Origin: Urinicoccus timonensis
GTDB lineage: Bacteria > Bacillota > Clostridia > Tissierellales > Peptoniphilaceae
Assembly (NCBI RefSeq): GCF_900232945.1
Contig: NZ_OCTU01000001.1
Location: 504,977-568,976, forward strand
Length of the DNA stretch: 64,000 bases
Direction: 5' to 3'
This document shows, piece by piece, positions 1 through 64,000 of this stretch; the first letter of the stretch is position 1; the number at the start of each line of letters is the position of its first letter. The notes beneath the pieces are model-generated. The model saw only the letters and a list, made by a program, of their open reading frames with translations, had not been told where the DNA came from and searched no databases. The translations under genes and the position numbers were made by a program.

Positions 1-82
1 ACTTTTAAGAAAGGCCCTGGGGCCCTATGCCCAAAACATTGTGACTCTCAGGGGATATGGTTACCGTTTCGATGAAAAATAA
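1..82 (+). CDS. response regulator, C-terminal end (partial)
   Basis: Only the last 26 codons are inside the window. Read from base 2, the frame ends in TLRGYGYRFDEK and a TAA stop. RGxGYRF is the usual end of the winged-helix DNA-binding domain of OmpR/PhoB-type response regulators. The stop overlaps the start of the following histidine kinase, as is common in two-component operons. The receiver domain and the target promoters lie outside the window, so the signal is unknown. Confidence 0.8.
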   Translation, partial: LLRKALGPYAQNIVTLRGYGYRFDEK

Positions 83-1370
83 ACCCCTCCGTCAGCAAAT
101 CTTCCTCTTCTTTTTTGCCTTTAACCTCTTCCTCCTAGCCCTCTTATGGAGCTTACAAACCATTTTTTTGTCCGATACCTATGAGATGATTCGGGAAAAA
201 GAAGTCCGGGAAGCCATCCGTCTTGTTGGTCGTCACATTAACTCCCCGGACCTTCCTGTCATTTTAAAAGAATTGGAGAAATCGAAAAATATCGTGGTCC
301 AAGTCAGCAAAGACTTCGAAATTCCCTACCTCCTGGAAGACTACTTTCAGCTAGATCCGGGCCCCAAAATCTTAAAAGAAGACCACATCTACACCCTGAA
401 AGATGGGTCCCAAATCTCCCTGACCTTTTACGCCCTTTTAAGTCCTGTGGATGCCACCATCTCCACCCTCCGCTACCAGCTGACCCTAGTTTCCATCATT
501 ATGTTGATTCTCTCCAGCCTGGCAGCCTTCTACCTTTCCAAGATGATTGCCCGACCTATTGTCCAACTCAACCAAAAAGCCAAAAAACTTTCCAAGGGGT
601 TCTACCAGGCAAGCTTTCAAGAATCCGGCTACCAAGAAATTCAAGAACTTTCTGACACCCTGACCACAGCCTCTAAAGACCTGGCCCTCCTGGACCAAGA
701 CCGGAGAGAACTCTTGGCCAATGTCAGCCACGACCTGAGGACTCCCTTGGCCTTAATCTACTCCCAGGCCGAACTCATCCATGACTTTCCCCAGGAAGTC
801 ACCCCGGACCAAAGCCAAATCATCCTAAGAGAAGTCACCCGCCTGTCTAAATTAGTCTCAGATCTTTTAAACAAGTCCGCCCTAGAAGCTGGTCGCCTCC
901 CTTTGGATTTAAGCAACTACAATCTTAGCCAGGCCATCCGGGACACCATCCACCAACTCCAGGCCCTGGACCCCAGTCGGAACTTGCGTTTTTCCTTCCA
1001 TTGCGACCAAGATGCCTGTCTGGAGGCCGACGAAAATAAGATCAACCAGGTCCTTTACAACCTCCTGGTCAATGCCATGGCCCATAGCCCCCAAGGCGGC
1101 CTAATCCAAATCACCCAAAAGCGGGAAAAAAACCGAGTCCTGGTTTCCATCAAAGACCAAGGACCCGGCATCAGGGAAGAAGACCTCCCCTACATTTGGG
1201 ACCGCTACTACAAGCTGGACAAGAACTTTTCTTCCAACATTCCCTCTACAGGCCTGGGCCTGTCTATTGTGAAAAAAATCGTCCTCCTCCACCATGGTAG
1301 GGTCTACGTATCCTCCACCGGAAAATCCGGCTCCACCTTTAGCTTGGACCTCCCCTTAAAACAAGCCTAA
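72..1370 (+). CDS. sensor histidine kinase
   Basis: A membrane sensor kinase of 432 residues. There is an N-terminal membrane segment (about residues 10-32), an extracytoplasmic sensor region of about 90 residues, a second membrane segment (about 137-158), and a HAMP-like linker (ARPIVQLNQKAKKL). The HisKA box is SHDLRTP with the phospho-acceptor at about His220. The ATPase domain has an N box (NLLVNAMAHS), a G1 box (DQGPGI) and a G2 box (STGLGLSIVKKIV). The start MKNKPLR at base 72 overlaps the response regulator stop. An ATG at base 57 in the same frame is an alternative. It probably phosphorylates the upstream regulator; the ligand cannot be read from the sequence. Its terminator was split by an insertion sequence. 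Confidence 0.9.
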   Translation: MKNKPLRQQIFLFFFAFNLFLLALLWSLQTIFLSDTYEMIREKEVREAIRLVGRHINSPDLPVILKELEKSKNIVVQVSKDFEIPYLLEDYFQLDPGPKILKEDHIYTLKDGSQISLTFYALLSPVDATISTLRYQLTLVSIIMLILSSLAAFYLSKMIARPIVQLNQKAKKLSKGFYQASFQESGYQEIQELSDTLTTASKDLALLDQDRRELLANVSHDLRTPLALIYSQAELIHDFPQEVTPDQSQIILREVTRLSKLVSDLLNKSALEAGRLPLDLSNYNLSQAIRDTIHQLQALDPSRNLRFSFHCDQDACLEADENKINQVLYNLLVNAMAHSPQGGLIQITQKREKNRVLVSIKDQGPGIREEDLPYIWDRYYKLDKNFSSNIPSTGLGLSIVKKIVLLHHGRVYVSSTGKSGSTFSLDLPLKQA

Positions 1371-1394
1371 AAAACCCCACTTTCTGGGTTGCAC

Positions 1395-1414
1395 TGACCC
1401 CCAAAAGTTGGACC
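1395..1414 (+). repeat. IS left terminal inverted repeat
   Basis: TGACCCCCAAAAGTTGGACC pairs with the reverse complement of 2922-2941 at 18 of 20 positions. The bases just outside (TGCAC) resemble the outermost bases of IS150-type ends. Confidence 0.8.
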
Positions 1415-1437
1415 AAGAAATCCAACCTTTGGGGGTC
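1396..1437 (+). promoter_or_regulatory. IS left-end hairpin covering the orfA ribosome-binding site
   Basis: The two arms, 1396-1412 and 1421-1437, pair at 16 of 17 positions around an 8-base loop, and the right arm is followed by TTTTA. The GGGGG in the right arm is the only Shine-Dalgarno-like sequence before the orfA ATG at 1443. A transcript entering from the host gene would fold and hide it. A transcript starting inside the element would lack the left arm. Confidence 0.6.
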
Positions 1438-1442
1438 TTTTA

Positions 1443-2027
1443 ATGGCAAAATACAGTTACGAATTGAAGAAGAAAATCGTCGAGGAGTACTTGTGTGGTA
1501 AAACAAGTTATCAAGCCTTAGCAATGAAATACCAAATCGAGAAGTCCGTTCTCAGGCTATGGATTAGCAATTACAAAAATTATGGCGATGAAGGCTTAAT
1601 GCGCTCTAGAAATAATCGTGCGTATAGTGTAGAGTTTAAGTTAGAAGCTATTACACGCTATGAAACGAGCGAATGCAGCTACCGACAACTTGCCCTCGAA
1701 CTCGGTTTGACGAATCCGTCCATGATTGTCAATTGGCGAAGACAGTACCGAGAGAAGGGCATCGAGGGGCTGCTCCCGCACAAGCGAGGGAGACCTGTGA
1801 CAAAGAAAAATGACCACAACCAACCACCAAAAACTGTAAAGAAAAGCGAATCCATCGACGCCTCCACACGCGAAGCATTGGAAAATCGTATCAAAGAATT
1901 AGAGGCAGAAAATCGGAAACTTACCATTCAAAAGATGTTCTGGGAACAGCTCAGGAGTTTGGAGAAAGAAGAAGCAATGAACAAAAGGCGAAGATTGTCT
2001 CCAAACTCCGAGAACAATTCCAACTAA
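1443..2027 (+). CDS. IS3-family transposase OrfA (helix-turn-helix protein)
   Basis: A 194-residue protein with two consecutive insB/IS150-type helix-turn-helix units (about residues 1-50 and 55-110; SYELKKKIVEEYLCGK and then SVEFKLEAITRYE). A C-terminal leucine-rich coiled coil follows (ALENRIKELEAENRKL). OrfA binds the element ends. The orfB frame overlaps its 3' end from about 1979. No convincing A6G slippery heptamer is visible, so whether OrfAB is made by frameshifting is unresolved. Confidence 0.9.
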   Translation: MAKYSYELKKKIVEEYLCGKTSYQALAMKYQIEKSVLRLWISNYKNYGDEGLMRSRNNRAYSVEFKLEAITRYETSECSYRQLALELGLTNPSMIVNWRRQYREKGIEGLLPHKRGRPVTKKNDHNQPPKTVKKSESIDASTREALENRIKELEAENRKLTIQKMFWEQLRSLEKEEAMNKRRRLSPNSENNSN

Positions 2028-2068
2028 TAGAGATTCTTGCCGCCATCCATTTCCCAAAGTCCACCTTT

Positions 2069-2869
2069 ATGTATTGGCAGAAAAAATGGTCCGAAGAAGA
2101 CAAGGATCAATCCTTAAAAGACGAAATCCTTGTCATTCGGAGCCAACACAAAGACTATGGTTATCGCCGCATTCATCTGGAATTAAAGAACCGGGGCCAG
2201 GTGGTGAACAAAAAGAAAGTGCAACGATTGGTCCAAGACATGGGTCTTCAAGTCCACTCCTATGGTAAGAAATACAAGAAGTACAATTCCTACAAAGGCG
2301 TCGTGGGGAAAATCAAGAAAAACCGAATCAACCGCCGGTTCAATACCAGCATCCCCTTGCAAAAAATTACCACAGACACCACAGAATTTAAATACTATGA
2401 AGAAGATAAGACCGGGAAACTTCAAACAAAGAAACTCTATCTCGACCCCTACATGGACATGTACAACCTGGAAATCATCAGTTACGTCCTATCCGATCAG
2501 CCCAATGGAGTCACCATGCTGCAAGGTTTAGAAGTAGCCATTGAGCGAACAAAGGCCTGTCCTTATCGACGGACCTTTCACTCCGATCGTGGTTGGGGTT
2601 ATCAAATGACCGCATACCAAGCCATGTTAGAAAAACATCATATTTTCCAAAGTATGTCAAGAAAAGGCAACTGCTATGACAATGCACCTATGGAAAACTT
2701 CTTTAGCCTATTGAAAAGAGAAATCTACTATGGCCACAATTACCGTAGTCGTGAAGAACTGGTGCAGGCAATTGAGCAATATATCCGTTACTACAACGAA
2801 GATCGAATCAAAGAAAAGTTAGGAGGTCTAAGTCCAAAGCAATACCGTGAACGCATGCAATCCGCATAG
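2069..2869 (+). CDS. IS3-family transposase OrfB (DDE integrase)
   Basis: The catalytic subunit of the insertion sequence. The first ATG gives 266 residues, but the frame is open upstream to about 1960 and would add conserved OrfB-like residues (EQKAKIVSKLREQFQ), so the native product may start earlier or arise by a -1 frameshift from orfA. It has the HTH_21-type region (DYGYRRIHLELKNRG) and the rve integrase core with the expected D, D and E: TTDTTEFKYY, TFHSDRGWGY and APMENFFSLLKRE. It appears intact and so potentially active. Confidence 0.9.
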   Translation: MYWQKKWSEEDKDQSLKDEILVIRSQHKDYGYRRIHLELKNRGQVVNKKKVQRLVQDMGLQVHSYGKKYKKYNSYKGVVGKIKKNRINRRFNTSIPLQKITTDTTEFKYYEEDKTGKLQTKKLYLDPYMDMYNLEIISYVLSDQPNGVTMLQGLEVAIERTKACPYRRTFHSDRGWGYQMTAYQAMLEKHHIFQSMSRKGNCYDNAPMENFFSLLKREIYYGHNYRSREELVQAIEQYIRYYNEDRIKEKLGGLSPKQYRERMQSA

Positions 2870-2891
2870 AACGAATGTTATGTAAAAACAA

Positions 2892-2920
2892 AATCGAGTA
2901 AGCGAAATGCTTACTCGATT
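2892..2920 (+). terminator. terminator hairpin near IS right end
   Basis: A perfect 12-bp stem (AATCGAGTAAGC / GCTTACTCGATT) with loop GAAAT, just after the orfB stop and before the right inverted repeat. The same hairpin, with one mismatch, is in the solo IS end at about 48150-48178. Confidence 0.6.
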
Positions 2921-2921
2921 A

Positions 2922-2941
2922 GGTCCAACTTTATGGGGTCA
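2922..2941 (-). repeat. IS right terminal inverted repeat
   Basis: The reverse complement reads TGACCCCATAAAGTTGGACC and matches the left repeat at 18 of 20 positions. The following bases CTCTA are also shared with the solo end at 48112-48204, so the element probably ends near 2946. Confidence 0.8.
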
Positions 2942-2970
2942 CTCTAGTTGGAGGGGGTTTTTCTATAGGC

Positions 2971-3693
2971 CTAGCTCCGATCATCTAAGAGGCCATACTT
3001 CACCTGGATTCTTTGAATTTTTTCCAAAAAACTTTCCCCAAAGAAAAATAAAAAGGCAAAGGTCCCTGTTGCATGGATCAAATCAATGGGGAGTCCTCGA
3101 AGATAGGATAAGACAATCATGTCCTTATTGATTTCTTCATAAAAGCTAATGACGGAAATGGGGTTCATAATGGACCCAAAAAAGAGAAAAATCGATAAAA
3201 ATCCGTAACTTCCCATGGTCCACTTGTTTTTGGGAAGCTTGAATTTGTCAAACAGGCTTCCGGCGACAAAGCCAATAATGCCAAAGCAAAACATCTGCCA
3301 AGGGCCCATGGGGCCCTGGCCAAAAGAAAAGTTTGACACAAACATAATCATGGCCCCTACAACAAAGCCTGCTTGAGGCCCCAGGGCAATAGCTGAAACA
3401 ATGGTTACGGCCGCCACAGGTTTTACATGGGGAATCCAAAAAAAGGCCATCCTGCCGGCCACTCCTATGGCTGAAAGACCGGCAATTAAAATCAACTCTC
3501 TGGTTTTAACCCCCCGGCGTTCAAAGAGAAAAAGCAGGGGCAGGCTGGTTAGGAGCAAGATACATAGGCTGATAAAGAGGTATTTTCGATCATTTAAAAC
3601 CGTCATGCCAAAAATCAAGAGGCCGGGAATACCAATAAAGATAACCAGGCCAGACAAAAGACTTACCAGACGATTTTTTTCCCTAGTCTCCAT
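2971..3693 (-). CDS. ECF transporter S component, substrate unknown
   Basis: An integral membrane protein of about 240 residues with at least six hydrophobic segments, resembling substrate-binding (S) subunits of energy-coupling-factor importers. The stretch VKPVAAVTIVSAIALGPQAG followed by a glycine-rich GPWQMFCFGIIGF segment is typical of vitamin/corrinoid-type S components. No ATPase or T subunit is nearby, so it would use a shared module encoded elsewhere. I chose METREK (3693) over the upstream ATG at 3702 because GGGAG lies 9 bases before it. It overlaps the end of the NifK-like gene by 11 bases, so the genes are translationally coupled. The substrate is probably what the nitrogenase-like enzyme acts on, or its product; this is inference. 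Confidence 0.75.
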   Translation of the reverse strand: METREKNRLVSLLSGLVIFIGIPGLLIFGMTVLNDRKYLFISLCILLLTSLPLLFLFERRGVKTRELILIAGLSAIGVAGRMAFFWIPHVKPVAAVTIVSAIALGPQAGFVVGAMIMFVSNFSFGQGPMGPWQMFCFGIIGFVAGSLFDKFKLPKNKWTMGSYGFLSIFLFFGSIMNPISVISFYEEINKDMIVLSYLRGLPIDLIHATGTFAFLFFFGESFLEKIQRIQVKYGLLDDRS

Positions 3694-4957
3694 AGCCTTC
3701 ATCTCCCATTTTTAAACCATTGAGGACTTTTTCTAAAATATAGAGGGCTCCTTGGGGACCATAGAGGGTTTTTTCCAAGACATCCAAGTAGCCCATGGTG
3801 GGACCTTGAATTTCCAGGCCCCGGACTCTTTTGTCTTGGGCCATGGCCTGGGCCAGGTCATTGCCATCCCCAAAGACCATTTGGACCCGGTCCAAGGAGG
3901 CCAATTTTTCTTCCATTAAGATTTTTTCAAAGGCCGGGTAGGACCCCTGGCTACAGGTAATTTGCCCCGGCACCATACCCAGATAGTTTTTCAAAAAATC
4001 CTGGAAGGGCAAGAGGAGGGACGCTGGTCCACTTAGAGAGTAACCAGCCCCCTTGGGTAATCCCAAAAGGGACGAATAGCGAGCCAAAAAGATGTAGGCT
4101 CGGCCCCGGGCTCTTTGGATTTCTTCCATAACTGGATCCAAATCCATGGGAAGGATCCGGGCCAGGTCCTTGAAAAAAGCTTCCGTTGCATCAAAACCCA
4201 CAGGCTGGCCCTTGGGGGGAATCCAATAGGGCATGGCGTATTTTTCCTTTAAATATTTTGCCAGGTCCAGACCGTCTTCTGGACTCAGGACAAGGTTGAG
4301 CTTGGCCCTTCTCAGATCCTTGATTTGGTCCAGTCCCTGGTCAAAAAAGTAGGTCCCTACTTCCAAACCAGCCTTGGACAAGAGGTCTTTCAGACAGGCA
4401 ATATTTCCCATAACATGGTTTTGGAGGAGGGAAAAGCCCAGGAGGTTGACCCGGTTTTTTTCCACAGGTAACTGGGCCGGTTGGAGTTTTTCCAAGAGGG
4501 CCACCAGGCCCTGACTCAAACCCTTTCCAAAGGCTTGAGAATACAGAGGGGTGGGAATAAAAACCGTCAAGGGTAGGCCTGGAACCCGGCTGGCGATTTT
4601 TTCCAGGTCATCTCCAATAAGGGCTGCTCCCGGAGAATTCACCACGGCCAAAAAATCAGGCTTCCGGTCTCGAATGTCTTCCAAAAGATCTTGGAGCTTT
4701 TTTTCCACGCCATAGACATAGTCCTTGGCATCTAAGTAGGTACAGGGAACCCGGCTTTGACCAAAGTAAAATTCCTGGGGATAGGATTGGGGGTCAAAAG
4801 AAACGGACCTTAAGAGGGCCCCATCCACCACAGCCGAATGATAAAACTTACAACCGGTAGGGCCGTTTAGGAGGGTCATCCCTCCCCGGAGGCTTTCCAG
4901 GCCAAAGATCAAGCCGGAAAAACTGTCAGCCTTGATATTTTCTAAAGTATTTTTCAT
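3683..4957 (-). CDS. nitrogenase component 1-like protein (NifK/BchB-like subunit)
   Basis: About 424 residues, the second catalytic-component subunit of a nitrogenase-like enzyme. The start MKNTLENI is chosen because GGAGGAAGG directly precedes it; it overlaps the fusion gene by 32 bases. It has NGPTGCKFYH with Cys36, matching the cysteine of the NifK HGSQGC motif. At the NifK TTCxxxxIGDD position it has NSPGAALIGDD, with serine or alanine instead of cysteine. The first NifK P-cluster cysteine is also missing. It can therefore offer only one cluster ligand, as expected for a single [4Fe-4S] shared with the partner subunit rather than an 8Fe P-cluster. The gene lies between the fusion and the ECF S component. 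Confidence 0.8.
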   Translation of the reverse strand: MKNTLENIKADSFSGLIFGLESLRGGMTLLNGPTGCKFYHSAVVDGALLRSVSFDPQSYPQEFYFGQSRVPCTYLDAKDYVYGVEKKLQDLLEDIRDRKPDFLAVVNSPGAALIGDDLEKIASRVPGLPLTVFIPTPLYSQAFGKGLSQGLVALLEKLQPAQLPVEKNRVNLLGFSLLQNHVMGNIACLKDLLSKAGLEVGTYFFDQGLDQIKDLRRAKLNLVLSPEDGLDLAKYLKEKYAMPYWIPPKGQPVGFDATEAFFKDLARILPMDLDPVMEEIQRARGRAYIFLARYSSLLGLPKGAGYSLSGPASLLLPFQDFLKNYLGMVPGQITCSQGSYPAFEKILMEEKLASLDRVQMVFGDGNDLAQAMAQDKRVRGLEIQGPTMGYLDVLEKTLYGPQGALYILEKVLNGLKMGDEGYGD

Positions 4958-7097
4958 CCTTCCTCCACCCTTCTTGTACATTTTGTTGGAAAATCGTCAC
5001 CCACCTCTTGGCCAAGGCAATTCCCGATTGGAAGCCCCCTTCTGGGGTCAGTTGAATGGTATCATGGTAGGGGGCATCGTCCATGTTGGGGCCGTTGTAG
5101 TTGGCCAAAACCAGGTCAGGCTTAAGCCGGCTCACATCCTGCCGTCTTTTTTCCGCCGTATAGTCCACTTCCCAATCCAAGATCTTGTCCTTAAAGGGGT
5201 TTTCCGGGTAGACGTCTTGGGAAAAGTTAATCATCCCCACCTTGACAATGTCCATGCCCAGGTCCAGGGCTGTTTTTAAAATCCAAGTCAGCTTGTTGTT
5301 GTAGGCCACCACCATGAGTTTCTTCCCTTGGAGGTAGGGCCGGTACTTGTCCATCTGCCTTTGGTAGTTTTCCCTTTCCCGGGCCATGATTTTTTTTGAA
5401 ACTTCTTCCTTGCCGTAAAAGCGGCCCAGGGCCTTGATAAAGTCCATGGATTCTTCATAGCCAATGGGCAGGGCATGGGGAAAGAAGTTCAGGTCATAGG
5501 TCTTTTTGAAAAAATCTTCCAGGATGGTATTCATATAATCATGGTAGGCCGGCAGGTGGAGACCCGCCCTTAGGAGGGTCCGGACAGAGTCTGTAGAAGT
5601 CTCATTTAAGTAACGGCAGTGGACCTTGGCCCCAAAGGCCCCCAACCAGTCCTCCAGAATTTTAAAATTCCCACTGGTGGCATTGGCAATGGGTTTTTCC
5701 CCATAGAGGTTTACCAGGTAGGGGTCGGGTTTTTCCTGGGGGTCCACCAAAAATTTTGCAATTTCCTGGTAGGCCAAAATCATCCCCTGCATATAGTCCC
5801 CGGATAAATTTCCATCGGTTTTTAAGGCCAAGATAGGCGTTTCAGGTCCTGCCAGGTCCCTTACCCCATCTACATCATCTCCAATAATTCCCGAAGGACA
5901 GGTGGTAACCAAGACCACCAGGGCCGGTTTTTTCTCCAGGGCTTCTTGGAGGACCCTTCTCAAGTCCTGGATGCCACCAAAAACCATGGCGTCTTCCCCC
6001 AATTCCGAGGATAGGATTTTGGGATGGACCTGGACAGGAAGGATCTTTTTCTTTTCAAAAAGAGACCTCCGACCCAGGGAAGAAATGGCCTGGTAGGACA
6101 GGTTGGCACAAGACCTGGGCCCATGGCTGATGATAATGGCGTCCTTTACTTGGACGGCAATATTCATGGCCCCGTTATAGGCGCAACCGTGAAGGGGTTC
6201 TTGCTTGACCAGGGCCTTGGAATAGGTCCCCCGACCCTGGCTGGGGTTTTTCTCCTTGGGCCCTCCCGCTTCTTCGGGGACTTCCTTGCGGATTTTGTGG
6301 CCCAAAACCACCTCTTCCAATTCATGGTCCCCCAGGGGCTTGGCCGGATATAAGCGACTTTGGTCCCAAATCTTACCAGCAATCCGGTCCATTTCCAAAG
6401 CCACGGGAGAATCTTCAGCCCCCTCTACCACACATTGGCCATGGCGTTCACAGGCGGCAAAAATCAGATCTCTTGGAATTTCTCCCAGGATGGGTAGACC
6501 CACTGCTTGGGCAAATCTTTCCACCCTTTGGAGTTCTCCCTCAAAGCCCCTTTCATTGAAAATCAAGCCCCCAGCCCGGGGACCCTTTTGACTATAATTT
6601 GCCAGACCCCGTAAAATATTGATGGCCGCATAAACCGACATAAATTCCCCGGAAGTGACAATATAGACTTTTTCTGCATACTGGTCCCTTAGGGGAACGG
6701 CAAAGCCCCCACAAACCACATCACCTAAAACATCATAGAGGACAAAGTCATAGTCCTTCCTGTCCAGGCCCAAATTTTCTAAGAGCTCAAAGGTAGATAA
6801 AATCCCCCGGCCGGCACAGCCCACACCAGGTTCCGGTCCCCCAGCCTCTACACAGTCAATGGAATAAATCCCTTGGTGGACCACATCAGCCAGTTGGTAG
6901 TCCAGGGGCCCCACCTCCCGCATATAGTCTAAAACAGTCTTGCAATCGCGACCATGGAGTAAGAGCCGGGTGGAATCATGCTTGGGGTCACAACCAAGCT
7001 GCAAGACCCTCTTCCCCCTTTTAGCCAGGGAGGCTGAAATATTTGCAGATACTGTCGACTTGCCTATTCCACCCTTTCCATAAATTGCAATTTCCAT
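4926..7097 (-). CDS. fused nitrogenase-like reductase and catalytic subunit (NifH-NifD fusion)
   Basis: A 723-residue fusion. Residues 1 to about 265 are a NifH/BchL-type ATP-dependent iron protein: P-loop GKGGIGKST (7-15), Cys94 in GVGCAGRG and Cys129 in GDVVCGG, the two ligands for the bridging [4Fe-4S] cluster. A charged linker (about 268-292) leads to a NifD/BchN-type domain. It has Cys305 (HGCAYNGA), Cys330 (HGPRSCAN) and Cys400 (TTCPSGIIGDD), the three D-subunit cluster ligands. At the NifD HCYRS position, which holds the FeMo-cofactor cysteine, it reads HLPAYHDY with no cysteine. No nifB, E, N or V genes are near. It is therefore unlikely to fix nitrogen and more likely reduces another substrate. 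The start has AAGGAAGG about 7 bases upstream. Confidence 0.88.
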   Translation of the reverse strand: MEIAIYGKGGIGKSTVSANISASLAKRGKRVLQLGCDPKHDSTRLLLHGRDCKTVLDYMREVGPLDYQLADVVHQGIYSIDCVEAGGPEPGVGCAGRGILSTFELLENLGLDRKDYDFVLYDVLGDVVCGGFAVPLRDQYAEKVYIVTSGEFMSVYAAINILRGLANYSQKGPRAGGLIFNERGFEGELQRVERFAQAVGLPILGEIPRDLIFAACERHGQCVVEGAEDSPVALEMDRIAGKIWDQSRLYPAKPLGDHELEEVVLGHKIRKEVPEEAGGPKEKNPSQGRGTYSKALVKQEPLHGCAYNGAMNIAVQVKDAIIISHGPRSCANLSYQAISSLGRRSLFEKKKILPVQVHPKILSSELGEDAMVFGGIQDLRRVLQEALEKKPALVVLVTTCPSGIIGDDVDGVRDLAGPETPILALKTDGNLSGDYMQGMILAYQEIAKFLVDPQEKPDPYLVNLYGEKPIANATSGNFKILEDWLGAFGAKVHCRYLNETSTDSVRTLLRAGLHLPAYHDYMNTILEDFFKKTYDLNFFPHALPIGYEESMDFIKALGRFYGKEEVSKKIMARERENYQRQMDKYRPYLQGKKLMVVAYNNKLTWILKTALDLGMDIVKVGMINFSQDVYPENPFKDKILDWEVDYTAEKRRQDVSRLKPDLVLANYNGPNMDDAPYHDTIQLTPEGGFQSGIALAKRWVTIFQQNVQEGWRKDEKYFRKYQG

Positions 7098-7190
7098 TTT
7101 AAACCCTTCCTTTCTTATTTGCCCATGGACTTATCTCCTAGAAAAGATACTTTCCCCATGACTTAAGCCCTCACAACCATCCCGAAAAAC

Positions 7191-7222
7191 AAAAATCCCA
7201 AAACAAGAAGCCTGGGATTTTT
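7191..7222 (-). terminator. Rho-independent terminator after the SLH gene
   Basis: AAAAATCCCA and TGGGATTTTT form a 10-bp stem with a 12-base loop, followed on the minus strand by a T-run. It separates the upstream SLH gene from the nitrogenase-like operon, so that operon probably has its own promoter in the roughly 90 bases before 7097. No clear promoter was recognised there. Confidence 0.75.
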
Positions 7223-7252
7223 ATTTTATGTTAAGTTGTCCATAAGTTTAAT

Positions 7253-7996
7253 TTATTTTAAGCCTGCTAGTTGGTTGATTAATTGAACAGCTTCTGCTCT
7301 TGAAATTTCTGCCTTTGGAGCAAGACCTTCAGGGCGTCCCTTAACAAGGTTCTTTTCTACCATTATAGCACAAGCTTCTTGAGCCCAGGAGTCAATTTCC
7401 TTCTTATCTTTAAATTGGTCTAAAACAGCCAGGTTGGCTTTTTGCTTGTCAAGAGTTCTGGCCAACATGGAGAAAGCTTCTTGACGGGTAATGGTGGCAT
7501 TGGGATCAAAGTTTCCATCTCCACGACCAAAGATGATTTCATGGGCAGTGGCAATATTGATGTCTGCTGCATACCAGTCTGTGTCTTTAACATCCTTGAA
7601 GTCCTTGCTTTGTCTTTGACCCAGGCCCAGGTTCAAACCTTGGACAAGACCTACGGCAAATTCTCCCCGAGTAATGGCTTTTTCAGGTTGGAAGTCCTTG
7701 CTTTCATTGGCAATTCCATAGCCCTTGCTTTCTGCAATTAGCTTTTCAGCCCAGTTGCCCTTGATATCCTTAAAGACTTCTTCTTTAGCTTCTTCTTTTT
7801 TGGCGTCTTCTTTGGTGTCTTTCTTAACTTCTTCCTTAGCGTCTTTTTTCGCTTCTTCTTTTTTAGGAGCTTGGGTTTCTACTTTTGCCGGATCTTTTTT
7901 ATCTTCTTTTACTTCCGTTTCTGCAAAAATTTGTCCTGTTACAGAAAATAAAAGGACAAGAGCCAATCCAAGTGCTTGTTTTTTTGTGTTTTTCAT
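7253..7996 (-). CDS. S-layer homology (SLH) domain protein with charged linker
   Basis: 247 residues. The start MKNTKK is chosen because AAGGAG precedes it by 7 bases; an upstream in-frame ATG lacks a ribosome-binding site. There is a signal peptide (about 1-25, cleaved after IFA) and then about 50 residues almost entirely of K, E, D and A, probably an extended spacer. Three SLH units follow (FKDIKGNWAEKLI..., FKDVKDTDWYAADI... and the weaker DQFKDKKEIDSWAQEA...). SLH triplets bind secondary cell-wall polymers, so this is a small wall-bound protein with no other domain. It could be a spacer or structural S-layer component. Its function is unknown. Confidence 0.8.
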   Translation of the reverse strand: MKNTKKQALGLALVLLFSVTGQIFAETEVKEDKKDPAKVETQAPKKEEAKKDAKEEVKKDTKEDAKKEEAKEEVFKDIKGNWAEKLIAESKGYGIANESKDFQPEKAITRGEFAVGLVQGLNLGLGQRQSKDFKDVKDTDWYAADINIATAHEIIFGRGDGNFDPNATITRQEAFSMLARTLDKQKANLAVLDQFKDKKEIDSWAQEACAIMVEKNLVKGRPEGLAPKAEISRAEAVQLINQLAGLK

Positions 7997-8527
7997 TTTT
8001 TTCTCCTTTTTTGGAAATTTTAGAAGAAAGTTTGCCATGTAGGGTTTTTTATTTAGGAATAGGTCCTATTTATAAAATCTTATAGAAATAAGCCCCGAAT
8101 GGTTTCCTTGATCAAAATTTCTTTTCAATCCTTATTTCTTTAAACAAACTTAACATGAAAAGTCGCTGTTCATTGCCTTTTCTAAGTTATAAATATAGCA
8201 GGTTTTTGGAAATAAATCCAGTTACAATCCAGTAAAATTCTTTACAAAACCATTACGTTCCCGTAAAGTTTTCTTAGATTTTTGCTAATGATAACTTTTT
8301 TCTTCGTAGTGCTTTAGAGTTTTGTCCACTTATTGAAAGACACTTGGTCAAGCCAAGCGCCCTTCTTTCATTTATAAATTTTAGAGGTGGAAAAAGCTTT
8401 TTAAGGCTGAAATGGAGAGAGGGGTGAAAGCAGCAAAAATTGAGCTTGGGGGAGATGCTTTCACCCAAAGATTTATGCTCCTGAAATAGGCCGTTTCCAG
8501 CCCAGAAATAAACAAATTTTTCCAATA
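7997..8527. other. AT-rich gap between SLH gene and riboswitch terminator
   Basis: About 530 bases with no convincing gene. A minus-strand reading frame at 8274-8525 begins with TTG, has no ribosome-binding site and no recognisable similarity. It follows the riboswitch terminator directly, so it may be the decayed remnant of the gene the riboswitch once controlled. Confidence 0.4.
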
Positions 8528-8556
8528 AAAAAACATTGGATTCACCAATGCCCGTA
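8528..8556 (-). terminator. terminator downstream of cobalamin riboswitch
   Basis: On the minus strand GGCATTGG, loop TGAAT, CCAATG and then TTTTTT. It lies directly after the riboswitch aptamer, as expected for a transcriptional OFF switch. Confidence 0.65.
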
Positions 8557-8599
8557 TTTGCACAGATATATTAGGGTGTAAATAGACGTTTCCTCGCGT

Positions 8600-8750
8600 C
8601 TTACACAAGCTTTTATGCATGTATTCTGACTTACCTATCCTAACAGACTATCCCTTCCCGAAAAATTTCAGTGGTTTCGATAGCCCACTCCTGGTTTACA
8701 GCGGCGGGACCGGTTTGGACTTGCACCAAATTCCATCTTAGCCTTCATCA
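8600..8750 (-). promoter_or_regulatory. cobalamin riboswitch without an evident target gene
   Basis: Read on the minus strand the region carries the conserved cobalamin aptamer blocks: GGTGCAAGTCC, CGGTCCCGCCGCTGTAA, a GGGAAGG block and a B12-box-like AGTCAGAATAC. The core CGGTCCCGCCRCTGTAA is nearly identical to the one at 15370-15440. The next intact gene in the same direction is the SLH gene about 600 bases away, past a terminator and a gap with no clear gene. Confidence 0.85.
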
Positions 8751-8864
8751 AGTGAAAGAACATAAAAGTTATATTTTCTTATATTTCTATTATAAGCTAA
8801 ATGCTTCCTCTTTGCAATTGTTTTCTTCTAAAATCCCACCATAAAAAAATCCCACCATAAAAAT

Positions 8865-8886
8865 AAGCACTAGTTTCCTAGTGCTT
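8865..8886 (-). terminator. terminator of the CorC-like gene
   Basis: AAGCACTAG / CTAGTGCTT form a perfect 9-bp stem with a 4-base loop, and ATTTTTAT follows on the minus strand. The stop codon of the gene lies inside the stem. Confidence 0.8.
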
Positions 8887-10188
8887 AGCTTGGTCCAAGC
8901 ATTCCACTTGAACTTTTTCAATCCTCTTATCCTTCACGCTTAGGGCGGTTAGGATGTTTTGGTTTTCATAGATGACCTGGTGGGGCTGCTTGTCATTTTC
9001 TTCTGGGATAAAACCCAATAGTTCAATGGTTAGCCCGGACAGGGTTTCGTGGTTTTCCGAAACAAAGTCTGTATGGATGGCGTCATTGATGTCGTCCAGG
9101 TCCATGGACCCATCGATGATGTAGGTATGGGAATTGATCTGCTCAATGCCCTGGTCTACGGTATCGTACTCGTCTTCAATGTCTCCGACGATTTCTTCCA
9201 CAATGTCTTCCATGGTGACCATGCCGGAAAATCCTCCGTATTCATCAATTAAAATGGCAATGTAGTTTTTAGTGGACTGGAGCTCTTTGAGGAGCCGGTC
9301 CACGTTTTTACTTTCGGGAACGAAGTAGGGTTCTTTCAGGATTTTGTCAATATTGATGGTCTTGTACTGGCTCTTGGCGTATTCCACAAAAATATCCTTG
9401 ATGTAGACGGTACCAATGATGTTATCTGTGTCCTCCTGGTAGACCGGGGCTCTGGAATAGCCAGTTTTCAGCATCTCTGAAATGGTATCTGTGGTAAATT
9501 CGTCATAGTCGATCATGTAGAGGTCTGTTCTGGGGGTCATGATTTCATAGGCCTTGATGTCGTCAAAGTCCATGATGGAAACCATCATTTCTTCTCCAGA
9601 CAGGTTGATAACGCCTTGTTCTTTCCCAACCCGGATGTAGGATTTTAATTCTTCTTCGGAAATTTGCTCTTCAACATCGTCAGAATAGTTTCCTGTAATC
9701 TTGAGAAAAAATCCTGTTAAAAGAGATAGAAGCCCCACAAAGGGCAGGCTGATAATCCGGAAGAATTCAACAAAGGATACCAGGCTTAAGCCTACTTTTT
9801 CCGGTGCTCTCAGGGCAATCCGCTTGGGAATTAATTCCCCAAAGAGGATGGAGAAAAAGGACAGGACAAAAATCACCAGGATAAAGGCCAGGCTAGGATT
9901 TAAACCCCAATGACTGACTATATAAGGAGCCAGGTCCTTGGCAGCTAGACCAGCTGAATAAAAACCCGTCAGGACAATCCCCACCTGGATGGTGGATAAA
10001 AATTGTGTCTGCTTGCCTGTAACCTTTAAAAGCAGGCGGGCCTTTCTGGACCCATCTTCTTCTTTTTCTTGTATTTTCCCCTTGTTGGATGATACTAAGG
10101 CCATCTCTGCTGCGGAAAAAAGACCATTTACAATTGTTAGAATAATTATGATTAAGAGTGGTAGACTAAACCCCCCACCATCATCCAT
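8878..10188 (-). CDS. hemolysin/CorC family (DUF21-CBS-CorC_HlyC) membrane protein
   Basis: 436 residues. It has an N-terminal DUF21 membrane domain with about four helices (about 1-170, starting LPLLIIIILTIVNGLFSAAEMAL), a CBS pair (about 200-330, with IMTPRTDLYMID and YGGFSGMVTMEDIVEEIVGDI) and a C-terminal CorC/HlyC domain. The family includes Mg2+/Co2+ efflux-related proteins (CorC/CNNM, MpfA), and a divalent-cation role is likely. The start is supported by GAGGAGG eight bases upstream. It sits between two cobalamin-riboswitch regions but is not clearly in either transcript. Confidence 0.88.
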   Translation of the reverse strand: MDDGGGFSLPLLIIIILTIVNGLFSAAEMALVSSNKGKIQEKEEDGSRKARLLLKVTGKQTQFLSTIQVGIVLTGFYSAGLAAKDLAPYIVSHWGLNPSLAFILVIFVLSFFSILFGELIPKRIALRAPEKVGLSLVSFVEFFRIISLPFVGLLSLLTGFFLKITGNYSDDVEEQISEEELKSYIRVGKEQGVINLSGEEMMVSIMDFDDIKAYEIMTPRTDLYMIDYDEFTTDTISEMLKTGYSRAPVYQEDTDNIIGTVYIKDIFVEYAKSQYKTINIDKILKEPYFVPESKNVDRLLKELQSTKNYIAILIDEYGGFSGMVTMEDIVEEIVGDIEDEYDTVDQGIEQINSHTYIIDGSMDLDDINDAIHTDFVSENHETLSGLTIELLGFIPEENDKQPHQVIYENQNILTALSVKDKRIEKVQVECLDQAKH

Positions 10189-10227
10189 AAAAAAACCTCC
10201 TCGTTTTTTTATTTATTATATCAAATA

Positions 10228-11004
10228 TTAGTTGGAATTACTATCTCTTCCTTGTTTGAAGAAGTCTCCCAAAAGTTTGACGGACATGGGGTGGGTGGGT
10301 TTTTTAATCTCTTGGCCATCTTGGATGTCCAAGCGGTCAACGATTTCTCCCTGGTCCATGATAATGACTTGGTCGCAAAGGCCATAGGCCAGTAGGAAGT
10401 CATGGACGATAAAAAGGTAGCTTAAATTATGTCTTTCCTTGATATGGACCAGGAGTTGGAGGAGTTGTTTTTGGACCAGGTAGTCCAAACCACTTAGGGC
10501 TTCGTCTAAAAGAAGGATCTCTGGCTCTTGGATTAGGGCCCGGGCGATGCAGAGTCTTTGGACTTGTCCACCACTGAGTCTCCGGGCGTTTTCATCTAGG
10601 TTAAGGTGGCCCAGACCTACTTGGTCCAGGGTCTTTTTGATTTTGTCATCCCGGTCTTTTTTATCCAGCTTTTGGTCCATGAATTTAAAGGGTTCTTCCA
10701 TGACCATTCTCATGGTAAAGTTGGGGTTTACAGCTCCATAGGCATTTTGAAAAACCACTTGTACCTTTTTACGGAGTTGTCTTCTTTCAAGACGGGTCCG
10801 GTCTTTGACGGTTTTGCCATCAAAGTAGATCTGTCCCCCATCGGGCTTCTCCAGTCCTACAACCAAGCGTCCCAGGGTGGACTTGCCACTGCCGCTTTCC
10901 CCCATGATTCCCAAACAAGTAGAACTCTTTACTTCCAGGTTCACCGATTTTAAAACGGTTTTTCCATTATAGGATTTTGTTAAGTTTTCAATCTTTAAAT
11001 CCAT
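10228..11004 (-). CDS. peptide/nickel-type ABC transporter ATPase (DppF/NikE-like)
   Basis: 258 residues. The start MDLKIENLTKSY is chosen because AAAAGAGGG precedes it; a longer frame to 11070 lies inside the upstream gene. It has Walker [10 protein letters not shown], signature LSGGQVQRL, Walker B ILLLDEALSGLD and switch His in FIVHD. It is the last gene of a five-gene minus-strand operon and overlaps the preceding ATPase gene by 17 bases. A cobalamin riboswitch heads the operon, so its cargo is probably cobalt, a cobalt chelate or a corrinoid-related compound rather than ordinary peptides. This is inference from the regulator. Confidence 0.9.
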   Translation of the reverse strand: MDLKIENLTKSYNGKTVLKSVNLEVKSSTCLGIMGESGSGKSTLGRLVVGLEKPDGGQIYFDGKTVKDRTRLERRQLRKKVQVVFQNAYGAVNPNFTMRMVMEEPFKFMDQKLDKKDRDDKIKKTLDQVGLGHLNLDENARRLSGGQVQRLCIARALIQEPEILLLDEALSGLDYLVQKQLLQLLVHIKERHNLSYLFIVHDFLLAYGLCDQVIIMDQGEIVDRLDIQDGQEIKKPTHPMSVKLLGDFFKQGRDSNSN

Positions 11005-11797
11005 AATCCCTCTTTTCTGGTATATCCCGGTAGCGCTTATAGGTTCTAGGAGCCAGAAGGGCCTTGCCATACTCGCTCTTGGGGTTTTTTAACACTTCTT
11101 CCAAGGGACCACTTTCAATGAGATCGCCTTTTTTCAGGATGACGATCCGGTCTACCAGGCGCTTAAGGAGCCGGTAGTCATGGGTGATGACCAAGAGTTG
11201 GGTCCCCTTGCTCTTGCAAATTATCAAGAGGTCAGCTACATTTTCTGCATTCCAACTGTCCAGGGCTGAGGTGGGTTCATCGGCAATAACCATGTAGGGG
11301 TTTAATTCCATCATCATGGCCAGCATAACCCTTTGGAGCATCCCTCCACTGAGTTGGAAGGGGTATTTTTTCAAAAGGTCCCGGCTGTTTTCCAAGTTGA
11401 AGTCTTCCATGGCTTGGACGAACTTCTCCCGGGCCTGGTCTTTTGATATTTTTAAAAGGCTGGTTAGAACTTCCAGTCCATGGGACTCTATGGTTTGCAT
11501 TTCATTAAAGAGGCCATGGGGGTTTTGGGCAATGTAGGCAATTTTCCGTCCCCGGATTTCTTGCCAGTCTTTTTCCTTTAATTTTAAAATATCCCAATCC
11601 CGATAGGTCAATTCTCCTTGAATGTCTGCTCCTTGGGGTTTTCGGCCGATTAAGAGCCTAGAAAAGAGGGTCTTACCGCTGCCGCTTTCCCCTACAATGC
11701 CCAAGGATTCGTGGGCTTCTAATTCAAAATTTAAATGGTTTAAGAGGACCCTATCCTTGATTTCTAGGGTCAGGTCCTTGACAATTAGTCTCTCCAT
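10988..11797 (-). CDS. peptide/nickel-type ABC transporter ATPase (DppD/NikD-like)
   Basis: 269 residues, the partner of the following ATPase. It has Walker A GESGSGKTL, signature LSGGMLQRVMLA, Walker B MVIADEPTSALD and His in VITHDYRLL. It starts with MERLIVKDLTLEIK and overlaps the upstream permease gene by 13 bases. Heterodimeric ATPases of this type power DppBC/NikBC-type permeases. It lacks the C-terminal oligopeptide extension seen in OppD proteins, in keeping with the shorter Nik/Cnt-type ATPases. Confidence 0.9.
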   Translation of the reverse strand: MERLIVKDLTLEIKDRVLLNHLNFELEAHESLGIVGESGSGKTLFSRLLIGRKPQGADIQGELTYRDWDILKLKEKDWQEIRGRKIAYIAQNPHGLFNEMQTIESHGLEVLTSLLKISKDQAREKFVQAMEDFNLENSRDLLKKYPFQLSGGMLQRVMLAMMMELNPYMVIADEPTSALDSWNAENVADLLIICKSKGTQLLVITHDYRLLKRLVDRIVILKKGDLIESGPLEEVLKNPKSEYGKALLAPRTYKRYRDIPEKRDYGFKD

Positions 11798-12597
11798 AGG
11801 TCAACCCTTTCTTGTTTCTTTAGGTATTCACCTAAGAGGTTAAAGGTCACGACTGTAATTAAAATAGCCATACCTGGATAGATGGCCAGGCCTGGAATGG
11901 ACCGGATATAGGACTTGGCGTCGTTGAGCATCATGCCCCATTCGGACACATTGGGTTGGACCCCAATGCCCAGGAAGGAAAATCCGGAAATCATCATGAC
12001 CACTTCTCCAATACTCATCAAGGCCATAATTAAAATGGGTTTAAAGACAAAGGGCAGGATGTGAACTCTAAGGATATAGGGTACAGGTGCCCCCATGGTT
12101 TTAGCTCCCAAGACGTATTCTTGGTCCTTCATTAAAACCACCATGTTCCGAATGACCCGGGCATAGGGAACCCAGCCGACAGACGAAACAGCAATGATGA
12201 TGTTACCCAGGCCTTGGCCCAAAATTCCTGCAAAGGCCATGGACAAGAGGAAGGGAGGAAAGGACAAAACGATATTGGTTAACCAGGTGAAAGTTTTTTC
12301 TAGGCCTCCACCGGCCCAGCCCACCATGAGCCCCAAGGGAACGCCAATGCACAAGTTAATCAAGGTCACGATTCCGGCAATACTTAGGGACAGCTGGGTC
12401 CCAGTTACCAGTCTGGAAAAAACGTCCCGACCCATGTGGTCTGTTCCCAACCAATGGTCCGGTCCAGGCAGTTGAAGCTTGGCTGATAGTTCTACAAATT
12501 CAGGATTGTAGGGGGCCAGATATTTGGCGAAGATGGCAATAAAGACCAGGGTCAGGGCCATGGATAGAGCTATATAAAAAAGAATTGGTTTTTTCAT
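11785..12597 (-). CDS. peptide/nickel-type ABC transporter permease (DppC/NikC-like)
   Basis: 270 residues with an N-terminal helix (FYIALSMALTLVFIAIFAKYL), the conserved entry loop GTDHMGRDVFSRLVTG, and five further membrane helices carrying the BPD_transp_1 signature around EYVLGAKTMGAPVPYILRVH. It overlaps the upstream permease by 4 bases. It forms the membrane channel with the DppB-like protein. Confidence 0.9.
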   Translation of the reverse strand: MKKPILFYIALSMALTLVFIAIFAKYLAPYNPEFVELSAKLQLPGPDHWLGTDHMGRDVFSRLVTGTQLSLSIAGIVTLINLCIGVPLGLMVGWAGGGLEKTFTWLTNIVLSFPPFLLSMAFAGILGQGLGNIIIAVSSVGWVPYARVIRNMVVLMKDQEYVLGAKTMGAPVPYILRVHILPFVFKPILIMALMSIGEVVMMISGFSFLGIGVQPNVSEWGMMLNDAKSYIRSIPGLAIYPGMAILITVVTFNLLGEYLKKQERVDLWRD

Positions 12598-13553
12598 TCC
12601 TTACCTCCCAGTCTCGTTCTCGGGTTAATAAAGTAAATCAGGCTTTGGGTGCCTCCATTTAGGATGATGGCCATGAGGCCAAAAAGAAGAAGGGACCCTT
12701 GGATCAAGGGTAGGTCCGAAGTCCGAACAGCCCCTACAAACATCCGACCCAGTCCGGGCCAGGCAAAGACCTCTTCAATTAAGACACTTCCTGAAATAAC
12801 ATACATGATATTGGACGATAAGACCGTCATAAGGGGAATTTTTATGTTGTTCAAGAGGTGGTTTTTTAGGATATACTTTCTATCCACTCCCCGAACCAGG
12901 GCATTTTCCACATGGGGCTTGGCCATTTCTTCCAAGAGGACATTGCGGATAAATAGACTGGTTTGGCCCACCAGGGGCAGGTTCAAGCAAATGGCCGGCA
13001 GGATGTAGTTGGCAAAGCCTCCCCGACCTGAGCTGGGTAAAATTTGTAGTTTAACTGAAAAAAATAAAATCAGCATGTAGCCCAGCCAAAAGACAGGAAT
13101 GGATACAAAGAGGAAGGACAGGCCTTGGACCAGCTTGTCCACCCAGCTTTTATTGTAGATGGCGGCTAAAAAGCCCCCCAGACTGGAAAAAATTAAAAGA
13201 AGGACAAAGGACACCGCCCCCAATTGCAGGGTGGGAATGGTGGCATTGGCCATGACGTGGAGGACGGGCATTTTTTTGACATAGGAATTGCCCAGGTCTC
13301 CCTTGACGGCCTTGCCCAGCCACATGGTGTATTGCTTGGTTACCGGCTTGTCCAGGTTTAAATAGGTCCTGGCCCGAGCCAAACTTTCATCATTAATCCC
13401 TACGTGGATGGTTCTAAGATAGTTGGCTGCTGGGTCTCCCGGTTGTATCTTGACCAAGACAAAGGTAAAGATAGAAATCACTACCAGGGTTAAAAAGAAT
13501 AAAATGATTTTTCCCAGGCCCTTGGCCAGGGGATTTTTCTTCATTAGAGGCAT
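12594..13553 (-). CDS. peptide/nickel-type ABC transporter permease (DppB/NikB-like)
   Basis: 319 residues. The N-terminal helix and the following FVLVKIQPGDPAANYL loop are typical of DppB/NikB permeases; the BPD_transp_1 core follows (LYLGAVSF-like helices and the VLIEEVFAWPGLGRMFVGAV loop). GGGAG lies 6 bases before the ATG. A strong hairpin (13577-13604) separates it from the binding-protein gene, which probably lets that gene be expressed at a higher level. Confidence 0.9.
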   Translation of the reverse strand: MPLMKKNPLAKGLGKIILFFLTLVVISIFTFVLVKIQPGDPAANYLRTIHVGINDESLARARTYLNLDKPVTKQYTMWLGKAVKGDLGNSYVKKMPVLHVMANATIPTLQLGAVSFVLLLIFSSLGGFLAAIYNKSWVDKLVQGLSFLFVSIPVFWLGYMLILFFSVKLQILPSSGRGGFANYILPAICLNLPLVGQTSLFIRNVLLEEMAKPHVENALVRGVDRKYILKNHLLNNIKIPLMTVLSSNIMYVISGSVLIEEVFAWPGLGRMFVGAVRTSDLPLIQGSLLLFGLMAIILNGGTQSLIYFINPRTRLGGKE

Positions 13554-13576
13554 AGCAGACTCCCTTTAGATAAAAG

Positions 13577-13604
13577 AAAAGGGATAGTTTCCACTATCCC
13601 TTTT
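13577..13604 (-). terminator. intra-operon attenuator hairpin
   Basis: A perfect 12-bp stem AAAAGGGATAGT / ACTATCCCTTTT with a 4-base loop, followed by TCTTTT on the minus strand. It lies between the solute-binding-protein gene and the permeases. Partial termination here would give more binding protein than permease. Confidence 0.75.
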
Positions 13605-13607
13605 GAC

Positions 13608-15242
13608 TTACTTGTTATCATGAACTTTACTTGTTGAAAAAACGGGGAGGCGGTTTTCTTCAGGCATGAATTTAACATTTTCCAATTCGCCAGCCCGGTA
13701 GACGCAAGTAAAGGCTTGGTAGGTGACGGGAATATAGACTGCTTGTTCGTTTAAAGTTTTTAAAACGTAAGCATATTCTTCCTTCATCTTGTTTTGGTCC
13801 GGTTCTACCAAAAGTTTGTTGATGGTATCATAGAGTTGGTCTCTCATGGGTAGACCCTTTTGAGCTGCATTGTCAGGGCTTCCATTTTCAGATTCCACAG
13901 CCATGGCTTGTAGGACGGCATGGGGATCCCATGGAGCACCCCAGGTGTAGTTTACCATAAGGTCAAAGTCACCCTTGGCTGCATTGGACCAGTGAGTTTT
14001 TTCTTCCAGAGCATTGAGTTCAACGTCTACACCAAGTTTTTTCCATTCACCTTGGACATATTCTGCCAGGCTCTTGTCGCTGTTTTTACTTGCAACAAAG
14101 GGGAAGACAAGTTTTAATTTTTGACCATCTTTTTCCCGAATTCCATCGGATCCTTTGACCCAACCGGCTTGGTCTAGGAGTTTTTCTGCTTCTTCTAGCT
14201 TGTAGTCGTAAATTTCTACTGGAACATCGGTATTTGGTACGTTCTTAGCAAAAAGGGTATCGGCTGGTTGTTCAACTCCGCCAAAGATGTTTTTAGAAAC
14301 ACTTTCCTTGTCGACGGCATGGCTTAAAGCCTTACGAACAGCAAGGTCTTTTAGGGGACCTCTAGATGTGTTGAATAGGATCATCCGAGTGGACATTGGG
14401 TCAGAGCTTTCAGCTACATACTTGTCATCATTTTTGTAAGTGGTGAAACGGTCTAGACTGATTAAGCCGTTTCCGTAAACCATGTCTAGGTTTCCTGCTT
14501 CAAATTCCAAGGCTGTGGTTTCTGCATCAGGAATGGCCTTAATGGTTACTTCTTTTACGCCAGGTTTTTCACCCCAGTAGTATTCGTTTTGTACGAAGGT
14601 TGCATATTCGTTGTCTTTGTGGTCTTTTAAAACCCAAGGACCGGTTCCGATGGGAGCCTTGATTCCCTTGGCAGTATCTCCATCATCTGGGAAACCTGCA
14701 TCCCCCAACATACGGATGGGGCGGATCATGGCCAGGTCATAAAGAGCAGCTGAATAAGGCTTGCTTAGGGTTAATTCAAAGGTATAGTCGTCCATTGCCT
14801 TGAAGCTATCCAGGTAGTTGGTAAAGGTAAACCAGTTGTGGTTGGGCTTGTTTTCTTCAGAGAAGATGGTCTTGAAGTTCTTTTCAACATTTTGGGCATT
14901 AAAGTCAGATCCGTCTGAGAACTTAACTCCTTGTCTTAAGTGGAAGGTATAGGTCTTTCCATCTTCTGAAATATCCCAGGATTCTGCCAGGGATGGTTTG
15001 ATTTCGCCGCCTTCTCCATAGTATACCAAGCCTTCATAAACCATATCTTGGGTTACGAATTGGCTGGGAAGGTACATATGGGGGTTTAACTCTCCTACTG
15101 GGTCCTCGTTAAAGGGGATGGTTAGGGTGTCGTCAGATGCTGCTCCATCTCCAGCAGCTCCTCCCTTGCCACAAGCGCTTAAGCCAAGAGCTAGGGCAAA
15201 CAGGCAAAAAATTGCCAAGAGTCTTTGGGTTTTCTTTTTCAT
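13608..15242 (-). CDS. ABC transporter solute-binding lipoprotein (family 5, DppA/NikA-like)
   Basis: 544 residues with a lipoprotein signal peptide and lipobox (ALGLSACGK, Cys about 24) and an SBP_bac_5 domain (VYEGLVYYGEGGEIKPSLAE, GTGPWVLKDH). The ATG at 15242 is chosen (AGGAG 6 bases before); a GTG lies directly upstream. It heads the five-gene transporter operon, behind a cobalamin riboswitch and its terminator. Family 5 proteins bind peptides, nickel chelates, cobalt/nickel-metallophores or haem. The riboswitch points to a cobalt- or corrinoid-related ligand. Binding-site residues cannot be judged from sequence alone. Confidence 0.9.
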   Translation of the reverse strand: MKKKTQRLLAIFCLFALALGLSACGKGGAAGDGAASDDTLTIPFNEDPVGELNPHMYLPSQFVTQDMVYEGLVYYGEGGEIKPSLAESWDISEDGKTYTFHLRQGVKFSDGSDFNAQNVEKNFKTIFSEENKPNHNWFTFTNYLDSFKAMDDYTFELTLSKPYSAALYDLAMIRPIRMLGDAGFPDDGDTAKGIKAPIGTGPWVLKDHKDNEYATFVQNEYYWGEKPGVKEVTIKAIPDAETTALEFEAGNLDMVYGNGLISLDRFTTYKNDDKYVAESSDPMSTRMILFNTSRGPLKDLAVRKALSHAVDKESVSKNIFGGVEQPADTLFAKNVPNTDVPVEIYDYKLEEAEKLLDQAGWVKGSDGIREKDGQKLKLVFPFVASKNSDKSLAEYVQGEWKKLGVDVELNALEEKTHWSNAAKGDFDLMVNYTWGAPWDPHAVLQAMAVESENGSPDNAAQKGLPMRDQLYDTINKLLVEPDQNKMKEEYAYVLKTLNEQAVYIPVTYQAFTCVYRAGELENVKFMPEENRLPVFSTSKVHDNK

Positions 15243-15303
15243 CACATTCTCCTTTTCTGGTTTTGATTTCGGAGTTTATCAGACTGAACCATTCCCTTGT
15301 TGG

Positions 15304-15336
15304 TAAAAAAAAATATATAGACCTAGATCTATATAT
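15304..15336 (-). terminator. riboswitch-controlled terminator before the transporter operon
   Basis: On the minus strand TATATAGA, a 6-base loop and TCTATATA, followed by nine T. It sits between the cobalamin aptamer and the binding-protein start, the expected expression platform of a transcriptional riboswitch. Confidence 0.75.
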
Positions 15337-15349
15337 ACTTCCTTTCTTA

Positions 15350-15465
15350 CTAAGTCACTCGCTTAAATTCAATACTGCAGAGGTAGCCTGGCTTTACAGT
15401 GGCGGGACCGCATAGGACTTGCACCTATTTCCCCTCATTCAATTTGGTTCTAAACTCCAAAATAC
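15350..15465 (-). promoter_or_regulatory. cobalamin riboswitch controlling the 10228-15242 ABC transporter
   Basis: On the minus strand the conserved aptamer blocks are GGTGCAAGTCC, GCGGTCCCGCCACTGTAA, AGCCAGGCTACC and a B12-box-like GAGTGACTT. A terminator with a T9 tail follows before the coding sequence. When adenosylcobalamin is abundant, the operon should be switched off. Known targets of such switches are corrinoid and cobalt transporters and B12-independent enzymes. Confidence 0.88.
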
Positions 15466-15518
15466 AGCACTATTTACTTGTATGTGGATATTGTATAGAA
15501 TTTGTAAACTAATGTCAA

Positions 15519-15537
15519 GATAATAACTATCATTGTA
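15519..15537 (+). promoter_or_regulatory. candidate Fur box upstream of the Tyr-repeat SLH gene
   Basis: GATAATAACTATCATTGTA matches the 19-base Fur consensus GATAATGATAATCATTATC at 14 positions. It lies just upstream of the putative -35 at 15550, so binding of Fur could block transcription of the 15623 gene. Confidence 0.4.
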
Positions 15538-15549
15538 AAAAATATTTTT

Positions 15550-15579
15550 TTGCTTAAAAGACTTCTCCTGTGGTATATA
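15550..15579 (+). promoter_or_regulatory. putative promoter of the Tyr-repeat SLH gene
   Basis: -35 TTGCTT (15550-15555), an 18-base spacer ending in TGG, and -10 TATATA (15574-15579). The distance to the start codon at 15623 is normal. Confidence 0.5.
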
Positions 15580-15622
15580 TTAAACAGAAAGCAAATCACA
15601 AATAAACACAGGAGGAAAAATA

Positions 15623-16918
15623 ATGAAAACTCTTCGTAAAAAATACTTAATTCCATTGACATCCTGTCTTGTCTTGGGTCTAGTGAGCCCGGTTTTGGCC
15701 CACCCCTTCCATGATGTGGACCACCATTGGGCCAAGGATCAAATTGTCTGGGCCTATGATAAGGGAATTGTTTCCGGAGTCAATGCCAACCATTTCTCTC
15801 CAGATGCTACCATCTCCAAGGGTGAATTTTACCGGATGGTCAACCAATACTTTGGCTTGACCCGTAAGGCCGACATCCACTTTACCGACGTAACACCCAA
15901 CATGTGGTTTTATGAGGATGTCCGTAAGGCTGTGGCCTTTGGCTACATTTCCGACTATACCGGAACCCTCCAAGCCATGTCTGCCATTAGCCGGGATGAG
16001 GCTGCAAGAATCCTAGGCAAGGTCTACAACCTTTCTGCCCAACCCGATGCAGCTAGAGACTTTTCCGACAGGGACCTCATCCGGAACCCTGGAGAAGTTG
16101 GAGCTCTTGTTCAAAAGGGCATCATGGTGGGAAAACCCAACAAGGAATTTGACCCCGCTGGATTTTTAACCCGGGCTGAATTTTCCGTCGTCTTAAAGGC
16201 TGCCAACGACAAGTTGGGAAGTCAATATGTCCCCTCTCCAGCCACCAGCAGTCAAACCACCACAAGTAAGGACAAGTTGGGCTATGCCCTAGATGCTAGC
16301 GAATACAATATCTTCAAAGATAAGATGCTAACCAAGGGCTACAGTCTGGACCAAGTTAAGGACCTTTGGGACCGGGGTTACCGTAACCCAGATAAAATTG
16401 ACCAAAGAACCGGAACCAGCTGGACCAATTGGGCTAGCTACAATGACTTCTACCGTTACTATCGAGGTCTAGGCTATAGTGAAAAGCAAGTTGAAGACCT
16501 TTGGAACAAGGAAGCTGGCCGCTATTCCTATTGGTATCGTAACTTTGCCAACTACGACGATTTTTACAACTACTACAAGGGTCGAGGCTATTCAAATGAC
16601 CAAATCCTCCATTTTTGGAACAATGGAAAAGACCCCTTAAACTTCTTCCCTAGCAACCGCTCCTATACAGACTACCGGGACTTCTACCGCTACTACAAGG
16701 ACCGGGGTTACAGCAATAAAGAGATTGATGATCTATGGAATCAAGGCTATGGTCGGTATTATGACTATAGAGATTACTTTAGAAGTTATGATGAGTTTTA
16801 TAACTACTTCAAGGGAAGGTATAGCGAATCAACCATTAAGGACATGTGGAATAGTGGAAACTATCGCCTAAATCCCTCTGTAGATTTGGATGGCCATATT
16901 CGTTGGCAATTTAAATAA
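15623..16918 (+). CDS. SLH-anchored surface protein with tyrosine-rich tandem repeats
   Basis: 431 residues behind an AGGAGG site. It has a signal peptide (1-26, cleaved after VLA), three SLH units (about 28-78, 86-136 and 146-196) that anchor it to the wall, and a short S/T-rich linker. Residues 228-412 contain five copies of a motif like YxDFYxYYKxRGYSxxxIxDLW (about 228, 272, 311, 350 and 389), repeating every 39-44 residues. The repeats are extremely rich in Y, D, N and W, and I recognise no family. A Fur-like box upstream suggests iron-repressed expression. A large palindromic terminator follows. It may bind a metal, haem or glycan, but this is not shown by the sequence. Confidence 0.85.
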   Translation: MKTLRKKYLIPLTSCLVLGLVSPVLAHPFHDVDHHWAKDQIVWAYDKGIVSGVNANHFSPDATISKGEFYRMVNQYFGLTRKADIHFTDVTPNMWFYEDVRKAVAFGYISDYTGTLQAMSAISRDEAARILGKVYNLSAQPDAARDFSDRDLIRNPGEVGALVQKGIMVGKPNKEFDPAGFLTRAEFSVVLKAANDKLGSQYVPSPATSSQTTTSKDKLGYALDASEYNIFKDKMLTKGYSLDQVKDLWDRGYRNPDKIDQRTGTSWTNWASYNDFYRYYRGLGYSEKQVEDLWNKEAGRYSYWYRNFANYDDFYNYYKGRGYSNDQILHFWNNGKDPLNFFPSNRSYTDYRDFYRYYKDRGYSNKEIDDLWNQGYGRYYDYRDYFRSYDEFYNYFKGRYSESTIKDMWNSGNYRLNPSVDLDGHIRWQFK

Positions 16919-16923
16919 AAGAA

Positions 16924-16981
16924 AAAAGCACGATATAAAATTGGGGAGGTTTGAACCTCCCCAATTTTATATCGTGCTTTT
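16924..16981. terminator. bidirectional terminator
   Basis: A perfect inverted repeat with a stem of about 27 bp, pairing from AAAAGCACGATATAAAATTG through GGGAGGT. It is followed by TGTTTTT on the plus strand. It ends the Tyr-repeat gene and could also stop transcripts coming from the opposite ABC operon. Confidence 0.85.
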
Positions 16982-17097
16982 GTTTTTAATTTGTCTTATA
17001 TATATTTTTTAATGGAGTAACCTTTTTATTATTATAGATATTGCATGCTTACAGCAATTAAATAACCCTAATTCTTTATACTTAATTAGTTTTCAAG

Positions 17098-17841
17098 TTA
17101 TTTTAATATAACTATTTTTCTACTATGATAATCAATAATATCTAGTTCTGTTTCGAAAGCCTTCTCTAAATTATCTATAGTTAAGACATTTTTGGGTACA
17201 CCAAAACTTAGTATATCTGTATTTTTAAGGATTAATATTTTGTCAGCATACATAGATGCAATATTTATGTCATGAACAGTCATAAGTATTGTAACTTTCT
17301 TTTCTTCAGCAATGTGTTTTAATAATTCCATTGTTTGTTTTTCATATTTTAAGTCTAATGCACTGGTAGGTTCATCTAATAACAAAACTTTTGGATTTTG
17401 CGCTAAAGCTCTAGCTATAATAACTCTTTGACGTTCTCCTCCTGAAAGTTGATGAACCATTTTCCCGGCAAATTTTTCAATTTGAAAATTCTTAAATAAT
17501 TGATCTAAATCTTCATCTCTTTGTTTCTTTGGAGTATTTTGTTGGCCCAAACGTATATACTCATACACTAAAATTCCAAAATTTGTTTCTATAGATTGTG
17601 GTACATATGAAATATATTTTGCTCTTTCTTTTATTGATAATTTTTTTAAATCTATATCCCCATACTTTATACTTTCTGCTCCCTTTAAAATCATTAGTAT
17701 ATTCTTTAATAGCGTTGTTTTTCCAGTTCCATTCGGACCGATAATCGCCATTATTTCTCCATCATTAATTTCAAAATTTATGTTTCTTAATACTTTTTGA
17801 TTTCCATAAGAAAAATTGATATTTTTTACTACTAAAGGCAT
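17098..17841 (-). CDS. iron/siderophore ABC transporter ATPase (FecE-like)
   Basis: 247 residues. Walker A is GPNGTGKTT, signature LSGGERQRV, Walker B VLLLDEPTSALD and switch His in MTVHD. The Q-loop region (YISYVPQS) is typical of the FecE/FhuC branch. It overlaps the permease stop by one base (TAATG). It energises a FecCD-type permease for ferric siderophore or haem uptake. The surrounding 17-21 kb stretch is visibly richer in A and T than its neighbours, suggesting acquisition by transfer. Confidence 0.9.
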   Translation of the reverse strand: MPLVVKNINFSYGNQKVLRNINFEINDGEIMAIIGPNGTGKTTLLKNILMILKGAESIKYGDIDLKKLSIKERAKYISYVPQSIETNFGILVYEYIRLGQQNTPKKQRDEDLDQLFKNFQIEKFAGKMVHQLSGGERQRVIIARALAQNPKVLLLDEPTSALDLKYEKQTMELLKHIAEEKKVTILMTVHDINIASMYADKILILKNTDILSFGVPKNVLTIDNLEKAFETELDIIDYHSRKIVILK

Positions 17842-18878
17842 TAGACACCTCTTTTTCTTAAAACTTGTATTAGAAAAATGGGAACTCCAATAAAAGAAAT
17901 TATAATCCCTACCGGTATAACAACAGGTGCCAAAATTAATCTCCCTATTGTATCCGATATTAATAATAAAATGCTCCCCACTATCATAGACAACGGTATT
18001 AAAAACTTATAGATATTACCAACCAAACTTCTACTGATATGTGGCGCTGCCAATCCTACAAACCCTATAATTCCTGTAAAACTGATGATTGACGCTGTAA
18101 TTAATGTAGCCAATATGTTTACCAATAGCCTTAGAATTTTTGTATTGACTCCCATGGATGTTGCCGTTTCATCATTGTTCATAGATAATATACTCAATTT
18201 ATTGTTACAAATCATCAAAATAATGATTGATGGGATGCAGACAATCAAAACAATTTTACAATGCAACCAAGTGGCACTATTAATAGAGCCAAAACTCCAA
18301 TTAACTACACTTGCCAATTTGGCATCATCAGCTACAAACTATACAGTTGTGGCTAAAGCCTGAAACAAATAATTTACTGCAATTCCAGATAAAACTATAA
18401 CATGAGATTTATATCCAAATCTACTGGCCAATAGAAAAATAAGAAAAGACGCAAATAGTGCAAATAAAAAAGCATTTGAAACAATTCCCATGTTTGAATT
18501 GGAAAAAAAACTAAACCCGAAGACAATAGCTAATGAAGCACCAAATCCTGCTGCTGAAGAAATACCCGTTGTAAAGGGGCTCACCATTGGATTCCCAGTA
18601 ATCCCTTGCATGATAGATCCGGCTACTGCTAATCCACTTCCTGCAAGAATCGCTAATAAGGTCCTCGGCAATCTAAGACTAAAAATTATTTTTTCGGCCT
18701 GTGCCAATTCTTTGCCATTTAATGCTTTTATTATTGTATCAAGTACCATCGACATTGTTGAATTTGTTACACCAAGAGAGCTAGTATAGAATGATATAAG
18801 GATTAATATTAAAAAAGAGAGGATAAGAAGAATCCATCTCTTAGCCTCTCTTTTTCTAACAAGATTAGATATAGACAT
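17841..18878 (-). pseudogene. FecCD-type iron ABC permease interrupted by an amber codon
   Basis: One continuous reading frame of about 345 codons encodes a full-length FecCD permease except for a TAG at 18341-18339. Upstream lie 179 residues including GSGLAVAGSIMQGITGNPMV, the usual helix 2-3 motif. Downstream the frame resumes at once with FVADDAKLASVVNWSFGSIN and the typical GIIGFVGLAAPHISR and GRLILAPVVIPVGI motifs. There is no frameshift. Family members have a polar residue, often Q or K, at this place, so a CAG to TAG change is the simplest history. A TTG 24 bases downstream could restart translation of the second half. The flanking ATPase and binding protein are intact. Confidence 0.8.
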
Positions 18879-18880
18879 TC

Positions 18881-20011
18881 CTACTCCTTTTCTAACTCAT
18901 CAGCCGTATAAAAATGTCCATCAATATTTTTAAATCCTTGAAAATCTTCCATCCAAGCTCTAAAAACTTCATAAGGATCTAAATCGGGAACTAGATCGGG
19001 ATACATCCATTTTGCAATAAACATTGTTCCTACTAGTTTTGATGCACCACCATGACTAAACTGAGTCATAAAATAAATATCATTATTTTTTACAGCCTTA
19101 ATATCCGACCAGCCTGGTCTTGATTTAATTTCTTCCAGTTTTTCCTTAAACTGTTCTTTTCGAGGTGGTGTGTACAAACCAGTTCCACTCATTGCATCAT
19201 CAGCTGTTAGAAATTTTATTATAACATCGGGATTTCTATTGATGACTTCTTCTGGGTTTATTTCATTAATGTTAATATTTTCATAGTTTTCACTAAATAT
19301 GTTTTTAGCTCCAGCTAATTTTTGCATATTGAAGAAATAATCTCCAGGAATGGTTGATTGAAAGTCTGTTACTTGTTCTAAATACAAGGTTTTTTGCTTG
19401 TCTTCCGGTACTCTTGCTTTAATGTATTCTAATTTATCATTGAAATAGTCATAAAATTTTTTAGCTGTTTCTTCAGTACCAAACATTTTGCCTATATTTT
19501 CTACTTGGTTTTTAAAATCACTTGTATCATACCCAGATATAACAAACACCTTAATTCCAAATTCCTTAAGTTTGTTTTCTGCTTCTTCCCATGAACCGTT
19601 TGCAGGTAAAATAACAACTTGGGGATTTAATTCTACTATTTTTTCATAGTTTAAATCATTTCCCCCTTTACTTATTGTATTATTCGGATCAAATTCAGAC
19701 CAATACTCTCTATCTTGTGCTGTATTCATATCTACGGCTATTACTCTATCAATAGCCCCTGAAGCCCTAATTAGTTCTGAATTATATCGATTTGCTACAA
19801 CACATGTTTTCACAGGATAAGGTAGGGTAACTTTTCTTCCAACATTATCCGTCAATGTTATTTCTTTCTTTTCATCATTAGCTGCGGATTTTGATTCCTC
19901 CGCATTGATGTTTTCTTTGTTTTGACTCACATTTTTATTGCAACCAATGGCAATAAAGGAAGTCATACAAATAAGAACAAATAATAGCAAGCATTTAGTC
20001 GTTTTTTTCAT
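18881..20011 (-). CDS. iron ABC transporter substrate-binding lipoprotein (FecB/FepB-like)
   Basis: 376 residues with a lipoprotein signal (SFIAIGCNK, Cys24), a short polar linker and a class III periplasmic-binding fold. It opens with ITLTDNVGRKVTLPYPVKTCVV and shows the characteristic YEKIVELNPQVVILP and EVINRNPDVIIKF segments. AAGGAG precedes the ATG. It delivers a ferric siderophore or related chelate to the neighbouring permease. Its final 50 residues (YPDLVPDLDPYEVFRAWMED) are typical of the methanogen- and clostridia-type iron binding proteins. Since the permease is broken, it may now serve another permease or none. Confidence 0.88.
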   Translation of the reverse strand: MKKTTKCLLLFVLICMTSFIAIGCNKNVSQNKENINAEESKSAANDEKKEITLTDNVGRKVTLPYPVKTCVVANRYNSELIRASGAIDRVIAVDMNTAQDREYWSEFDPNNTISKGGNDLNYEKIVELNPQVVILPANGSWEEAENKLKEFGIKVFVISGYDTSDFKNQVENIGKMFGTEETAKKFYDYFNDKLEYIKARVPEDKQKTLYLEQVTDFQSTIPGDYFFNMQKLAGAKNIFSENYENININEINPEEVINRNPDVIIKFLTADDAMSGTGLYTPPRKEQFKEKLEEIKSRPGWSDIKAVKNNDIYFMTQFSHGGASKLVGTMFIAKWMYPDLVPDLDPYEVFRAWMEDFQGFKNIDGHFYTADELEKE

Positions 20012-20504
20012 AAGGCGCTCCTTAAAAATATTTTTTAGTGAGTCTATCCTCCATTACATTAAGTAAACACTTTCACCAAAATGATGTAACATCTAATTTA
20101 TAACCCCTAAATAAAATTAGATATCGTTTCTAAATACATTTTATAGTACAACATCTGCTTTAAACCTTTGCAAGTTATTTCTATCTATTTATATTTATTT
20201 GAAAATATAGTCCTTTACTATAACTGGTTCACCGCAGATAAAAAATAAAAACGTTATCTATGGGAGATGATAAAATTAAAATCAATCTAAGTAAAATAAA
20301 TATTGTAATGCCTGGGTGATTTTGTCCTATGATACAGATTGATGTTCACCTAAGTTTTATTGAATATTAATTCGAGACTTCGATAAGATTGTTTTAGCGT
20401 CATATTTTTATTAGAAAATCTGAAGTGTTTTTTGTTGTACTTAAACTATCAGTTCAAGATATAAAATATCTATTATAAATTTATTTCTACAGCAACTATC
20501 TTAT
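20012..20504. other. AT-rich intergenic region, no feature recognised
   Basis: About 490 very AT-rich bases between the iron-binding-protein gene and the IS200 element. I see no open reading frame, riboswitch or strong promoter. The promoter of the iron operon should lie near 20020-20120, but no clear Fur box was found. Confidence 0.4.
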
Positions 20505-20512
20505 AAAATCAT

Positions 20513-20535
20513 AACCACCCGTAAAACGGGTGGTT
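20513..20535. repeat. IS200 end hairpin
   Basis: AACCACCCG / CGGGTGGTT around a short A-rich loop, followed by a second small hairpin (GGGCTATAAGCCC). The same pair of hairpins, with different bases, is at 63871-63893. Confidence 0.6.
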
Positions 20536-20649
20536 TGATCACGGGCTATAAGCCCAAGTATTACCAACCAGCGTCTCAAGGCGCTGGTTTTCACTTTGTT
20601 CAAACCTTATTGTTTTTGCCTCTTTAGCCTGCCCTTAAAGGGCTTTACT

Positions 20650-21108
20650 TCATCTTCTCTTGAATGGATCTTCGTATTCTTTTACACTTAATTTATCCAT
20701 TGCTATGTCGTGTTGCTCTTGCTCTCTTATATACTTTGCTATTGTTTGTTCATTCAATCCTACCGTACTTACATAATATCCCTCTGCCCAAAAATGTCTG
20801 TTTCCAAATTTGTATTTTAGGTTTGCATGCTTGTCAAACATCATTAGTGCACTTTTTCCTTTCAAGTATCCCATGAAACTTGACACTGATATTTTTGGGG
20901 GAATACTAACTAGCATATGCACATGGTCTGGCATTAAATGTCCTTCTATTATTTCGACTCCTTTATATTTGCATAATGTTCTAAATATTTCTCCCAAACT
21001 GTCTCGGTATTGATTAAAAACAATTTTTCGTCTATACTTTGGTGTAAAGACAATATGATATTTACACATCCATTTTGTGTGTGATAATGAATTTGCCTTT
21101 TGAACCAT
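20650..21108 (-). CDS. tnpA: IS200/IS605-family transposase TnpA
   Basis: 152 residues, the usual length. It has the HUH metal-binding motif (His62 and His64 in PDHVHMLV) and the catalytic tyrosine at about Tyr126 (IAKYIREQEQ). These single-strand transposases cut and join at hairpin-marked ends. The gene appears complete. GAGGTG lies upstream of the ATG. Confidence 0.93.
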   Translation of the reverse strand: MVQKANSLSHTKWMCKYHIVFTPKYRRKIVFNQYRDSLGEIFRTLCKYKGVEIIEGHLMPDHVHMLVSIPPKISVSSFMGYLKGKSALMMFDKHANLKYKFGNRHFWAEGYYVSTVGLNEQTIAKYIREQEQHDIAMDKLSVKEYEDPFKRR

Positions 21109-21189
21109 TTAAATCACCTCTTCATTATTTTAGGTCTGAACAACTCTATTATAATACTGAGGTGATTTTTTGGTATAACCTTTTGTTTC

Positions 21190-21208
21190 CTACCCGCATA
21201 GCGGGTAG
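21190..21208. repeat. IS200 opposite-end hairpin
   Basis: CTACCCGC / GCGGGTAG around ATA, followed by a second palindrome (GCACGCGTTGCGTGC) at about 21220-21234. Confidence 0.55.
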
Positions 21209-21260
21209 TTTTTTGTTTCGCACGCGTTGCGTGCTCAACTGACTAAAGTCATCAATAAAA

Positions 21261-21286
21261 AAAGAGACCTGGTTTCAGGTCTCTTT
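21261..21286 (-). terminator. terminator of the htrA-like gene
   Basis: AAAGAGACCTG / CAGGTCTCTTT with a 4-base loop and a run of seven T on the minus strand. Confidence 0.8.
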
Positions 21287-21315
21287 CCATACCGGCTCCT
21301 TTTGGAGTCGGTTTT

Positions 21316-22560
21316 TTATTGGCCAAAAAAGGAGCCGCCAAAGTTCGGTACTTGGTCTTGTAGCTGGTCTTGGCTTTTAGTCCTTTTTTGAAGGTCTTGA
21401 CTTTCTTGGAAGGTCACTTCTGCCTCCCTTTCTTTTTTATTACGGATATACTTAATTTTAACCTTGTCCCCTAACTTGTAGGAATACATCAGTTTTTTCA
21501 GACTATTGGTATCTTTAATGGCCTGATCTCCCAATTGGGTAATGATATCTCCTTGTCTTAGGCCGGCCTCAGCTGCTGCCCCACCAGGATAGACATCCAT
21601 GACAAAGGCCCCTTCCTTGACTCCCAGCTTGACCCGGTAGTGGTCTTCCACCGTTTCAGGATTGGCTACCACAACACCCAAGCTGACACTTTTAAAGCTG
21701 CCTGTTTGGATGACTTGGTCAAGAATGGGCTTTAGGGTGTTGATGGGGATAGAGAAGCCCAGACCTTCTGCTGAAGAAATCTTGGCTGTGTTAATCCCAA
21801 TGACTTGGCCTTGGCTATTAAAGAGGGGTCCACCGGAGTTTCCTTCATTAATAGAGGCGTCGGTTTGAATTAAGCCATCAATATAGTTGCCTTGGCCAGA
21901 CCCTACAGACCGGTTCAAGCCTGAAATGATTCCCTTGGTGACAGATCTTTGTAGGTCCAGGCCCAGGGGGTTTCCAATGGCAATGGCTGGTTCTCCAATG
22001 GCGATCTTGTCAGAATCCCCCAGGTCTACAGGAGAAAGGTCTTTCTTGGCATTGACCTTTAAAATGGCCAGGTCCAAGCTGGGATCCTCCCATAGGACTT
22101 GGGCTTCCTCTTGGGACCCATCATTGAAGAGGGCGGTGACTGTATTCTTAGTCCGGTTGGCCACAACGTGGGCATTGGTTACGATATAGCCCTTTTTATC
22201 TACGATAAAACCAGATCCCGACCCCTTGACAGCCATAGGGCCGAAAAAGGTGTTTTGAACACTTTCTGTGGTAATTCCCACCACTGAATCCATGGCCTTG
22301 GCCGCTACTGCCTGGCCAATACTGGCATCATCGGAAGCCTGGATTTGAATTTTTTGCCCAGGAGCTGGACTAGTTCCGGTCATGGCTGGGGGTCTTAGGG
22401 CATTCATAAGACCCGCCCCTACCAGACCTCCTACTAGGGAGCAAACCAAGGCCAAGGCAATGGTCCCTCGTCTTTGTTTCTTTTTATCTTTTTTTCTTTG
22501 CCTGTAGGCTGCTGCCTCCAGGTCATAATAGTCTTGGTTTTTTAATGGTTCTCGGTCCAT
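21316..22560 (-). CDS. HtrA/DegP-like serine protease (S1C) with PDZ domain
   Basis: 414 residues. It has a short cytoplasmic, basic N-terminus, one membrane anchor (about 32-56), a trypsin-like protease domain with the triad His131 (TNAHVV), Asp163 (DPSLDLAILKV) and Ser242 (GNSGGPL), and one PDZ domain (about 290-395, with GGAAAEAGLRQGDIITQLG). It acts outside the membrane on misfolded exported proteins. Given the many large surface proteins in this window, it is a plausible quality-control partner. The start has AAGGAG 6 bases before the ATG. It is transcribed alone. Confidence 0.93.
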   Translation of the reverse strand: MDREPLKNQDYYDLEAAAYRQRKKDKKKQRRGTIALALVCSLVGGLVGAGLMNALRPPAMTGTSPAPGQKIQIQASDDASIGQAVAAKAMDSVVGITTESVQNTFFGPMAVKGSGSGFIVDKKGYIVTNAHVVANRTKNTVTALFNDGSQEEAQVLWEDPSLDLAILKVNAKKDLSPVDLGDSDKIAIGEPAIAIGNPLGLDLQRSVTKGIISGLNRSVGSGQGNYIDGLIQTDASINEGNSGGPLFNSQGQVIGINTAKISSAEGLGFSIPINTLKPILDQVIQTGSFKSVSLGVVVANPETVEDHYRVKLGVKEGAFVMDVYPGGAAAEAGLRQGDIITQLGDQAIKDTNSLKKLMYSYKLGDKVKIKYIRNKKEREAEVTFQESQDLQKRTKSQDQLQDQVPNFGGSFFGQ

Positions 22561-22708
22561 TTTTTCTCCTTCCTTTCTTTATTGTCTTCATGATAGCTTT
22601 TAAATATGAAATTTTTGTGAAAAGAACCTGTTCTTTAACTTAAGATGTCTAAGGTCTAGATATTTATTATCAAATTTGGGTATAAGTAATATGAAAGGAA
22701 GGGATTAA

Positions 22709-23227
22709 ATGCTTAAAGATACCATTATAAAGCGTAGAACGGTTCGCCGTTTCACCGATGAAAAAATGCCCCTGGAAACACTAAAAGAACTTTTGATGTA
22801 TGCCTCCATGGCTCCATCCAACGCCAATGCCCACCCAGTTGAGTTTATTGTCGTAAGCGAAAAGGAAGACATGGACTACCTGGCTGCCATGGACCGCTTT
22901 GGTGCCAAACATCTGGCTGACGCCCCCCTGGCTGTTTTAATTGTTGCCAATAAGGACGTTTGCAAGTATTGGGTCCAAGAAGCTGCCATGACGACTGCCT
23001 ACCTGGATCTTTTGGTCCAAGAAGAAGACTACCAATCCGGCTATCTCCCATTCCACGATAATACCACAGACAAGAATGCAGATGCCGAAGCTTATGTTCG
23101 GGACTACTTTAATATTCCTGATAATTACGGTGCCCTGGGTATCCTTACCATTGGGAAAAAGGACGAAAGAGTCCGGACCCGTAAGGAATTCCCCATTGAC
23201 GAAAAAATTCACGAAAACCGCTTTTAA
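22709..23227 (+). CDS. nitroreductase family protein
   Basis: 172 residues with the FMN-binding nitroreductase fold. It starts TIIKRRTVRRFTDEKMPLE, and APSNANAHPVEFIVV, ADAPLAVLIVANKD and YGALGILTIGKKDE follow in the usual order. These enzymes reduce nitro compounds, quinones or flavins with NAD(P)H. The physiological substrate is not known. It is a single gene, with GGAAGGG before the ATG and a terminator (23246-23285) after it. Confidence 0.88.
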   Translation: MLKDTIIKRRTVRRFTDEKMPLETLKELLMYASMAPSNANAHPVEFIVVSEKEDMDYLAAMDRFGAKHLADAPLAVLIVANKDVCKYWVQEAAMTTAYLDLLVQEEDYQSGYLPFHDNTTDKNADAEAYVRDYFNIPDNYGALGILTIGKKDERVRTRKEFPIDEKIHENRF

Positions 23228-23245
23228 AATCCTTTTTATTAAGAG

Positions 23246-23285
23246 AAAAGAAGCCATGGAAGACATCTCCAGGGCTTCTTTTTTT
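23246..23285 (+). terminator. terminator of the nitroreductase gene
   Basis: AAAAGAAGCC / GGCTTCTTTT with a 17-base loop, followed by TTT. Confidence 0.7.
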
Positions 23286-23423
23286 ATGACCACCTCCCCC
23301 TTCCTATAATCCAAGCCCCTTTCCATTTGCCAAGACCGTTCCCCTTATAAAAACAACCACTTACCAGAAAGGACTGGAAATCCAGTCCCTTCCTGCTAGA
23401 ATAATACTTGAAGGGAGGCTCTT

Positions 23424-23864
23424 ATGAATGTCGAAATCTTTATTGATGACCAGTACGAAGAAACCACTGTAAAAATTTATGCCAAGACCTATTCCAAGGA
23501 AATAGATTGGATCAAGGACCAGGTCCTGGGTCACCCCCAAGACAAGATTACAGCCTTTTCTGGCGACGATGTTGAAATTCTGGCCTACAGGGACATCCTC
23601 CGCTTTTATGGCCTGGATAACAAGGTCTATCTAGATACAATGAACAATACCTACACCACCCGCCTACGCCTTTACCAATTAGAAGACCGGCTGCCAAAAA
23701 AGCAATTCATTAAAATATCCCGGTCAGAAATTGTCAACCTGGACTATGTCAAGAGCTTGGACTTATCCTTTTCCGGAACCATTGCCTTGGAATTAAAAAA
23801 TGGTCAAGTAACCTATGTTTCCAGAAGAAGTCTAAAAAATTTTAAAGAAGCCCTTGGGCTTTAG
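23424..23864 (+). CDS. LytTR-domain DNA-binding regulator
   Basis: 146 residues without a receiver domain. The C-terminal half is a LytTR domain (DVEILAYRDILRFYGLDNKVYL, then KQFIKISRSEIVNLDYVKSL). Stand-alone LytTR proteins of this kind are usually encoded next to a DUF3021 membrane protein, as here, and the pair often controls its own operon or a nearby transporter. GGGAGG precedes the ATG. An inverted repeat GGACTGG / CCAGTCC at about 23371-23388 upstream may be part of its control region. Confidence 0.88.
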   Translation: MNVEIFIDDQYEETTVKIYAKTYSKEIDWIKDQVLGHPQDKITAFSGDDVEILAYRDILRFYGLDNKVYLDTMNNTYTTRLRLYQLEDRLPKKQFIKISRSEIVNLDYVKSLDLSFSGTIALELKNGQVTYVSRRSLKNFKEALGL

Positions 23865-23873
23865 GAGGTATGT

Positions 23874-24335
23874 ATGAAAACTCTACGAAAAATAATTCCA
23901 GCCTTTGTCCTGGGTGTGGGGATTGGAAGCTTAATGGAATGTCTTTTTAGCTTAATCTATGGCCAAGTTTTTATCGGGACTCCAGCCTTTATGGCATCCC
24001 ACCCCTCTCCAGTTTTTGTAAAAATCATCCAAACTCTTCTCTATGGAGGCTTTGGACTTGTCTCTCTTTTGGGAGAACAATTCTTCCCAAAGAAAAATAA
24101 TAAATCCCTCTTCAAGGCAACGGCCATCCACTTTCTTTTGATTTTTGCCTACTTCGTCTTTACTGGTTTTTACCTTCGTTGGTTCCCCAATACTCCCAGC
24201 GTCTTTATCTCCCTGGCTATCTTCATCCTGATTTATTTTGTCATCTGGATCTTGATTTACCTGGCTGAAAAAAGAAAAATCGAAGAAATGAACCGGGTCT
24301 TAGAAAGAAATCACAACCACCTGGTTGATGAATAA
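23874..24335 (+). CDS. DUF3021 family membrane protein
   Basis: 153 residues with four predicted membrane helices (about 6-28, 45-65, 82-102 and 113-135) and a charged C-terminal tail. It starts 9 bases after the LytTR gene with GGAGG in between. DUF3021 proteins are the regular membrane partners of LytTR regulators and probably inhibit or sense for them; the signal is unknown. Confidence 0.85.
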   Translation: MKTLRKIIPAFVLGVGIGSLMECLFSLIYGQVFIGTPAFMASHPSPVFVKIIQTLLYGGFGLVSLLGEQFFPKKNNKSLFKATAIHFLLIFAYFVFTGFYLRWFPNTPSVFISLAIFILIYFVIWILIYLAEKRKIEEMNRVLERNHNHLVDE

Positions 24336-24351
24336 GACTTCCCTATTGATA

Positions 24352-24377
24352 AAAAACCACCCCCAGGGGTGGTTTTT
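24352..24377. terminator. bidirectional terminator
   Basis: AAAAACCACCCC / GGGGTGGTTTTT between the convergent DUF3021 and carboxypeptidase genes, with T and A runs on both sides. Confidence 0.85.
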
Positions 24378-24385
24378 CTTTGCTC

Positions 24386-25417
24386 TTAAGATTCAAAGCG
24401 GATGACCTGGTCTTTTACATCCACTTCCGCCTCTAGGCCAAAGGGGACAATACAACGAGGTGTGGCATGGCCTACATTGATGTTGTAGACCAGGGACAGG
24501 TCCTTGTCTTGAAGCTCTTCCAGTAAAATTTTCTTGTAGTCTTCATAGTAGACCTTGTCTTGAGCTTTACCCACTAAGACCCCCTGAACCTGGTCAAAAA
24601 GCCCATAGTCCTTTAAGGCCCGGACCATCTTTCGGTAAAGGGCAGGATGGGACTTTTCTTCACTGGTCTCCAAGAGGAGGATTTTTCCCCTCCAATCTTC
24701 TAGTTTGGGAAAAAGCTGGTATTTTTCACATAAATCCACCGTATCTTCAAAACGGGAATTGTCGAATAGGGTATAGATGGACTCGATACAGCCTCCTAGG
24801 ATCTTTCCCTTGAATTCTCCCGGACCCTTCAAGAGTTCAAAACCTGTATCGGGGTAGCTCTCCATCGCTTGGCCCAGACTCTTTTCACTAAAGTCTTGTC
24901 TTTCCCGGTACCATACCTTGCTGGGCCGGATTTCCTTAATGGTCCCTGTCTCAATTAATTCCTTAAAGTAACTTTCTGTATAGGGGAGCATGTCCTGGGC
25001 CAATTCACAAACATCTGGTAGGAAGGCCTGGCCGTAAAAGGTCTTAAGTCCCAGCTTGTAGAGCATAAGGTGGTTGATGGTGGTGTCGGAAAAGCCTAAG
25101 AAGATTTTTTCTTGAACTGCCTCTTTTAACTGGTCTTTTTCAAATAAATAGGGCAGGAGCCTGTAGGTATCTTCCCCTCCAATGGCACACAAGACCATGT
25201 CGATGGAGTCGTCTTGAAAGGCCTCTATAAGGTCCTGGGCCCTGGCTTCGGGGTGGTTTTTAAGATAGTCCATTCCCTTTAGGGCATGGGGCAAAAAAAC
25301 TATGTCCAGGCCCATTTTCTCCAATCTTTCCTTTCCCAGCTTGACTTCATGTTGGATAAAGTCTTCTCCTAAGATTCCACTGGATAGACTGACAATGCCG
25401 ATTTTTTTCACTTTCAT
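24386..25417 (-). CDS. LD-carboxypeptidase family S66 (MccF-like)
   Basis: 343 residues. It has the S66 nucleophile elbow (GFSDTTI, Ser about 111), then a glutamate in GGCIESIYTL and a histidine in NVGHATPRC, which together form the Ser-Glu-His triad. The family includes LdcA, which trims tetrapeptides in peptidoglycan recycling, and MccF, which gives immunity to peptide-nucleotide antibiotics. The length and the N-terminal KIGIVSLSSG fit the MccF-like branch. It is a single gene. I cannot decide between recycling and detoxification. Confidence 0.88.
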   Translation of the reverse strand: MKVKKIGIVSLSSGILGEDFIQHEVKLGKERLEKMGLDIVFLPHALKGMDYLKNHPEARAQDLIEAFQDDSIDMVLCAIGGEDTYRLLPYLFEKDQLKEAVQEKIFLGFSDTTINHLMLYKLGLKTFYGQAFLPDVCELAQDMLPYTESYFKELIETGTIKEIRPSKVWYRERQDFSEKSLGQAMESYPDTGFELLKGPGEFKGKILGGCIESIYTLFDNSRFEDTVDLCEKYQLFPKLEDWRGKILLLETSEEKSHPALYRKMVRALKDYGLFDQVQGVLVGKAQDKVYYEDYKKILLEELQDKDLSLVYNINVGHATPRCIVPFGLEAEVDVKDQVIRFES

Positions 25418-25533
25418 ATTCTGTTCCTTCCTGTCTTTCCTTATATCTCCTTACTCAAAAATATGGAATAAAAACTGGCAAGCAAAAAGTCTCTACCTGC
25501 CGGTTTCTCATCCTTTTTTAAAAGCCTTGTGGC

Positions 25534-25755
25534 CTAGTCTTCTTTTTTATGGTGGACAATACTCACCAGCTTGTCTCCTTCTTGGATTTTTCGGACCCGT
25601 TTTTCAAAGTCCAGACGGGATAGCCAGATGGTATGCTGGCAGCCGGTGCACTTGAGTTTGATGTCCACACCGGTTCTTAGAATCTCCCAGAGGTTTTCGC
25701 CACATGGGTGGCCTTTTTTTAAGGTGATCTTATCCCCCACTTGATAAACTAACAT
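25534..25755 (-). CDS. DUF951 family small protein
   Basis: 73 residues. The start MLVYQVGDKITLKKGHPCG is chosen because AAGGAGG precedes it; the longer frame to 25854 overlaps the upstream gene. DUF951 (YyzM-like) proteins are short and highly conserved in Firmicutes, with the pattern GxxVxLKKxHPCGxNxWEIxRxGxDIxLKC. The spaced cysteines (PCG and KCTGC) could bind zinc. Function unknown. It is usually near parB or chromosome-maintenance genes, but not here. Confidence 0.85.
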   Translation of the reverse strand: MLVYQVGDKITLKKGHPCGENLWEILRTGVDIKLKCTGCQHTIWLSRLDFEKRVRKIQEGDKLVSIVHHKKED

Positions 25756-25774
25756 TGAAAGCCTCCTTTTAATT

Positions 25775-26785
25775 TTATTGGTTGACGAGTTGGTGGACCC
25801 AAAGGTTTTGGTCCTGGTAGGATACAACAAGATCCTTGTAAACATGAGTGGCATCCATTTCCTTGCCCAGGGGTTGGTAAAAGACTTCTTTATCCGTTAG
25901 GTTGCCGGCCACTTCTCCTTCTGCTGTGGCGTAGAGACTACCTTGGTTGTCAAAAAAGTCCCTGGCGTTCATGGATAGGATATTCTTCCCCTTTTCCTCC
26001 AATTTTTTATTGTAGCTGCTAATAATGCCGCTATGGAGGATATGGACTTCTTTTTCCCTAAAGACGACCCCAGAAGGTAGGGGGATGTCTATATGACTTA
26101 TTTGGTCTTTCTGGATCTTAACCAATTGCTTTTCTGTCATAAGATAGGTGACTTTTTTCCCCTTGTAGAGGCCCATGCCCACTTCTGATGGGAAGTCGAA
26201 CTTGTCCATTTCGGAATCCTTACGGTAGACCCGGGTCTTGTAGCCCGAGGCCGAGGTAGAAAGTTCACTGACGGCAAAATTGTCCTTGTCGTGGACATCA
26301 AATTGCAGGATAAAGTTGTCGGTTTTGAAGATTTGATCGGTGGCCTTTCCCTTAACCAGGTAGAGGACTTCATGGTTGTCTGCCTTGCAGTGGATGATGG
26401 TTTGGCCATCTTCTTCCTTGACCTGGAAGAGGTCTTCTTTTAAGGTCACTATGGTTTCTGTTTTCCCATTTTTATCTAGGATTTCCAGCATCTTGTCTCC
26501 GGGCCGGTAGAGGTAGATATGACTTTGGCCAATTTGGGCCTTTAAATTTTCCCGACTCCTGTCCAGCTTCTTAAGCAACTGACCCTTGAGGTCGTAGAGA
26601 TAGAGGTAGTCTCCATCCCAAACGGCAATAGTCTGGTCCATAGCCCTAGCTTCTTGGATTTCTCCGTTGATTTCTTTTTTCCAAAGGAGTTTGGTGGTTT
26701 TTGCATGGTCTTTTGGCCAAACAAGATAGGCCAAGATTCCTCCCAAAGCCAGGAGGAGGATAATCACTTTTGTCCATTTTTTCAA
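25775..26785 (-). CDS. membrane-anchored beta-propeller-like protein
   Basis: 336 residues: an N-terminal signal anchor (about 5-23), then a repeated beta-strand pattern with WDGDYLYLYDLKG, LLKKLD and similar blades, resembling WD40/PQQ-type propellers (DUF5711-like). The extracytoplasmic domain probably binds a ligand or partner. It overlaps the MocR-type gene by 4 bases (ATGA) and so is probably co-transcribed with it, and it precedes the DUF951 gene. Function unknown. Confidence 0.65.
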   Translation of the reverse strand: MKKWTKVIILLLALGGILAYLVWPKDHAKTTKLLWKKEINGEIQEARAMDQTIAVWDGDYLYLYDLKGQLLKKLDRSRENLKAQIGQSHIYLYRPGDKMLEILDKNGKTETIVTLKEDLFQVKEEDGQTIIHCKADNHEVLYLVKGKATDQIFKTDNFILQFDVHDKDNFAVSELSTSASGYKTRVYRKDSEMDKFDFPSEVGMGLYKGKKVTYLMTEKQLVKIQKDQISHIDIPLPSGVVFREKEVHILHSGIISSYNKKLEEKGKNILSMNARDFFDNQGSLYATAEGEVAGNLTDKEVFYQPLGKEMDATHVYKDLVVSYQDQNLWVHQLVNQ

Positions 26786-28182
26786 TATTCTACCTCCATC
26801 CTAGTAATGTCTTCTTTCAGGGCTCGGATACTTCCTTGAATTTCTTCCATGCCCAGGTTTCCAAAGCCTAAAACCAGGGTGGGACTGGTGGACTTAGACC
26901 CCTTGGACCGAAATTCATTGAGCCCCCTTAGGGCATAGCCTTTTTCTACCAGACCCTGGACCAGGCTTTCTTCATCCAGGGGGCTGTCCAGGTGGAGGAG
27001 GAGGTGGAGCCCCGCTTCTTCACCTTGGACTTGCCCCTGGGGAAAGTATTCTTCCAAGCTCTTGACAAAAACTTCTCTTTTTTTGCGATAGTGGTTCCGC
27101 ATCCGGTTTAGGTGCTTTTCAAAAGATCCTGTCTTGATAAAGACTTCCAAGGCCCTTTGGCTGGAGGCCGAAACGGGACATTGAAAAACCGTCAGCTTGT
27201 TTTGGTAAATTTCTAAAAGCTTTTTGGGTAGGACCATATAGGAGATTCTCAAGGCCGGTGAAATGGACTTAGAAAATGACCCCATATAGATGACCCTGTC
27301 CCCCAGGTCCATGCTCTTAAGAGAGGGAATGGGCCGGCCGCTATAGCGGAATTCTGAATCATAGTCGTCTTCTAAAATGTATTGGCCCTCTTTTTTTTGG
27401 GCCCAGTCTAAAAGGTCCATCCGCCGGGCCAGGGGCATGATACAACCTGTGGGAAACTGGTGGGAGGGGGTGACACAGGCAATGGTGGCTGGACTTTTTT
27501 CCAGGTCCTGGGTCTTCATTCCCGATTCATCTAGGGAAATGGGTAAAAACTTCCGTCCTCCCACTTCAAAAATATGGCTCAAGCGTTCATAACCTGGGTC
27601 CTCTACGGCAAAAACCGTATCTCGGGGGACCAGTTGGTTAATGAGAAAGAGTAAAAACTCCGTCCCGGCACTGATGATAATTTGGTGGGGGCTTACATCC
27701 ACCCCCCTGGAGCTGTAGATATACTTGGCTATTTCTACCCTCAGGCCCAGGCTCCCCTTGGGGTTGGGATCGTTTAAAAACTCACCGTCTTTCACTACGG
27801 CATCCCGGTAGCACTTCCTCCAAACCGTATAGGGAAAGAGGTCCTCATCTACGGTATTAAAGGAAAAGTCCACCTGGTGACCAGGCTTGGCCTCACTAAA
27901 GCTTTCCAGCTTTTCAACACTTTCTTGGACATATTGGAGGTTGAGGTCTTCCACAAAGTAGCCCCTTCTTTCCAGGCTCCGTAAATAGCCCTCATCCACC
28001 AGTTGCTCATAGGCATCGGTAACGGTGTTGATGGAGATATTTAAAAAACTGGCCAGGGCTCTTTTTGACGGGAGCTGTTGGTCCTTTTTTAAGTTCCCCT
28101 TATGGATTTCCTCCTTGATATGGAGGTAGAGCTGCTCATAAAGGGGGGTTTTGAGTTTGGGATTTAAGTTGGGAAATAGCAT
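26782..28182 (-). CDS. MocR-family regulator (GntR helix-turn-helix fused to aminotransferase)
   Basis: 466 residues: a GntR winged helix (about 10-75, with SKRALASFLNISINTVTDAYEQL) and a fold-type I aminotransferase-like domain (about 110-460). The PLP-lysine lies in GSFSKSISPALRISYMV and the Asp-Tyr pair in LEDDYDSEFRYSG. MocR proteins such as PdxR and GabR sense PLP plus a small molecule. No pdxST, gab or similar target lies beside it. It is divergent from sppA, so the 28183-28297 spacer may hold its operator. Confidence 0.9.
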   Translation of the reverse strand: MLFPNLNPKLKTPLYEQLYLHIKEEIHKGNLKKDQQLPSKRALASFLNISINTVTDAYEQLVDEGYLRSLERRGYFVEDLNLQYVQESVEKLESFSEAKPGHQVDFSFNTVDEDLFPYTVWRKCYRDAVVKDGEFLNDPNPKGSLGLRVEIAKYIYSSRGVDVSPHQIIISAGTEFLLFLINQLVPRDTVFAVEDPGYERLSHIFEVGGRKFLPISLDESGMKTQDLEKSPATIACVTPSHQFPTGCIMPLARRMDLLDWAQKKEGQYILEDDYDSEFRYSGRPIPSLKSMDLGDRVIYMGSFSKSISPALRISYMVLPKKLLEIYQNKLTVFQCPVSASSQRALEVFIKTGSFEKHLNRMRNHYRKKREVFVKSLEEYFPQGQVQGEEAGLHLLLHLDSPLDEESLVQGLVEKGYALRGLNEFRSKGSKSTSPTLVLGFGNLGMEEIQGSIRALKEDITRMEVEY

Positions 28183-28297
28183 TTCTACACATCCTTTATG
28201 GCTATTATACTAAATTTTGAAAAAAAAATCATTAAGATTCATTTTGTGTTATACTTAGAATGTTCATTTATATATCGAAAACTCAAAGGAGGTATTT

Positions 28298-29350
28298 ATG
28301 ACCGAAAACAACCGACAAGACCAGTATAAATCAACCAACACCAAGCGTTGGATTGCCCTAGGCCTGGCCATTTTACTCTTAATCATCAGTAGTATTTCCT
28401 CAGGTATTACATCTAGCCTGTTTAAGACCAAGGAAGAAGACACAGAAAACTTCTTCACCAGCCTATTTCAAAAAAATAATCAAATGACAGAAACCAGCCT
28501 CCAAGGAAGTGACAAGGACAACCGGATCCTTTTGGTTCCCATCGAAGGAGTTATTTCCTCCAACAGGGGGTCTAGCCTCCTGTCTTCTGGAACAGGCTAC
28601 AACCAAGACCTGATCTTGACCTCCTTGGATAGTGCCAAGGACGATGAAAGCATCAAGGGAATTATCTTGGAAGTGGACAGTCCTGGTGGGGGCGTTTATG
28701 AAAGTGCCCAAGTCTACGACAAGGTAATGGAAGTGAAAAAAGCTAGAAAAATCCCTGTTATTGCCGTTATGAAGTCTATGGCTGCCAGTGGTGGTTACTA
28801 TATTTCTTGTGCTTCAGATAAAATCTATGCCAGCCAAGAAACCATTACCGGGTCCATTGGGGTTATTATGTCTAGCCTCAACATGAGTGGCCTTTTTGAT
28901 AAACTTGGTATCCAAAACCAAACCATCAAGTCTGCCGCCCACAAGGACATCGGGTCTACCAGCCGCCCCATGACAGAAGAAGAAAAGGCCATCCTACAAA
29001 ACTACATCAACTCAGCCTATGGCCGCTTTGTAGATATTGTAGCCAAGGGCCGCAAGATGACCAAGGACCAAGTCCTTCCCCTAGCCGACGGTCGAATCTA
29101 TGATGGAGTCCAAGCCAAGGCAGCCGGTCTAGTGGACGAAATTGCCTATCCAGACCAAGCCTATGCCGCTTTTGAAAAGCAACTGGGCCACGAAGATATG
29201 GAAATTTTCACCCATTCTACCGGGCTTTCTCTGGACTCTTTAGCCTATCCCTTTATGAAGGGCCAGTCCAAGGAAGAAGTTTTAGCCAAGGAATTGGAAA
29301 AGGGCTTGGCTAGTCCCAAGGCCAGCTACCTCTATGGAGGTGGATTCTAA
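28298..29350 (+). CDS. sppA: signal peptide peptidase SppA
   Basis: 350 residues, the short (single-domain) form. It has an N-terminal membrane anchor (about 15-35), then the ClpP/crotonase-like domain with VDSPGGGVYES, the catalytic serine in MAASGGYYISCASD and the lysine in the following helix region of family members. It degrades signal peptides left in the membrane after secretion. AAAGGAGG precedes the ATG. It overlaps the next gene by one base and is probably co-transcribed with it. Confidence 0.92.
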   Translation: MTENNRQDQYKSTNTKRWIALGLAILLLIISSISSGITSSLFKTKEEDTENFFTSLFQKNNQMTETSLQGSDKDNRILLVPIEGVISSNRGSSLLSSGTGYNQDLILTSLDSAKDDESIKGIILEVDSPGGGVYESAQVYDKVMEVKKARKIPVIAVMKSMAASGGYYISCASDKIYASQETITGSIGVIMSSLNMSGLFDKLGIQNQTIKSAAHKDIGSTSRPMTEEEKAILQNYINSAYGRFVDIVAKGRKMTKDQVLPLADGRIYDGVQAKAAGLVDEIAYPDQAYAAFEKQLGHEDMEIFTHSTGLSLDSLAYPFMKGQSKEEVLAKELEKGLASPKASYLYGGGF

Positions 29351-29898
29351 TGGACCAAGAGCAAAAAAATAACTTTCAAGAAGAGAACTTGCAAGAAGAT
29401 CCCAAAGAAGTTCCAAACCCCATCTACAAAAAGGTTCTATTGGACCAAAGAGTCCTGGCGGGATTTTTCCTCCGCCTGGTGGCCTTTGTCATTGACCTGG
29501 TCCTGGTGGGAAGCCTCACGGCAATCCTGACCCCCCTATTTACAGACCAGGCTATTTTAAAAAACCTGGTGTCCATCTTGATTTACCTGGCCTACTTTGT
29601 CCTAACTACCGGTTTAACCAAGGGACAAACCCTAGGTAAGATGATCCTGGGCCTCAAAGTAGTCCGGGTAGATGGCAAAGAATTAAACTGGGCCGATGTC
29701 TTCTTTCGAGAAGCTTGCTGCCGGTTGATCTTAAAAATGGTCCTTCCCCTCTACCTCTTGGCTGGAGTTACGGACAAAAAACAACACCTGGGAGACTTAA
29801 TTTGTGACACCATGGTCATCAAGTCCGCCTATGAACAAGAGCTCTTTTACGAGCAAGTCTATCAAATTCCCAGCTACCAAAAATCTTACTTTATATAA
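29350..29898 (+). CDS. RDD family membrane protein
   Basis: 182 residues. The RDD domain shows the Arg in FFLRLVAFVIDLVLVGS and the Asp-rich DKKQHLGDLICDTMVIKS end, with three or four membrane helices. The KGQTLGKMILGLKVVRVDG motif is diagnostic. The N-terminal 30 residues are acidic and probably cytoplasmic. RDD proteins are small membrane proteins of mixed function; some act as Na+/H+ or osmolyte transporters. It is coupled to sppA (TAATG junction). Confidence 0.85.
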   Translation: MDQEQKNNFQEENLQEDPKEVPNPIYKKVLLDQRVLAGFFLRLVAFVIDLVLVGSLTAILTPLFTDQAILKNLVSILIYLAYFVLTTGLTKGQTLGKMILGLKVVRVDGKELNWADVFFREACCRLILKMVLPLYLLAGVTDKKQHLGDLICDTMVIKSAYEQELFYEQVYQIPSYQKSYFI

Positions 29899-29906
29899 GG
29901 ACTACA

Positions 29907-29944
29907 AAAACAGGTCTTGAGCTTATAAGCTCAAGACCTGTTTT
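29907..29944. terminator. bidirectional terminator
   Basis: AAAACAGGTCTTGAGCTTA / TAAGCTCAAGACCTGTTTT, a perfect stem with T-runs on both strands. It closes the sppA operon and marks the downstream edge of the haem island. Confidence 0.85.
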
Positions 29945-30001
29945 TTACTCTTTTAACCTAATTACATCATATCCATGAAATATTTGTTTGTTCCTAAGAA
30001 A

Positions 30002-30868
30002 CTATTTTGTAATTGTTACAGTTTGACTTGCTCCATCCCAATCCACTTTTGCTCCAAGATTTTCAGAAATTAAACGTAAAGGTACAAAAGTCCGTCCTTG
30101 CTTAGCACTTGCAGGAACATCTAAGGTCTTTTCCTTTCCTTGCGCTAAATAAGACTTGGAGTTCAGCTTTAAGACAAGGAGTTTGTCTCCTATAGTAACC
30201 TCTTGTTTGGTCCCATTCCAATCTACTTTTGTTCCAAGGGCTTCAGAAATAAATCGAATCGGGACTAAGGTTCGGCCATTTTCAGCATAAGGTGCGACAT
30301 CAGGAGTTAAAGTCTTGCCATTGACCACAATCTTTATTCCTCCTGTTGCCTTAGGCAATGCTTTTGCAGGCTGTTGACTAAGAGTTTCTGAAACCTTCTT
30401 AGCCTTCGCCCAATCAAAGACTAAATAAGCTTTTTGCTCTCCAGCACCCTTTGCCCCTCCTTGCAGAGCATCCATAGCATCCACCCAAACAGCTACTAAA
30501 ATTTTATCTTCTTTTAAGTTAGGTCTTGCAAATTCATGATTTTTACAATATTCTCCCTGAATGGGTGTTTTTTTTGTTTCACTGCGATTTGAATCCTTAT
30601 CTCCGTCATAGATAAATAAGTTAGTTAACTCCCCTTCCATACTCATAAACTCCATCTTTTTCATTTGAATATCGTATATGGCCTTGCCATCCTTTTCAAC
30701 CACCCTGGCAATATGTTTTAAGGCTGGATTTCCCATAGAATCTTTATCGATTTCGCCATATTTTTTTAATTGTACCGGTACATCATAAACTTCTTCACCT
30801 GCTGCAAAAGAAACCCCCGGTAAAAGCAGCCCTAAAATTAGGGTAAAAAGCAATACTAATTTTTTCAT
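30002..30868 (-). CDS. secreted NEAT-domain protein with copper-amine-oxidase-type stalk domain
   Basis: 288 residues. The start MKKLVLLF is chosen for GAGGAG about 8 bases upstream. It has a signal peptide (1-22, VSFAA), a NEAT domain (about 27-165, with DSMGNPAL and VWVDAMD) and two Cu_amine_oxidN1-type stretches (about 185-285; ENGRTLVPIRFISEALGTKV and KQGRTFVPLRLISENLGAKV), each with the usual RTLVP pattern. These stalk repeats are common in cell-surface proteins of Firmicutes. There is no membrane anchor or SLH. It is probably a released or loosely bound haem carrier, the last gene of the island, behind a strong hairpin (30914-30937). Confidence 0.85.
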   Translation of the reverse strand: MKKLVLLFTLILGLLLPGVSFAAGEEVYDVPVQLKKYGEIDKDSMGNPALKHIARVVEKDGKAIYDIQMKKMEFMSMEGELTNLFIYDGDKDSNRSETKKTPIQGEYCKNHEFARPNLKEDKILVAVWVDAMDALQGGAKGAGEQKAYLVFDWAKAKKVSETLSQQPAKALPKATGGIKIVVNGKTLTPDVAPYAENGRTLVPIRFISEALGTKVDWNGTKQEVTIGDKLLVLKLNSKSYLAQGKEKTLDVPASAKQGRTFVPLRLISENLGAKVDWDGASQTVTITK

Positions 30869-30913
30869 CTTTATTCTCCTCTTTTTTCTTCTCTTCATCT
30901 ACCTATTTCATTC

Positions 30914-30937
30914 CTTTGGCCGGTCTCCCGGCCAAAG
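30914..30937. terminator. strong GC-rich hairpin between NEAT genes
   Basis: CTTTGGCCGG / CCGGCCAAAG with loop TCTC. On the minus strand, where the genes are read, no T-run follows; on the plus strand ATCTTTTTAA follows. It may be a processing or attenuation hairpin setting the level of the last NEAT gene. Confidence 0.5.
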
Positions 30938-30943
30938 ATCTTT

Positions 30944-33900
30944 TTAATTATGGTCCACATTATAGAGAACTTGAGCTACTTGGGCTCTTGTAAAGATTCC
31001 CTTTGGAGCAAAATTTCCCTTTTCATTTCCCTTAACTAAACCTAGTTTTGCCATTTCATTGACAGCATCTTTGGCCCAGGAAGAAATAGTTCCTTGGTCT
31101 GGGAAAGTTAGTTGGCTCTTTTCTTTTAAATTTTTATTGACAACTTTTAAATACTTGGCCATAATCGTTGCCATTTCTTCCCGACTGATATCTCGTTTTG
31201 GTTGGAATATTCCGTCTCCAGCCCCTTGGACAATACCATTTTCAGCTGCCCAGATAATATAGGGTGTATAATAAGTTCTCCCCACATCTTTAAAAGTATT
31301 TTTACTATATTGATTTGGGTCAATCCCTGCCATGCGACCTAAAACTGTTACAAAGTCCCCTCGAGAAATCGGTGCTTCTGGTGCAAATTGATTATTGCCA
31401 ATCCCCTCGAAATATCCTTTTTCAACAACATAGTTGATGGCATCTTTTGCCCAATGCCCTTCGATATCGGTAAAGCCTTGTGACTTAGCTTGCTCCTTGG
31501 GTACAACTTGTTCAGAAATTTTTGTGTCTTCTACCCTTTTCGGTTCTTCTTTTTTTACACTTGTCTCTGAATATGATTTTCTACCCGGCTTATATGGTTT
31601 ATTTGGATAACTTGGGTGATTCGGTGTGGAAGGAACATCTGGTTTTGAAGGAGTTGTTTCTTTTGTCCCCTTTTGTAGATTGTATTGACTTAAAGCATCT
31701 TTTAAGCTTTCTACCGCTTGATTGACTTCATCTTGGCTTGCTTGTTCTTTTCCAGCAATTTCTGTTGCAGTTTTTAAGGCTTGGTCGAAGGCAGTTTGAA
31801 CTTCGGAGGTAACCCAGGTCTTGTCTTTCTCTACGTCTGTTCCATCCTTGCTAGTTATATCTGCTTGTTTTGTTGTTTTTGCTTTTTCTAAAATAGTCTT
31901 TAAGGCTGCTTTATCCACTGGTTTTGGACTTTCTTTTGTCCCCTTTAAGACAATTTTATCCACAGGTGCCTTCAACACTTCTTCTCTTCCTGCTTCCAAC
32001 TTAGGCCATTGGTCAAAATTGGATCCATTTCCATGTTTAAAGAGAATCTTTCCATCTACAGTCTTTCCGTAAATGATTTGGTATTTTTCACCCTTAATTC
32101 CTTCTTGCTCAACGCGAGTTTTCCCTTTTTCTAAGTTTGGATCTTCTCTCTCAATGACCTTAAAATCAATATCTTCTAATTTTTTCACGTCCAGAAGGTC
32201 ACGACTAAAGACCACATTCTTATCGTGGTCAACTAACAACTTACAAGGTGTCTTTAGGTCATTTCGATAGCTTACTTCCATGGGGATTTCTGTATGCTTC
32301 TTACCTTCTAATGTAAATTGAAATTCTGTGGATTTATCCGCTTGCGTTCCTAAGTCTTGAACCAAGACGTCTTTACCATTATAAGTTACCGATATTTTTT
32401 GTACCATTGAATTTAAAACACTATCTGCTGCAAAATGCAGTTTATAGGTTGTCTTTGCTTCTTCCTCTTGAACTTGGACATAACCGCCCAAGAAGGGATT
32501 TGCAATAAATTCTATTTCTTCTCGATCTGGAATAACCAACTTCCCAGGGTGGAAGTTTTGCGTATTTTGATTCACTTCTTTTTCATAAGCTAGTTTTTTT
32601 GCTTCATAAGCCTGCTTATTCCAAACACTTAAAACTTGATTTTGTACATCCTTAATGACTTCTTCCTTTGTCTCAATGGCTTTTCCTGTAATCACACCAT
32701 TGATGGTTTTATACGTTCTAGAAACTTTCTTAAGACCTGTAATGCCAGGCGTCTTCACTTGAACCAAACCTTCTGTCAATTGAGGGTCCTCTTCGAGAAT
32801 AGTTTCATAATAGATCCGTTCATAACGGTCATCTGTTGTCTTTCCTTCAATTTGTTTATCAGATAAGTTTAACCAAGTTTTTTGAATGGCTGCTCCATCC
32901 CCTAAAATCTTTTGCATGGGTACTACTAAGGCAGTTAAGTCTATCCTATTTTGAACTCCTCCTGTTATTTCAAAGCGATAAACTCTTTTATTGCCATCTT
33001 TGCCTGCTAGGTATGCTTCTTTTACTTTCCCATTTGTATCTTTATACCAAAGTTGACCAACAGAAACCATTGGCTCATTAATGCCAAATTCTTTATCTAC
33101 AAATTCATTAAAGGTCACTTGATAGCGAGTCTTTCCTTCCAACTCTTCCACAAGCACATTGTGGTCAAGGGTTGTGTTGGCCATGGATGGTGCCCCTGCT
33201 TCATGATAATGTTCTGCCATTCCGTAAATCGTTTTTGGGTTTGTCAAAGGATCTACCGGGCTTGCTGGATCTGTTTTTGGCATATTTGGAATACCAGGCT
33301 CTTCTTCAGGGAACCCATCCATGGGGGTGTTTCCACCATAGATTCTTAACATCGCCGGTTGTTGCCCCGCACCAGGTGTTCCGCCAGCAATGGAGTCCAT
33401 GGCATCTACCCAAACAACAAGCCCTACTTCTCTTTTTTCTTTCACTGCTTCCAGGGGCACATCAAAAGTAAATTTAGTGAAATATTCTTTTTCCTTGCCT
33501 TCCTTGTCTTTAAAAGCTTTTTTCTCCGATCCAAGTGCTGGGATTAAATTATCCTTTTTCGCATGATTATATTTCGTCCCTTCTTTAATAACAAATATGT
33601 TGGTTAGCCCTCCAAATATGCCACTAAAGTCAATGGGTTTTACCGATAAGTTAATGGTGGCCTTGCCATCTTTAACTGTAACCGTTGCATCTTGGGTCAA
33701 GGCCTTATTTCCCATAGATGCTTTATTTTCATAATAATTTTTTAGATCTACCTTTACTGGGTAGACTCCATCTTGGATCTTTTGAGGATCTTCGGGACTC
33801 GGGGGAGTATCTGGTTTTGTCGTATCTCGAACTTGTAAAACGACTTCTTTATACTCATAGTCCGTTCCTACATAAGGGAGCGCATGGATTTTTAAAGGCA

Positions 33901-35455
33901 CTTCTTTTCTTACTTTCCCCGGCAAGACAAAACGGAAAAAACGATCTGGGCCTGCTTGGGTCATTTCGGCTTTATATTCCTTCCCATCCAAAAGGGCACT
34001 GACTGCATCCGTATAGCACATATAGTCATCATCGCTTTTTTTAAATTGATTCCCAAATCCAATTTTATAAACCGTAATCCCTTTATCTTCAAATTCTTCA
34101 TATTCTATTTCTTGACTCCAAAATTCGTTGGATGTATCTAATTTTTCTTTTTCATCTGTCTCTTCTGGATCATAGTCTTTTTTATAAAAAGCTGCATCTT
34201 CAACGGTAACAGACTTGTCTGTAAATTTGGGGATTTCCGATGTAGGGTCACTTGGTCTTTCTTTTGTCCCTATTTGAATACCTGCTTCAAAAGTTTCTAT
34301 TGCTTGATCTAGGCTGTCTTTTGCTGCATTGATGTCTTCTTGGCTTGCTTCTAGATCCTTCAGGACAGTTTCTGTTTCTCCAATGGCTTTTTCTAAAGCT
34401 TCTTTGGCTGTTTTTACAATAAATTTTGTTCCTTTTTCTACTTGATCTGCACTTTCTGCAACAATTAAGCCTTCACTTGTTTTCAATTTTTCCTTGGCCT
34501 TGGCAAGATCTTGTTCTAAGGCAGTTTTGTCTACAGAAGCTGCTTCTTCCCACTTAGCACTTAACTTTAAGTCTCCTGTAACGGGAGTAGAAAAGTCAAA
34601 TTCTTGGTCTCCTTGATACCATCCTTTAAAGACATAGGTCTTTTTTTCTGCCTTTTCTTCCCTTTGGATCCGCATTCCCTTAGAAAATTCTCTAGGTTCC
34701 ACGGCTTGTTTACCTTTTATCACCATTTGGGTTGGAGCAAGCTGGTTTTGATCATTTTTATACTTACTGGAAAAAGCTACAGTATAGAGATCATCAGCAG
34801 CCTCTTTCTCCACTTCAATTTTATGGGAAAAATCAAAGGTCAATTTAGCGTTTTGTTCTCCCTTACCTGCTTTTCCAGGTTCATAAGGGCTCTTTCCACC
34901 ATTAGCTATAGAATCCATAGCGTCTACCCAAACCTTTACCCAGGCAAAGCCCTCTTTTTCTAAGAAATCTTTTTGTAGAGTAAAGCGAAGTTGCTTGGGA
35001 AATTCCCTGGGTTTTCCTGTTAAATCTGTATCCATATGGGTTCGAACGACTTGCATTTCTATAGCTTGTGTTTTGGGATCGTTATATTCATAGTGGTTGT
35101 CTTTATAATAAAAGATCTTGGTAACATGGCCAAACATATTCATAAAGGAGAGACCATCTAAAAAGAAGTCCACTGTTGCCATGTCTCCTTGAACTGTTAC
35201 TAATGCTGTTTTTACTAGGGCGCCATTCCCCATGGATGCTCTACCTGGATCATAGGCATGCATCAGTTTCACAGGAACTAAATATCTTTGCGTAGTTTCT
35301 ACCTTCTTTTCTTCCCCAAGAGCTGCCTGAATCGCCGGCTTGGGGTTAGGTAATCCCTCTTGACTATCTTGTGCATAAATGGGCATGGAGCCTATGAGAA
35401 GTATTCCTGCTAAGGTTGCAGAGCAAAACCGCTCCCATTCTTTTTGATTTTTCAT
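30944..35455 (-). CDS. giant SLH-anchored NEAT haem protein (about 1500 residues)
   Basis: 1503 residues. The start MKNQKE is chosen for AAAGGAG. A signal peptide (1-28) is followed by a NEAT domain (about 40-205, with RASMGNGAL and VWVDAMD), a Listeria-Bacteroides-repeat-like domain (VFKGWYQGDQEFDFSTPVTG) and a FIVAR-like helical repeat. Next come a degenerate NEAT-like region, a second good NEAT domain (KASMGNKAL and VWVDAMD), a NEAT-like domain starting KTIYGMAEHYHEAG, two more beta-rich domains and a second FIVAR repeat. Three SLH units (about 1325-1500) close it. The SLH and NEAT modules suggest that it captures haem from host haemoproteins. It is probably the longest gene of the Fur-linked haem operon. 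Confidence 0.9.
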   Translation of the reverse strand: MKNQKEWERFCSATLAGILLIGSMPIYAQDSQEGLPNPKPAIQAALGEEKKVETTQRYLVPVKLMHAYDPGRASMGNGALVKTALVTVQGDMATVDFFLDGLSFMNMFGHVTKIFYYKDNHYEYNDPKTQAIEMQVVRTHMDTDLTGKPREFPKQLRFTLQKDFLEKEGFAWVKVWVDAMDSIANGGKSPYEPGKAGKGEQNAKLTFDFSHKIEVEKEAADDLYTVAFSSKYKNDQNQLAPTQMVIKGKQAVEPREFSKGMRIQREEKAEKKTYVFKGWYQGDQEFDFSTPVTGDLKLSAKWEEAASVDKTALEQDLAKAKEKLKTSEGLIVAESADQVEKGTKFIVKTAKEALEKAIGETETVLKDLEASQEDINAAKDSLDQAIETFEAGIQIGTKERPSDPTSEIPKFTDKSVTVEDAAFYKKDYDPEETDEKEKLDTSNEFWSQEIEYEEFEDKGITVYKIGFGNQFKKSDDDYMCYTDAVSALLDGKEYKAEMTQAGPDRFFRFVLPGKVRKEVPLKIHALPYVGTDYEYKEVVLQVRDTTKPDTPPSPEDPQKIQDGVYPVKVDLKNYYENKASMGNKALTQDATVTVKDGKATINLSVKPIDFSGIFGGLTNIFVIKEGTKYNHAKKDNLIPALGSEKKAFKDKEGKEKEYFTKFTFDVPLEAVKEKREVGLVVWVDAMDSIAGGTPGAGQQPAMLRIYGGNTPMDGFPEEEPGIPNMPKTDPASPVDPLTNPKTIYGMAEHYHEAGAPSMANTTLDHNVLVEELEGKTRYQVTFNEFVDKEFGINEPMVSVGQLWYKDTNGKVKEAYLAGKDGNKRVYRFEITGGVQNRIDLTALVVPMQKILGDGAAIQKTWLNLSDKQIEGKTTDDRYERIYYETILEEDPQLTEGLVQVKTPGITGLKKVSRTYKTINGVITGKAIETKEEVIKDVQNQVLSVWNKQAYEAKKLAYEKEVNQNTQNFHPGKLVIPDREEIEFIANPFLGGYVQVQEEEAKTTYKLHFAADSVLNSMVQKISVTYNGKDVLVQDLGTQADKSTEFQFTLEGKKHTEIPMEVSYRNDLKTPCKLLVDHDKNVVFSRDLLDVKKLEDIDFKVIEREDPNLEKGKTRVEQEGIKGEKYQIIYGKTVDGKILFKHGNGSNFDQWPKLEAGREEVLKAPVDKIVLKGTKESPKPVDKAALKTILEKAKTTKQADITSKDGTDVEKDKTWVTSEVQTAFDQALKTATEIAGKEQASQDEVNQAVESLKDALSQYNLQKGTKETTPSKPDVPSTPNHPSYPNKPYKPGRKSYSETSVKKEEPKRVEDTKISEQVVPKEQAKSQGFTDIEGHWAKDAINYVVEKGYFEGIGNNQFAPEAPISRGDFVTVLGRMAGIDPNQYSKNTFKDVGRTYYTPYIIWAAENGIVQGAGDGIFQPKRDISREEMATIMAKYLKVVNKNLKEKSQLTFPDQGTISSWAKDAVNEMAKLGLVKGNEKGNFAPKGIFTRAQVAQVLYNVDHN

Positions 35456-35513
35456 TTTTTCTCCTTTCAAATACAATCAAACTTTTATCCTTTGATGTGT
35501 TCTTTCTTTTTAC

Positions 35514-37526
35514 TTAATGGTGGTCAATATTATAGAGGACTTGAGCAACTTGGGCTCTTGTGAAAGGTCCTCTGGGTTCAAAATTCCCCTTGTCTGTTCC
35601 TTTGACTAGGCCGAGTTTTGCCATCTCTAGGACAGCATCTTTCGCCCAAGGGGAGATTTCTTCTTGGTCAGCAAAACTTGCTGCTTGTTTTTCTTTTATG
35701 GTTCTCCCGGTAGCCTTTAAAAAGTTTCGTATCATTAGGGCCATTTCTTCTCGGCTGATGGTTCGATTTGGATCGTACTTTCCATCCCCTACACCTTGGA
35801 CAATCTGTTTCTTTGCTGCCCATTCCACATAGGGACCGTAATAGCTAGAAATGGCTACGTCAGAAAAGCTAGAAGAGGAATAATCTTTTGTCTTCACTTG
35901 GGCCATTCGTCCTAAGACGGTTACAAACTGACCTCTCGTTGTGGTTTCATCTGGGGCAAATTTGCCTCCCCCGATTCCCATAAAGTAGCCTTTACTGGTA
36001 ACGTAGTCAATGGCTGTTTTTGCCCAATGCCCGTTTGTGTCACTGAATCCCGTTTTTGATTTTATGGCTGTTTCTTGGCTAGTCACTGTTTTTTGGGTTT
36101 CTGTTTGCTTAAATGGGTCGGTATTAGTAGTCGTTTGACTATTTTGGAAACCAGCTTGAAAGAGATTGTTATTATTGGCGGTTCCGGACCGAGATACTTC
36201 TTTGGCTTGATTCCAGTTGAGGGATAAAATTGCTTCTTGGGCTCCCTTTCCTTTTATCAAGGGGTTCCCATGTTCTGTATCTGAAGCAATATGGTCCATG
36301 GCATCTACCCAAACCTTAATCCGCACTTTATCCGCCTTCTTATTCATAATCCAAGACCAGGTGTTATTGGCTCCCTGGTTTGCTTGCCTTTCTCCCCCAT
36401 CTAAGATAAAAAGATTGTAGAGGTTCCCAGTTAAAGTCTTTCCTCCAAAGTTTCTTTGCATAGGTCCAAATTGAACGTTATAGCGGCATTGGTTTTTGGA
36501 CACTTCAACATAGGCTGTATGGTTGATGGCATTATTGGCCATGGAATAACCGGAGTCAAAGGCCTTTAAAACTTCCACTGGTACTTGATAGGTAATGACA
36601 TTTGCTTGTTGTTGGTTGTTGTTTCCTGGATTAAGGTTGTTGCCGTTTTGATTTCCCGTATCAGTATTAAAATTATTTCCTCCACTATTTCCACCATTAG
36701 AGGGTGCCTGTGCCTTTACAAGACCTTCATAAGCTGATTTTAAGTTCTTAACTGCCTCATCAATTACTTTTTGACTGGCATCTAGCCCCAGCAGGGTTAA
36801 GGCATTTTGATAGGCCTTGACATATCGCGTATTGGATTCATAGGTATAGGCTTCTCCTCCTGCATTGCCATAATCTTGGATTGCCTTAATCAAGGCTTTT
36901 TTGTCGGCTATTCCTGGTTGAGGACTAGGAGGTTCTTCTCCTCCTTCCAAGTCTTCTTTCATTCCTGTAAGGTCAAAAACTAACTTTGCATTTTGCGCTC
37001 CAGCACCTTGGGTGATCTTGTCATAAGATGCCTCCCCTTGCATATCCGAATTTAAAGCATCCATGGCATCTACATTGACTTGGACCCAAATGCACTCGGC
37101 CTGTAAAAAAGCCTTTTGATCCATCTCAAATCGAAGTACTTTTGGAAAGGTATGGAACTTTCCATCTAAGCCCTTATCTTGCATTGTCTCGACAACTTCC
37201 ATGGGGCTTGTCTCTGTTCCCGGAAAATTATTGTCTCTATAGGTAAATAACTTGGTTAAGTGTCCATACATCTTCATAAATTCTAGACCTTTAAAGGTTA
37301 AGTCTACTTGGACTTTCCCATCCTTAACCACTACCTTAGCTTGGTGAATTAAAGCACCATTTCCCATGGATGCTTTACCTGGATCATAGGCATGCATCAA
37401 TTGCACGGGAACCGTATAGGTTTTTTGGGCTTGGTCTTCTTCTTTTGCTTCTGCAAAGGCAAGCGTGGGCATTTGTAAAAAAATGATAAGGAAGGCCAAT
37501 ACCCAGGCCATTATCTTTTTTTTCAA
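35514..37526 (-). CDS. SLH-anchored protein with two NEAT domains
   Basis: 670 residues. The start is TTG at 37526 with a strong AAGGAGG 5 bases before it. It has a signal peptide (1-25, LAFAEA), NEAT-1 (about 36-195, KASMGNGAL with Met54 and a VNVDAMD end), a FIVAR-type repeat (about 212-275), an N/G/Q-rich linker, NEAT-2 (about 318-465, SGYSMANNAI and VWVDAMD) and three SLH units (about 500-670). The SLH region closely resembles that of the giant neighbour, so the two share an anchoring module by duplication. It is probably a surface haem receptor in the same operon. Confidence 0.9.
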   Translation of the reverse strand: MKKKIMAWVLAFLIIFLQMPTLAFAEAKEEDQAQKTYTVPVQLMHAYDPGKASMGNGALIHQAKVVVKDGKVQVDLTFKGLEFMKMYGHLTKLFTYRDNNFPGTETSPMEVVETMQDKGLDGKFHTFPKVLRFEMDQKAFLQAECIWVQVNVDAMDALNSDMQGEASYDKITQGAGAQNAKLVFDLTGMKEDLEGGEEPPSPQPGIADKKALIKAIQDYGNAGGEAYTYESNTRYVKAYQNALTLLGLDASQKVIDEAVKNLKSAYEGLVKAQAPSNGGNSGGNNFNTDTGNQNGNNLNPGNNNQQQANVITYQVPVEVLKAFDSGYSMANNAINHTAYVEVSKNQCRYNVQFGPMQRNFGGKTLTGNLYNLFILDGGERQANQGANNTWSWIMNKKADKVRIKVWVDAMDHIASDTEHGNPLIKGKGAQEAILSLNWNQAKEVSRSGTANNNNLFQAGFQNSQTTTNTDPFKQTETQKTVTSQETAIKSKTGFSDTNGHWAKTAIDYVTSKGYFMGIGGGKFAPDETTTRGQFVTVLGRMAQVKTKDYSSSSFSDVAISSYYGPYVEWAAKKQIVQGVGDGKYDPNRTISREEMALMIRNFLKATGRTIKEKQAASFADQEEISPWAKDAVLEMAKLGLVKGTDKGNFEPRGPFTRAQVAQVLYNIDHH

Positions 37527-37540
37527 GTTTTCCTCCTTAC

Positions 37541-38059
37541 TTATTTCTTTAAATTTTCAACTTGCTTAAAAAAGTAGTCTCCTGCTTCTTTAAGCTCCTC
37601 TTTTGTTGCATATCTAGATTCTTTTCCCGTTTGAACCATCTGATCTCGAATGGATTTGGGGATGATCTTAGAGCTAAATCCCTCCATCTTTTTTAAAAGT
37701 TTGGGGTCTACTTTTCCAGGGCAAAGGTAAGTCCCTAAGGAATTTTTCCCTTTCAACAATTCTTCCAAATTCTTCTGGACCTTAACCCCATGATCTGAAT
37801 AAGGCATGGCTCCCAAAGTAGCAAAGAGACCTAGGTTTTTTTGTCTCGTTGCTTCAATGACCTTTAAGGCTGCTTTGTTGGGCTTGGCCTTATCTATCCA
37901 GGCACCAATTAAGGCATAGTCATAGTCTTCTGGGGGACGATGGTGTCCAATTTCTTGAAGATCTAAATCCAATCCTCTTTTCTTGAAATTAGTATAGATG
38001 GCCTGAGCCATTGTTTTGGTATTTCCCGTCAGGGATGAATAGAGAATGAGCCCTTTCAT
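37541..38059 (-). CDS. flavodoxin family protein in haem operon
   Basis: 172 residues with a flavodoxin fold. The FMN phosphate loop is YSSLTGNTKTMA (about 7-18), and GAWIDKAKPNK and ATLGAMPYSDHG are the later FMN-contacting loops. It is in the haem operon between the ATPase and the NEAT proteins, one base from the ATPase gene. Flavodoxins in haem loci of anaerobes have been linked to reducing haem-derived bilins or to haem trafficking, and a BilS-like role is possible. No radical-SAM haem-degrading enzyme is in the window. The assignment is inference from context. Confidence 0.8.
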   Translation of the reverse strand: MKGLILYSSLTGNTKTMAQAIYTNFKKRGLDLDLQEIGHHRPPEDYDYALIGAWIDKAKPNKAALKVIEATRQKNLGLFATLGAMPYSDHGVKVQKNLEELLKGKNSLGTYLCPGKVDPKLLKKMEGFSSKIIPKSIRDQMVQTGKESRYATKEELKEAGDYFFKQVENLKK

Positions 38060-38824
38060 TTACACCTCCTTAGCTGTAATGTAGCTTTTCCCTTCTAGTT
38101 GAACCAACTTAAGGGGGGTATCGTACAATTGACTGATTTTCTCTTCTGTTAAAACTTCTTGGGGTGTCCCTTGAAAGACCACTTCCCCTTGTTCTAATCC
38201 AATAATTTCATGGGAAAAGTGAATCGACTGATTAATATCATGAAGAACCATAACAATCGTTTTTCCTAAGCTTTGATTGAGGTCTTTAATGAGTTTTAAG
38301 ACTTCAATTTGATATTTGATATCTAGATAGGTGGTGGGCTCATCTAAAAATAAATAGTGACTATCTTGAGCCAAAGCCATGGCAATCCATGCTCTTTGAA
38401 TTTGACCGCCAGATAGCGTTCCAATTTTTCGGTCTTTTAACTCATCTAAACCGCAAAGATGAATGGCTTCTTCTACTGCTTCAAAATCTTCTTGGCTGGG
38501 CCTTGCCATAAAAGCAATATAAGGTGTACGCCCATAAGACACTAAGTCTTTTACTGTCAGGTCTGCCTGAATTTGGTTTTTTTGTTGAACAATCGCCACT
38601 TTTTTAGCAAATTCTTTTCGTGGTATTCGTTGAATAGACATCTTGCCTAGGCGAATGACTCCGTGCTTTGGATCTAAGTTCTTAGTGCAAAGTTTTAATA
38701 GGGTGGATTTTCCACAACCATTGGCTCCTAGCAGAGTCGTAATTTTTCCTTCCTTAAATTGGAGATTCAGGTCTTTTAAAACTGTTTTTTTGCCATAGGC
38801 GAAATAGAGATGGTTAATTTCCAT
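38060..38824 (-). CDS. haem/iron ABC transporter ATPase (FecE/HmuV-like)
   Basis: 254 residues. The start MEINHLYFAYG is chosen over an upstream ATG at 38839 because GGAGGGAAG precedes it. It has Walker A GANGCGKST, signature LSGGQIQRA, Walker B YLFLDEPTTYLD and switch His in MVLHD. It overlaps the permease by 11 bases. It drives the FecCD-type permease of the haem island, alongside the IsdE-like binding protein. Confidence 0.9.
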   Translation of the reverse strand: MEINHLYFAYGKKTVLKDLNLQFKEGKITTLLGANGCGKSTLLKLCTKNLDPKHGVIRLGKMSIQRIPRKEFAKKVAIVQQKNQIQADLTVKDLVSYGRTPYIAFMARPSQEDFEAVEEAIHLCGLDELKDRKIGTLSGGQIQRAWIAMALAQDSHYLFLDEPTTYLDIKYQIEVLKLIKDLNQSLGKTIVMVLHDINQSIHFSHEIIGLEQGEVVFQGTPQEVLTEEKISQLYDTPLKLVQLEGKSYITAKEV

Positions 38825-39803
38825 AGGTCTTCCCTCCAATCTTTAAGAGGATAATAAAGAAGATTCCACCAAAAACCGTCATAACGACTGAGGCTTTTAC
38901 CTCATAGGGATAAGCTATCACTCTTCCTAAGGTGTCGGAAAAAAGTAGGATAATCGCTCCTAATAACATGGAAAAGGGTAAGAGGTGTTTATGGTTCGAT
39001 CCCACAAGAATTCGTCCAATATGTGGAACAATAAGACCTAAAAAGCCTATAACTCCAACAATGGCTGTGGATACTGAAGCTAAAACGATGGCAATTAGAG
39101 CCACTAAGAATCGATCCCTATTTACATTTACGCCCAAAGACTTTGCCGTATCATCTTCTAGAGAAAGAAGATTGCAAGTTCGCATTGTTAAAAGTGACAC
39201 TAGCAAACCGATAATTCCATAAATCGCCATTACTTTCACATCTACCCAGGTTTTTTGGGCAATATTCCCCTCAATGATGGATTGGACGTTTGTTAATGTC
39301 CCCCCATTCATAGCTTTTAGGGCATCGGTAATACCTATAAGGGTCATGTTTAGAGCTACCCCCACCAGAATGAGTTTAATGGGGTTGGACCCTCCTTGCC
39401 AAGCTAGGGAATAGATCAAAAGATAGGCCAAAACACCTCCAATCACAGACAAGCCTGGAATAGCGTAAAATAACGTCGGAAATAAAAAAGTGATCAGAGT
39501 TGCTGTTAAGTAGGCTGCTGAAGAGATTCCAATAATGCCAGGATCCGTTAGGGGGTTTTGCATCACCGCTTGAAGTAGAACTCCTGAAGTAGCTAAGGCA
39601 GCTCCTGCTATGACGGCAATAATAATCCTGGGAAACCGGAGGTCAAAAACAGTAGCCACTTCGGAATCATAATCTAGAAAGAGTCCCCTTACTAATTTTG
39701 ATAGGGACATTTCAATAGATCCTGTCTTTGCAGAATAGAGAATTAGGAGAATGAGCAGTAAAATAACGCCTCCATAAAGGGAAATGGCCTTAGTCTTTTT
39801 CAT
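38814..39803 (-). CDS. haem/iron ABC transporter permease (FecCD/IsdF-like)
   Basis: 329 residues with about ten membrane helices. The FecCD motifs are GAALATSGVLLQAVMQNPLTDPG (near residue 80), VGVALNMTL and GVIGFLGLIVPHIGRILVGSNH. It is intact, in contrast to the interrupted permease at 17841-18878, with which it shares the family. It overlaps the binding-protein gene by 14 bases. It moves haem across the membrane. Confidence 0.9.
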   Translation of the reverse strand: MKKTKAISLYGGVILLLILLILYSAKTGSIEMSLSKLVRGLFLDYDSEVATVFDLRFPRIIIAVIAGAALATSGVLLQAVMQNPLTDPGIIGISSAAYLTATLITFLFPTLFYAIPGLSVIGGVLAYLLIYSLAWQGGSNPIKLILVGVALNMTLIGITDALKAMNGGTLTNVQSIIEGNIAQKTWVDVKVMAIYGIIGLLVSLLTMRTCNLLSLEDDTAKSLGVNVNRDRFLVALIAIVLASVSTAIVGVIGFLGLIVPHIGRILVGSNHKHLLPFSMLLGAIILLFSDTLGRVIAYPYEVKASVVMTVFGGIFFIILLKIGGKTYGN

Positions 39804-40668
39804 AGAGAATCGCCTCCAGATCGTCTAGGGCTTCTTTATAATTAAATTTAGCCGACATACCAAACCGTTTATAAGACAAGTCATGAACTTCTTCATTCTT
39901 AACTGCTCGAAAGTGCTTCCAAATATCATTTTCTGCAAAATCTTTTTCAAACATTTTCATCACCTCATCAGGAAGAGCATGAGCACACCGTAAAATTATG
40001 TCTGGATCTTTTTGAAGCATATCTTCCGTATTAATGGTGATGAATTGTTGGTCTGTTCCTGCGTAGACATTTTCTGCTCCTGCAAGTTCCACCAAGGATC
40101 CTACATAAGAGTTTTCTGTTGCCACGACATAAGACCCTGGCAATCCCATAAGAATTAAAACTTTTGGAGCTTTTTTCCCTTCGTGTTTTTTCCGATAATC
40201 TTTTATGAATTTTTCATAGTCATCTCTTAGGGCCTTTGCTTCTTTTTCTCGATCTAGTAGTTTACCCAAGTCATCAATGGATTTATACATACCCTCAATA
40301 TTGTTGAGGTTTAAGAATCCATAGTCCAGGTCGGCAGCCTTATATTTTGGCAAGAGATCTGAAATCAAAGATACAGGTGAAAAAACATAATCTGGTTGAA
40401 TAGCCTTTAACTTTTCAATATCCGGTGTCATAGCCATTCCAACTTTTGGTACATCTTTGTATCGTTCCGGCATGGGGTCTATCTTGGAATCTGGCACAGC
40501 CACTAGGTCTAAATTAAGCTTTTCCATAATATAGACAGTAGCCATGGAAGTAGCTGCAATTTTAAGGTTTCCTTTACCAGCTGATTTCGATCCCTGCTTT
40601 TGATCGACACAAGATGTTAACAAAATAATACAAGTTAGAACTAGAATGATCATTTTAGTCTTTTTCAT
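39790..40668 (-). CDS. IsdE-like haem-binding lipoprotein
   Basis: 292 residues with a lipobox (LLTSCVD, Cys20) and the helical-hinge binding fold. The segment VGMAMTPDIEKLKAIQPDYV corresponds to the IsdE region that holds its haem-ligating Met78; Met78 or Met80 here fits. The His of staphylococcal IsdE (His229) is not obvious, so the second ligand may differ (RFGMSAKF has another Met). It takes haem from the Shp/NEAT relay and gives it to the permease. It overlaps neighbours on both sides. Confidence 0.85.
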   Translation of the reverse strand: MKKTKMIILVLTCIILLTSCVDQKQGSKSAGKGNLKIAATSMATVYIMEKLNLDLVAVPDSKIDPMPERYKDVPKVGMAMTPDIEKLKAIQPDYVFSPVSLISDLLPKYKAADLDYGFLNLNNIEGMYKSIDDLGKLLDREKEAKALRDDYEKFIKDYRKKHEGKKAPKVLILMGLPGSYVVATENSYVGSLVELAGAENVYAGTDQQFITINTEDMLQKDPDIILRCAHALPDEVMKMFEKDFAENDIWKHFRAVKNEEVHDLSYKRFGMSAKFNYKEALDDLEAILYEKD

Positions 40669-41620
40669 ACAGGTCCTCCATTCTAGAATAGGTCTTTCTT
40701 TCTAGGCTCTTATAGTAAATATAGAGCCCAACGGTAGCAAGGATTCCGACAAATACCAGAAGGGTCAAAAGTCCAATTCCAGCATAGATAAAGGCTTTTG
40801 TTATAGGCCCTAGAGGGGCTTTCTTTTTTACTCCTTTTTTCTTGTCTTTTTGATCAGAATAATAAAGCTTTTTAATTTGTGGATCATCTTTTGTCAAGAG
40901 TCCATGCTTATAGCCTAGATCTCCAGCCGAAAATTTTGAGTTAACCACTTTTTGCTCGACTTTCTCTCCTAGTTGAGCCGCTGGAATAGTTTGTCCAGCA
41001 CTTGGAAGATTTGTAGCTCCTGCAGTGTTCTCTGAAATTGCAGTAGATGCCTGATTCGATGTTTGTACTTGTGAGGTCTGGCTTTGGTTTTGAATAGGTG
41101 CCTTAGAGCTAGAGCTTGTCGCTCCACCAGACAGAGTTTTAAAATCCGTGTTTCCAGGCGTTGGATTTGTAATGTCATAGTAAAAAATAACATCCCTTCC
41201 CATGGGGCCCACGAAAAAACTTCCTCGAACGATTACGTCTTTTGATGGAATTTCAATGCGGTAGTCTTTCGTCGTTTCTGTAGATGCTGTCACCTGAGCT
41301 GGAACAGAATAAAAAGAAGCATCGCCTCGTTTTTGAACCGCAAAGGTTTCATTCTTAATGTAATTGGCTAGATTGTATCGAACCGAAAGAAAGATTCTCC
41401 CGTCATCTGTGGTTTCGACCAAAGCCTGAGGGTGAACAACATTTTCTGTCATTCCTTGGCCAATGCCTGGGTTGTTACCAGGATCTTCAATTACACCTGT
41501 AACTGGATGAATGTAATAAGGCGTTGCCTTGAATATTTCTTGCGTATAAGCCAAGGCTTCTTGACTAAATCCAAACAGTAAAATCAGTGTCAGGCAAAGG
41601 AAGATTTTACTTTTCCTCAT
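40655..41620 (-). CDS. Shp-like haem-binding protein, membrane anchored
   Basis: 321 residues: a signal peptide (1-24), an Shp haem-binding domain (about 25-150, containing GIGQGMTENVVHPQALVE, then VGPMGRDVIFYYDI), a long S/T/Q/A-rich spacer and a C-terminal membrane helix (about 275-305) with a basic cytoplasmic tail. In streptococcal Shp, haem is held by two methionines (Met66 and Met153); Met57 and Met140 here lie at matching spots. Shp passes haem to an HtsA/IsdE-type binding protein, which is exactly the next gene. Confidence 0.85.
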   Translation of the reverse strand: MRKSKIFLCLTLILLFGFSQEALAYTQEIFKATPYYIHPVTGVIEDPGNNPGIGQGMTENVVHPQALVETTDDGRIFLSVRYNLANYIKNETFAVQKRGDASFYSVPAQVTASTETTKDYRIEIPSKDVIVRGSFFVGPMGRDVIFYYDITNPTPGNTDFKTLSGGATSSSSKAPIQNQSQTSQVQTSNQASTAISENTAGATNLPSAGQTIPAAQLGEKVEQKVVNSKFSAGDLGYKHGLLTKDDPQIKKLYYSDQKDKKKGVKKKAPLGPITKAFIYAGIGLLTLLVFVGILATVGLYIYYKSLERKTYSRMEDLYEKD

Positions 41621-43082
41621 TTTTCCGCTCCATTTCTTTTATAAAGGTCTCTTCTTCCTGAATAAAAGCAATTTCTTTTAAAAGTTTTCGAGAGATAACT
41701 ATGGCCGCTGTCAATATAGCTGCGAATAAAAGTAAGATTAAACCTATAATAGGCCCTGATTCTTTCATCTTTTTTCCTTTTTCTACGCTCTTGGACTGCT
41801 CATCTTCTTTTGTTGGATTATTTTCTTCTATTTGAGAAGAATTACTAGCCATATCCACTTGTCCAAGAGGCGGGAGGTCTGCGGGAGCTAAAACTTGGCC
41901 AGATCCTGCAGCTCCACTTTGAACAGAAAGACCCTGAGTGCTTTTTACAGATGTAGCCTGGGGTTTCTTAACGCTTTGCAAGAAGGCCTTTCCTCTTTCA
42001 GCAGCTGTTGATCCTTGTAGCGCAACGGATGCTTGACTTAAAGAATTTTCAGCTGGCATATTCGCCACACCTTCTTTTCCTCCACTGTTTACCAGAACAT
42101 AATTTCCTGGTTTTTTTGTTTGAAAAGAAACAAATTTTTCATCTGTTTGAAAATCTATTTTTTTCTTAGCTCCTTGTGTATAGTCGTACAAATTTAAACT
42201 ATCCGTTTTTTTAAATTTTAAAAGAGGCAATTTCACCGTAAAACTTTTTTGAGGTGAGACTTTTTTTCGAGTCGCTTGGATTGATTTCTCTTTCCCAGTA
42301 AAATGATCCAGATTTCCTAAAAAGTCAATATTAAAAACATTGACCTGGTCTAAGGGAGAAAAATCCTTAGAAATACCTTGGGCTTCTGATCCTGTTAATC
42401 TGTTTCCATAAAAAGAAAATTCTTCTAAAAAACAATTCCCAGGATAATCCACATAAAGCCCCTTATTTTCTTTACTTCCTGAATTTTCTTTTTTAAAATC
42501 TGATTTTCTAGGTCCCTCTTTATACTTGGCAACCAATGTTGCTTGGTCTGGAGTAATCTTTTTTGCCTGATCCCAGTCAATTTTTATTCGAGCTCGAATA
42601 GGTTCATCTCCCATGGGTTCTACTTTTGGATCAACATAAACGTTAACCATTTGATCCTGGTTTAGCAGTTCCACCACAAAAACTCTAGGTCTTTTTTCCG
42701 CTTCATTGGGCACTTCAATTTCATAACAACCTTTTTTTGTTGCTTGATATGTACCATCTTTTTGTTCTACATATAAATTAATTAATGAAGCCTTAATGTT
42801 CATGTACTCCATCAAATCCGTGCCAACATAAAGAGAGGCTTTTTTATTTTTTACAACTAAATTTCCCATTTGTATAAAAGCCTGGTTCCCCATTGATGGT
42901 TTTTCTTCCATGGCATGCCAAAGTTTAATGGGGACTGTATAGCAGCCATCTTCCAATTCAACTGGTCCGTCTATAGGAGGACCTTGGTCCTGTCCATACA
43001 CTGAACTTAAACTAATCCATACAAACAATAAGGCTAAAACTAGTCTTTTTACTTGTAAATTAATCTCCATTTTAGTGAGCAT
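41607..43082 (-). CDS. membrane-anchored NEAT-domain haem relay protein
   Basis: 491 residues, the first gene of the Fur-linked operon. It has a signal peptide (about 1-30), a NEAT domain (about 42-180, EKPSMGNQAFIQ, with VYVDPKVEPMGDE in place of the VDAMD motif), a second beta domain (about 215-345) and a long S/A/Q-rich spacer. A C-terminal membrane helix (about 446-470) and a charged tail follow. The overall plan recalls the streptococcal Shr/Shp relay: a surface protein handing haem to Shp. It overlaps the Shp-like gene by 14 bases. AAAGGA precedes the ATG. Confidence 0.85.
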   Translation of the reverse strand: MLTKMEINLQVKRLVLALLFVWISLSSVYGQDQGPPIDGPVELEDGCYTVPIKLWHAMEEKPSMGNQAFIQMGNLVVKNKKASLYVGTDLMEYMNIKASLINLYVEQKDGTYQATKKGCYEIEVPNEAEKRPRVFVVELLNQDQMVNVYVDPKVEPMGDEPIRARIKIDWDQAKKITPDQATLVAKYKEGPRKSDFKKENSGSKENKGLYVDYPGNCFLEEFSFYGNRLTGSEAQGISKDFSPLDQVNVFNIDFLGNLDHFTGKEKSIQATRKKVSPQKSFTVKLPLLKFKKTDSLNLYDYTQGAKKKIDFQTDEKFVSFQTKKPGNYVLVNSGGKEGVANMPAENSLSQASVALQGSTAAERGKAFLQSVKKPQATSVKSTQGLSVQSGAAGSGQVLAPADLPPLGQVDMASNSSQIEENNPTKEDEQSKSVEKGKKMKESGPIIGLILLLFAAILTAAIVISRKLLKEIAFIQEEETFIKEMERKNEEK

Positions 43083-43119
43083 TCATTCCTTTCTCAAATA
43101 GTAATTCTATCTACCCGTT

Positions 43120-43138
43120 GATAGTTATTATCATTATG
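43120..43138 (-). promoter_or_regulatory. candidate Fur box of the haem operon
   Basis: The plus strand reads GATAGTTATTATCATTATG, matching the 19-base Fur consensus at 15 positions. It sits 38 bases before the operon start and overlaps the expected promoter area (a TATATT-like -10 at about 43142-43150). Confidence 0.6.
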
Positions 43139-43187
43139 CTATTAATATAACGTATTTCCTCTTTTTAAAAAGTCTTTTCCTATAAAA

Positions 43188-43215
43188 AAATAAGTTAACC
43201 TAGGTTAACTTATTT
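43188..43215 (-). terminator. terminator after the regulator gene
   Basis: A perfect 28-base palindrome (AAATAAGTTAACCT and its complement, centred on CCTAGG) followed by a run of T on the minus strand. It separates the exporter/regulator operon from the NEAT operon. Confidence 0.8.
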
Positions 43216-43343
43216 CTCTCTTTTATTAAACTTTATAGTTTTTTTTATCTTATTTAATAAATTTCGTATAATTTACACTTTATTGTTTGTACATTTTGCC
43301 AAAATTCTCTCTCTTCTTTTTGTTAACCCTGGTTTTGTTTTTC

Positions 43344-44183
43344 TTAAATATTGAACAGGTTTAAAGTTAATATACATACAACTCTTTCCACTTGTAAGCC
43401 TAGGCCAAGATAGGATTCTATCGTTAAATAAATTCCAGTTTGCAACAAACCTTGTCCTAGGTTATACCACGACAGGTCTTGGGGTAGATGCAAGGTAAAT
43501 AATCCGTTTTTAGAATTTATTTCCTCTTTTCCATTTTCTCCAAAATAAGAAATCTTCGATACAACGCTCTTTTTTTGATAGCCTTCTTGATTTTTTGTCA
43601 TTCTTGTTGCCTTTAATTGAATCGAAATGTCCTCATTGACCTCAAGATAAGCTTGTGCTTCAAAATTTTCCCGAAGAATACAAGGTTTTAAACGAGAAAA
43701 ATCCTCTTTTGATTTTTTATACAAGCAACAGGTTATAGGATATAGGCCTGGCAAAAAATACTTTTTAAAGTCGTAATTTGTCCAATCTTTTTTATCTAGC
43801 TTTTTTGTATGAATTTCCCTAAGAATTTTTACTTTCTTATTTATTTGATTAAAAAAAATTTCTCCCTTGCTTGTTAAAAGAATACTTACAAGTTCTTTTA
43901 TTTCCTCCTCATTTAGACAAAAAGTTTCCTGTAAAAAAAGCTCTAAATTTTCTTTTCTTTGATGGTAGTCCAAAGCAATTTTATAGGCAATTTTTGTCAA
44001 TTGATAGTCTTGTCCATTCTTATATAAGAGACCCACAGTCATCATTTTGTCTAGGATTTTTTTAGCGTTGGTTTTTGAACAGATAAAATAATTTGCACAG
44101 CCTGTAATCGTCTTTGGTCCTTTATTTTCTAAAATATAGAGTAAATAATTTATCTGAGGTTTGGTTAAGTTTAAATTCGTCAT
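43344..44183 (-). CDS. winged-helix regulator with unusual C-terminal domain
   Basis: 279 residues. The first 65 are a winged helix (YLLYILENKGPKTITGCANYF, then TNAKKILDKMMTVGLLYKN). Residues 66-105 look like the start of the DtxR dimer domain (YHQRKENLELFLQETFCLNEEE), but the full set of DtxR metal ligands is not recognisable. Residues about 120-279 match nothing I know and contain several cysteines (ITCCLYKK, KPCILREN). It is 10 bases after the CydC-like gene and upstream of the NEAT operon, so it probably regulates haem or metal genes here. Function is inferred from location. Confidence 0.65.
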   Translation of the reverse strand: MTNLNLTKPQINYLLYILENKGPKTITGCANYFICSKTNAKKILDKMMTVGLLYKNGQDYQLTKIAYKIALDYHQRKENLELFLQETFCLNEEEIKELVSILLTSKGEIFFNQINKKVKILREIHTKKLDKKDWTNYDFKKYFLPGLYPITCCLYKKSKEDFSRLKPCILRENFEAQAYLEVNEDISIQLKATRMTKNQEGYQKKSVVSKISYFGENGKEEINSKNGLFTLHLPQDLSWYNLGQGLLQTGIYLTIESYLGLGLQVERVVCILTLNLFNI

Positions 44184-44193
44184 GCATTTCCCT

Positions 44194-45840
44194 CTAAGAT
44201 CGAATCTGTCTTTGCATATAGATGACTGCCTGGCATATTCTTAAGGTAGATTCTCGATGAGATGTGATTAAGATAGTTTTATCTTGCCTATCTTGATAGA
44301 TAGACTTTAAGATCATCCCTTCTGTCATGGCATCGACATTCGCTGTTGGTTCATCTAGAAGGTAGAGTTTCGGATTTTTTAAAAATAATCTGGCCATAGA
44401 AAGCCGTTGCATCTCTCCAGAAGATAAAAGGTTTTGATCTCGTACAATTTCTGTGTCCAAGCCCTGCGGCAAATCCTTTATAAAATCATAAATAGCCGCC
44501 TTTTTACAAGCATAAATTAACTCTTCTTCTGTAGCACCTTTTTTGGCAATTAATAAATTATCTCGAATACTCCCTTTAAATAAGTGGGTAGACTGTGACA
44601 AATACCCTATATTCTTTCTTAAGCTTGAACTATTTATCTCTTTTAAATTAATTCCATTATAGTTTACTTTTCCTTTTTCCGGATCATAAAACCGCATCAT
44701 CAAGTGAATAAGGGACGATTTCCCACAACCAGATTTCCCCGCCAATCCAATGATTTGGTTTTTTCCTCCTTCCATAGAAAATTGATCTAATAAGGGTGTC
44801 TTATCATGAGAGAAAGTGACTTTTTCAACTTTAAAATTCTCATAATCAAGAGTTTTTCCTCCCAGTACTTCGTCTACTTTAGGATCTTCTTTTAAGAGGC
44901 CTAGGACTCTCCTGGCACAAGCTAGAGTTACCACAAGATTGTTGGCTAAGGAAGCTAGGGCCGATGTCGGTCCAAAGGATGATAAAAAGATAACCCAGGA
45001 AACAATAAATAGGTTAAAAGGAATTTGTCCATCTTGATAAAGTTTCGCAGCAAAAACTCCAAAAAATCCAGATAAAGCAAAAACCAAAAGCCTTGAAAGG
45101 CCAAAACTTTTACCACTGTCTCTCATTAAATTTTTTGTAGCTTGATTTAATTTCTTGGTTTGCTCGGTAACTTCTTGCGATCTTTTATCTCCATAGTTGA
45201 AATTGACAAGTTCTTTAATCCCCTTAAAACTTTCTAAAATATTTAGATTGAGATCAGATAAAATTTTTCTTTGGATTGGGCCTAAGTCTCTAGATTTTTT
45301 CTCTGTATAAATAGGCACAGCTACTCCAAGAATTAAATGCGAAACAAATAAACAAAGACCTATGGCCCAATGAATCTTTGCCATAAAGATTGTAAGAACC
45401 AAGGTGTGAATAATGGCAATTACGACTGGAGAAATAGTATGGGCGTAAAAAACTTCCATTAATTCAATATCTGCACTGATTACAGAAATGAGTTCTCCTT
45501 TATTTTTTTCTTCCATTTTTGCAGGAGCTAAATCTCTCAGCTTGCGAAAAACTTTATCCCGTATAATGGCCAAGGTTCTAAAAGCCACAAAATGATTTAA
45601 CAGTTGTTCAAAATAGCGAAATAAGGATCTGCATAGAGCCAAAACACCAAAGGTTATTAGGCCCGTTTTAACGTTGAATTCCCCCGTCAAAAGCCAATAA
45701 CTCCCAAGACTTGGAATCGCCGTAGCCAAAATATGTCCCAAGGCTCCAAAAAAGACAGCTCCCATCATTGGAAAAGCCAAGGGCCTAACGAGAAATAAAA
45801 GGTCTTTTAATAAAAGCAATAATTTTTTATAAGTTTGCAT
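44194..45840 (-). CDS. CydC-like ABC exporter-type transporter
   Basis: 548 residues: six membrane helices with the CydC-like element RYFEQLLNHFVAFRTLAIIR and RKLRDLAPAKME, then an ATPase domain. It has Walker A GKSGCGKSS, signature SSGEMQRLSMAR (which departs from LSGGQ), Walker B LYLLDEPTANVD and switch His in LITSHRESTL. It pairs with the next protein. CydDC moves thiols in classic models and haem in recent ones. No cytochrome bd gene is seen, so the haem island suggests a haem role. It overlaps the CydD-like gene by 14 bases. Confidence 0.8.
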   Translation of the reverse strand: MQTYKKLLLLLKDLLFLVRPLAFPMMGAVFFGALGHILATAIPSLGSYWLLTGEFNVKTGLITFGVLALCRSLFRYFEQLLNHFVAFRTLAIIRDKVFRKLRDLAPAKMEEKNKGELISVISADIELMEVFYAHTISPVVIAIIHTLVLTIFMAKIHWAIGLCLFVSHLILGVAVPIYTEKKSRDLGPIQRKILSDLNLNILESFKGIKELVNFNYGDKRSQEVTEQTKKLNQATKNLMRDSGKSFGLSRLLVFALSGFFGVFAAKLYQDGQIPFNLFIVSWVIFLSSFGPTSALASLANNLVVTLACARRVLGLLKEDPKVDEVLGGKTLDYENFKVEKVTFSHDKTPLLDQFSMEGGKNQIIGLAGKSGCGKSSLIHLMMRFYDPEKGKVNYNGINLKEINSSSLRKNIGYLSQSTHLFKGSIRDNLLIAKKGATEEELIYACKKAAIYDFIKDLPQGLDTEIVRDQNLLSSGEMQRLSMARLFLKNPKLYLLDEPTANVDAMTEGMILKSIYQDRQDKTILITSHRESTLRICQAVIYMQRQIRS

Positions 45841-47545
45841 TTTTTATCCCCCACTTTTCTAATTCTTCTTGCTGTTGGTAGAGCATAGCAAAAACCCCTT
45901 CTCGCTTAACATGGTTAAAAAGACCCTCTTGCACAACTTTCCCATGATCTAAAAAGTAAATATAATCTGCAATCCGAGTATTTTTTAAGCGGTGGGTAAT
46001 GAGGATAATATTCGTATTTTTCTTTAACTCTTCTAAAAGCTCCAGAATGATTTCTTCACTTTCTGCATCAATGTTGGAAATAGCTTCATCTAAAACTAAA
46101 ATCCTGGCGCCTTTTAAAAGAACTCGAGCAATTGCGAGTCGTTGTTTTTGTCCTCCAGATAAGTTGCTGCCACTTTCACTAATTTTTGTATTTAAGCCGT
46201 CTTGTTCTTTGAAATAAGCTGCTAAGCAAAGTTGATCTAAAACTTTCCATAATTCCTCTTCACTGGCATCTGGTTTAGCCATTCTCAAATTATAAGCTAG
46301 GCTTCCTGTGAAAAAATAAGGGGTATTATCTACGTAGGCGAGAGATTCTAAGAGATCTTGTTTTTTTGGATTCGTCTTTTCTCCATAGTAAATTTCTCCT
46401 CCTTTCGCCTCGATTTGACCCATGATCAGCTTAGCTATCGTTGATTTCCCAGACCCTGACCTTCCAACCAGGGCTGTAATGGTATTTTTCTTAAAGTTTA
46501 AGTTAAGTTTAGTCATAAAAGTTTTTTCCGTATAAGAAAAATCTAAGTCTTCAAATCTTACTTCTAGATCACCTGCCTCTAAATAATTTTCTCCATCTCT
46601 TTTTTCTTCCATTTCTAAGACAGTGTATAGGTCTTCCGCCGCTGATATTCCTGTCATAGCAACATGAAAAAGGGATCCTAGTTGGCGTAAGGGCGTAAAA
46701 AATTCTTGTGATAGAAGAATGAAAATCAAAGAATTTCGTAAATTCATTTCCCCTTTTAAGAAAGCTGAAATAGATAGAACAATTCCAAGACCCGTTCCTA
46801 AATATGCCACCAAATCCATTGCTGTAATATTATTAAGTTGGACCATTAAAAGTTTCATCGTCTTTTTACGAAAATCTTCCGCTAAATTATTTAAGCGTTG
46901 ATTTTGATCCTCATCTGCTTCAAAAATTTTTAAAGTTGTCATTCCATAAAGAAAGTCAATAAAAACTTCTGCTAAGTTTGTATAGGATTTCCAATACGAT
47001 TTAACAACCCTAGAAGCTAAGGTTTGCACTAAAAGAATTGCTAAGGGAATTGCCGGTATAACGGCTAAAAGAGCTAATGAAATGCTTCTATTCATTGGGT
47101 AAAGGAGCATAAATAATAAAAGAGGCGCTAAAATAGAATATGCAACTTGAGGTAACATCTCTGCATAAAAAAGATTCAGTTGTTCAATTCCTTCCACGCT
47201 GGTCTGTATGACCTTAGCTATAGACACCTTTTGACCAAAATTTTGTTTAAATCCATAAACTTTTTCAAAAAGCGCCTTACGCAGCTTCCCTTTAATTCGA
47301 ATGGAGATAAAGTAAGAGATATAAGAATACAAGCGCGTAAACAGGTATCCAGCCAGCATAATCATAATGACTTTGGCTGAAAAAGCTAAAAAATCTCCCT
47401 GTCCTTGGGTTATTTGCATCACAAAATCAGCTAGAAAAAAAATTAAAGTAACATTTAAACCCAAAATCCCCAACTTAAGTAAACAAAGAAGAAAAATAAG
47501 TATTTTTTCTCCTTCAATTTCTTTTAAAAGTCTGCGATTAAACAT
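45827..47545 (-). CDS. CydD-like ABC exporter-type transporter
   Basis: 572 residues. The membrane domain has the CydD-like region QLNLFYAEMLPQVAYSILAP and LAEVFIDFLYGMTTLKIFE. The ATPase has Walker A GRSGSGKST, signature LSGGQKQRLAIAR, Walker B ILVLDEAISNID and His in LITHRL. Together with the CydC-like protein it forms a heterodimer in which only one ATP site has the canonical LSGGQ signature. GGAGG precedes the ATG. Confidence 0.8.
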   Translation of the reverse strand: MFNRRLLKEIEGEKILIFLLCLLKLGILGLNVTLIFFLADFVMQITQGQGDFLAFSAKVIMIMLAGYLFTRLYSYISYFISIRIKGKLRKALFEKVYGFKQNFGQKVSIAKVIQTSVEGIEQLNLFYAEMLPQVAYSILAPLLLFMLLYPMNRSISLALLAVIPAIPLAILLVQTLASRVVKSYWKSYTNLAEVFIDFLYGMTTLKIFEADEDQNQRLNNLAEDFRKKTMKLLMVQLNNITAMDLVAYLGTGLGIVLSISAFLKGEMNLRNSLIFILLSQEFFTPLRQLGSLFHVAMTGISAAEDLYTVLEMEEKRDGENYLEAGDLEVRFEDLDFSYTEKTFMTKLNLNFKKNTITALVGRSGSGKSTIAKLIMGQIEAKGGEIYYGEKTNPKKQDLLESLAYVDNTPYFFTGSLAYNLRMAKPDASEEELWKVLDQLCLAAYFKEQDGLNTKISESGSNLSGGQKQRLAIARVLLKGARILVLDEAISNIDAESEEIILELLEELKKNTNIILITHRLKNTRIADYIYFLDHGKVVQEGLFNHVKREGVFAMLYQQQEELEKWGIKNANL

Positions 47546-47912
47546 ACTCTTCCTCCGTTCTTGTTTTCACGCAAAAAAGGAAGTAAACATAATGAAAAAT
47601 GAGCACCAAAATAAGAGCCAACCTAGCATGAAAATGGTTGACAAAATAAAATGAAATGCCCAAAAAGAAAGTTACCGTCGCTAAAATTTTTATCTTTTTT
47701 TTGCGAGTTAACCCCTCTTTATTTTTAAGGGGCTTTATGTTTTTTTTGTATAAATTTGTAGATTTAAACCACTGATCAAATTTTTTAGATCCTTTGGAAA
47801 AGCAAGCTGCCGCTAATAGGAAGAATGGTGTTGCGGGTAATAGGGGTAAGTAAACACCAAGAATCCCTAGACCCATAAAAATAAATCCTAAACAAACAAA
47901 AATAGGTTTCAC
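47538..47912 (-). CDS. DUF454 (YbaN-like) membrane protein
   Basis: 124 residues with the DUF454 signature GxLGVYLPLLPATPFFLLAAACFSKGS and HPL-like region, and two or three membrane helices. The family is found near haem and iron genes in several bacteria, but its activity is unknown. It is the first gene of the exporter/regulator operon, overlaps the CydD-like gene by 8 bases and has AAAGGAG before the ATG and a near-consensus promoter upstream. Confidence 0.85.
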   Translation of the reverse strand: MKPIFVCLGFIFMGLGILGVYLPLLPATPFFLLAAACFSKGSKKFDQWFKSTNLYKKNIKPLKNKEGLTRKKKIKILATVTFFLGISFYFVNHFHARLALILVLIFHYVYFLFCVKTRTEEEYV

Positions 47913-47956
47913 AAAAATCTCCTTTCTGCCGGGTAGACAGAACCTATTTTGCTTTT

Positions 47957-47985
47957 ATTATAGCAAAGAAGATTTTTTATGTAAA
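47957..47985 (-). promoter_or_regulatory. promoter of the DUF454-CydDC-regulator operon
   Basis: On the minus strand -35 TTTACA (47980-47985), a 17-base spacer and -10 TATAAT (47957-47962). Near-consensus sigma-A promoter about 45 bases before the start codon. A weak Fur-like sequence (12 of 19) lies just upstream. Confidence 0.8.
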
Positions 47986-48111
47986 GGATTTTGATTCTTC
48001 CTATCATTTTAAGACCATTTTATTTTTTGACTTCTACCCAAGCATAGAATATATTTATCCTCTATACTATCACCTGATCATCTTAACATGACAGGATGTG
48101 GTATGTTTTAT

Positions 48112-48204
48112 GCATACAATCCGCATAGAACGAATGTTTGTAATAACAAAATCGAGCAAGCGAAATGCTTACTCGATTAGGTCCAACTTTATGGGGTCAC
48201 TCTA
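48112..48204 (+). mobile_element. solo right end of the IS3-family element (remnant)
   Basis: This 93-bp stretch matches 2853-2946 closely: the last codons of orfB (CAATCCGCATAG), the terminator hairpin, the inverted repeat TAGGTCCAACTTTATGGGG and the flanking CACTCTA. Only a few bases differ. The rest of the element is absent. On the minus strand the hairpin is followed by TTTTG, so it may now serve as the terminator of the EamA gene that ends at 48227. It lies at the boundary of the AT-rich haem island. Confidence 0.85.
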
Positions 48205-48226
48205 AAAACGGGTAGTTATGGTTAGC

Positions 48227-49141
48227 TTAATTTAGCTTGCCAAGCTTCTTTTTTTCAGGAACTTGGGCATAGACAATGGCTGCCATCATAATGGCACAGC
48301 CAAGCAGTTCTCTTGGAGTCATTCTCTCGTGGAGGTAGATGGCTCCAGAAATAGCTGCAAAGACACTTTCCAGACTTAGAATCAAGGATGCTACAGTGGG
48401 GTCGGTGTCCTTTTGGGCTACAATTTGTAGGGTATAGCCAATACCTGAAGATAAGATTCCCACATAGAGAATGGGGATGGCCGATTCTAAAATGTTGGCA
48501 AAAACCACATTTTCCTTTACCAAGGCCAAGATCAAGGAAAGAAGCGCTGATACGAAAAATTGGATACAGCTCATCTTAACCCCATCTACCTTGGGAGAAA
48601 AATGGTCAATAACTAGGATATGGATGGAAAATAAGACAGCGCAAATCAACAATAGGATGTCGCCCTTGCCAATGTTAAAGCCACTTTTAAAGCTCAGTAA
48701 ATACATACCAATGGCTGCAATGACTACGCAAGCCCACATCTTCAAGGTTACCCTCTTGCCGATAAAGACTCCCAGCAAGGGGACAATGACTATGTAGAGG
48801 GCTGTAATAAAGCCAGCCTTACCAGCAGTGGATTCCATAATTCCAATTTGTTGGAAGGTCATGGCGAAAAACAAGGCTAGTCCACAGGAGATTCCTCCCA
48901 AAATCAAGGTCTTTTGGTCTCCCTTGACTGGAGCTACGCCATTATTGGCCTTTTTATCACGACTGGATAAAAAAGGAATCACAATAATTAAAAGGAAAAA
49001 CCCAGCCACTAGGTTTCTAGAAAAGTTAAAGGTAAAGGGTCCAATAGAGCTTTGCCCTCCTAGAACCTGGGCCACAAAGGATGTTCCCCAAATAAATGCA
49101 GTTAAGAATAATAGCAGGTTTCCATAAAATTTTTTGCTCAT
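48227..49141 (-). CDS. EamA/DMT-family transporter
   Basis: 304 residues with ten membrane helices in two EamA repeats (FLTAFIWGTSFVAQ near the N-terminus and GILSSGIGYTLQIVAQKDTDPT in the second). The start MSKKFYGN is chosen for GGAGG 7 bases upstream; the longer frame to 49225 has no ribosome-binding site. These proteins export amino acids, metabolites or drugs; the substrate is not predictable. It is transcribed alone, away from the haem island. Confidence 0.88.
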   Translation of the reverse strand: MSKKFYGNLLLFLTAFIWGTSFVAQVLGGQSSIGPFTFNFSRNLVAGFFLLIIVIPFLSSRDKKANNGVAPVKGDQKTLILGGISCGLALFFAMTFQQIGIMESTAGKAGFITALYIVIVPLLGVFIGKRVTLKMWACVVIAAIGMYLLSFKSGFNIGKGDILLLICAVLFSIHILVIDHFSPKVDGVKMSCIQFFVSALLSLILALVKENVVFANILESAIPILYVGILSSGIGYTLQIVAQKDTDPTVASLILSLESVFAAISGAIYLHERMTPRELLGCAIMMAAIVYAQVPEKKKLGKLN

Positions 49142-49245
49142 AAAATCCTCCTCTCTCCCCCTAGTATAGCATAGGTGATTTTCCCCATGCAATCGTTTTT
49201 CTAATCTTTTTAAGGAAAGACACAAGCTTCGCTTGTGCCTCTTTT

Positions 49246-49659
49246 TTACCTTTCAGTTCTTACATAGAAATTGTAGACCCCATAGGCAATCCGTCTTTGA
49301 TTTTGCTCAATGCTGACTTCCAACAAGACCGTTCTTTTCGTCCTGTGGATTAGGCTGGCTGTGGCATAGATCTTGCCCACCTGGCCTGGTCGCAAATAAT
49401 CCATGCTCCCCTTAAGGGTGACAGACCCCCGGCCCACTGCCATGGCAAAAACCCCAGCAGCCTGGTCTCCAATGGTAAAGAGGACTCCACCGTGGATATT
49501 GCCCAGGGGGTTTAACATTTCATGGCCACAATCCAGGCTAATGGTTAAGTGGTCATCTGTTAACTCTTCAAATTCAAAATTAAAAAATTCATAAAAACCG
49601 ACTTGTCTTTTTTTAAACCGCTCTCGAACTTCTGCTTCTGTTAAGACTAATTGTCCCAT
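49246..49659 (-). CDS. PaaI-family hotdog thioesterase
   Basis: 137 residues. The hotdog fold shows the HGGVLFTIGDQAAGV motif (GNIHGGVLFTIGDQAA), with Asp and Gly at the catalytic position, as in PaaI/YbgC-type acyl-CoA thioesterases. The substrate is unknown. It is 9 bases downstream of dinB and probably co-transcribed with it. Confidence 0.85.
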   Translation of the reverse strand: MGQLVLTEAEVRERFKKRQVGFYEFFNFEFEELTDDHLTISLDCGHEMLNPLGNIHGGVLFTIGDQAAGVFAMAVGRGSVTLKGSMDYLRPGQVGKIYATASLIHRTKRTVLLEVSIEQNQRRIAYGVYNFYVRTER

Positions 49660-49668
49660 ACTTACTCC

Positions 49669-50709
49669 TTATAAAAATGTTAATTGCCGGATGGACCGGT
49701 CCATTAAGTTGGACAGGGTCACTCCGACCAACCGATAACTTTCTTTTTTTTGGTAGACCTCTTGAAACAAGTCCTCCAATACCATCAACATGTCTTTTGC
49801 CTGGTAGATGGGACTTCCTAAGGTCCTGGACCTGGTGTGGGTTTTAAACTTCCCCGTCTTGACCTTAAGGGTCAAAGTATAGCCCTGGATATTTTTGTCC
49901 AGGCAGTCCTCTTCCAATTCCCGGCAAAGGTTCTGGATATAGGTCCATAAAAGCTCAGGGTCCTGGCTGGCCCTTTCCAGGGTTGTTTCCGTTCCCAGGC
50001 TCTTCCTCTTGCTGGCAGGTGTAACCTCTCTTTGATCAATGCCCCGGATTCGGTCATACCATTGGATCCCGGCCTTATTAAAGTGCTGGTAGAGAAAGGC
50101 CCGGTCCAGTTGGTAGAGGTCTTGGACAGTGTAGATTCCCAAAGCTTTTAACTTTTCTGCCGACTTTTGCCCCACTCCATGGACCTTTTCTACCTTCAAG
50201 GGAAGAAGGAGGTCTGGAATATCCTGGGGCCTAATCATGAAAAAGCCATCCGGTTTATTCCAATCACTGGCCAGCTTGGCCAAAAATTTATTGTAGGAAA
50301 GGCCTACAGATAGGGTTAGGCCCGTCTTGTCCTTGACAGCCTTCTTCAGGGCCAGGGCTCTTTTTTCATAGTCTCCGGGCCAGTGGTCAATGGCAAGATA
50401 GGCTTCATCAATGGAAACCTGTTCCACCAAGGGACTAAAGGTCCTTAGAACTCCAAAGACCTCTCGGGATTTTTCCAGGTATTTTTTCCGGTGGAGGGGG
50501 AGGACCTTAAGTTGAGGGCAAAGACTCTTGGCCATAAAAACTGGCATGGCTGAGTGGACCCCATAGGCCCTGGCGGCATAATTAGCCGTTGTCAAAATTC
50601 CATCGTCCCTTTGGCCCCCTACCGCCATGGGCTTGTTTCTGTATTCAGGATGGTCCAACTCTTCAACCGATGCATAAAAGGCATCTAGGTCCACATGGAG
50701 AATCTTCAT
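49669..50709 (-). CDS. dinB: DNA polymerase IV (DinB)
   Basis: 346 residues, full length for a Y-family polymerase. HVDLDAFYASVE and VSIDEAYLAI carry the catalytic Asp, Asp and Glu; HGVGQKSAEKLKALGI is the helix-hairpin-helix; the little-finger domain ends in RLVGVTLSNLM. It performs error-prone bypass synthesis during DNA damage. No LexA-like operator was recognised. Either of two adjacent ATG codons (50709 or 50712) may be used. Confidence 0.93.
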   Translation of the reverse strand: MKILHVDLDAFYASVEELDHPEYRNKPMAVGGQRDDGILTTANYAARAYGVHSAMPVFMAKSLCPQLKVLPLHRKKYLEKSREVFGVLRTFSPLVEQVSIDEAYLAIDHWPGDYEKRALALKKAVKDKTGLTLSVGLSYNKFLAKLASDWNKPDGFFMIRPQDIPDLLLPLKVEKVHGVGQKSAEKLKALGIYTVQDLYQLDRAFLYQHFNKAGIQWYDRIRGIDQREVTPASKRKSLGTETTLERASQDPELLWTYIQNLCRELEEDCLDKNIQGYTLTLKVKTGKFKTHTRSRTLGSPIYQAKDMLMVLEDLFQEVYQKKESYRLVGVTLSNLMDRSIRQLTFL

Positions 50710-50868
50710 CATTCACCTAAATTCTAACTGGAATCCAGCACAAGTTAAAAGATACTTACCCCTTTAGTATACTACAAGTCCCAGGCTTTTAAAATACACA
50801 AGTCCCGGGAAAACTTTCCCTTTTATTCCCCCTAAAGTATGGTAAAATAAAGACCATGGAGGTATAGG

Positions 50869-51483
50869 ATGAAAAAAATTGCCCTATTTGATTTTGATAA
50901 GACCATAACCCGGGAGCATTCCATCGGGACCCTTTTAAAATTTATTTTTAGACGCTACCCCCTGCATGCCCTGGCCTTTGCCTTACGTTTTATCTTTGCC
51001 CTGGCCCACTCCTTTCTTTCAGGAGACTATCGCCACTTAAAAAATTCTGTTTTAAAGTATTACGACCTCTTGACCCCGGAAGAAAAAGACGTCTTTTTAC
51101 ATAACGTCATGCCCAAAAGATACTATAAGGATGCCTTGAAGGAAATTGCCCGGAGAAAAGAAGAAGGCTATGTCCTCTTTTTAGTCAGTGCTTCTATGGA
51201 GCCCTACCTGGTGCCCCTGGGTAGAGACCTAGGCTTTGACTACATCCTGGGAACCCAATTTATTGACGGCAAGATTCTCGGATTAAACCATGCCAAGGAA
51301 GAAAAGGTCCGCCGGCTCAAGGCCCTCTTTGAAAAAGAAGGGATTCCCTATAGCCAAGACACCACTGTAGCCTATAGCGACTCCTACAAGGACGACAAGC
51401 CCATGTTAGACATGGCCCATGAAAGATTTTTAATCAACTCCCCCGTTCGGTCCCAGGGCTACCAAAACCTGACTTGGGACTAA
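50869..51483 (+). CDS. HAD-IB family phosphatase
   Basis: 204 residues with HAD motif I (FDFDKTITRE, nucleophile Asp8), motif II (LVSAS), a conserved Lys/Arg region and motif IV (YSDSYKDDKPML). HAD-IB enzymes of this kind act on small phosphorylated substrates such as phosphoserine or lysophosphatidate. GGAGG precedes the ATG, and an extended -10 (TGGTAAAAT) is seen at about 50830-50840. It is transcribed alone, just before a tRNA gene. Confidence 0.85.
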   Translation: MKKIALFDFDKTITREHSIGTLLKFIFRRYPLHALAFALRFIFALAHSFLSGDYRHLKNSVLKYYDLLTPEEKDVFLHNVMPKRYYKDALKEIARRKEEGYVLFLVSASMEPYLVPLGRDLGFDYILGTQFIDGKILGLNHAKEEKVRRLKALFEKEGIPYSQDTTVAYSDSYKDDKPMLDMAHERFLINSPVRSQGYQNLTWD

Positions 51484-51502
51484 TCTCCCAGCCTAGGCCT
51501 TC

Positions 51503-51531
51503 TTGACAGGGAAAATCCTCCGCTGTAAAAT
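51503..51531 (+). promoter_or_regulatory. promoter of tRNA-Thr
   Basis: -35 TTGACA (51503-51508), a 17-base spacer and -10 TAAAAT (51526-51531), ending 12 bases before the tRNA. Confidence 0.8.
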
Positions 51532-51543
51532 AGGACTAGACTT

Positions 51544-51619
51544 GCTACCGTGGCTCAGTCGGTAGAGCAGCAGATTCGTAACCTGCAGGTCGGGAGTTCG
51601 ATTCTCCCCGGTAGCTCCA
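51544..51619 (+). tRNA. tRNA-Thr (anticodon CGU)
   Basis: A 76-base cloverleaf. The acceptor arms GCTACCG and CGGTAGC, D-arm GCTC...GAGC, anticodon loop TTCGTAA with anticodon CGT, the T-arm GGGAGTTCGATTCTCCC and the encoded CCA are all present. It reads the threonine codon ACG. Confidence 0.95.
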
Positions 51620-51630
51620 TAGAAAAATTC

Positions 51631-51674
51631 CCATGCTATAATGGCTTGTTTTCAAGACTTAGCATGGTTTTTTT
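51631..51674 (+). terminator. terminator of tRNA-Thr
   Basis: CCATGCTA / TAGCATGG with a roughly 21-base loop, followed by a run of T. Confidence 0.7.
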
Positions 51675-51808
51675 GTTCTTTTTTTCACCTAGGATTCGTG
51701 TTCCTTGAAATTAACTCTTGACTTATCTTCATGTTAAGTTAGGAGAATACAAACCTTAAGGATCTTCACTTACACAGTTTCCATGGCCCAGATTATTGTA
51801 TGGTATAT

Positions 51809-51842
51809 AGCCCAGTCGTCTTTTGAGATTACTGGGCTTTTA
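51809..51842 (+). terminator. isolated terminator-like hairpin
   Basis: AGCCCAGT / ACTGGGCT with a 14-base loop, followed by TTTAT. There is no gene between it and the tRNA terminator; 51675-51808 holds nothing I can identify. It may end a small unrecognised transcript. Confidence 0.5.
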
Positions 51843-51874
51843 TGTTAAGTTAAAAAAGTTTGCCCTTGAAATAG

Positions 51875-51906
51875 AAAAAACGTGAACACCTAGTTCACGC
51901 TTTTTT
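51875..51906. terminator. terminator of the 51905 lipoprotein gene
   Basis: CGTGAAC / GTTCACG with loop ACCTA and runs of A and T on both sides, so it can work in both directions. Confidence 0.75.
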
Positions 51907-52891
51907 ATTCCACATCTTCACTTGTTTTTTGAGCCTGGTCTTGGCTTTCTTGCCCTCCCACATAGTCTCCATCATGGCGGACATAAACCATGTAGATATT
52001 CTTGTCAGACTTGTACTCTCCCATAAACTGGGGCTTGTATTGCTTGTCTGTGGCCTTGGTGATTTCAAAGGCCGGAACTTGGTAGTAAAAGTCGATTAGG
52101 TCGTAGTTGTCGTTAATGCCACCGATGTTTTTCCCCAATTGTCGGACCAGCTTTTTAATGGCTGTTTCCTTGGACCAATTAGGCTTGTAGGCCAAGGTCA
52201 GGGGATTTCTCTTGCCATAGGACAAGTAGTGGACCAGACGGTGGTTTTTATCCATGACTACTGTGGCCTGGTTGCCGGAAGACCGGATGTCTCCGTCAAT
52301 GTATTCCCTAAAATAATAGGCTGTCAAGTCGCTATCCTTGTATTGCTTTGCCCAAATCAGGGTTGGATAAAGGGCTGCCCCTTCAAAGCTCTTGTCCTGG
52401 GACAGGCAGGTGTTGATTTCTGTCAGATAGTTGAAGTAGTCCAAGGCATAGGTCAGGTCCTCCTGGCTGGGAGTGACTTCCACCGCCTTTGTTTCATAAC
52501 GGTGGGGGTTGTCCTTTAAAAGCAACTCCCGAATCATACTGGCTCCCATTTCATAGTCCACCAGGTAGTCTCCAACTTCTGTCAATTGGCTCAGGTCTTT
52601 ACCTCCACTAAAGTCGTTGACTCCTTCGATCATAAGACTGGGGTCTTCCAAGTGGTTACCCGCTTCATGGAAGAGGTCCACCCCGTTGACAGACCCCACC
52701 ACACCCTTGGACAAGGGGGTGTCGTTTTGGACTTCCTTTATTTTTGTAAAAATAGATTCTTCTTTATTTGTTTTACTTTCCTGGCTGGATTCTTTCGGTA
52801 AAAGATCCTTGGCTTTTTCTAGGCCCGTCTCTAGGCTTGAACAAGCAGTCAGGCACAGGCATAAGGAAAATAGCAAGATTAGTTTTTTCAT
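51905..52891 (-). CDS. lipoprotein of unknown function
   Basis: 328 residues with a lipoprotein signal (LCLCLTACSS, Cys17) and an acidic, K/E/S-rich linker (about 25-65). The remaining domain (about 70-315) has mixed alpha/beta character: VVGSVNGVDLFHEAGN, VDYEMGASMIRELLLK and DLIDFYYQVPAFEITKATD. I recognise no family. It is a single gene with GAGGAG before the ATG, followed by a terminator. Beyond its attachment to the membrane, its role is unknown. Confidence 0.75.
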   Translation of the reverse strand: MKKLILLFSLCLCLTACSSLETGLEKAKDLLPKESSQESKTNKEESIFTKIKEVQNDTPLSKGVVGSVNGVDLFHEAGNHLEDPSLMIEGVNDFSGGKDLSQLTEVGDYLVDYEMGASMIRELLLKDNPHRYETKAVEVTPSQEDLTYALDYFNYLTEINTCLSQDKSFEGAALYPTLIWAKQYKDSDLTAYYFREYIDGDIRSSGNQATVVMDKNHRLVHYLSYGKRNPLTLAYKPNWSKETAIKKLVRQLGKNIGGINDNYDLIDFYYQVPAFEITKATDKQYKPQFMGEYKSDKNIYMVYVRHDGDYVGGQESQDQAQKTSEDVE

Positions 52892-52923
52892 GGCTCCTCC
52901 TATCTGTGTTATTTTACCACAAA

Positions 52924-53562
52924 TTAAGCCTCTTGACTATTTTTTACCACCAGAATATTTTCTGCCTCTTCCTTGCTCAAGGTGGCCTTCTTCCCTTCCA
53001 GGCTCACAGTCATATTTTCAGAAAATTTCTTCTTCAACTCCAATTGGGCACCAGGAAGCAGGCCTCTACGCTCATAATGCTTATAGTTGATTTCATCAAT
53101 AATTTGAACGATTTCAAAGGGTCCCTGGTCTTCCTTGCCCCACAAAGACTCTCTTGCCTCACAGCCTCCGTTGACGTAAATGGGCCCACCATGGGGGCAG
53201 GTTTCGGGATAGGCCAGGTACTTATTTAGCCGGTCAATAAGCTGGCTGTCGGAGGCGTGTTCCAAACTTTCTGCCAAATCATGGACCAGGTCCGGGGGAT
53301 AGTCCAGCTTAGTCAACAAAAAAGTTTCCCAAAGCCGGTGACGGTCCAGGAGGTTTTTTACCCGGGCCTCTCCTTCCGGCGTAAGGGTAATCTTGTGAAA
53401 ACTCACCTGGACCCAGTTGTTTTCTTTTAACTTCCGGACCATTTCCGTTACAGAGGCTGGAGCCACATTTAAATCCTCTGCTATTTTTTTATTGCTGGCA
53501 TGGCCATAGCGAAGCATTAGGTCATAAATAACCTTTAAATAGCTTTCTTGTTGTCGACTCAT
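52924..53562 (-). CDS. DtxR-family metal-dependent regulator
   Basis: 212 residues. The start MSRQQESYLK is chosen for TTAGGAGG upstream; the frame runs on to 53637 without a good site. It has an N-terminal winged helix (SNKKIAEDLNVAPASVTEMV), the metal-binding and dimer domain with RHRLWETFL, VHDLAESLEHASD and CPHGGPIYVNGG, and an FeoA-like C-terminal domain. In the ligand stretch, Glu replaces the DtxR Cys102, which resembles Mn-type members. Ligands equivalent to MntR Asp8 and Glu11 are not evident, so the metal is uncertain. It is adjacent to, but not clearly linked with, the Opp operon. Confidence 0.88.
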   Translation of the reverse strand: MSRQQESYLKVIYDLMLRYGHASNKKIAEDLNVAPASVTEMVRKLKENNWVQVSFHKITLTPEGEARVKNLLDRHRLWETFLLTKLDYPPDLVHDLAESLEHASDSQLIDRLNKYLAYPETCPHGGPIYVNGGCEARESLWGKEDQGPFEIVQIIDEINYKHYERRGLLPGAQLELKKKFSENMTVSLEGKKATLSKEEAENILVVKNSQEA

Positions 53563-53644
53563 TTTCTCGCCTCCTAATTCGGTTGCCCTAAATTGATTTA
53601 TATTCTCATTATACACCAGTCTCCAAAATTTTTCCACGAAAAAA

Positions 53645-53665
53645 ACAGAGATTCTCAGAATCTCT
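53645..53665 (-). terminator. terminator of the Opp operon
   Basis: CAGAGATTC / GAATCTCTG with loop TGA on the minus strand, followed by TTTTTTTC. Confidence 0.8.
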
Positions 53666-53677
53666 GCTTGGTCTCTT

Positions 53678-54511
53678 TTAAACTTTTCCCCTGGAGCAAA
53701 TAGAGCTGGACTTCCTCTTGGAGGGATGGTCTATGGGAATAGCCCTTAGGAGTTTTTTTGTATAGTCTTCTTGTGGACGAATGAAGATCTCATCTCGACT
53801 TCCCCTTTCTACAATTTTTCCCTTTTCCATCACAGCCACATCGTGGCAGAGGTTGGCAACAACAGCCAGGTCATGGGAAATAAAGAGGTAGGTTAGGGAA
53901 AATTCTTTTTGGAGGTCCTTTAAGAGGTCAATGATTTGGGCCTGGATACTGACATCCAAGGCCGAGGTAGGCTCATCTAAAATTACCAGGTCCGGTTGGG
54001 TCACCAGGGCCCGGGCAATGCTGATTCTCTGCCTTTGACCTCCTGAGAATTCATGGGGATAGCGGTTGTAGTAACTAGAAGATAGGCCACAAAGTTCCAT
54101 GGTTTCCTTGACCCGTTCTCGGGGGTCTCCCTGGATTTTTCCTGGCATATTTCTTAGACTTTCTAGGATCATATTACCTGCTGAAAAGCGGGGATTTAAG
54201 GATGAATAGGGGTCTTGAAAGACCATTTGAATCCTGGGCCTAACCCTGCGAAAATCTTTTTTAGACATGGTTACCAGGTCCTGACCATCAAAGAGGATTT
54301 TCCCCTGGACTTCCTGGTAGAGGCCAATGATGCACCGGGCCAGGGTGGACTTGCCTGAGCCCGACTCTCCTACAATCCCCAGGGTTTTGCCCTGGTCTAG
54401 GCTAAAGGACACATGGTCTACAGCCAAGAGTTCTTCCTTCTGACCGAAAAGTTTCTTGGACAGGGTAAATTTTTTTGTTAAATTTTCCACTTCTAATAGG
54501 CTTTTAGTCAT
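53678..54511 (-). CDS. oligopeptide ABC transporter ATPase (OppF-like)
   Basis: 277 residues. The start [15 protein letters not shown] is chosen for AGGAGG upstream; a longer frame lies within the OppD-like gene. It has Walker [10 protein letters not shown], signature FSGGQRQRISIAR, Walker B LVILDEPTSALD, His in FISHD and the C-terminal oligopeptide extension ending near RAIPIDHPSKRKS. It overlaps the preceding ATPase gene by 8 bases and ends the transporter operon. Confidence 0.92.
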   Translation of the reverse strand: MTKSLLEVENLTKKFTLSKKLFGQKEELLAVDHVSFSLDQGKTLGIVGESGSGKSTLARCIIGLYQEVQGKILFDGQDLVTMSKKDFRRVRPRIQMVFQDPYSSLNPRFSAGNMILESLRNMPGKIQGDPRERVKETMELCGLSSSYYNRYPHEFSGGQRQRISIARALVTQPDLVILDEPTSALDVSIQAQIIDLLKDLQKEFSLTYLFISHDLAVVANLCHDVAVMEKGKIVERGSRDEIFIRPQEDYTKKLLRAIPIDHPSKRKSSSICSRGKV

Positions 54512-55442
54512 GGTCCACCTCCTGGTGGTTGGCAAAGCTGGAAACCATATGGCTTTCTGATAGCCAAATTTCCTCAAAGGGCTCTTCCTGGTCAATTTCC
54601 TCTTGGGAGGCTTGGACCCGGATGCTCTCTACATGGCTTTCAATGCTGTCTGCTTGGATATTTATACTGGGTCTTGCCGCCAAAAGGGCCCGAGTATAGG
54701 GATGGGCAGGCTGGTCAAAAATCTCAAAAACCGTCCCCCTTTCCACGACTCGACCATGGAACATGACCACAACATAGTCTGCCATTTCCGCTACAACTCC
54801 CAAGTCATGGGTAATTAAGAGGATGGCAGTGCCGATTTTTTCCTTGAGCTGGTCCAAAAGGCAGAGGACCTGGGCTTGAATGGTTACGTCCAAGGCCGTT
54901 GTGGGCTCATCGGCAATTAAGAGTTTGGGCTTATTGGCCAGGCCCATGGCAATCATAACCCTTTGCCTTTGGCCTCCGGAAAGTTGGTGGGGATAGGACT
55001 TTAAAATCTTTTCAGGTCGCGGCAGGTCCACCATCTTTACTAGGTCTAGGGCCCTTTGCCTGCTTTCTTTTTTCCCCAAGTCCTGGCCAATTTTCAAGGC
55101 CTCTTGGATTTGATAGCCAATGGTGAGACCAGGGTTTAGGGAGGTCATGGGTTCTTGGAAGATCATGGCCATTTCTCTCCCCCTCATTTGCCTTAATTGA
55201 CTAGGAGACATCTTTAAGAGGTCCTGGCCATCAAAGAGGATTTCCCCTTGGGCCACTTCCCCTTGCCCCTTGGGGAGAAGTCCCATCATAGACAGGGCTG
55301 TGACACTCTTTCCAGACCCAGACTCCCCAACAAGACAGGTGGTGGAGTGGGCTGGTATGGAGAAGTTCACTCCTTGGATGCTCTTAACCAGGCCCTGGTC
55401 TGTATGAAAATAGGTGTGTAAATTTTTTATTTCAATAAACAT
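54504..55442 (-). CDS. oligopeptide ABC transporter ATPase (OppD-like)
   Basis: 312 residues. Walker A is GESGSGKSV, signature [12 protein letters not shown], Walker [13 protein letters not shown] and His in [10 protein letters not shown]. The C-terminal oligopeptide-binding extension is present ([14 protein letters not shown]). It overlaps the permease gene by one base. It pairs with the OppF-like protein. Confidence 0.92.
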
Positions 55443-56287
55443 TAGGCCCTCCTTTGCTTGGGATCAAAGGCATCCCGAATCCCATCTCCCAGGACATTTA
55501 AGGCGAAGATGCTCAAGGCAATTGCTAGACCTGGAAAAAGGGTTAGGTGGGGATAGTCTCGAATATAGGCCCGACCTGTAGACAGCATGGCTCCCCATTC
55601 TGGAGTAGGAGGGGTAATTCCCACCCCAATAAAGCTTAAAGAAGCTGCCGATAAAATGGACACCCCTACTCCTAGAGTTGCTTGGACAATTAAGGGTCCC
55701 AGGCAGTTGGGTAGTATGTGGACCAACAAAAGTCGTCCCAGGTTGGCCCCTGTCGTTTGGGCTGCTTCAATGTATTCTTGTTTCTTCACCGACAGGACAC
55801 TGGCCCGCATAATCCGGGCATAACCAGGAAGACTGGATATGGATACGGCCAAAATTACATTGCCAATCCCCCCACCCAGGGCTGCTGCAATGGCTATAGC
55901 CAAAACCAGTTGAGGGATGGCTAAAAGCATGTCCATAATCCGCATGATAAATGCATCTAGGGGCCCTTCAAAAAAGCCTGCTAGGGCTCCCAAAAAGGTT
56001 CCAAGTAATAGGGAAACTGCCATGGACCCCAGGCCAATAAGGAAGGATAGTCGGCCCCCATAGAGAATCCGACTCAGGATGTCTCGACCAAATTCATCGG
56101 TTCCCAAAAGGTGGTTGCTAGAAGGCAGTTGAAAGCGGTCTACCAGAGCCTGGTCTGCATAACCATAAGGCGTTAGGACCGGGGCCAGGATACAAAGTAG
56201 GATCATGACTCCCAAAAGAACCAGGCCAAAAACCGCCAGTTTATTTTTTTTGAATTGTCGCCAAAAATCTTGTGATCTTGAATGCAT
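55442..56287 (-). CDS. oligopeptide ABC transporter permease (OppC-like)
   Basis: 281 residues with the N-terminal OppC-type helix (KLAVFGLVLLGVMILLCILAP), the loop GTDEFGRDILSRILYG, and the BPD_transp_1 core containing EYIEAAQTTGANLGRLLLVHILPN. It starts 6 bases after the OppB-like stop. Usual length and layout. Confidence 0.92.
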   Translation of the reverse strand: MHSRSQDFWRQFKKNKLAVFGLVLLGVMILLCILAPVLTPYGYADQALVDRFQLPSSNHLLGTDEFGRDILSRILYGGRLSFLIGLGSMAVSLLLGTFLGALAGFFEGPLDAFIMRIMDMLLAIPQLVLAIAIAAALGGGIGNVILAVSISSLPGYARIMRASVLSVKKQEYIEAAQTTGANLGRLLLVHILPNCLGPLIVQATLGVGVSILSAASLSFIGVGITPPTPEWGAMLSTGRAYIRDYPHLTLFPGLAIALSIFALNVLGDGIRDAFDPKQRRA

Positions 56288-56293
56288 GGTCCA

Positions 56294-57223
56294 TCACCTA
56301 CTCTTACTTCTTATCTTGGGGTCAACAACTGAATAGAGAATATCAACCAAAAGGGAAATCAAACAATAGGCCAGGGCAATAAAGAGGACTCCGCCTAGGA
56401 TCAGGGGGTAGTCCCTGGTCTTTATGGATTCCACCATAATCCGGCCAATACCGGGAATGGAGAAAATTGTCTCTGTCAAAACGGACCCTCCCAGTAGGCT
56501 ACCCATTTGGAGGCCTATACTGGTTATAACTGGAATTAGGGCATTTCTCAGGGCATGGACAATGATGACCTTATTTTCCTTGACCCCCTTGGCCCGGGCT
56601 GTCCGAATATAGTCCTGGTCCAAAACATCTAACATGGAGGACCGGGTTTGCCTTAGGATAACGGCTGTAGACTGGAGCCCCAGGGCCATCCCCGGCAAAA
56701 TCATGTACTTAAAACTTGCAAAACCCGAAGAAGGCAAAAGGCCCCAACGGACAGAAAAGAGGAGAATTAAAAGAAGTCCCGACCAAAAGATGGGCATGGC
56801 CAAGCCAATCAGGCCAAAAATCATGGAAATTTGGTCCCAGACCGAATATTTTTTCACTGCACTAAAAATTCCTAGGCCAATGCCAAAAAAGAGGGCAATA
56901 GACAGGGAAAAGAAGGCCAGTTTCAAGGTATTTGGAAAAACTTGGGCCAGGGTTTCCGTGACAGAATTCCCCGTAATATAGGATTTACCCAGGTCAAAAT
57001 GCAAGAGGGCATTTTTCAAAAAACGACCATATTGGATAAAGAAGGGGTCATTTAGGCCTAAAGACTCCCTGGCGGCCTCCATGGCCTCCTTGGGTGCTGT
57101 CGCTCCCATGGTGGCTGTAACAGCATCTCCAGGGGTAAAATACAGGAGGGTAAATACAATGAAACTCACACCAATCAGGGTGGGTATCAGGGAGAGTATT
57201 CTTTTGAAAATATACTTCAACAT
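56294..57223 (-). CDS. oligopeptide ABC transporter permease (OppB-like)
   Basis: 309 residues with TLIGVSFIVFTLLYFTPGD at the N-terminus, helices 2-6, and the loop DYIRTARAKGVKENKVIIVHALRN plus VLTETIFSIPGIGRIM. It lies downstream of the binding-protein gene, from which a hairpin at 57253-57275 separates it. Confidence 0.92.
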   Translation of the reverse strand: MLKYIFKRILSLIPTLIGVSFIVFTLLYFTPGDAVTATMGATAPKEAMEAARESLGLNDPFFIQYGRFLKNALLHFDLGKSYITGNSVTETLAQVFPNTLKLAFFSLSIALFFGIGLGIFSAVKKYSVWDQISMIFGLIGLAMPIFWSGLLLILLFSVRWGLLPSSGFASFKYMILPGMALGLQSTAVILRQTRSSMLDVLDQDYIRTARAKGVKENKVIIVHALRNALIPVITSIGLQMGSLLGGSVLTETIFSIPGIGRIMVESIKTRDYPLILGGVLFIALAYCLISLLVDILYSVVDPKIRSKSR

Positions 57224-57252
57224 AGGCTATCCTTGTCCTTTATTAAAAGACA

Positions 57253-57275
57253 AGTTCCCACAAGTTGTGGGAACT
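57253..57275 (-). terminator. attenuator hairpin between binding protein and permeases
   Basis: AGTTCCCACAA / TTGTGGGAACT, a perfect 11-bp stem, followed on the minus strand by TGTCTTTTAA. As at 13577-13604, it would raise the binding protein relative to the permeases. Confidence 0.6.
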
Positions 57276-57300
57276 CGTCAACTTTTCATTTCATCTGATC

Positions 57301-58845
57301 TTATTTTTCAATGGTCCATAGGGCTTGGGAGGTTCCGGCTAGGATATCAAAGTTTTTGATGGCCTTGCTGGCACCCAGGACTTGTTCCCCATTGGCGATA
57401 TAGATCCATGGGTGGTCCTTGTCCACAAGCTCTTGGGCTTGTTGGTAGAGTTGTTCCCTTTCTGGACCGTTATCCAACTGAATGGCATCGGACAATAATT
57501 TATCTACTTCAGGATTTTGATAGAACATGAAGTTTGGTCCTTCTCCTAAGTTTTGGGAGTGGAAGGGTGAGAACATAGCATAGTGAATATCTTGGATGGA
57601 TGGGTTCCAGCTCATGATAAACATGTCGTGTTCCTTGTTTTTAACAGCATTCATATAAACGCCCCATTCCAGGGTCGTAATTTCTACATTGTAGCCTAGG
57701 TCTTGCAGTTGGGCTTGGATGATTTGAGCCATATCTTGTCTTTGTTGGTTATCATTGACATAGAGCTTAAAGGTGTGGCCTGGTTCAATGCCTGCCTCTG
57801 CAAATAATTTCTTGGCTAGTTCAGGGTCATATTTTCTAGCTTCCAACTTGTCTGAAATACTGTAGGGGAATTCTGGATTGACAGGTCCTGTTGCCACCTT
57901 GCCCACTCCTTGGAAGACGGTCTTTACAATTTCTTCCATGTTAATGGCATGGGACATGGCTTCTCTAGCCTTGGGATTGGCAAAGGCTCCATCTTGATCA
58001 GATCTAAGACCCAAGAAGTGGATGGACCGGTCCAGACGACGGAAGATTTGTAGGTTTTCATTATCCTCAATCTTTTGAATGTCGTTGGGGGCAACTTCGT
58101 AGGCCAGGTCAACTCCACCACTTTCCAATTCAATAACCCGGTTGTTGGCTTCAGGGATAATCCTCAGGACAAGATTTTTTGTCTTGGCCTTGTCGCCAAA
58201 GTAGTCGTCAAAGCGGCTAAGTTTGATTTCTTGAAGCTTGGTCCAGGAATCCAACTTATAGGGACCAGTTCCAACCGGAGCCTTGTCGTAACCATCTCCA
58301 GCTTCTGTTACAGCTTTTTCACTTAAAATAGCTGCAGAGGGATGGGCCAGAGCAGCTAGGAAGGACCCATCTGCTTGGTTTAACTTAAATTCAAGGGTCA
58401 GGTCATCTGTAGCCTTAAGGCTTTCAGGAATAATCTTACCAAAAATATAGCTATAGCCATCGCTATCAATTAGGCGCTTCAAACTAAAGACCACATCACT
58501 GGCCTTAAGAGTATCTCCATTGTGGAATTTAACTCCAGGTTTCAAGTGGACGATAAAGGTCTTACTGTCAGGTTGGTCTATAGATTCTGCCAAGCTTTCT
58601 ACAAGATTTCCATCCTTGTCTACGTCCATGAGCTTGTTGTAAATTTGCTTCATGACATTTTCTGAATAGACGTCGTTGTATTTTTCAGGGTCCAGGGTAA
58701 TGGCATCCGAGGCCACAGCTACCTTTAAGGTATCTGGATCTTGACTTCCTCCAGCCGGGGCTTCTTTAGATCCTCCTGATCCTCCACAAGCTGTAAGAAC
58801 TAGGACCAAGGCCAGGGCCAAGAGGCCTAATTTATTTTTCTTCAT
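57301..58845 (-). CDS. oligopeptide ABC transporter binding lipoprotein (OppA/DppA-like)
   Basis: 514 residues with a lipoprotein signal (VLVLTACGGSG, Cys20) and a family 5 binding domain (VAVASDAITLDPEKYNDVYS, VHLKPGVKFHNGDTLKASDV and APVGTGPYKLDSW). AGGAGG precedes the ATG. It overlaps the M20 amidohydrolase gene by 14 bases. The operon order M20 enzyme, binding protein, permeases, ATPases suggests import and hydrolysis of a modified amino acid or dipeptide. Confidence 0.92.
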   Translation of the reverse strand: MKKNKLGLLALALVLVLTACGGSGGSKEAPAGGSQDPDTLKVAVASDAITLDPEKYNDVYSENVMKQIYNKLMDVDKDGNLVESLAESIDQPDSKTFIVHLKPGVKFHNGDTLKASDVVFSLKRLIDSDGYSYIFGKIIPESLKATDDLTLEFKLNQADGSFLAALAHPSAAILSEKAVTEAGDGYDKAPVGTGPYKLDSWTKLQEIKLSRFDDYFGDKAKTKNLVLRIIPEANNRVIELESGGVDLAYEVAPNDIQKIEDNENLQIFRRLDRSIHFLGLRSDQDGAFANPKAREAMSHAINMEEIVKTVFQGVGKVATGPVNPEFPYSISDKLEARKYDPELAKKLFAEAGIEPGHTFKLYVNDNQQRQDMAQIIQAQLQDLGYNVEITTLEWGVYMNAVKNKEHDMFIMSWNPSIQDIHYAMFSPFHSQNLGEGPNFMFYQNPEVDKLLSDAIQLDNGPEREQLYQQAQELVDKDHPWIYIANGEQVLGASKAIKNFDILAGTSQALWTIEK

Positions 58846-60061
58846 CTCTCTCCTCCTTATGTGTTTTCAATAGCTCTATCGATAAACTCACCATAAGCCG
58901 GGTCATATAGGCCAGACAATCTTCGTTAATCATAAATTGATTGTTGTGGGCTTGGGGCCCAAGGCCCGTTCCAATCCACAGGAAAAGACTGGGGACTTTT
59001 TGGCTATAAAAGCCAAAATCTTCCGACCCAAGTTCCACCCGATGGTTATCGATTAAATAGTCTTGTGTATACATAGGATTTATACCCAAATTCAAGTCTT
59101 TTACAATACTTTTATAATTGTTTTTTAAATAATCCAAGGCAATTTTTTGCAAACTCGGATCATTATAGACGCTGGGGTAACCCTCCTTAAAGACAAAATC
59201 TCCCCGTCCTCCATAAAGCCGGGGAATTTCTTGGACTATTTTTTCCATCATCTCTTTTAGGTCCTGGCGGACTTTAGGATCCATTGACCGAATCATGCCA
59301 TCAATGTGGATGTGGTCAGGCAGGATGTTGATGGCTTGTCCTCCATGGATTTTTCCCAGACTCAGGGTGTACTGGTCTTGGGGGTTAAATAGCCGGTCTT
59401 TTAGGCTGTAGAGGTTGTCCAGAACCTTGGAGCTGATAAAGAGAGCATCCACCCCCTCCTTGGGTCGGGAACTGTGGGAGGCCTTGCCATAGATATCCAG
59501 GCTAATGGCATCAGAATAGGCCGTGATATTGCCTTCCTGGATACGGATTTGTCCCTCTGGAGCCACCCAAACATGGAAGGCCAGGGCCAAGTCAACATCA
59601 TCTAAAACCCCACTTTTAACAACGTCTCGACCTCCTCCTCCAGCTTCTTCAGCCGGTTGGAAGATCAATTTGACCCGGCCGGGAAGTTGGTCTTTTATTT
59701 GATTTAAAACCTTGGCCACGCCTAAAAGATTGGCTGTATGAGCATCATGGCCACAGGCATGCATGACTCCAGGATTTTTGGAGGCAAAGGGCAAGTCTGT
59801 TTCCTCCTGGATTGGGAGGGCGTCCATATCTGCTCTTAGGGCCAGGGTTGGTCCAGGAAGGCCTCCTTGGATTTCCCCCACCAGGCCTGTTTTGGCCAAG
59901 CTCTTCCAGGGAATTCCCCAGGCCTCTAGCCTTTCTTTAACCAGAGCCGAAGTTTCTACTTCTTCAAAGGAAAGTTCAGGATTTTCATGAATCTGCCGGC
60001 GGTAGCCAATGACCTCTTCTCGGGTCTGGTCAATTATTGGTATGAGTTTTTCAAAATCCAT
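58832..60061 (-). CDS. M20 family amidohydrolase
   Basis: 409 residues. The motif MHACGHDAHTANLLGVAKVL has the metal ligands, FQPAEEAGGGGRDVVKSGVLD the catalytic Glu, then the dimerisation domain. The C-terminal ligand region is LGSEDFGFYSQKVPS. It resembles the IAA-amino acid hydrolase/N-acyl amidohydrolase branch (AmaA/HipO/YxeP). It likely hydrolyses imported amidated amino acids or peptides. AGGAGG lies 6 bases before the ATG. It follows the broken puuD-like gene and overlaps its original stop. Confidence 0.9.
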   Translation of the reverse strand: MDFEKLIPIIDQTREEVIGYRRQIHENPELSFEEVETSALVKERLEAWGIPWKSLAKTGLVGEIQGGLPGPTLALRADMDALPIQEETDLPFASKNPGVMHACGHDAHTANLLGVAKVLNQIKDQLPGRVKLIFQPAEEAGGGGRDVVKSGVLDDVDLALAFHVWVAPEGQIRIQEGNITAYSDAISLDIYGKASHSSRPKEGVDALFISSKVLDNLYSLKDRLFNPQDQYTLSLGKIHGGQAINILPDHIHIDGMIRSMDPKVRQDLKEMMEKIVQEIPRLYGGRGDFVFKEGYPSVYNDPSLQKIALDYLKNNYKSIVKDLNLGINPMYTQDYLIDNHRVELGSEDFGFYSQKVPSLFLWIGTGLGPQAHNNQFMINEDCLAYMTRLMVSLSIELLKTHKEERDEEK

Positions 60062-60807
60062 TCCTTACCTCCTACCATGACTTCTATAAAATAGCGAAAA
60101 AGTTCATTCATGTAACTGGACCCTTGGTCTGCTGCCATATCTTCTGGGTGCCATTACACACCTAGGAGGGGCTGGTCCACTCCTTCAACGGCTTCCACCA
60201 CCCCATCCTGGGTCCGGCCAGTTATCCTCAAGGCCTTAGGAACAAAACGTAGGCTTTGGTGGTGGATACTATTGGTGTAGATGCTCTTTTGGCGGAAAAT
60301 TTCCCGCATAATGGAATTCTCTAGAAAGTCCACCCGGTGGTGGGGATAGGACCGGTCAATTAATTGGTGGTGGCTCAGGGTCTTTTTCTTCCTCTTACCC
60401 AGGTCCTGGTAGAGACTGCCCCCCATCAAAACATTCATCAGCTGCATCCCCTTGCAAATGGCCAAGATGGGCTTTTTCAAGACAAGGGCCTCGGTCATAA
60501 GCTCTGCCAAGTATTCATCCGTTTCGGGATCAATGGGCCCCAATTGCCTGGTGGGTTCTTCATTGTAAAGCATGGGATTTAGGTCCGTCCCTCCAGGGAA
60601 GATGACCCCATCACAAAATTCCAACATCCGCATTCCGTCTGTAGATCGTTTTGAAAAGGGAATCATCAGGGGGGCTCCCCCATTGTTGGACACAGACTCT
60701 ACATAACACGAATTTATATAGGTTATCCACTTCTCCCCAAAGGGTGGGTCGTCTTGGCGACACCTGGTGGCTACAATGCCAATAACCGGTCGATCTTTTT
60801 CCTTCAT
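60034..60807 (-). pseudogene. PuuD-like gamma-glutamyl hydrolase gene interrupted by an ochre codon
   Basis: A class I glutamine-amidotransferase-like hydrolase (peptidase C26 family). The first 217 codons run from MKEKDRPVIGIVATR through the nucleophile elbow CKGMQLMNVLMGGSLYQD to GVDQPLLGV, where a TAA stops translation at 60156-60154. The same frame then continues WHPEDMAADQGSSYMNELFR for about 39 more codons. Family members read GVQWHPE at this place, so a CAA codon has become TAA. The truncated protein loses the catalytic His-Glu pair (WHPE) and should be inactive. Its natural role would be hydrolysis of gamma-glutamyl compounds beside the peptide transporter. Confidence 0.8.
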
Positions 60808-60855
60808 AGGTCCTCCTTTTCCTAGTCTTTTACTTCTTCCTGTCTATTTCCCTAT

Positions 60856-61080
60856 AAAAAAAAGGGAAGCTATACAAATAGCTCCCAGACAAATGACATA
60901 AGCCCTGTTTTAGATTTTCATTCAACAGGATACGGCTGACAAGTCATGGCAAAAGGAGCCCAAGACTCTAGCCCAGTCATAGGACATGTCCTAGAAGCTG
61001 GTGATTTTTGAGACCTACAGACTTCTTGTTCCATGGCTTACCGCCTCCTTCCACGCAAGGTAAATCTTTCCTGCTTAGTT
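60856..61080 (-). ncRNA. candidate structured small RNA, possibly 6S RNA
   Basis: A self-contained unit of about 225 bases with a consensus promoter and a terminator. Its ends pair in nested order: AACTAAGC with GCTTATGT, AGATTT with AAATCT, AGGA and CGG with CCG and TCCT, and ACAAG with CTTGT. The middle is closed by the perfect hairpin TAGGACATGTCCTA. This is a long interrupted rod like that of 6S RNA. It could also be the 5' leader of the PuuD-like gene 49 bases downstream. No homology search was possible. Confidence 0.5.
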
Positions 61081-61086
61081 TTTACC

Positions 61087-61115
61087 ATAATAGCAGCTTC
61101 TCTAACTCCTGTCAA
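61087..61115 (-). promoter_or_regulatory. promoter of the candidate small RNA
   Basis: On the minus strand -35 TTGACA (61110-61115), a 17-base spacer and -10 TATTAT (61087-61092). It is the closest match to the sigma-A consensus in the window. The predicted start is near 61080. Confidence 0.85.
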
Positions 61116-61165
61116 CAAAAAATGAAAAGCCTCCCTAGCCCAAGAAGACTTTTCACTCTTTCCAA

Positions 61166-61888
61166 TCATTCCTTTATGATTTCTTCCTTAATCTCATCAG
61201 GAAGTTCAAGGCCTTCCAATTCATTCACTCTACTATACTGCCCCTTTTGCTGGATGGTCCTTTCTTCCTTAGATTCCTTATTGTGAACCTGAGCTTCCCA
61301 GTCATAAGACAAGGGAAACCCCGTCTTTTTATCAAAGCTAAAGGTCACCTTTAAAGACATTAATTCATCAAAACTTTCTTTTCCTTGGAGGATAGTTTTG
61401 ATTTCCTGGATATTTTCATCCCCTGATGCCAAAGTCAAAATATAGGCATCTCCCTCTTCTTTGACCTGGTAAAATCTTTCTAAGGGTCTTAAAAGAGTTT
61501 TGGTATTAAGCTCTGTTTTAGCCTTAAATTGACTCCCTTTCATTGGAGGACGTTTTTCCCAGGACCCATCTGTTTTTTTATGAAAGATGGAATCATCGAG
61601 GCGAAATTCTTCTCCTTTTTTTATCTTATCCCCCTCTTGACTTTCCCATTGAATGTGGGAAATATTCGGCTCCTTCATAGCTTCAATTTGAGAGATCATT
61701 TCATAAGAGTCCCCTTGCGTCTTTGTTTCTAAGCAGTAGGATCTTAGGTCCCTCTCTTCTTTGATTCGGCTAAAAATCTTCTCCTGATTTTGGCTTTCAT
61801 GGTCTTTACTAAAAGGACTATTCTCTACTTGACCACAGGCCATTAAACAGACAAGAAGACCTAGCCCTAGTAAGATTTTTCTCTTCAT
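61166..61888 (-). CDS. lipoprotein, DUF6612/LolA-like
   Basis: 240 residues with a lipoprotein signal (LVCLMACGQ, Cys18), a polar linker and a beta-rich domain. Strand motifs such as LETKTQGDSYEMISQIEAM and KTGFPLSYDWEAQVHN recall the LolA/LppX half-barrel fold found in DUF6612 lipoproteins. Proteins of this group may bind lipids or other hydrophobic molecules, but no function is established. It is a single gene with AAAGGA before the ATG. Confidence 0.7.
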   Translation of the reverse strand: MKRKILLGLGLLVCLMACGQVENSPFSKDHESQNQEKIFSRIKEERDLRSYCLETKTQGDSYEMISQIEAMKEPNISHIQWESQEGDKIKKGEEFRLDDSIFHKKTDGSWEKRPPMKGSQFKAKTELNTKTLLRPLERFYQVKEEGDAYILTLASGDENIQEIKTILQGKESFDELMSLKVTFSFDKKTGFPLSYDWEAQVHNKESKEERTIQQKGQYSRVNELEGLELPDEIKEEIIKE

Positions 61889-62045
61889 TGGATTTTCCTT
61901 TAATCTATATGAACGATTTCTTTCAACTTGTATTAATCCCTCATCAAATCTCCGTTTTTATGCCTTTGTGGATTTAAGTATCTCATGCTCGCTTCTTCCT
62001 AAGCTTTTTCTATATTAAACAAGTTTGTTTTATCCTCTTCTTATC

Positions 62046-62246
62046 TTATTTCTTTTTTCCTCCCCTATTTTTTGGCCCTATAAATAAATTGTAAAAGGGA
62101 ATCGCACCTCCTATAAGGGCAATGGCTACAGCAATTTTTTCATTGCCAACTATCCGGGCCCCTTCACCATTCAAATAGCTTAAGGCTACCCCAACTACAA
62201 CACATATAAGCACTGCGATAAAAAGATTTCTCCACTTGTTTTTCAT
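62046..62246 (-). CDS. small hydrophobic membrane protein
   Basis: 66 residues with two membrane helices (LFIAVLICVVVGVALSYL and AVAIALIGGAIPFYNLFIG) and a basic tail (KNRGGKKK). GAGGAAG precedes the ATG. I recognise no family. The strong ribosome-binding site and clean topology support a real gene. Confidence 0.65.
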   Translation of the reverse strand: MKNKWRNLFIAVLICVVVGVALSYLNGEGARIVGNEKIAVAIALIGGAIPFYNLFIGPKNRGGKKK

Positions 62247-62412
62247 AAAACTTCCTCTTTTCTTTAGCCGTTGATATGAAAATCTTATAGCCTAGTAAAA
62301 GTTAACTTATTGCTGTAAAGACTTTCCTTGTATTTTTATACTATACCCCTTTTTCCTCTTGAAAAAGCAGGTCTCTAGAAAATAGGAGCAAAAAGAAACT
62401 CTGATTCTATAA

Positions 62413-62441
62413 AAAATAGAGGTGTCCACCACCTCTATTTT
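62413..62441 (-). terminator. terminator of murA
   Basis: AAAATAGAGGTG / CACCTCTATTTT with a short loop and TTTTTATAG following on the minus strand. Confidence 0.85.
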
Positions 62442-62446
62442 AAAAC

Positions 62447-63709
62447 TTATTGGTCTACTTGGACCCTTTGAATATTGGCCCCCAAGCTTTTAAACTTCTC
62501 TTCGATATTTTCATAGCCCCGGTCAATATGGTAGATTTCTCCTACCTCTGTGACTCCATCAGCTACTAGGCCAGCTAGGATTAAAGCGGCTCCAGCTCTT
62601 AAGTCTGTGGCATTAACCTTGGCCCCTTTGAGTTTTTTTCCCCCGCTAATCATGGCTACTCGTTCATCTACACTGATGTCTGCCTTCATTTTTTTCAGTT
62701 CATCTACGTGCATAAAGCGATTTTCAAAGACGGTTTCAATGGCCGTACTGGTTCCCTTACACTGGGTCATAAGGGCGATAAATTGAGCCTGCATGTCTGT
62801 AGGAAATCCTGGATAGGGCAGGGTCTTGATGCTAATGGCCTTGAGGTCGTCACTTCCCTTAATCCGGACTGCATCGTCAAATTCTTCCACCAGGCAACCA
62901 GCTTCTTGAAGCTTGGCCATAACCGGCTTTAGATGGGAAGGAATGACGTTTTCAACCAAGACATCCCCACCGGTAATAGCTCCGGCCACCATAAGGGTTC
63001 CAGCTTCAATCCGGTCTGGAATGATGCTATGCTTGGTTCCTCCCAGTTCTTTGACTCCTCGAATCCGGATGGTAGAAGTCCCGGCTCCTGTAACCCGGGC
63101 TCCCAACTTGCCTAAGAAGCTGGCTAGGTCCACAATTTCCGGTTCCATGGCAGCATTGTCAATAATAGTTTCTCCATCGGCTAAAACAGCAGCCATCATA
63201 ATATTTTCTGTGGCTCCTACAGATGGGAAGTCCAGGTAAATCCTGCCCCCCTTTAAGTGGTCTGTATAGGCTAAAATATTCCCAATATCCTCTTCGACCT
63301 CAACCCCCAGGGCCCGAAAGCCCTTTAAGTGAAGGTCAATGGGTCTAGACCCGATGTTACAACCTCCGGGAAGGGAGTTTTCCGTCCGGCCCAGGCGGCC
63401 CAAAAGGGGACCCATGACTAAAAAAGATGCCCTCATCTTACTCATGAGTTCATACTTGGTCTTATAGTTGTCAATTTTGCTGGCGTTGATCTTCAATTCT
63501 CCCGGTCCTAAACGTTGGACATCAGCTCCCAGGCTTTCCAAAACCTGGCACATAATTTTTACATCTTTTAAGTCTGGGACTTCTTCTAGGTAAATATCCT
63601 CTGTCCCTAATAGGGATGCTGCAATAATGGGAAGAGCCGCATTTTTTGCTCCACTAACCCGGACCTTGCCTCTTAGGGGTCCGCTGGAAGTGACTTGAAT
63701 TCTTTCCAC
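62447..63709 (-). CDS. murA: UDP-N-acetylglucosamine 1-carboxyvinyltransferase (MurA)
   Basis: 420 residues. It carries out the first committed step of peptidoglycan synthesis, transfer of enolpyruvate from PEP to UDP-GlcNAc. It has the substrate-binding SGAKNAALPI near the N-terminus and the active-site Cys117 in NSLPGGCNIGSRPID. A cysteine here predicts sensitivity to fosfomycin. The start is GTG with AGGAG upstream. It is transcribed alone with its own terminator. Confidence 0.95.
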   Translation of the reverse strand: MERIQVTSSGPLRGKVRVSGAKNAALPIIAASLLGTEDIYLEEVPDLKDVKIMCQVLESLGADVQRLGPGELKINASKIDNYKTKYELMSKMRASFLVMGPLLGRLGRTENSLPGGCNIGSRPIDLHLKGFRALGVEVEEDIGNILAYTDHLKGGRIYLDFPSVGATENIMMAAVLADGETIIDNAAMEPEIVDLASFLGKLGARVTGAGTSTIRIRGVKELGGTKHSIIPDRIEAGTLMVAGAITGGDVLVENVIPSHLKPVMAKLQEAGCLVEEFDDAVRIKGSDDLKAISIKTLPYPGFPTDMQAQFIALMTQCKGTSTAIETVFENRFMHVDELKKMKADISVDERVAMISGGKKLKGAKVNATDLRAGAALILAGLVADGVTEVGEIYHIDRGYENIEEKFKSLGANIQRVQVDQ

Positions 63710-63865
63710 TCTACCTCTCCTTTATTTTAATCTCTTTATTTTTAATTTTATTTTATTATTATATCATAGGAGGGCCTGTAAATAAACTACACCTTCCATT
63801 CTTAACCTGCCTTTTGAGGTCAATCCTCCTCTTTCAGACCAATCTTCTCTTTAAGCTATACTTTA

Positions 63866-64000
63866 ATCATAACCACCGGCTTAGCCGGTGGTTTGTTCTG
63901 CCCCTATAAGGGGCTGTTACCGGCAGCATTCCATGCTTTGAATTTTCTTACTCGTGCACCAATTTTCACAGCTAGTGCTAAAGCACTTTATTTCTTGCTT
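63866..64000. mobile_element. end of an IS200/IS605-like element (runs off the window)
   Basis: The block ATCATAACCACCGGC with its complement GCCGGTGGTT (hairpin 63871-63893), then CCCCTATAAGGGG, repeats the arrangement at 20505-20555, where the same preceding bases ATCATAACCACC occur. Beyond it one minus-strand frame reads GARVRKFKAWNAAGNSPL, possibly the end of a transposase-associated frame, but it contains a stop nearby. Confidence 0.5.

Follow-up and report, generated by a model that had tools for sequence, protein, structure and literature searches.

The window, that is the whole 64,000-nt stretch of Urinicoccus timonensis DNA analysed here, carries a NifH-NifD fusion gene (HD), a K-like gene (K) and an ECF S gene (S), preceded by a cobalamin riboswitch and the gene of an SLH protein. 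The features are the following, in window coordinates.

2892-2920, minus strand: hairpin resembling a terminator downstream of S, possibly the 3' end of the transcription unit (consensus match only)
2971-3702, minus strand: ECF S component, 243 aa (ORF list, Pfam, PDB sequence search)
3683-4981, minus strand: NifK/NifN-like subunit K, 432 aa, probable start 4957 (ORF list, Pfam)
4926-7097, minus strand: HD fusion ORF, 723 aa, NifH-like Fe protein, linker and NifD/E-like catalytic subunit (ORF list, Pfam)
4929-6188, minus strand: HD NifD/NifE-like domain, residues 304-723 (alignment, Pfam)
6189-6302, minus strand: HD linker, about residues 266-303 (predicted structure)
6303-7097, minus strand: HD NifH-like domain, residues 1-265, P-loop GKGGIGKS (Pfam, alignment)
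7141-8319, no strand: region reduced relative to the related genome G001 (window versus G001 comparison)
7253-8038, minus strand: SLH (S-layer homology) protein, between riboswitch and HD (ORF list, Pfam)
8531-8553, minus strand: terminator-like hairpin and T run that directly follow the aptamer, possibly its expression platform (consensus match only)
8599-8780, minus strand: cobalamin riboswitch aptamer RF00174, 97.3 bits (gathering 31.5), full model 1-189 (Rfam)
8789-8817, minus strand: promoter-like site TTGCAA-17-TATAAT directly upstream of the aptamer (consensus match only)

The initial annotation placed NifH and NifD in one polypeptide, and this holds: the intact 723-aa ORF matches Fer4_NifH (PF00142, 304 bits) over residues 1-265 and Oxidored_nitro (PF00148, 241 bits) over residues 305-703. 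Cysteine conservation was followed in an alignment of 166 sequences, made of 46 fused loci and 120 proteins. C94 and C129 of the NifH-like domain are invariant (166/166) and, by the NifH motif, presumably the cluster ligands, and the 50 Foldseek matches listed for this domain are all Fe proteins. In the predicted structures, which are single-chain models, residues 270-303 read as disordered (pLDDT < 50). In the second half of HD, C305, C330 and C400 align with Cys62, Cys88 and Cys154 of NifD. The position of NifD Cys275, the FeMo-cofactor ligand, is occupied in the HD of the window by Tyr518 and is variable in the family (Y 100, F 16, H 12, W 11, N 8, S 7, C 6, A 3, others 3), the Cys rows including five Methanosarcina-group loci.

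The K ORF matches PF00148 with 143 bits. It overlaps HD by 56 bp as listed, but its true start is probably Met9 (4957), because most aligned homologues begin there, and this start gives an overlap of 32 bp, the commonest in the family. K and S overlap by 20 bp, in agreement with the earlier description of a K-like partner and an ECF S component in overlapping genes. By profile, K finds its best PDB match in the Mar complex 9D9U (chain C, E 4e-37; from its length this chain would be MarK), and the predicted single-chain model of K aligns with 9fmg_B at a TM of 0.78. K adjoins HD in 41 of the 44 fused loci; among the three others, L229 stops at the HD gene. In NifEN, three cysteines of D/E and one of K/N form the ligand pattern. 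The same arrangement was found here, with C305, C330 and C400 of D in 166/166 sequences and C44, the only invariant cysteine of K, in 24/24. These invariant residues of D and K would act as cluster ligands, and the pattern suggests one [4Fe-4S] cluster held by 3+1 cysteines and no FeMo-type cofactor.

Of the 7993 candidates scored in the search with HD, 2975 proteins passed E 1e-3. Both Pfam domains are present in all 120 homologues listed, and the acetogen Eubacterium callanderi is among the species carrying the fusion. The same fusion occurs in the genomes G001, G002 and G019 (98%, 67% and 63% identity, respectively). Since relatives' genomes and the listed homologues carry it, the fusion is neither chance nor an assembly error. 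In a tree that includes the 44 fused loci, the bacterial and archaeal fused proteins group as one clade, and four seemingly unfused rows within it are broken pieces, three of them reaching contig ends and one (L054) being a 585-aa partial fusion. A join of nifH and nifD by sequencing error or frameshift was therefore excluded. The tree and the marker count below cover these 44 loci; two other fused loci (L232, L233), seemingly missed by the motif filter, are only in the alignment, and near-duplicate loci (L001-L003, L036) and short slices (L004-L030, L117-L172) were left out. Among plasmids, 260 records match HD and none covers 80% of it. The annotation had presented the fusion as exceptional; within its clade it is not, being present in 120/120 listed homologues and noted in 2012 in Archaea, Firmicutes and Deltaproteobacteria as "data not shown" (PMC3464626). 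In its accessible text, that paper assigns the fused genes neither a function nor a substrate and connects them with no operon or riboswitch. What is new here is a substrate class for the fused clade, the fusion itself having been known since 2012.

The RF00174 aptamer stands at the head of the operon, in a region 86% identical to that of G001, and would control HD-K-S. The transcription unit likely extends upstream to about 8817, taking in the SLH gene and the riboswitch; promoter-like sites in the region number 8, versus 7.5 in shuffles. A weak promoter-like site directly before HD (7125-7096) could, judged by its letters, uncouple HD-K-S from the riboswitch. A link to nickel and F430 through an upstream NikABCDE-like operon, whose NikA passes its cut-off, was considered and rejected: this operon has its own cobalamin riboswitch, so that cobalt is the likelier cargo. 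In G001 the matching stretch stops some 19 kb upstream of HD, compared with 1.8 kb in the window.

The S ORF matches the ECF S families PF07155 and PF12822 (36 bits each), and its sole significant PDB sequence match is 6fnp_A, from the vitamin B12 transporter ECF-CbrT (E 1.1e-4, residues 67-235). The operons of G001 and G002 hold EcfA-like, EcfT-like, SLH and DUF4430 genes, the ECF genes of G002 being assigned by homology; the EcfA-like protein of G001 scores 278 bits against a cut-off of 315, and the EcfT-like protein has no family match. Relative to G001, the window misses two segments. The one at 8013-8319, of about 4.7 kb, holds in G001 the EcfT-like, EcfA-like and 512-aa SLH genes and the greater part of a 147-aa ORF, and the one at 7141-7187, of about 1 kb, holds the body of the DUF4430 gene. 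By eye, the 512/518-aa SLH proteins resemble transcobalamin; Pfam assigns them to SLH only, and a Prenyltrans match in the SLH protein of L112 is below its cut-off. DUF4430, or repeats of this kind, may be linked to B12. It had been proposed to check whether the S gene is always present: it is found in 4 of the 44 fused loci (the window, L111, L112 and L113), all of the window's own family, and among other lineages some have BtuFCD-type ABC importers and many have no importer nearby.

Corrinoid signals recur at other fused loci. An RF00174 match on the same strand, at most 8 kb upstream of HD, was found in 9 of 30 bacterial fused loci versus 0.56 expected, the window and L111 being near-copies in this count. 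Counted by lineage, in our own grouping, the figures are 4/10 versus 0.53 expected (tail 8e-4). For these expectations, loci outside the genome-scan set were assigned 26 per 2.9 Mb, the maximum density observed. The Rfam scan of loci covered 30 of the 44 fused ones, the other 14 being L038 (Myxococcota) and 13 archaeal loci, and none of five archaeal genomes scanned has an RF00174 match. Of 12 Bacillota control loci whose NifH-like genes are unfused, picked before the scan, one was positive; this locus (L074, Sporomusa) is an unfused HDK among B12 genes, in the order riboswitch, TonB receptor, riboswitch, TPR, H, D, K, FecCD, ATPase, CobA. Among unfused relatives, riboswitches also lie upstream of HDK in L061, L106, L108 and L115. 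Four of six selected HDK loci have a riboswitch, but they were picked for transporter or CobN markers and this is therefore not an unbiased rate.

Two Treponema-group loci (L220 and L222) show the order riboswitch, TonB receptor, BtuF-, BtuC- and BtuD-like genes, HD, K, CobU, CbiR, CobT, CobS, with riboswitch scores of 47.0 and 32.9 bits, respectively, for a gathering threshold of 31.5. CbiR passes its NCBIfam cut-off in the three Treponema-group proteins examined; the TIM-barrel genes of L033, directly upstream of HD, and of L074 have no NCBIfam support as CbiR. A PduO-type adenosyltransferase (PF01923) precedes BtuF in L032, L219, L221 and L225. Adenosyltransferases of PF02572 or PF01923 are present in 29 of 34 fused genomes, both families being absent from G641, G828, G830, G831 and G982.

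The B12 riboswitch ahead of HD and the B12-type uptake gene beside it indicate that the system probably spends ATP on reducing scavenged B12 and not on fixing N2. Altogether, we propose, with a probability of roughly 55%, that HD-K is a nitrogenase-family ATP-driven reductase for corrinoid uptake and salvage, most likely acting on Co(II) to give Co(I) ahead of adenosylation. That its substrate belongs to the corrinoids (the vitamin B12 group) is very probable; for the Co(II) to Co(I) reaction itself we see about an even chance. The annotation's idea of a small molecule that is taken up and then reduced is supported, and of the substrates it listed, the corrinoid is now favoured. The fusion, the invariant cysteines, the riboswitch, the neighbouring genes and the clade can be read directly in the DNA, and the corrinoid link is well supported; nothing distinguishes cobalt reduction from another reductive step on the corrinoid.

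Imported corrinoids bear varied upper ligands, and HD-K might strip these by reductive decyanation or dealkylation, readying the corrinoid for remodelling by CbiR, CobU, CobT and CobS. The same uptake and remodelling genes agree with such a role, which we nevertheless judge unlikely: Co(I) formation would itself expel many upper ligands, so that the two chemistries are hard to tell apart by genomics, and the CbiR of Akkermansia is described as accepting adenosyl- and methyl-cobalamin (PMC7733943), so that the CbiR step needs no ligand removal.

A reduction of the macrocycle, as in DPOR or CfbCD, at a C=C or C=N of the corrin or of another tetrapyrrole, during de novo synthesis or the processing or breakdown of a scavenged ring, appears rather improbable. 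Known relatives without a FeMo-type cofactor (DPOR, CfbCD) act on tetrapyrroles, the single-cluster ligand pattern of HD-K is of this kind, and L033 adjoins CbiX, its further neighbours reading as hem/cbi genes. However, the genes that share operons with HD-K serve uptake, adenosylation and the nucleotide loop, and no CbiC match was found in 13 of the 34 fused genomes, most of these 13 being of unknown completeness. CbiC is absent from G980, a genome consisting of a single 3.86-Mb contig, although its operon (L222) is complete; the reaction of HD-K is therefore not simply a step of de novo ring synthesis. CobN passes its cut-off near the HDK genes of L037, L106 and L071, which fits the proposed role in corrinoid salvage but is also consistent with macrocycle reduction and with metal handling, in which HD-K would serve CobN-type chelatases in the release or insertion of cobalt or another metal in scavenged tetrapyrroles. 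A corrinoid-starvation operon of Dehalobacter, under a cobalamin riboswitch, is reported to combine CobN and Mg-chelatase subunits with CbiZ and FepBCD/BtuCD-type transporters (PMC4285132). Nevertheless, CobN lies near only two of the 44 fused loci (L037, L042), and near neither the window's genes nor the Treponema-group loci, and we consider metal handling very unlikely.

In 24 of the 44 fused loci (30 of the 44 being Rfam-scanned), neither a corrinoid-related gene nor a cobalamin riboswitch was found; these include all nine Methanosarcina-group loci and two of the eight Treponema-group loci (L223, L224). FecCD- or BtuF-type genes count as markers in this tally and are, by themselves, not taken as proof of a corrinoid, as such importers also carry heme and siderophores. 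In L053, whose genome (G828) is among those with neither adenosyltransferase family, the gene directly after K reads by eye as a cysteine synthase, one pointer to a thio-compound. HD-K might then have a different small molecule as substrate, such as heme, a siderophore or a thio-compound, the B12 links being a lineage-specific recruitment. Against this stand the riboswitches in several lineages, the CbrT-like S and the CobU, CbiR, CobT, CobS and adenosyltransferase genes beside HD-K or HDK, which make a non-corrinoid substrate quite improbable.

For Co(II) reduction by HD-K, the following sequence of events can be proposed. Upon corrinoid shortage, the cobalamin riboswitch would turn the operon on, and the surface and ECF proteins, or elsewhere BtuFCD, would import the corrinoid. 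The tethered Fe-protein domain, driven by ATP, would hand single electrons to the [4Fe-4S] cluster held by three cysteines of D and one of K. A corrinoid bound in the D-K cavity would receive the electron from this cluster, and the corrin cobalt would reach Co(I), on which an ATP:corrinoid adenosyltransferase of the CobA or PduO type would then act.

Co(I) requires a very low potential, and how anaerobes attain it appears to be a long-standing question in the B12 field, to which an ATP-driven Fe protein would, if the proposal is true, be a new answer. HD-K would also be the first member of the nitrogenase superfamily in B12 salvage known to us. There are even odds that the large clade of HD fusions with K, in bacteria and archaea, is a dedicated B12 enzyme, an Fe-protein-driven corrinoid reductase making Co(I) for salvage adenosylation. 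Many nitrogenase-like genes have no known substrate, and one widespread clade of them now has a substrate class open to testing. Firmicutes, methanogens and spirochaetes of the Treponema group all have members of the clade, and in them the contest for corrinoids may influence how communities are built. Matches to NifH or NifD in such genomes do not necessarily signal nitrogen fixation. A search of the open-access literature found no paper in which a nitrogenase-like enzyme is connected with the uptake or salvage of corrinoids; in the nearest, MarHDK-like genes near corrinoid methyltransferase (mlp) clusters are interpreted as methionine salvage (PMC10418091, in its accessible text). Neither "nitrogenase" nor "nifH" occurs in the accessible text of two papers that deal with cobalamin riboswitches and the sharing of cobamides (PMC9600662, PMC9600381).

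In comparison with known systems, S is a distant relative of the ECF-CbrT vitamin B12 transporter (6FNP, PMC5997447); EcfT-like and EcfA-like genes are in the operons of G001 and G002 and absent from that of the window. Among the NCBIfam matches listed (the best 25 of 32 for HD; 14 for K), none is over its curated cut-off, in line with the annotation, which had left the system unassigned. HD is below the curated scores of the Mo, V or Fe nitrogenases (nifH 310 versus 394 bits, nifD 101 versus 654), and N2 fixation by HD-K was rejected on these scores and on the Tyr518 in place of Cys275. NifEN shares the 3+1 cysteine arrangement, and the best-scoring PDB chain for the D half is a NifE; however, HD reaches 98 bits for a nifE cut-off of 505, H is fused, and the gene partners are those of B12 uptake and salvage. 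K resembles MarHDK (9FMG, 9D9U) by profile and structure. MarDK is reported to hold a P-cluster and an [Fe8S9C] cluster and to be produced with the maturase MarB (PMC12552129), whereas K has only one invariant cysteine and the Cys275-type position of HD is not conserved. Compared with DPOR, HD scores 190 of 345 bits for BchL and 26 of 420 for BchN, and K 68 of 490 for BchB, which uses Asp where K has Cys44; for CfbC, HD scores 311 of 402, and a K subunit is present here, unlike in Cfb. Nevertheless, HD-K would share with DPOR and CfbCD the ATP-driven Fe protein, the [4Fe-4S] catalytic component and a tetrapyrrole substrate. The corrinoid activases RamA and RACo belong to another protein family but likewise spend ATP for the very low-potential Co(I) state, as the ATP-driven activation complex of MCR reportedly does for the very low-potential state of a Ni(I) tetrapyrrole.

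The three reading frames of the initial annotation, for a fused NifH and NifD/E-like protein (HD), a NifK/NifN-like protein (K) and an ECF S component (S), are present with unchanged coordinates, and the operon extends beyond them, taking in an SLH gene and a riboswitch that precede HD in the same orientation. Its features are:

8817-8789 (-), promoter-like site
8599-8780 (-), cobalamin riboswitch, 97.3 bits
8553-8531 (-), terminator-like hairpin
7253-8038 (-), SLH gene, upstream of HD
7125-7096 (-), weak promoter-like site in the SLH-HD gap
4926-7097 (-), HD, 723 aa: residues 1-265, NifH match, 304 bits; residues 305-703, nitrogenase component 1 match, 241 bits
3683-4981 (-), K, 432 aa, second component-1 protein, 143 bits
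2971-3702 (-), S, 243 aa, ECF S component, 36 bits
2920-2892 (-), terminator-like hairpin 3' of S

The promoter- and terminator-like sites are consensus matches only, the former in no excess (8 against 7.5 in shuffles) and the latter somewhat above (19 against 11.8, sd 4.0). The consensus scan found no terminator-like site on the HD strand of the 155-bp SLH-HD gap. An IS3-like insertion sequence (HTH_Tnp_1 and rve ORFs, 1443-2869, + strand) lies directly past the 3' end of S. The AlphaFold model of HD has a mean pLDDT of 78, with very low confidence at residues 270-303, read as a probable flexible linker. Its Fe-protein half superposes with nitrogenase Fe proteins (TM ~0.9 by target length), and the K model with NifK, Mar and BchB chains.

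The fusion is ruled out as an artefact: it recurs in genomes G001 (98% identity), G002 (67%) and G019 (63%), and both Pfam domains are present in 120/120 of the matches listed from a search of 5.8 billion proteins, in which 2975 of the 7993 scored candidates passed E 1e-3. A phylogeny of 108 H domains places the 44 fused rows, along with four fragments of broken fused genes, in a single group (SH-aLRT 96) spanning Bacillota, Spirochaetota, Methanobacteriota, Thermoplasmatota and Myxococcota, so that one fusion event in this sample would be the simplest reading. The sequencing error that the initial annotation had allowed for is thus set aside by many fused homologues forming one group. K adjoins HD in 41 of the 44 fused loci and overlaps it in 40 of those 41. 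The arrangement was mentioned in 2012 as 'data not shown', in a passage that gives it no function (PMC3464626). Two homologues of ~1100 aa, P0088 and P0103, consist of HD and additional Pfam domains (e.g. PF00931, PF20720), and downstream of the fused HD-K of locus L034 (7492-10828) there is a further NifH-like gene, unfused (10016-10828) and preceded by a weakly K-like ORF.

From sequence comparison, it is well supported that the cargo would be a corrinoid and the role corrinoid salvage. The single significant PDB match of S is 6fnp_A (E 1.1e-4), ECF-CbrT, presented in the depositing paper as a dedicated vitamin B12 transporter (PMC5997447). Of the 30 bacterial fused loci, 9 have a cobalamin riboswitch (RF00174) on the HD strand no more than 8 kb upstream of HD, where the genome-wide riboswitch density would predict 0.56; per lineage, as grouped by us, the count is 4/10 against 0.53 (tail 8e-4). 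L033 and L034 have riboswitches 5' of HD. L230 carries tandem cobalamin riboswitches (7741-7925 and 8250-8440) before HD and two further ones elsewhere in the locus, one preceding a 1781-aa DUF4430 protein.

The gene order in G001 is a homologous riboswitch, a 147-aa ORF, EcfT-like, EcfA-like, a 512-aa SLH protein, SLH, DUF4430 (PF14478, 65 bits), HD, K and S. The EcfA-like protein is a double ATPase (TIGR04520, 278 bits, below the cut-off of 315), while the 293-aa EcfT-like protein, with zero Pfam or NCBIfam matches, is named from its gene position and appearance. G002 has the same set minus the extra SLH gene, with a weaker riboswitch (34.6 bits) immediately 5' of the EcfT-like gene. DNA alignment with G001 shows that the window is without the 147-EcfT-EcfA-512 block (~4.7 kb) and the DUF4430 gene body, as two gaps at 7141-8319, near the SLH genes. 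Their presence in both G001 and G002 makes a loss in the lineage of the window the simplest reading. The window strain thus retains S without its dedicated ECF motor at this place.

Elsewhere in the window, a separate cobalamin riboswitch (15359-15484, 44 bits) belongs to a NikA-E-like metal/peptide ABC operon (10228-15484, - strand; NikA 645 bits against a cut-off of 393), which suggests that cobalt uptake there is under B12 control. A second ABC importer of BtuF type (17098-20011, - strand), whose permease appears as two ORFs (17841-18317 and 18339-18878), has no cobalamin riboswitch match. At 30002-43082 (- strand), apparent NEAT/SLH surface proteins, confirmed for 35514-37526 (PF05031, PF00395), stand beside a BtuF/FecCD-type ABC importer (38060-40668), which looks like S-layer-linked heme uptake.

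In the Treponema-group loci L220 and L222, the order is riboswitch (47.0 and 32.9 bits, respectively), TonB receptor, BtuF-like, FecCD/BtuC-like, ATPase, HD, K, CobU, CbiR, CobT and CobS. CbiR scores above the curated threshold in L219, L220 and L222, as does CobT in L220, where CobU and CobS pass Pfam and miss NCBIfam cut-offs and the TonB receptor has a B12 receptor model as best NCBIfam match, far under its cut-off. Matches to PF01923 (PduO-type adenosyltransferase, 46-52 bits) sit just 5' of BtuF in L219, L221 and L225 and at the corresponding position in L032. The marker count shows no such corrinoid genes in L223 and L224, out of eight Treponema-group loci. Among archaea, FecCD permeases are encoded in L037 and in L040-L042; L037 also holds CobN (above cut-off) and ChlI/ChlD-like genes, and L042 also a CobN-like gene; none of the five archaeal fused genomes scanned has a cobalamin riboswitch match.

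The corrinoid association is broader than the fusion, since corrinoid genes also surround unfused H-D-K. Sporomusa L074 reads riboswitch, TonB receptor, riboswitch, TPR, H, D, K, FecCD, ATPase, CobA (above its cut-off); in L061, L106 (Phascolarctobacterium) and L108, H-D-K has riboswitches upstream and BtuF/FecCD or TonB genes nearby. CobN or CobN-like chelatase genes lie close to HDK in Negativicutes L071, L106 and L108. In the window's family or order, G057 (L114), G028 (L115) and G025 (L116) have more divergent unfused H, D and K amid BtuF/FecCD/ATPase genes, with a cobalamin riboswitch in L115 and a flavodoxin-like gene in L116.

Against the corrinoid reading, importers of the FecCD and BtuF types are not specific for one substrate. 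Markers also occur in 9 of the 64 unfused rows, among them the four B12-linked loci L061, L074, L106 and L108. No corrinoid marker, gene or riboswitch, was found in 24 of the 44 fused loci, including all nine Methanosarcina-group loci. Genes mark 17/44, a count that includes L113 (S alone), L217 (TC-like gene, opposite strand) and L228 (DUF4430-type match); the total is 19 with the riboswitch-only L033 and L034, and 20 once L176 is counted, where the riboswitch lies downstream. The Rfam scan covered 30/44 fused loci, L038 and 13 archaeal loci lying outside it. In L053, a gene reading as cysteine synthase directly 3' of K is a hint that this member may act in sulfur metabolism.

Cys305, Cys330 and Cys400 of HD align with the NifD P-cluster ligands Cys62, Cys88 and Cys154 and are invariant in 166/166 sequences, whereas at the position of Cys275, the FeMo-cofactor ligand, the window has Tyr518 and the 166 sequences vary. 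K has a single invariant cysteine, Cys44 (24/24). On this residue pattern, HD-K may hold one [4Fe-4S] relay without a complex cofactor, which would suit reduction of a bound molecule in steps of one electron. The Treponema-group operons combine uptake and nucleotide-loop exchange genes with adenosylation genes in four loci, and no other reductase genes were seen in them by eye. Adenosylation requires Co(I), at a very low potential. HD-K would fill this reductase gap by supplying Co(I), whose formation is its most likely predicted step; a CobA- or PduO-type transferase is present in 29/34 fused genomes. HD-K is unlikely to serve only in making the ring de novo, since CbiC is unmatched in 13/34 fused genomes; most of these are of unknown completeness, but they include G980 with its single 3.86-Mb contig.

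As the initial annotation proposed, the tether implies that H and D are produced 1:1. A putative (HD)2K2 complex would hold H for just one Fe-protein dimer, whereas two dock on NifD2K2. Three cysteines in D and one in K is the NifEN ligand pattern, and HD-K has the same arrangement; DPOR is similar in its single-cluster pattern, but has an Asp ligand where HD-K has Cys. For ATP-driven reduction of a tetrapyrrole metal, as proposed for HD-K, RamA/RACo and, reportedly, MCR activation (PMC12176620) are precedents. At the protein level, HD-K adds a new functional branch to a superfamily already known and does not represent a new kind of machine.
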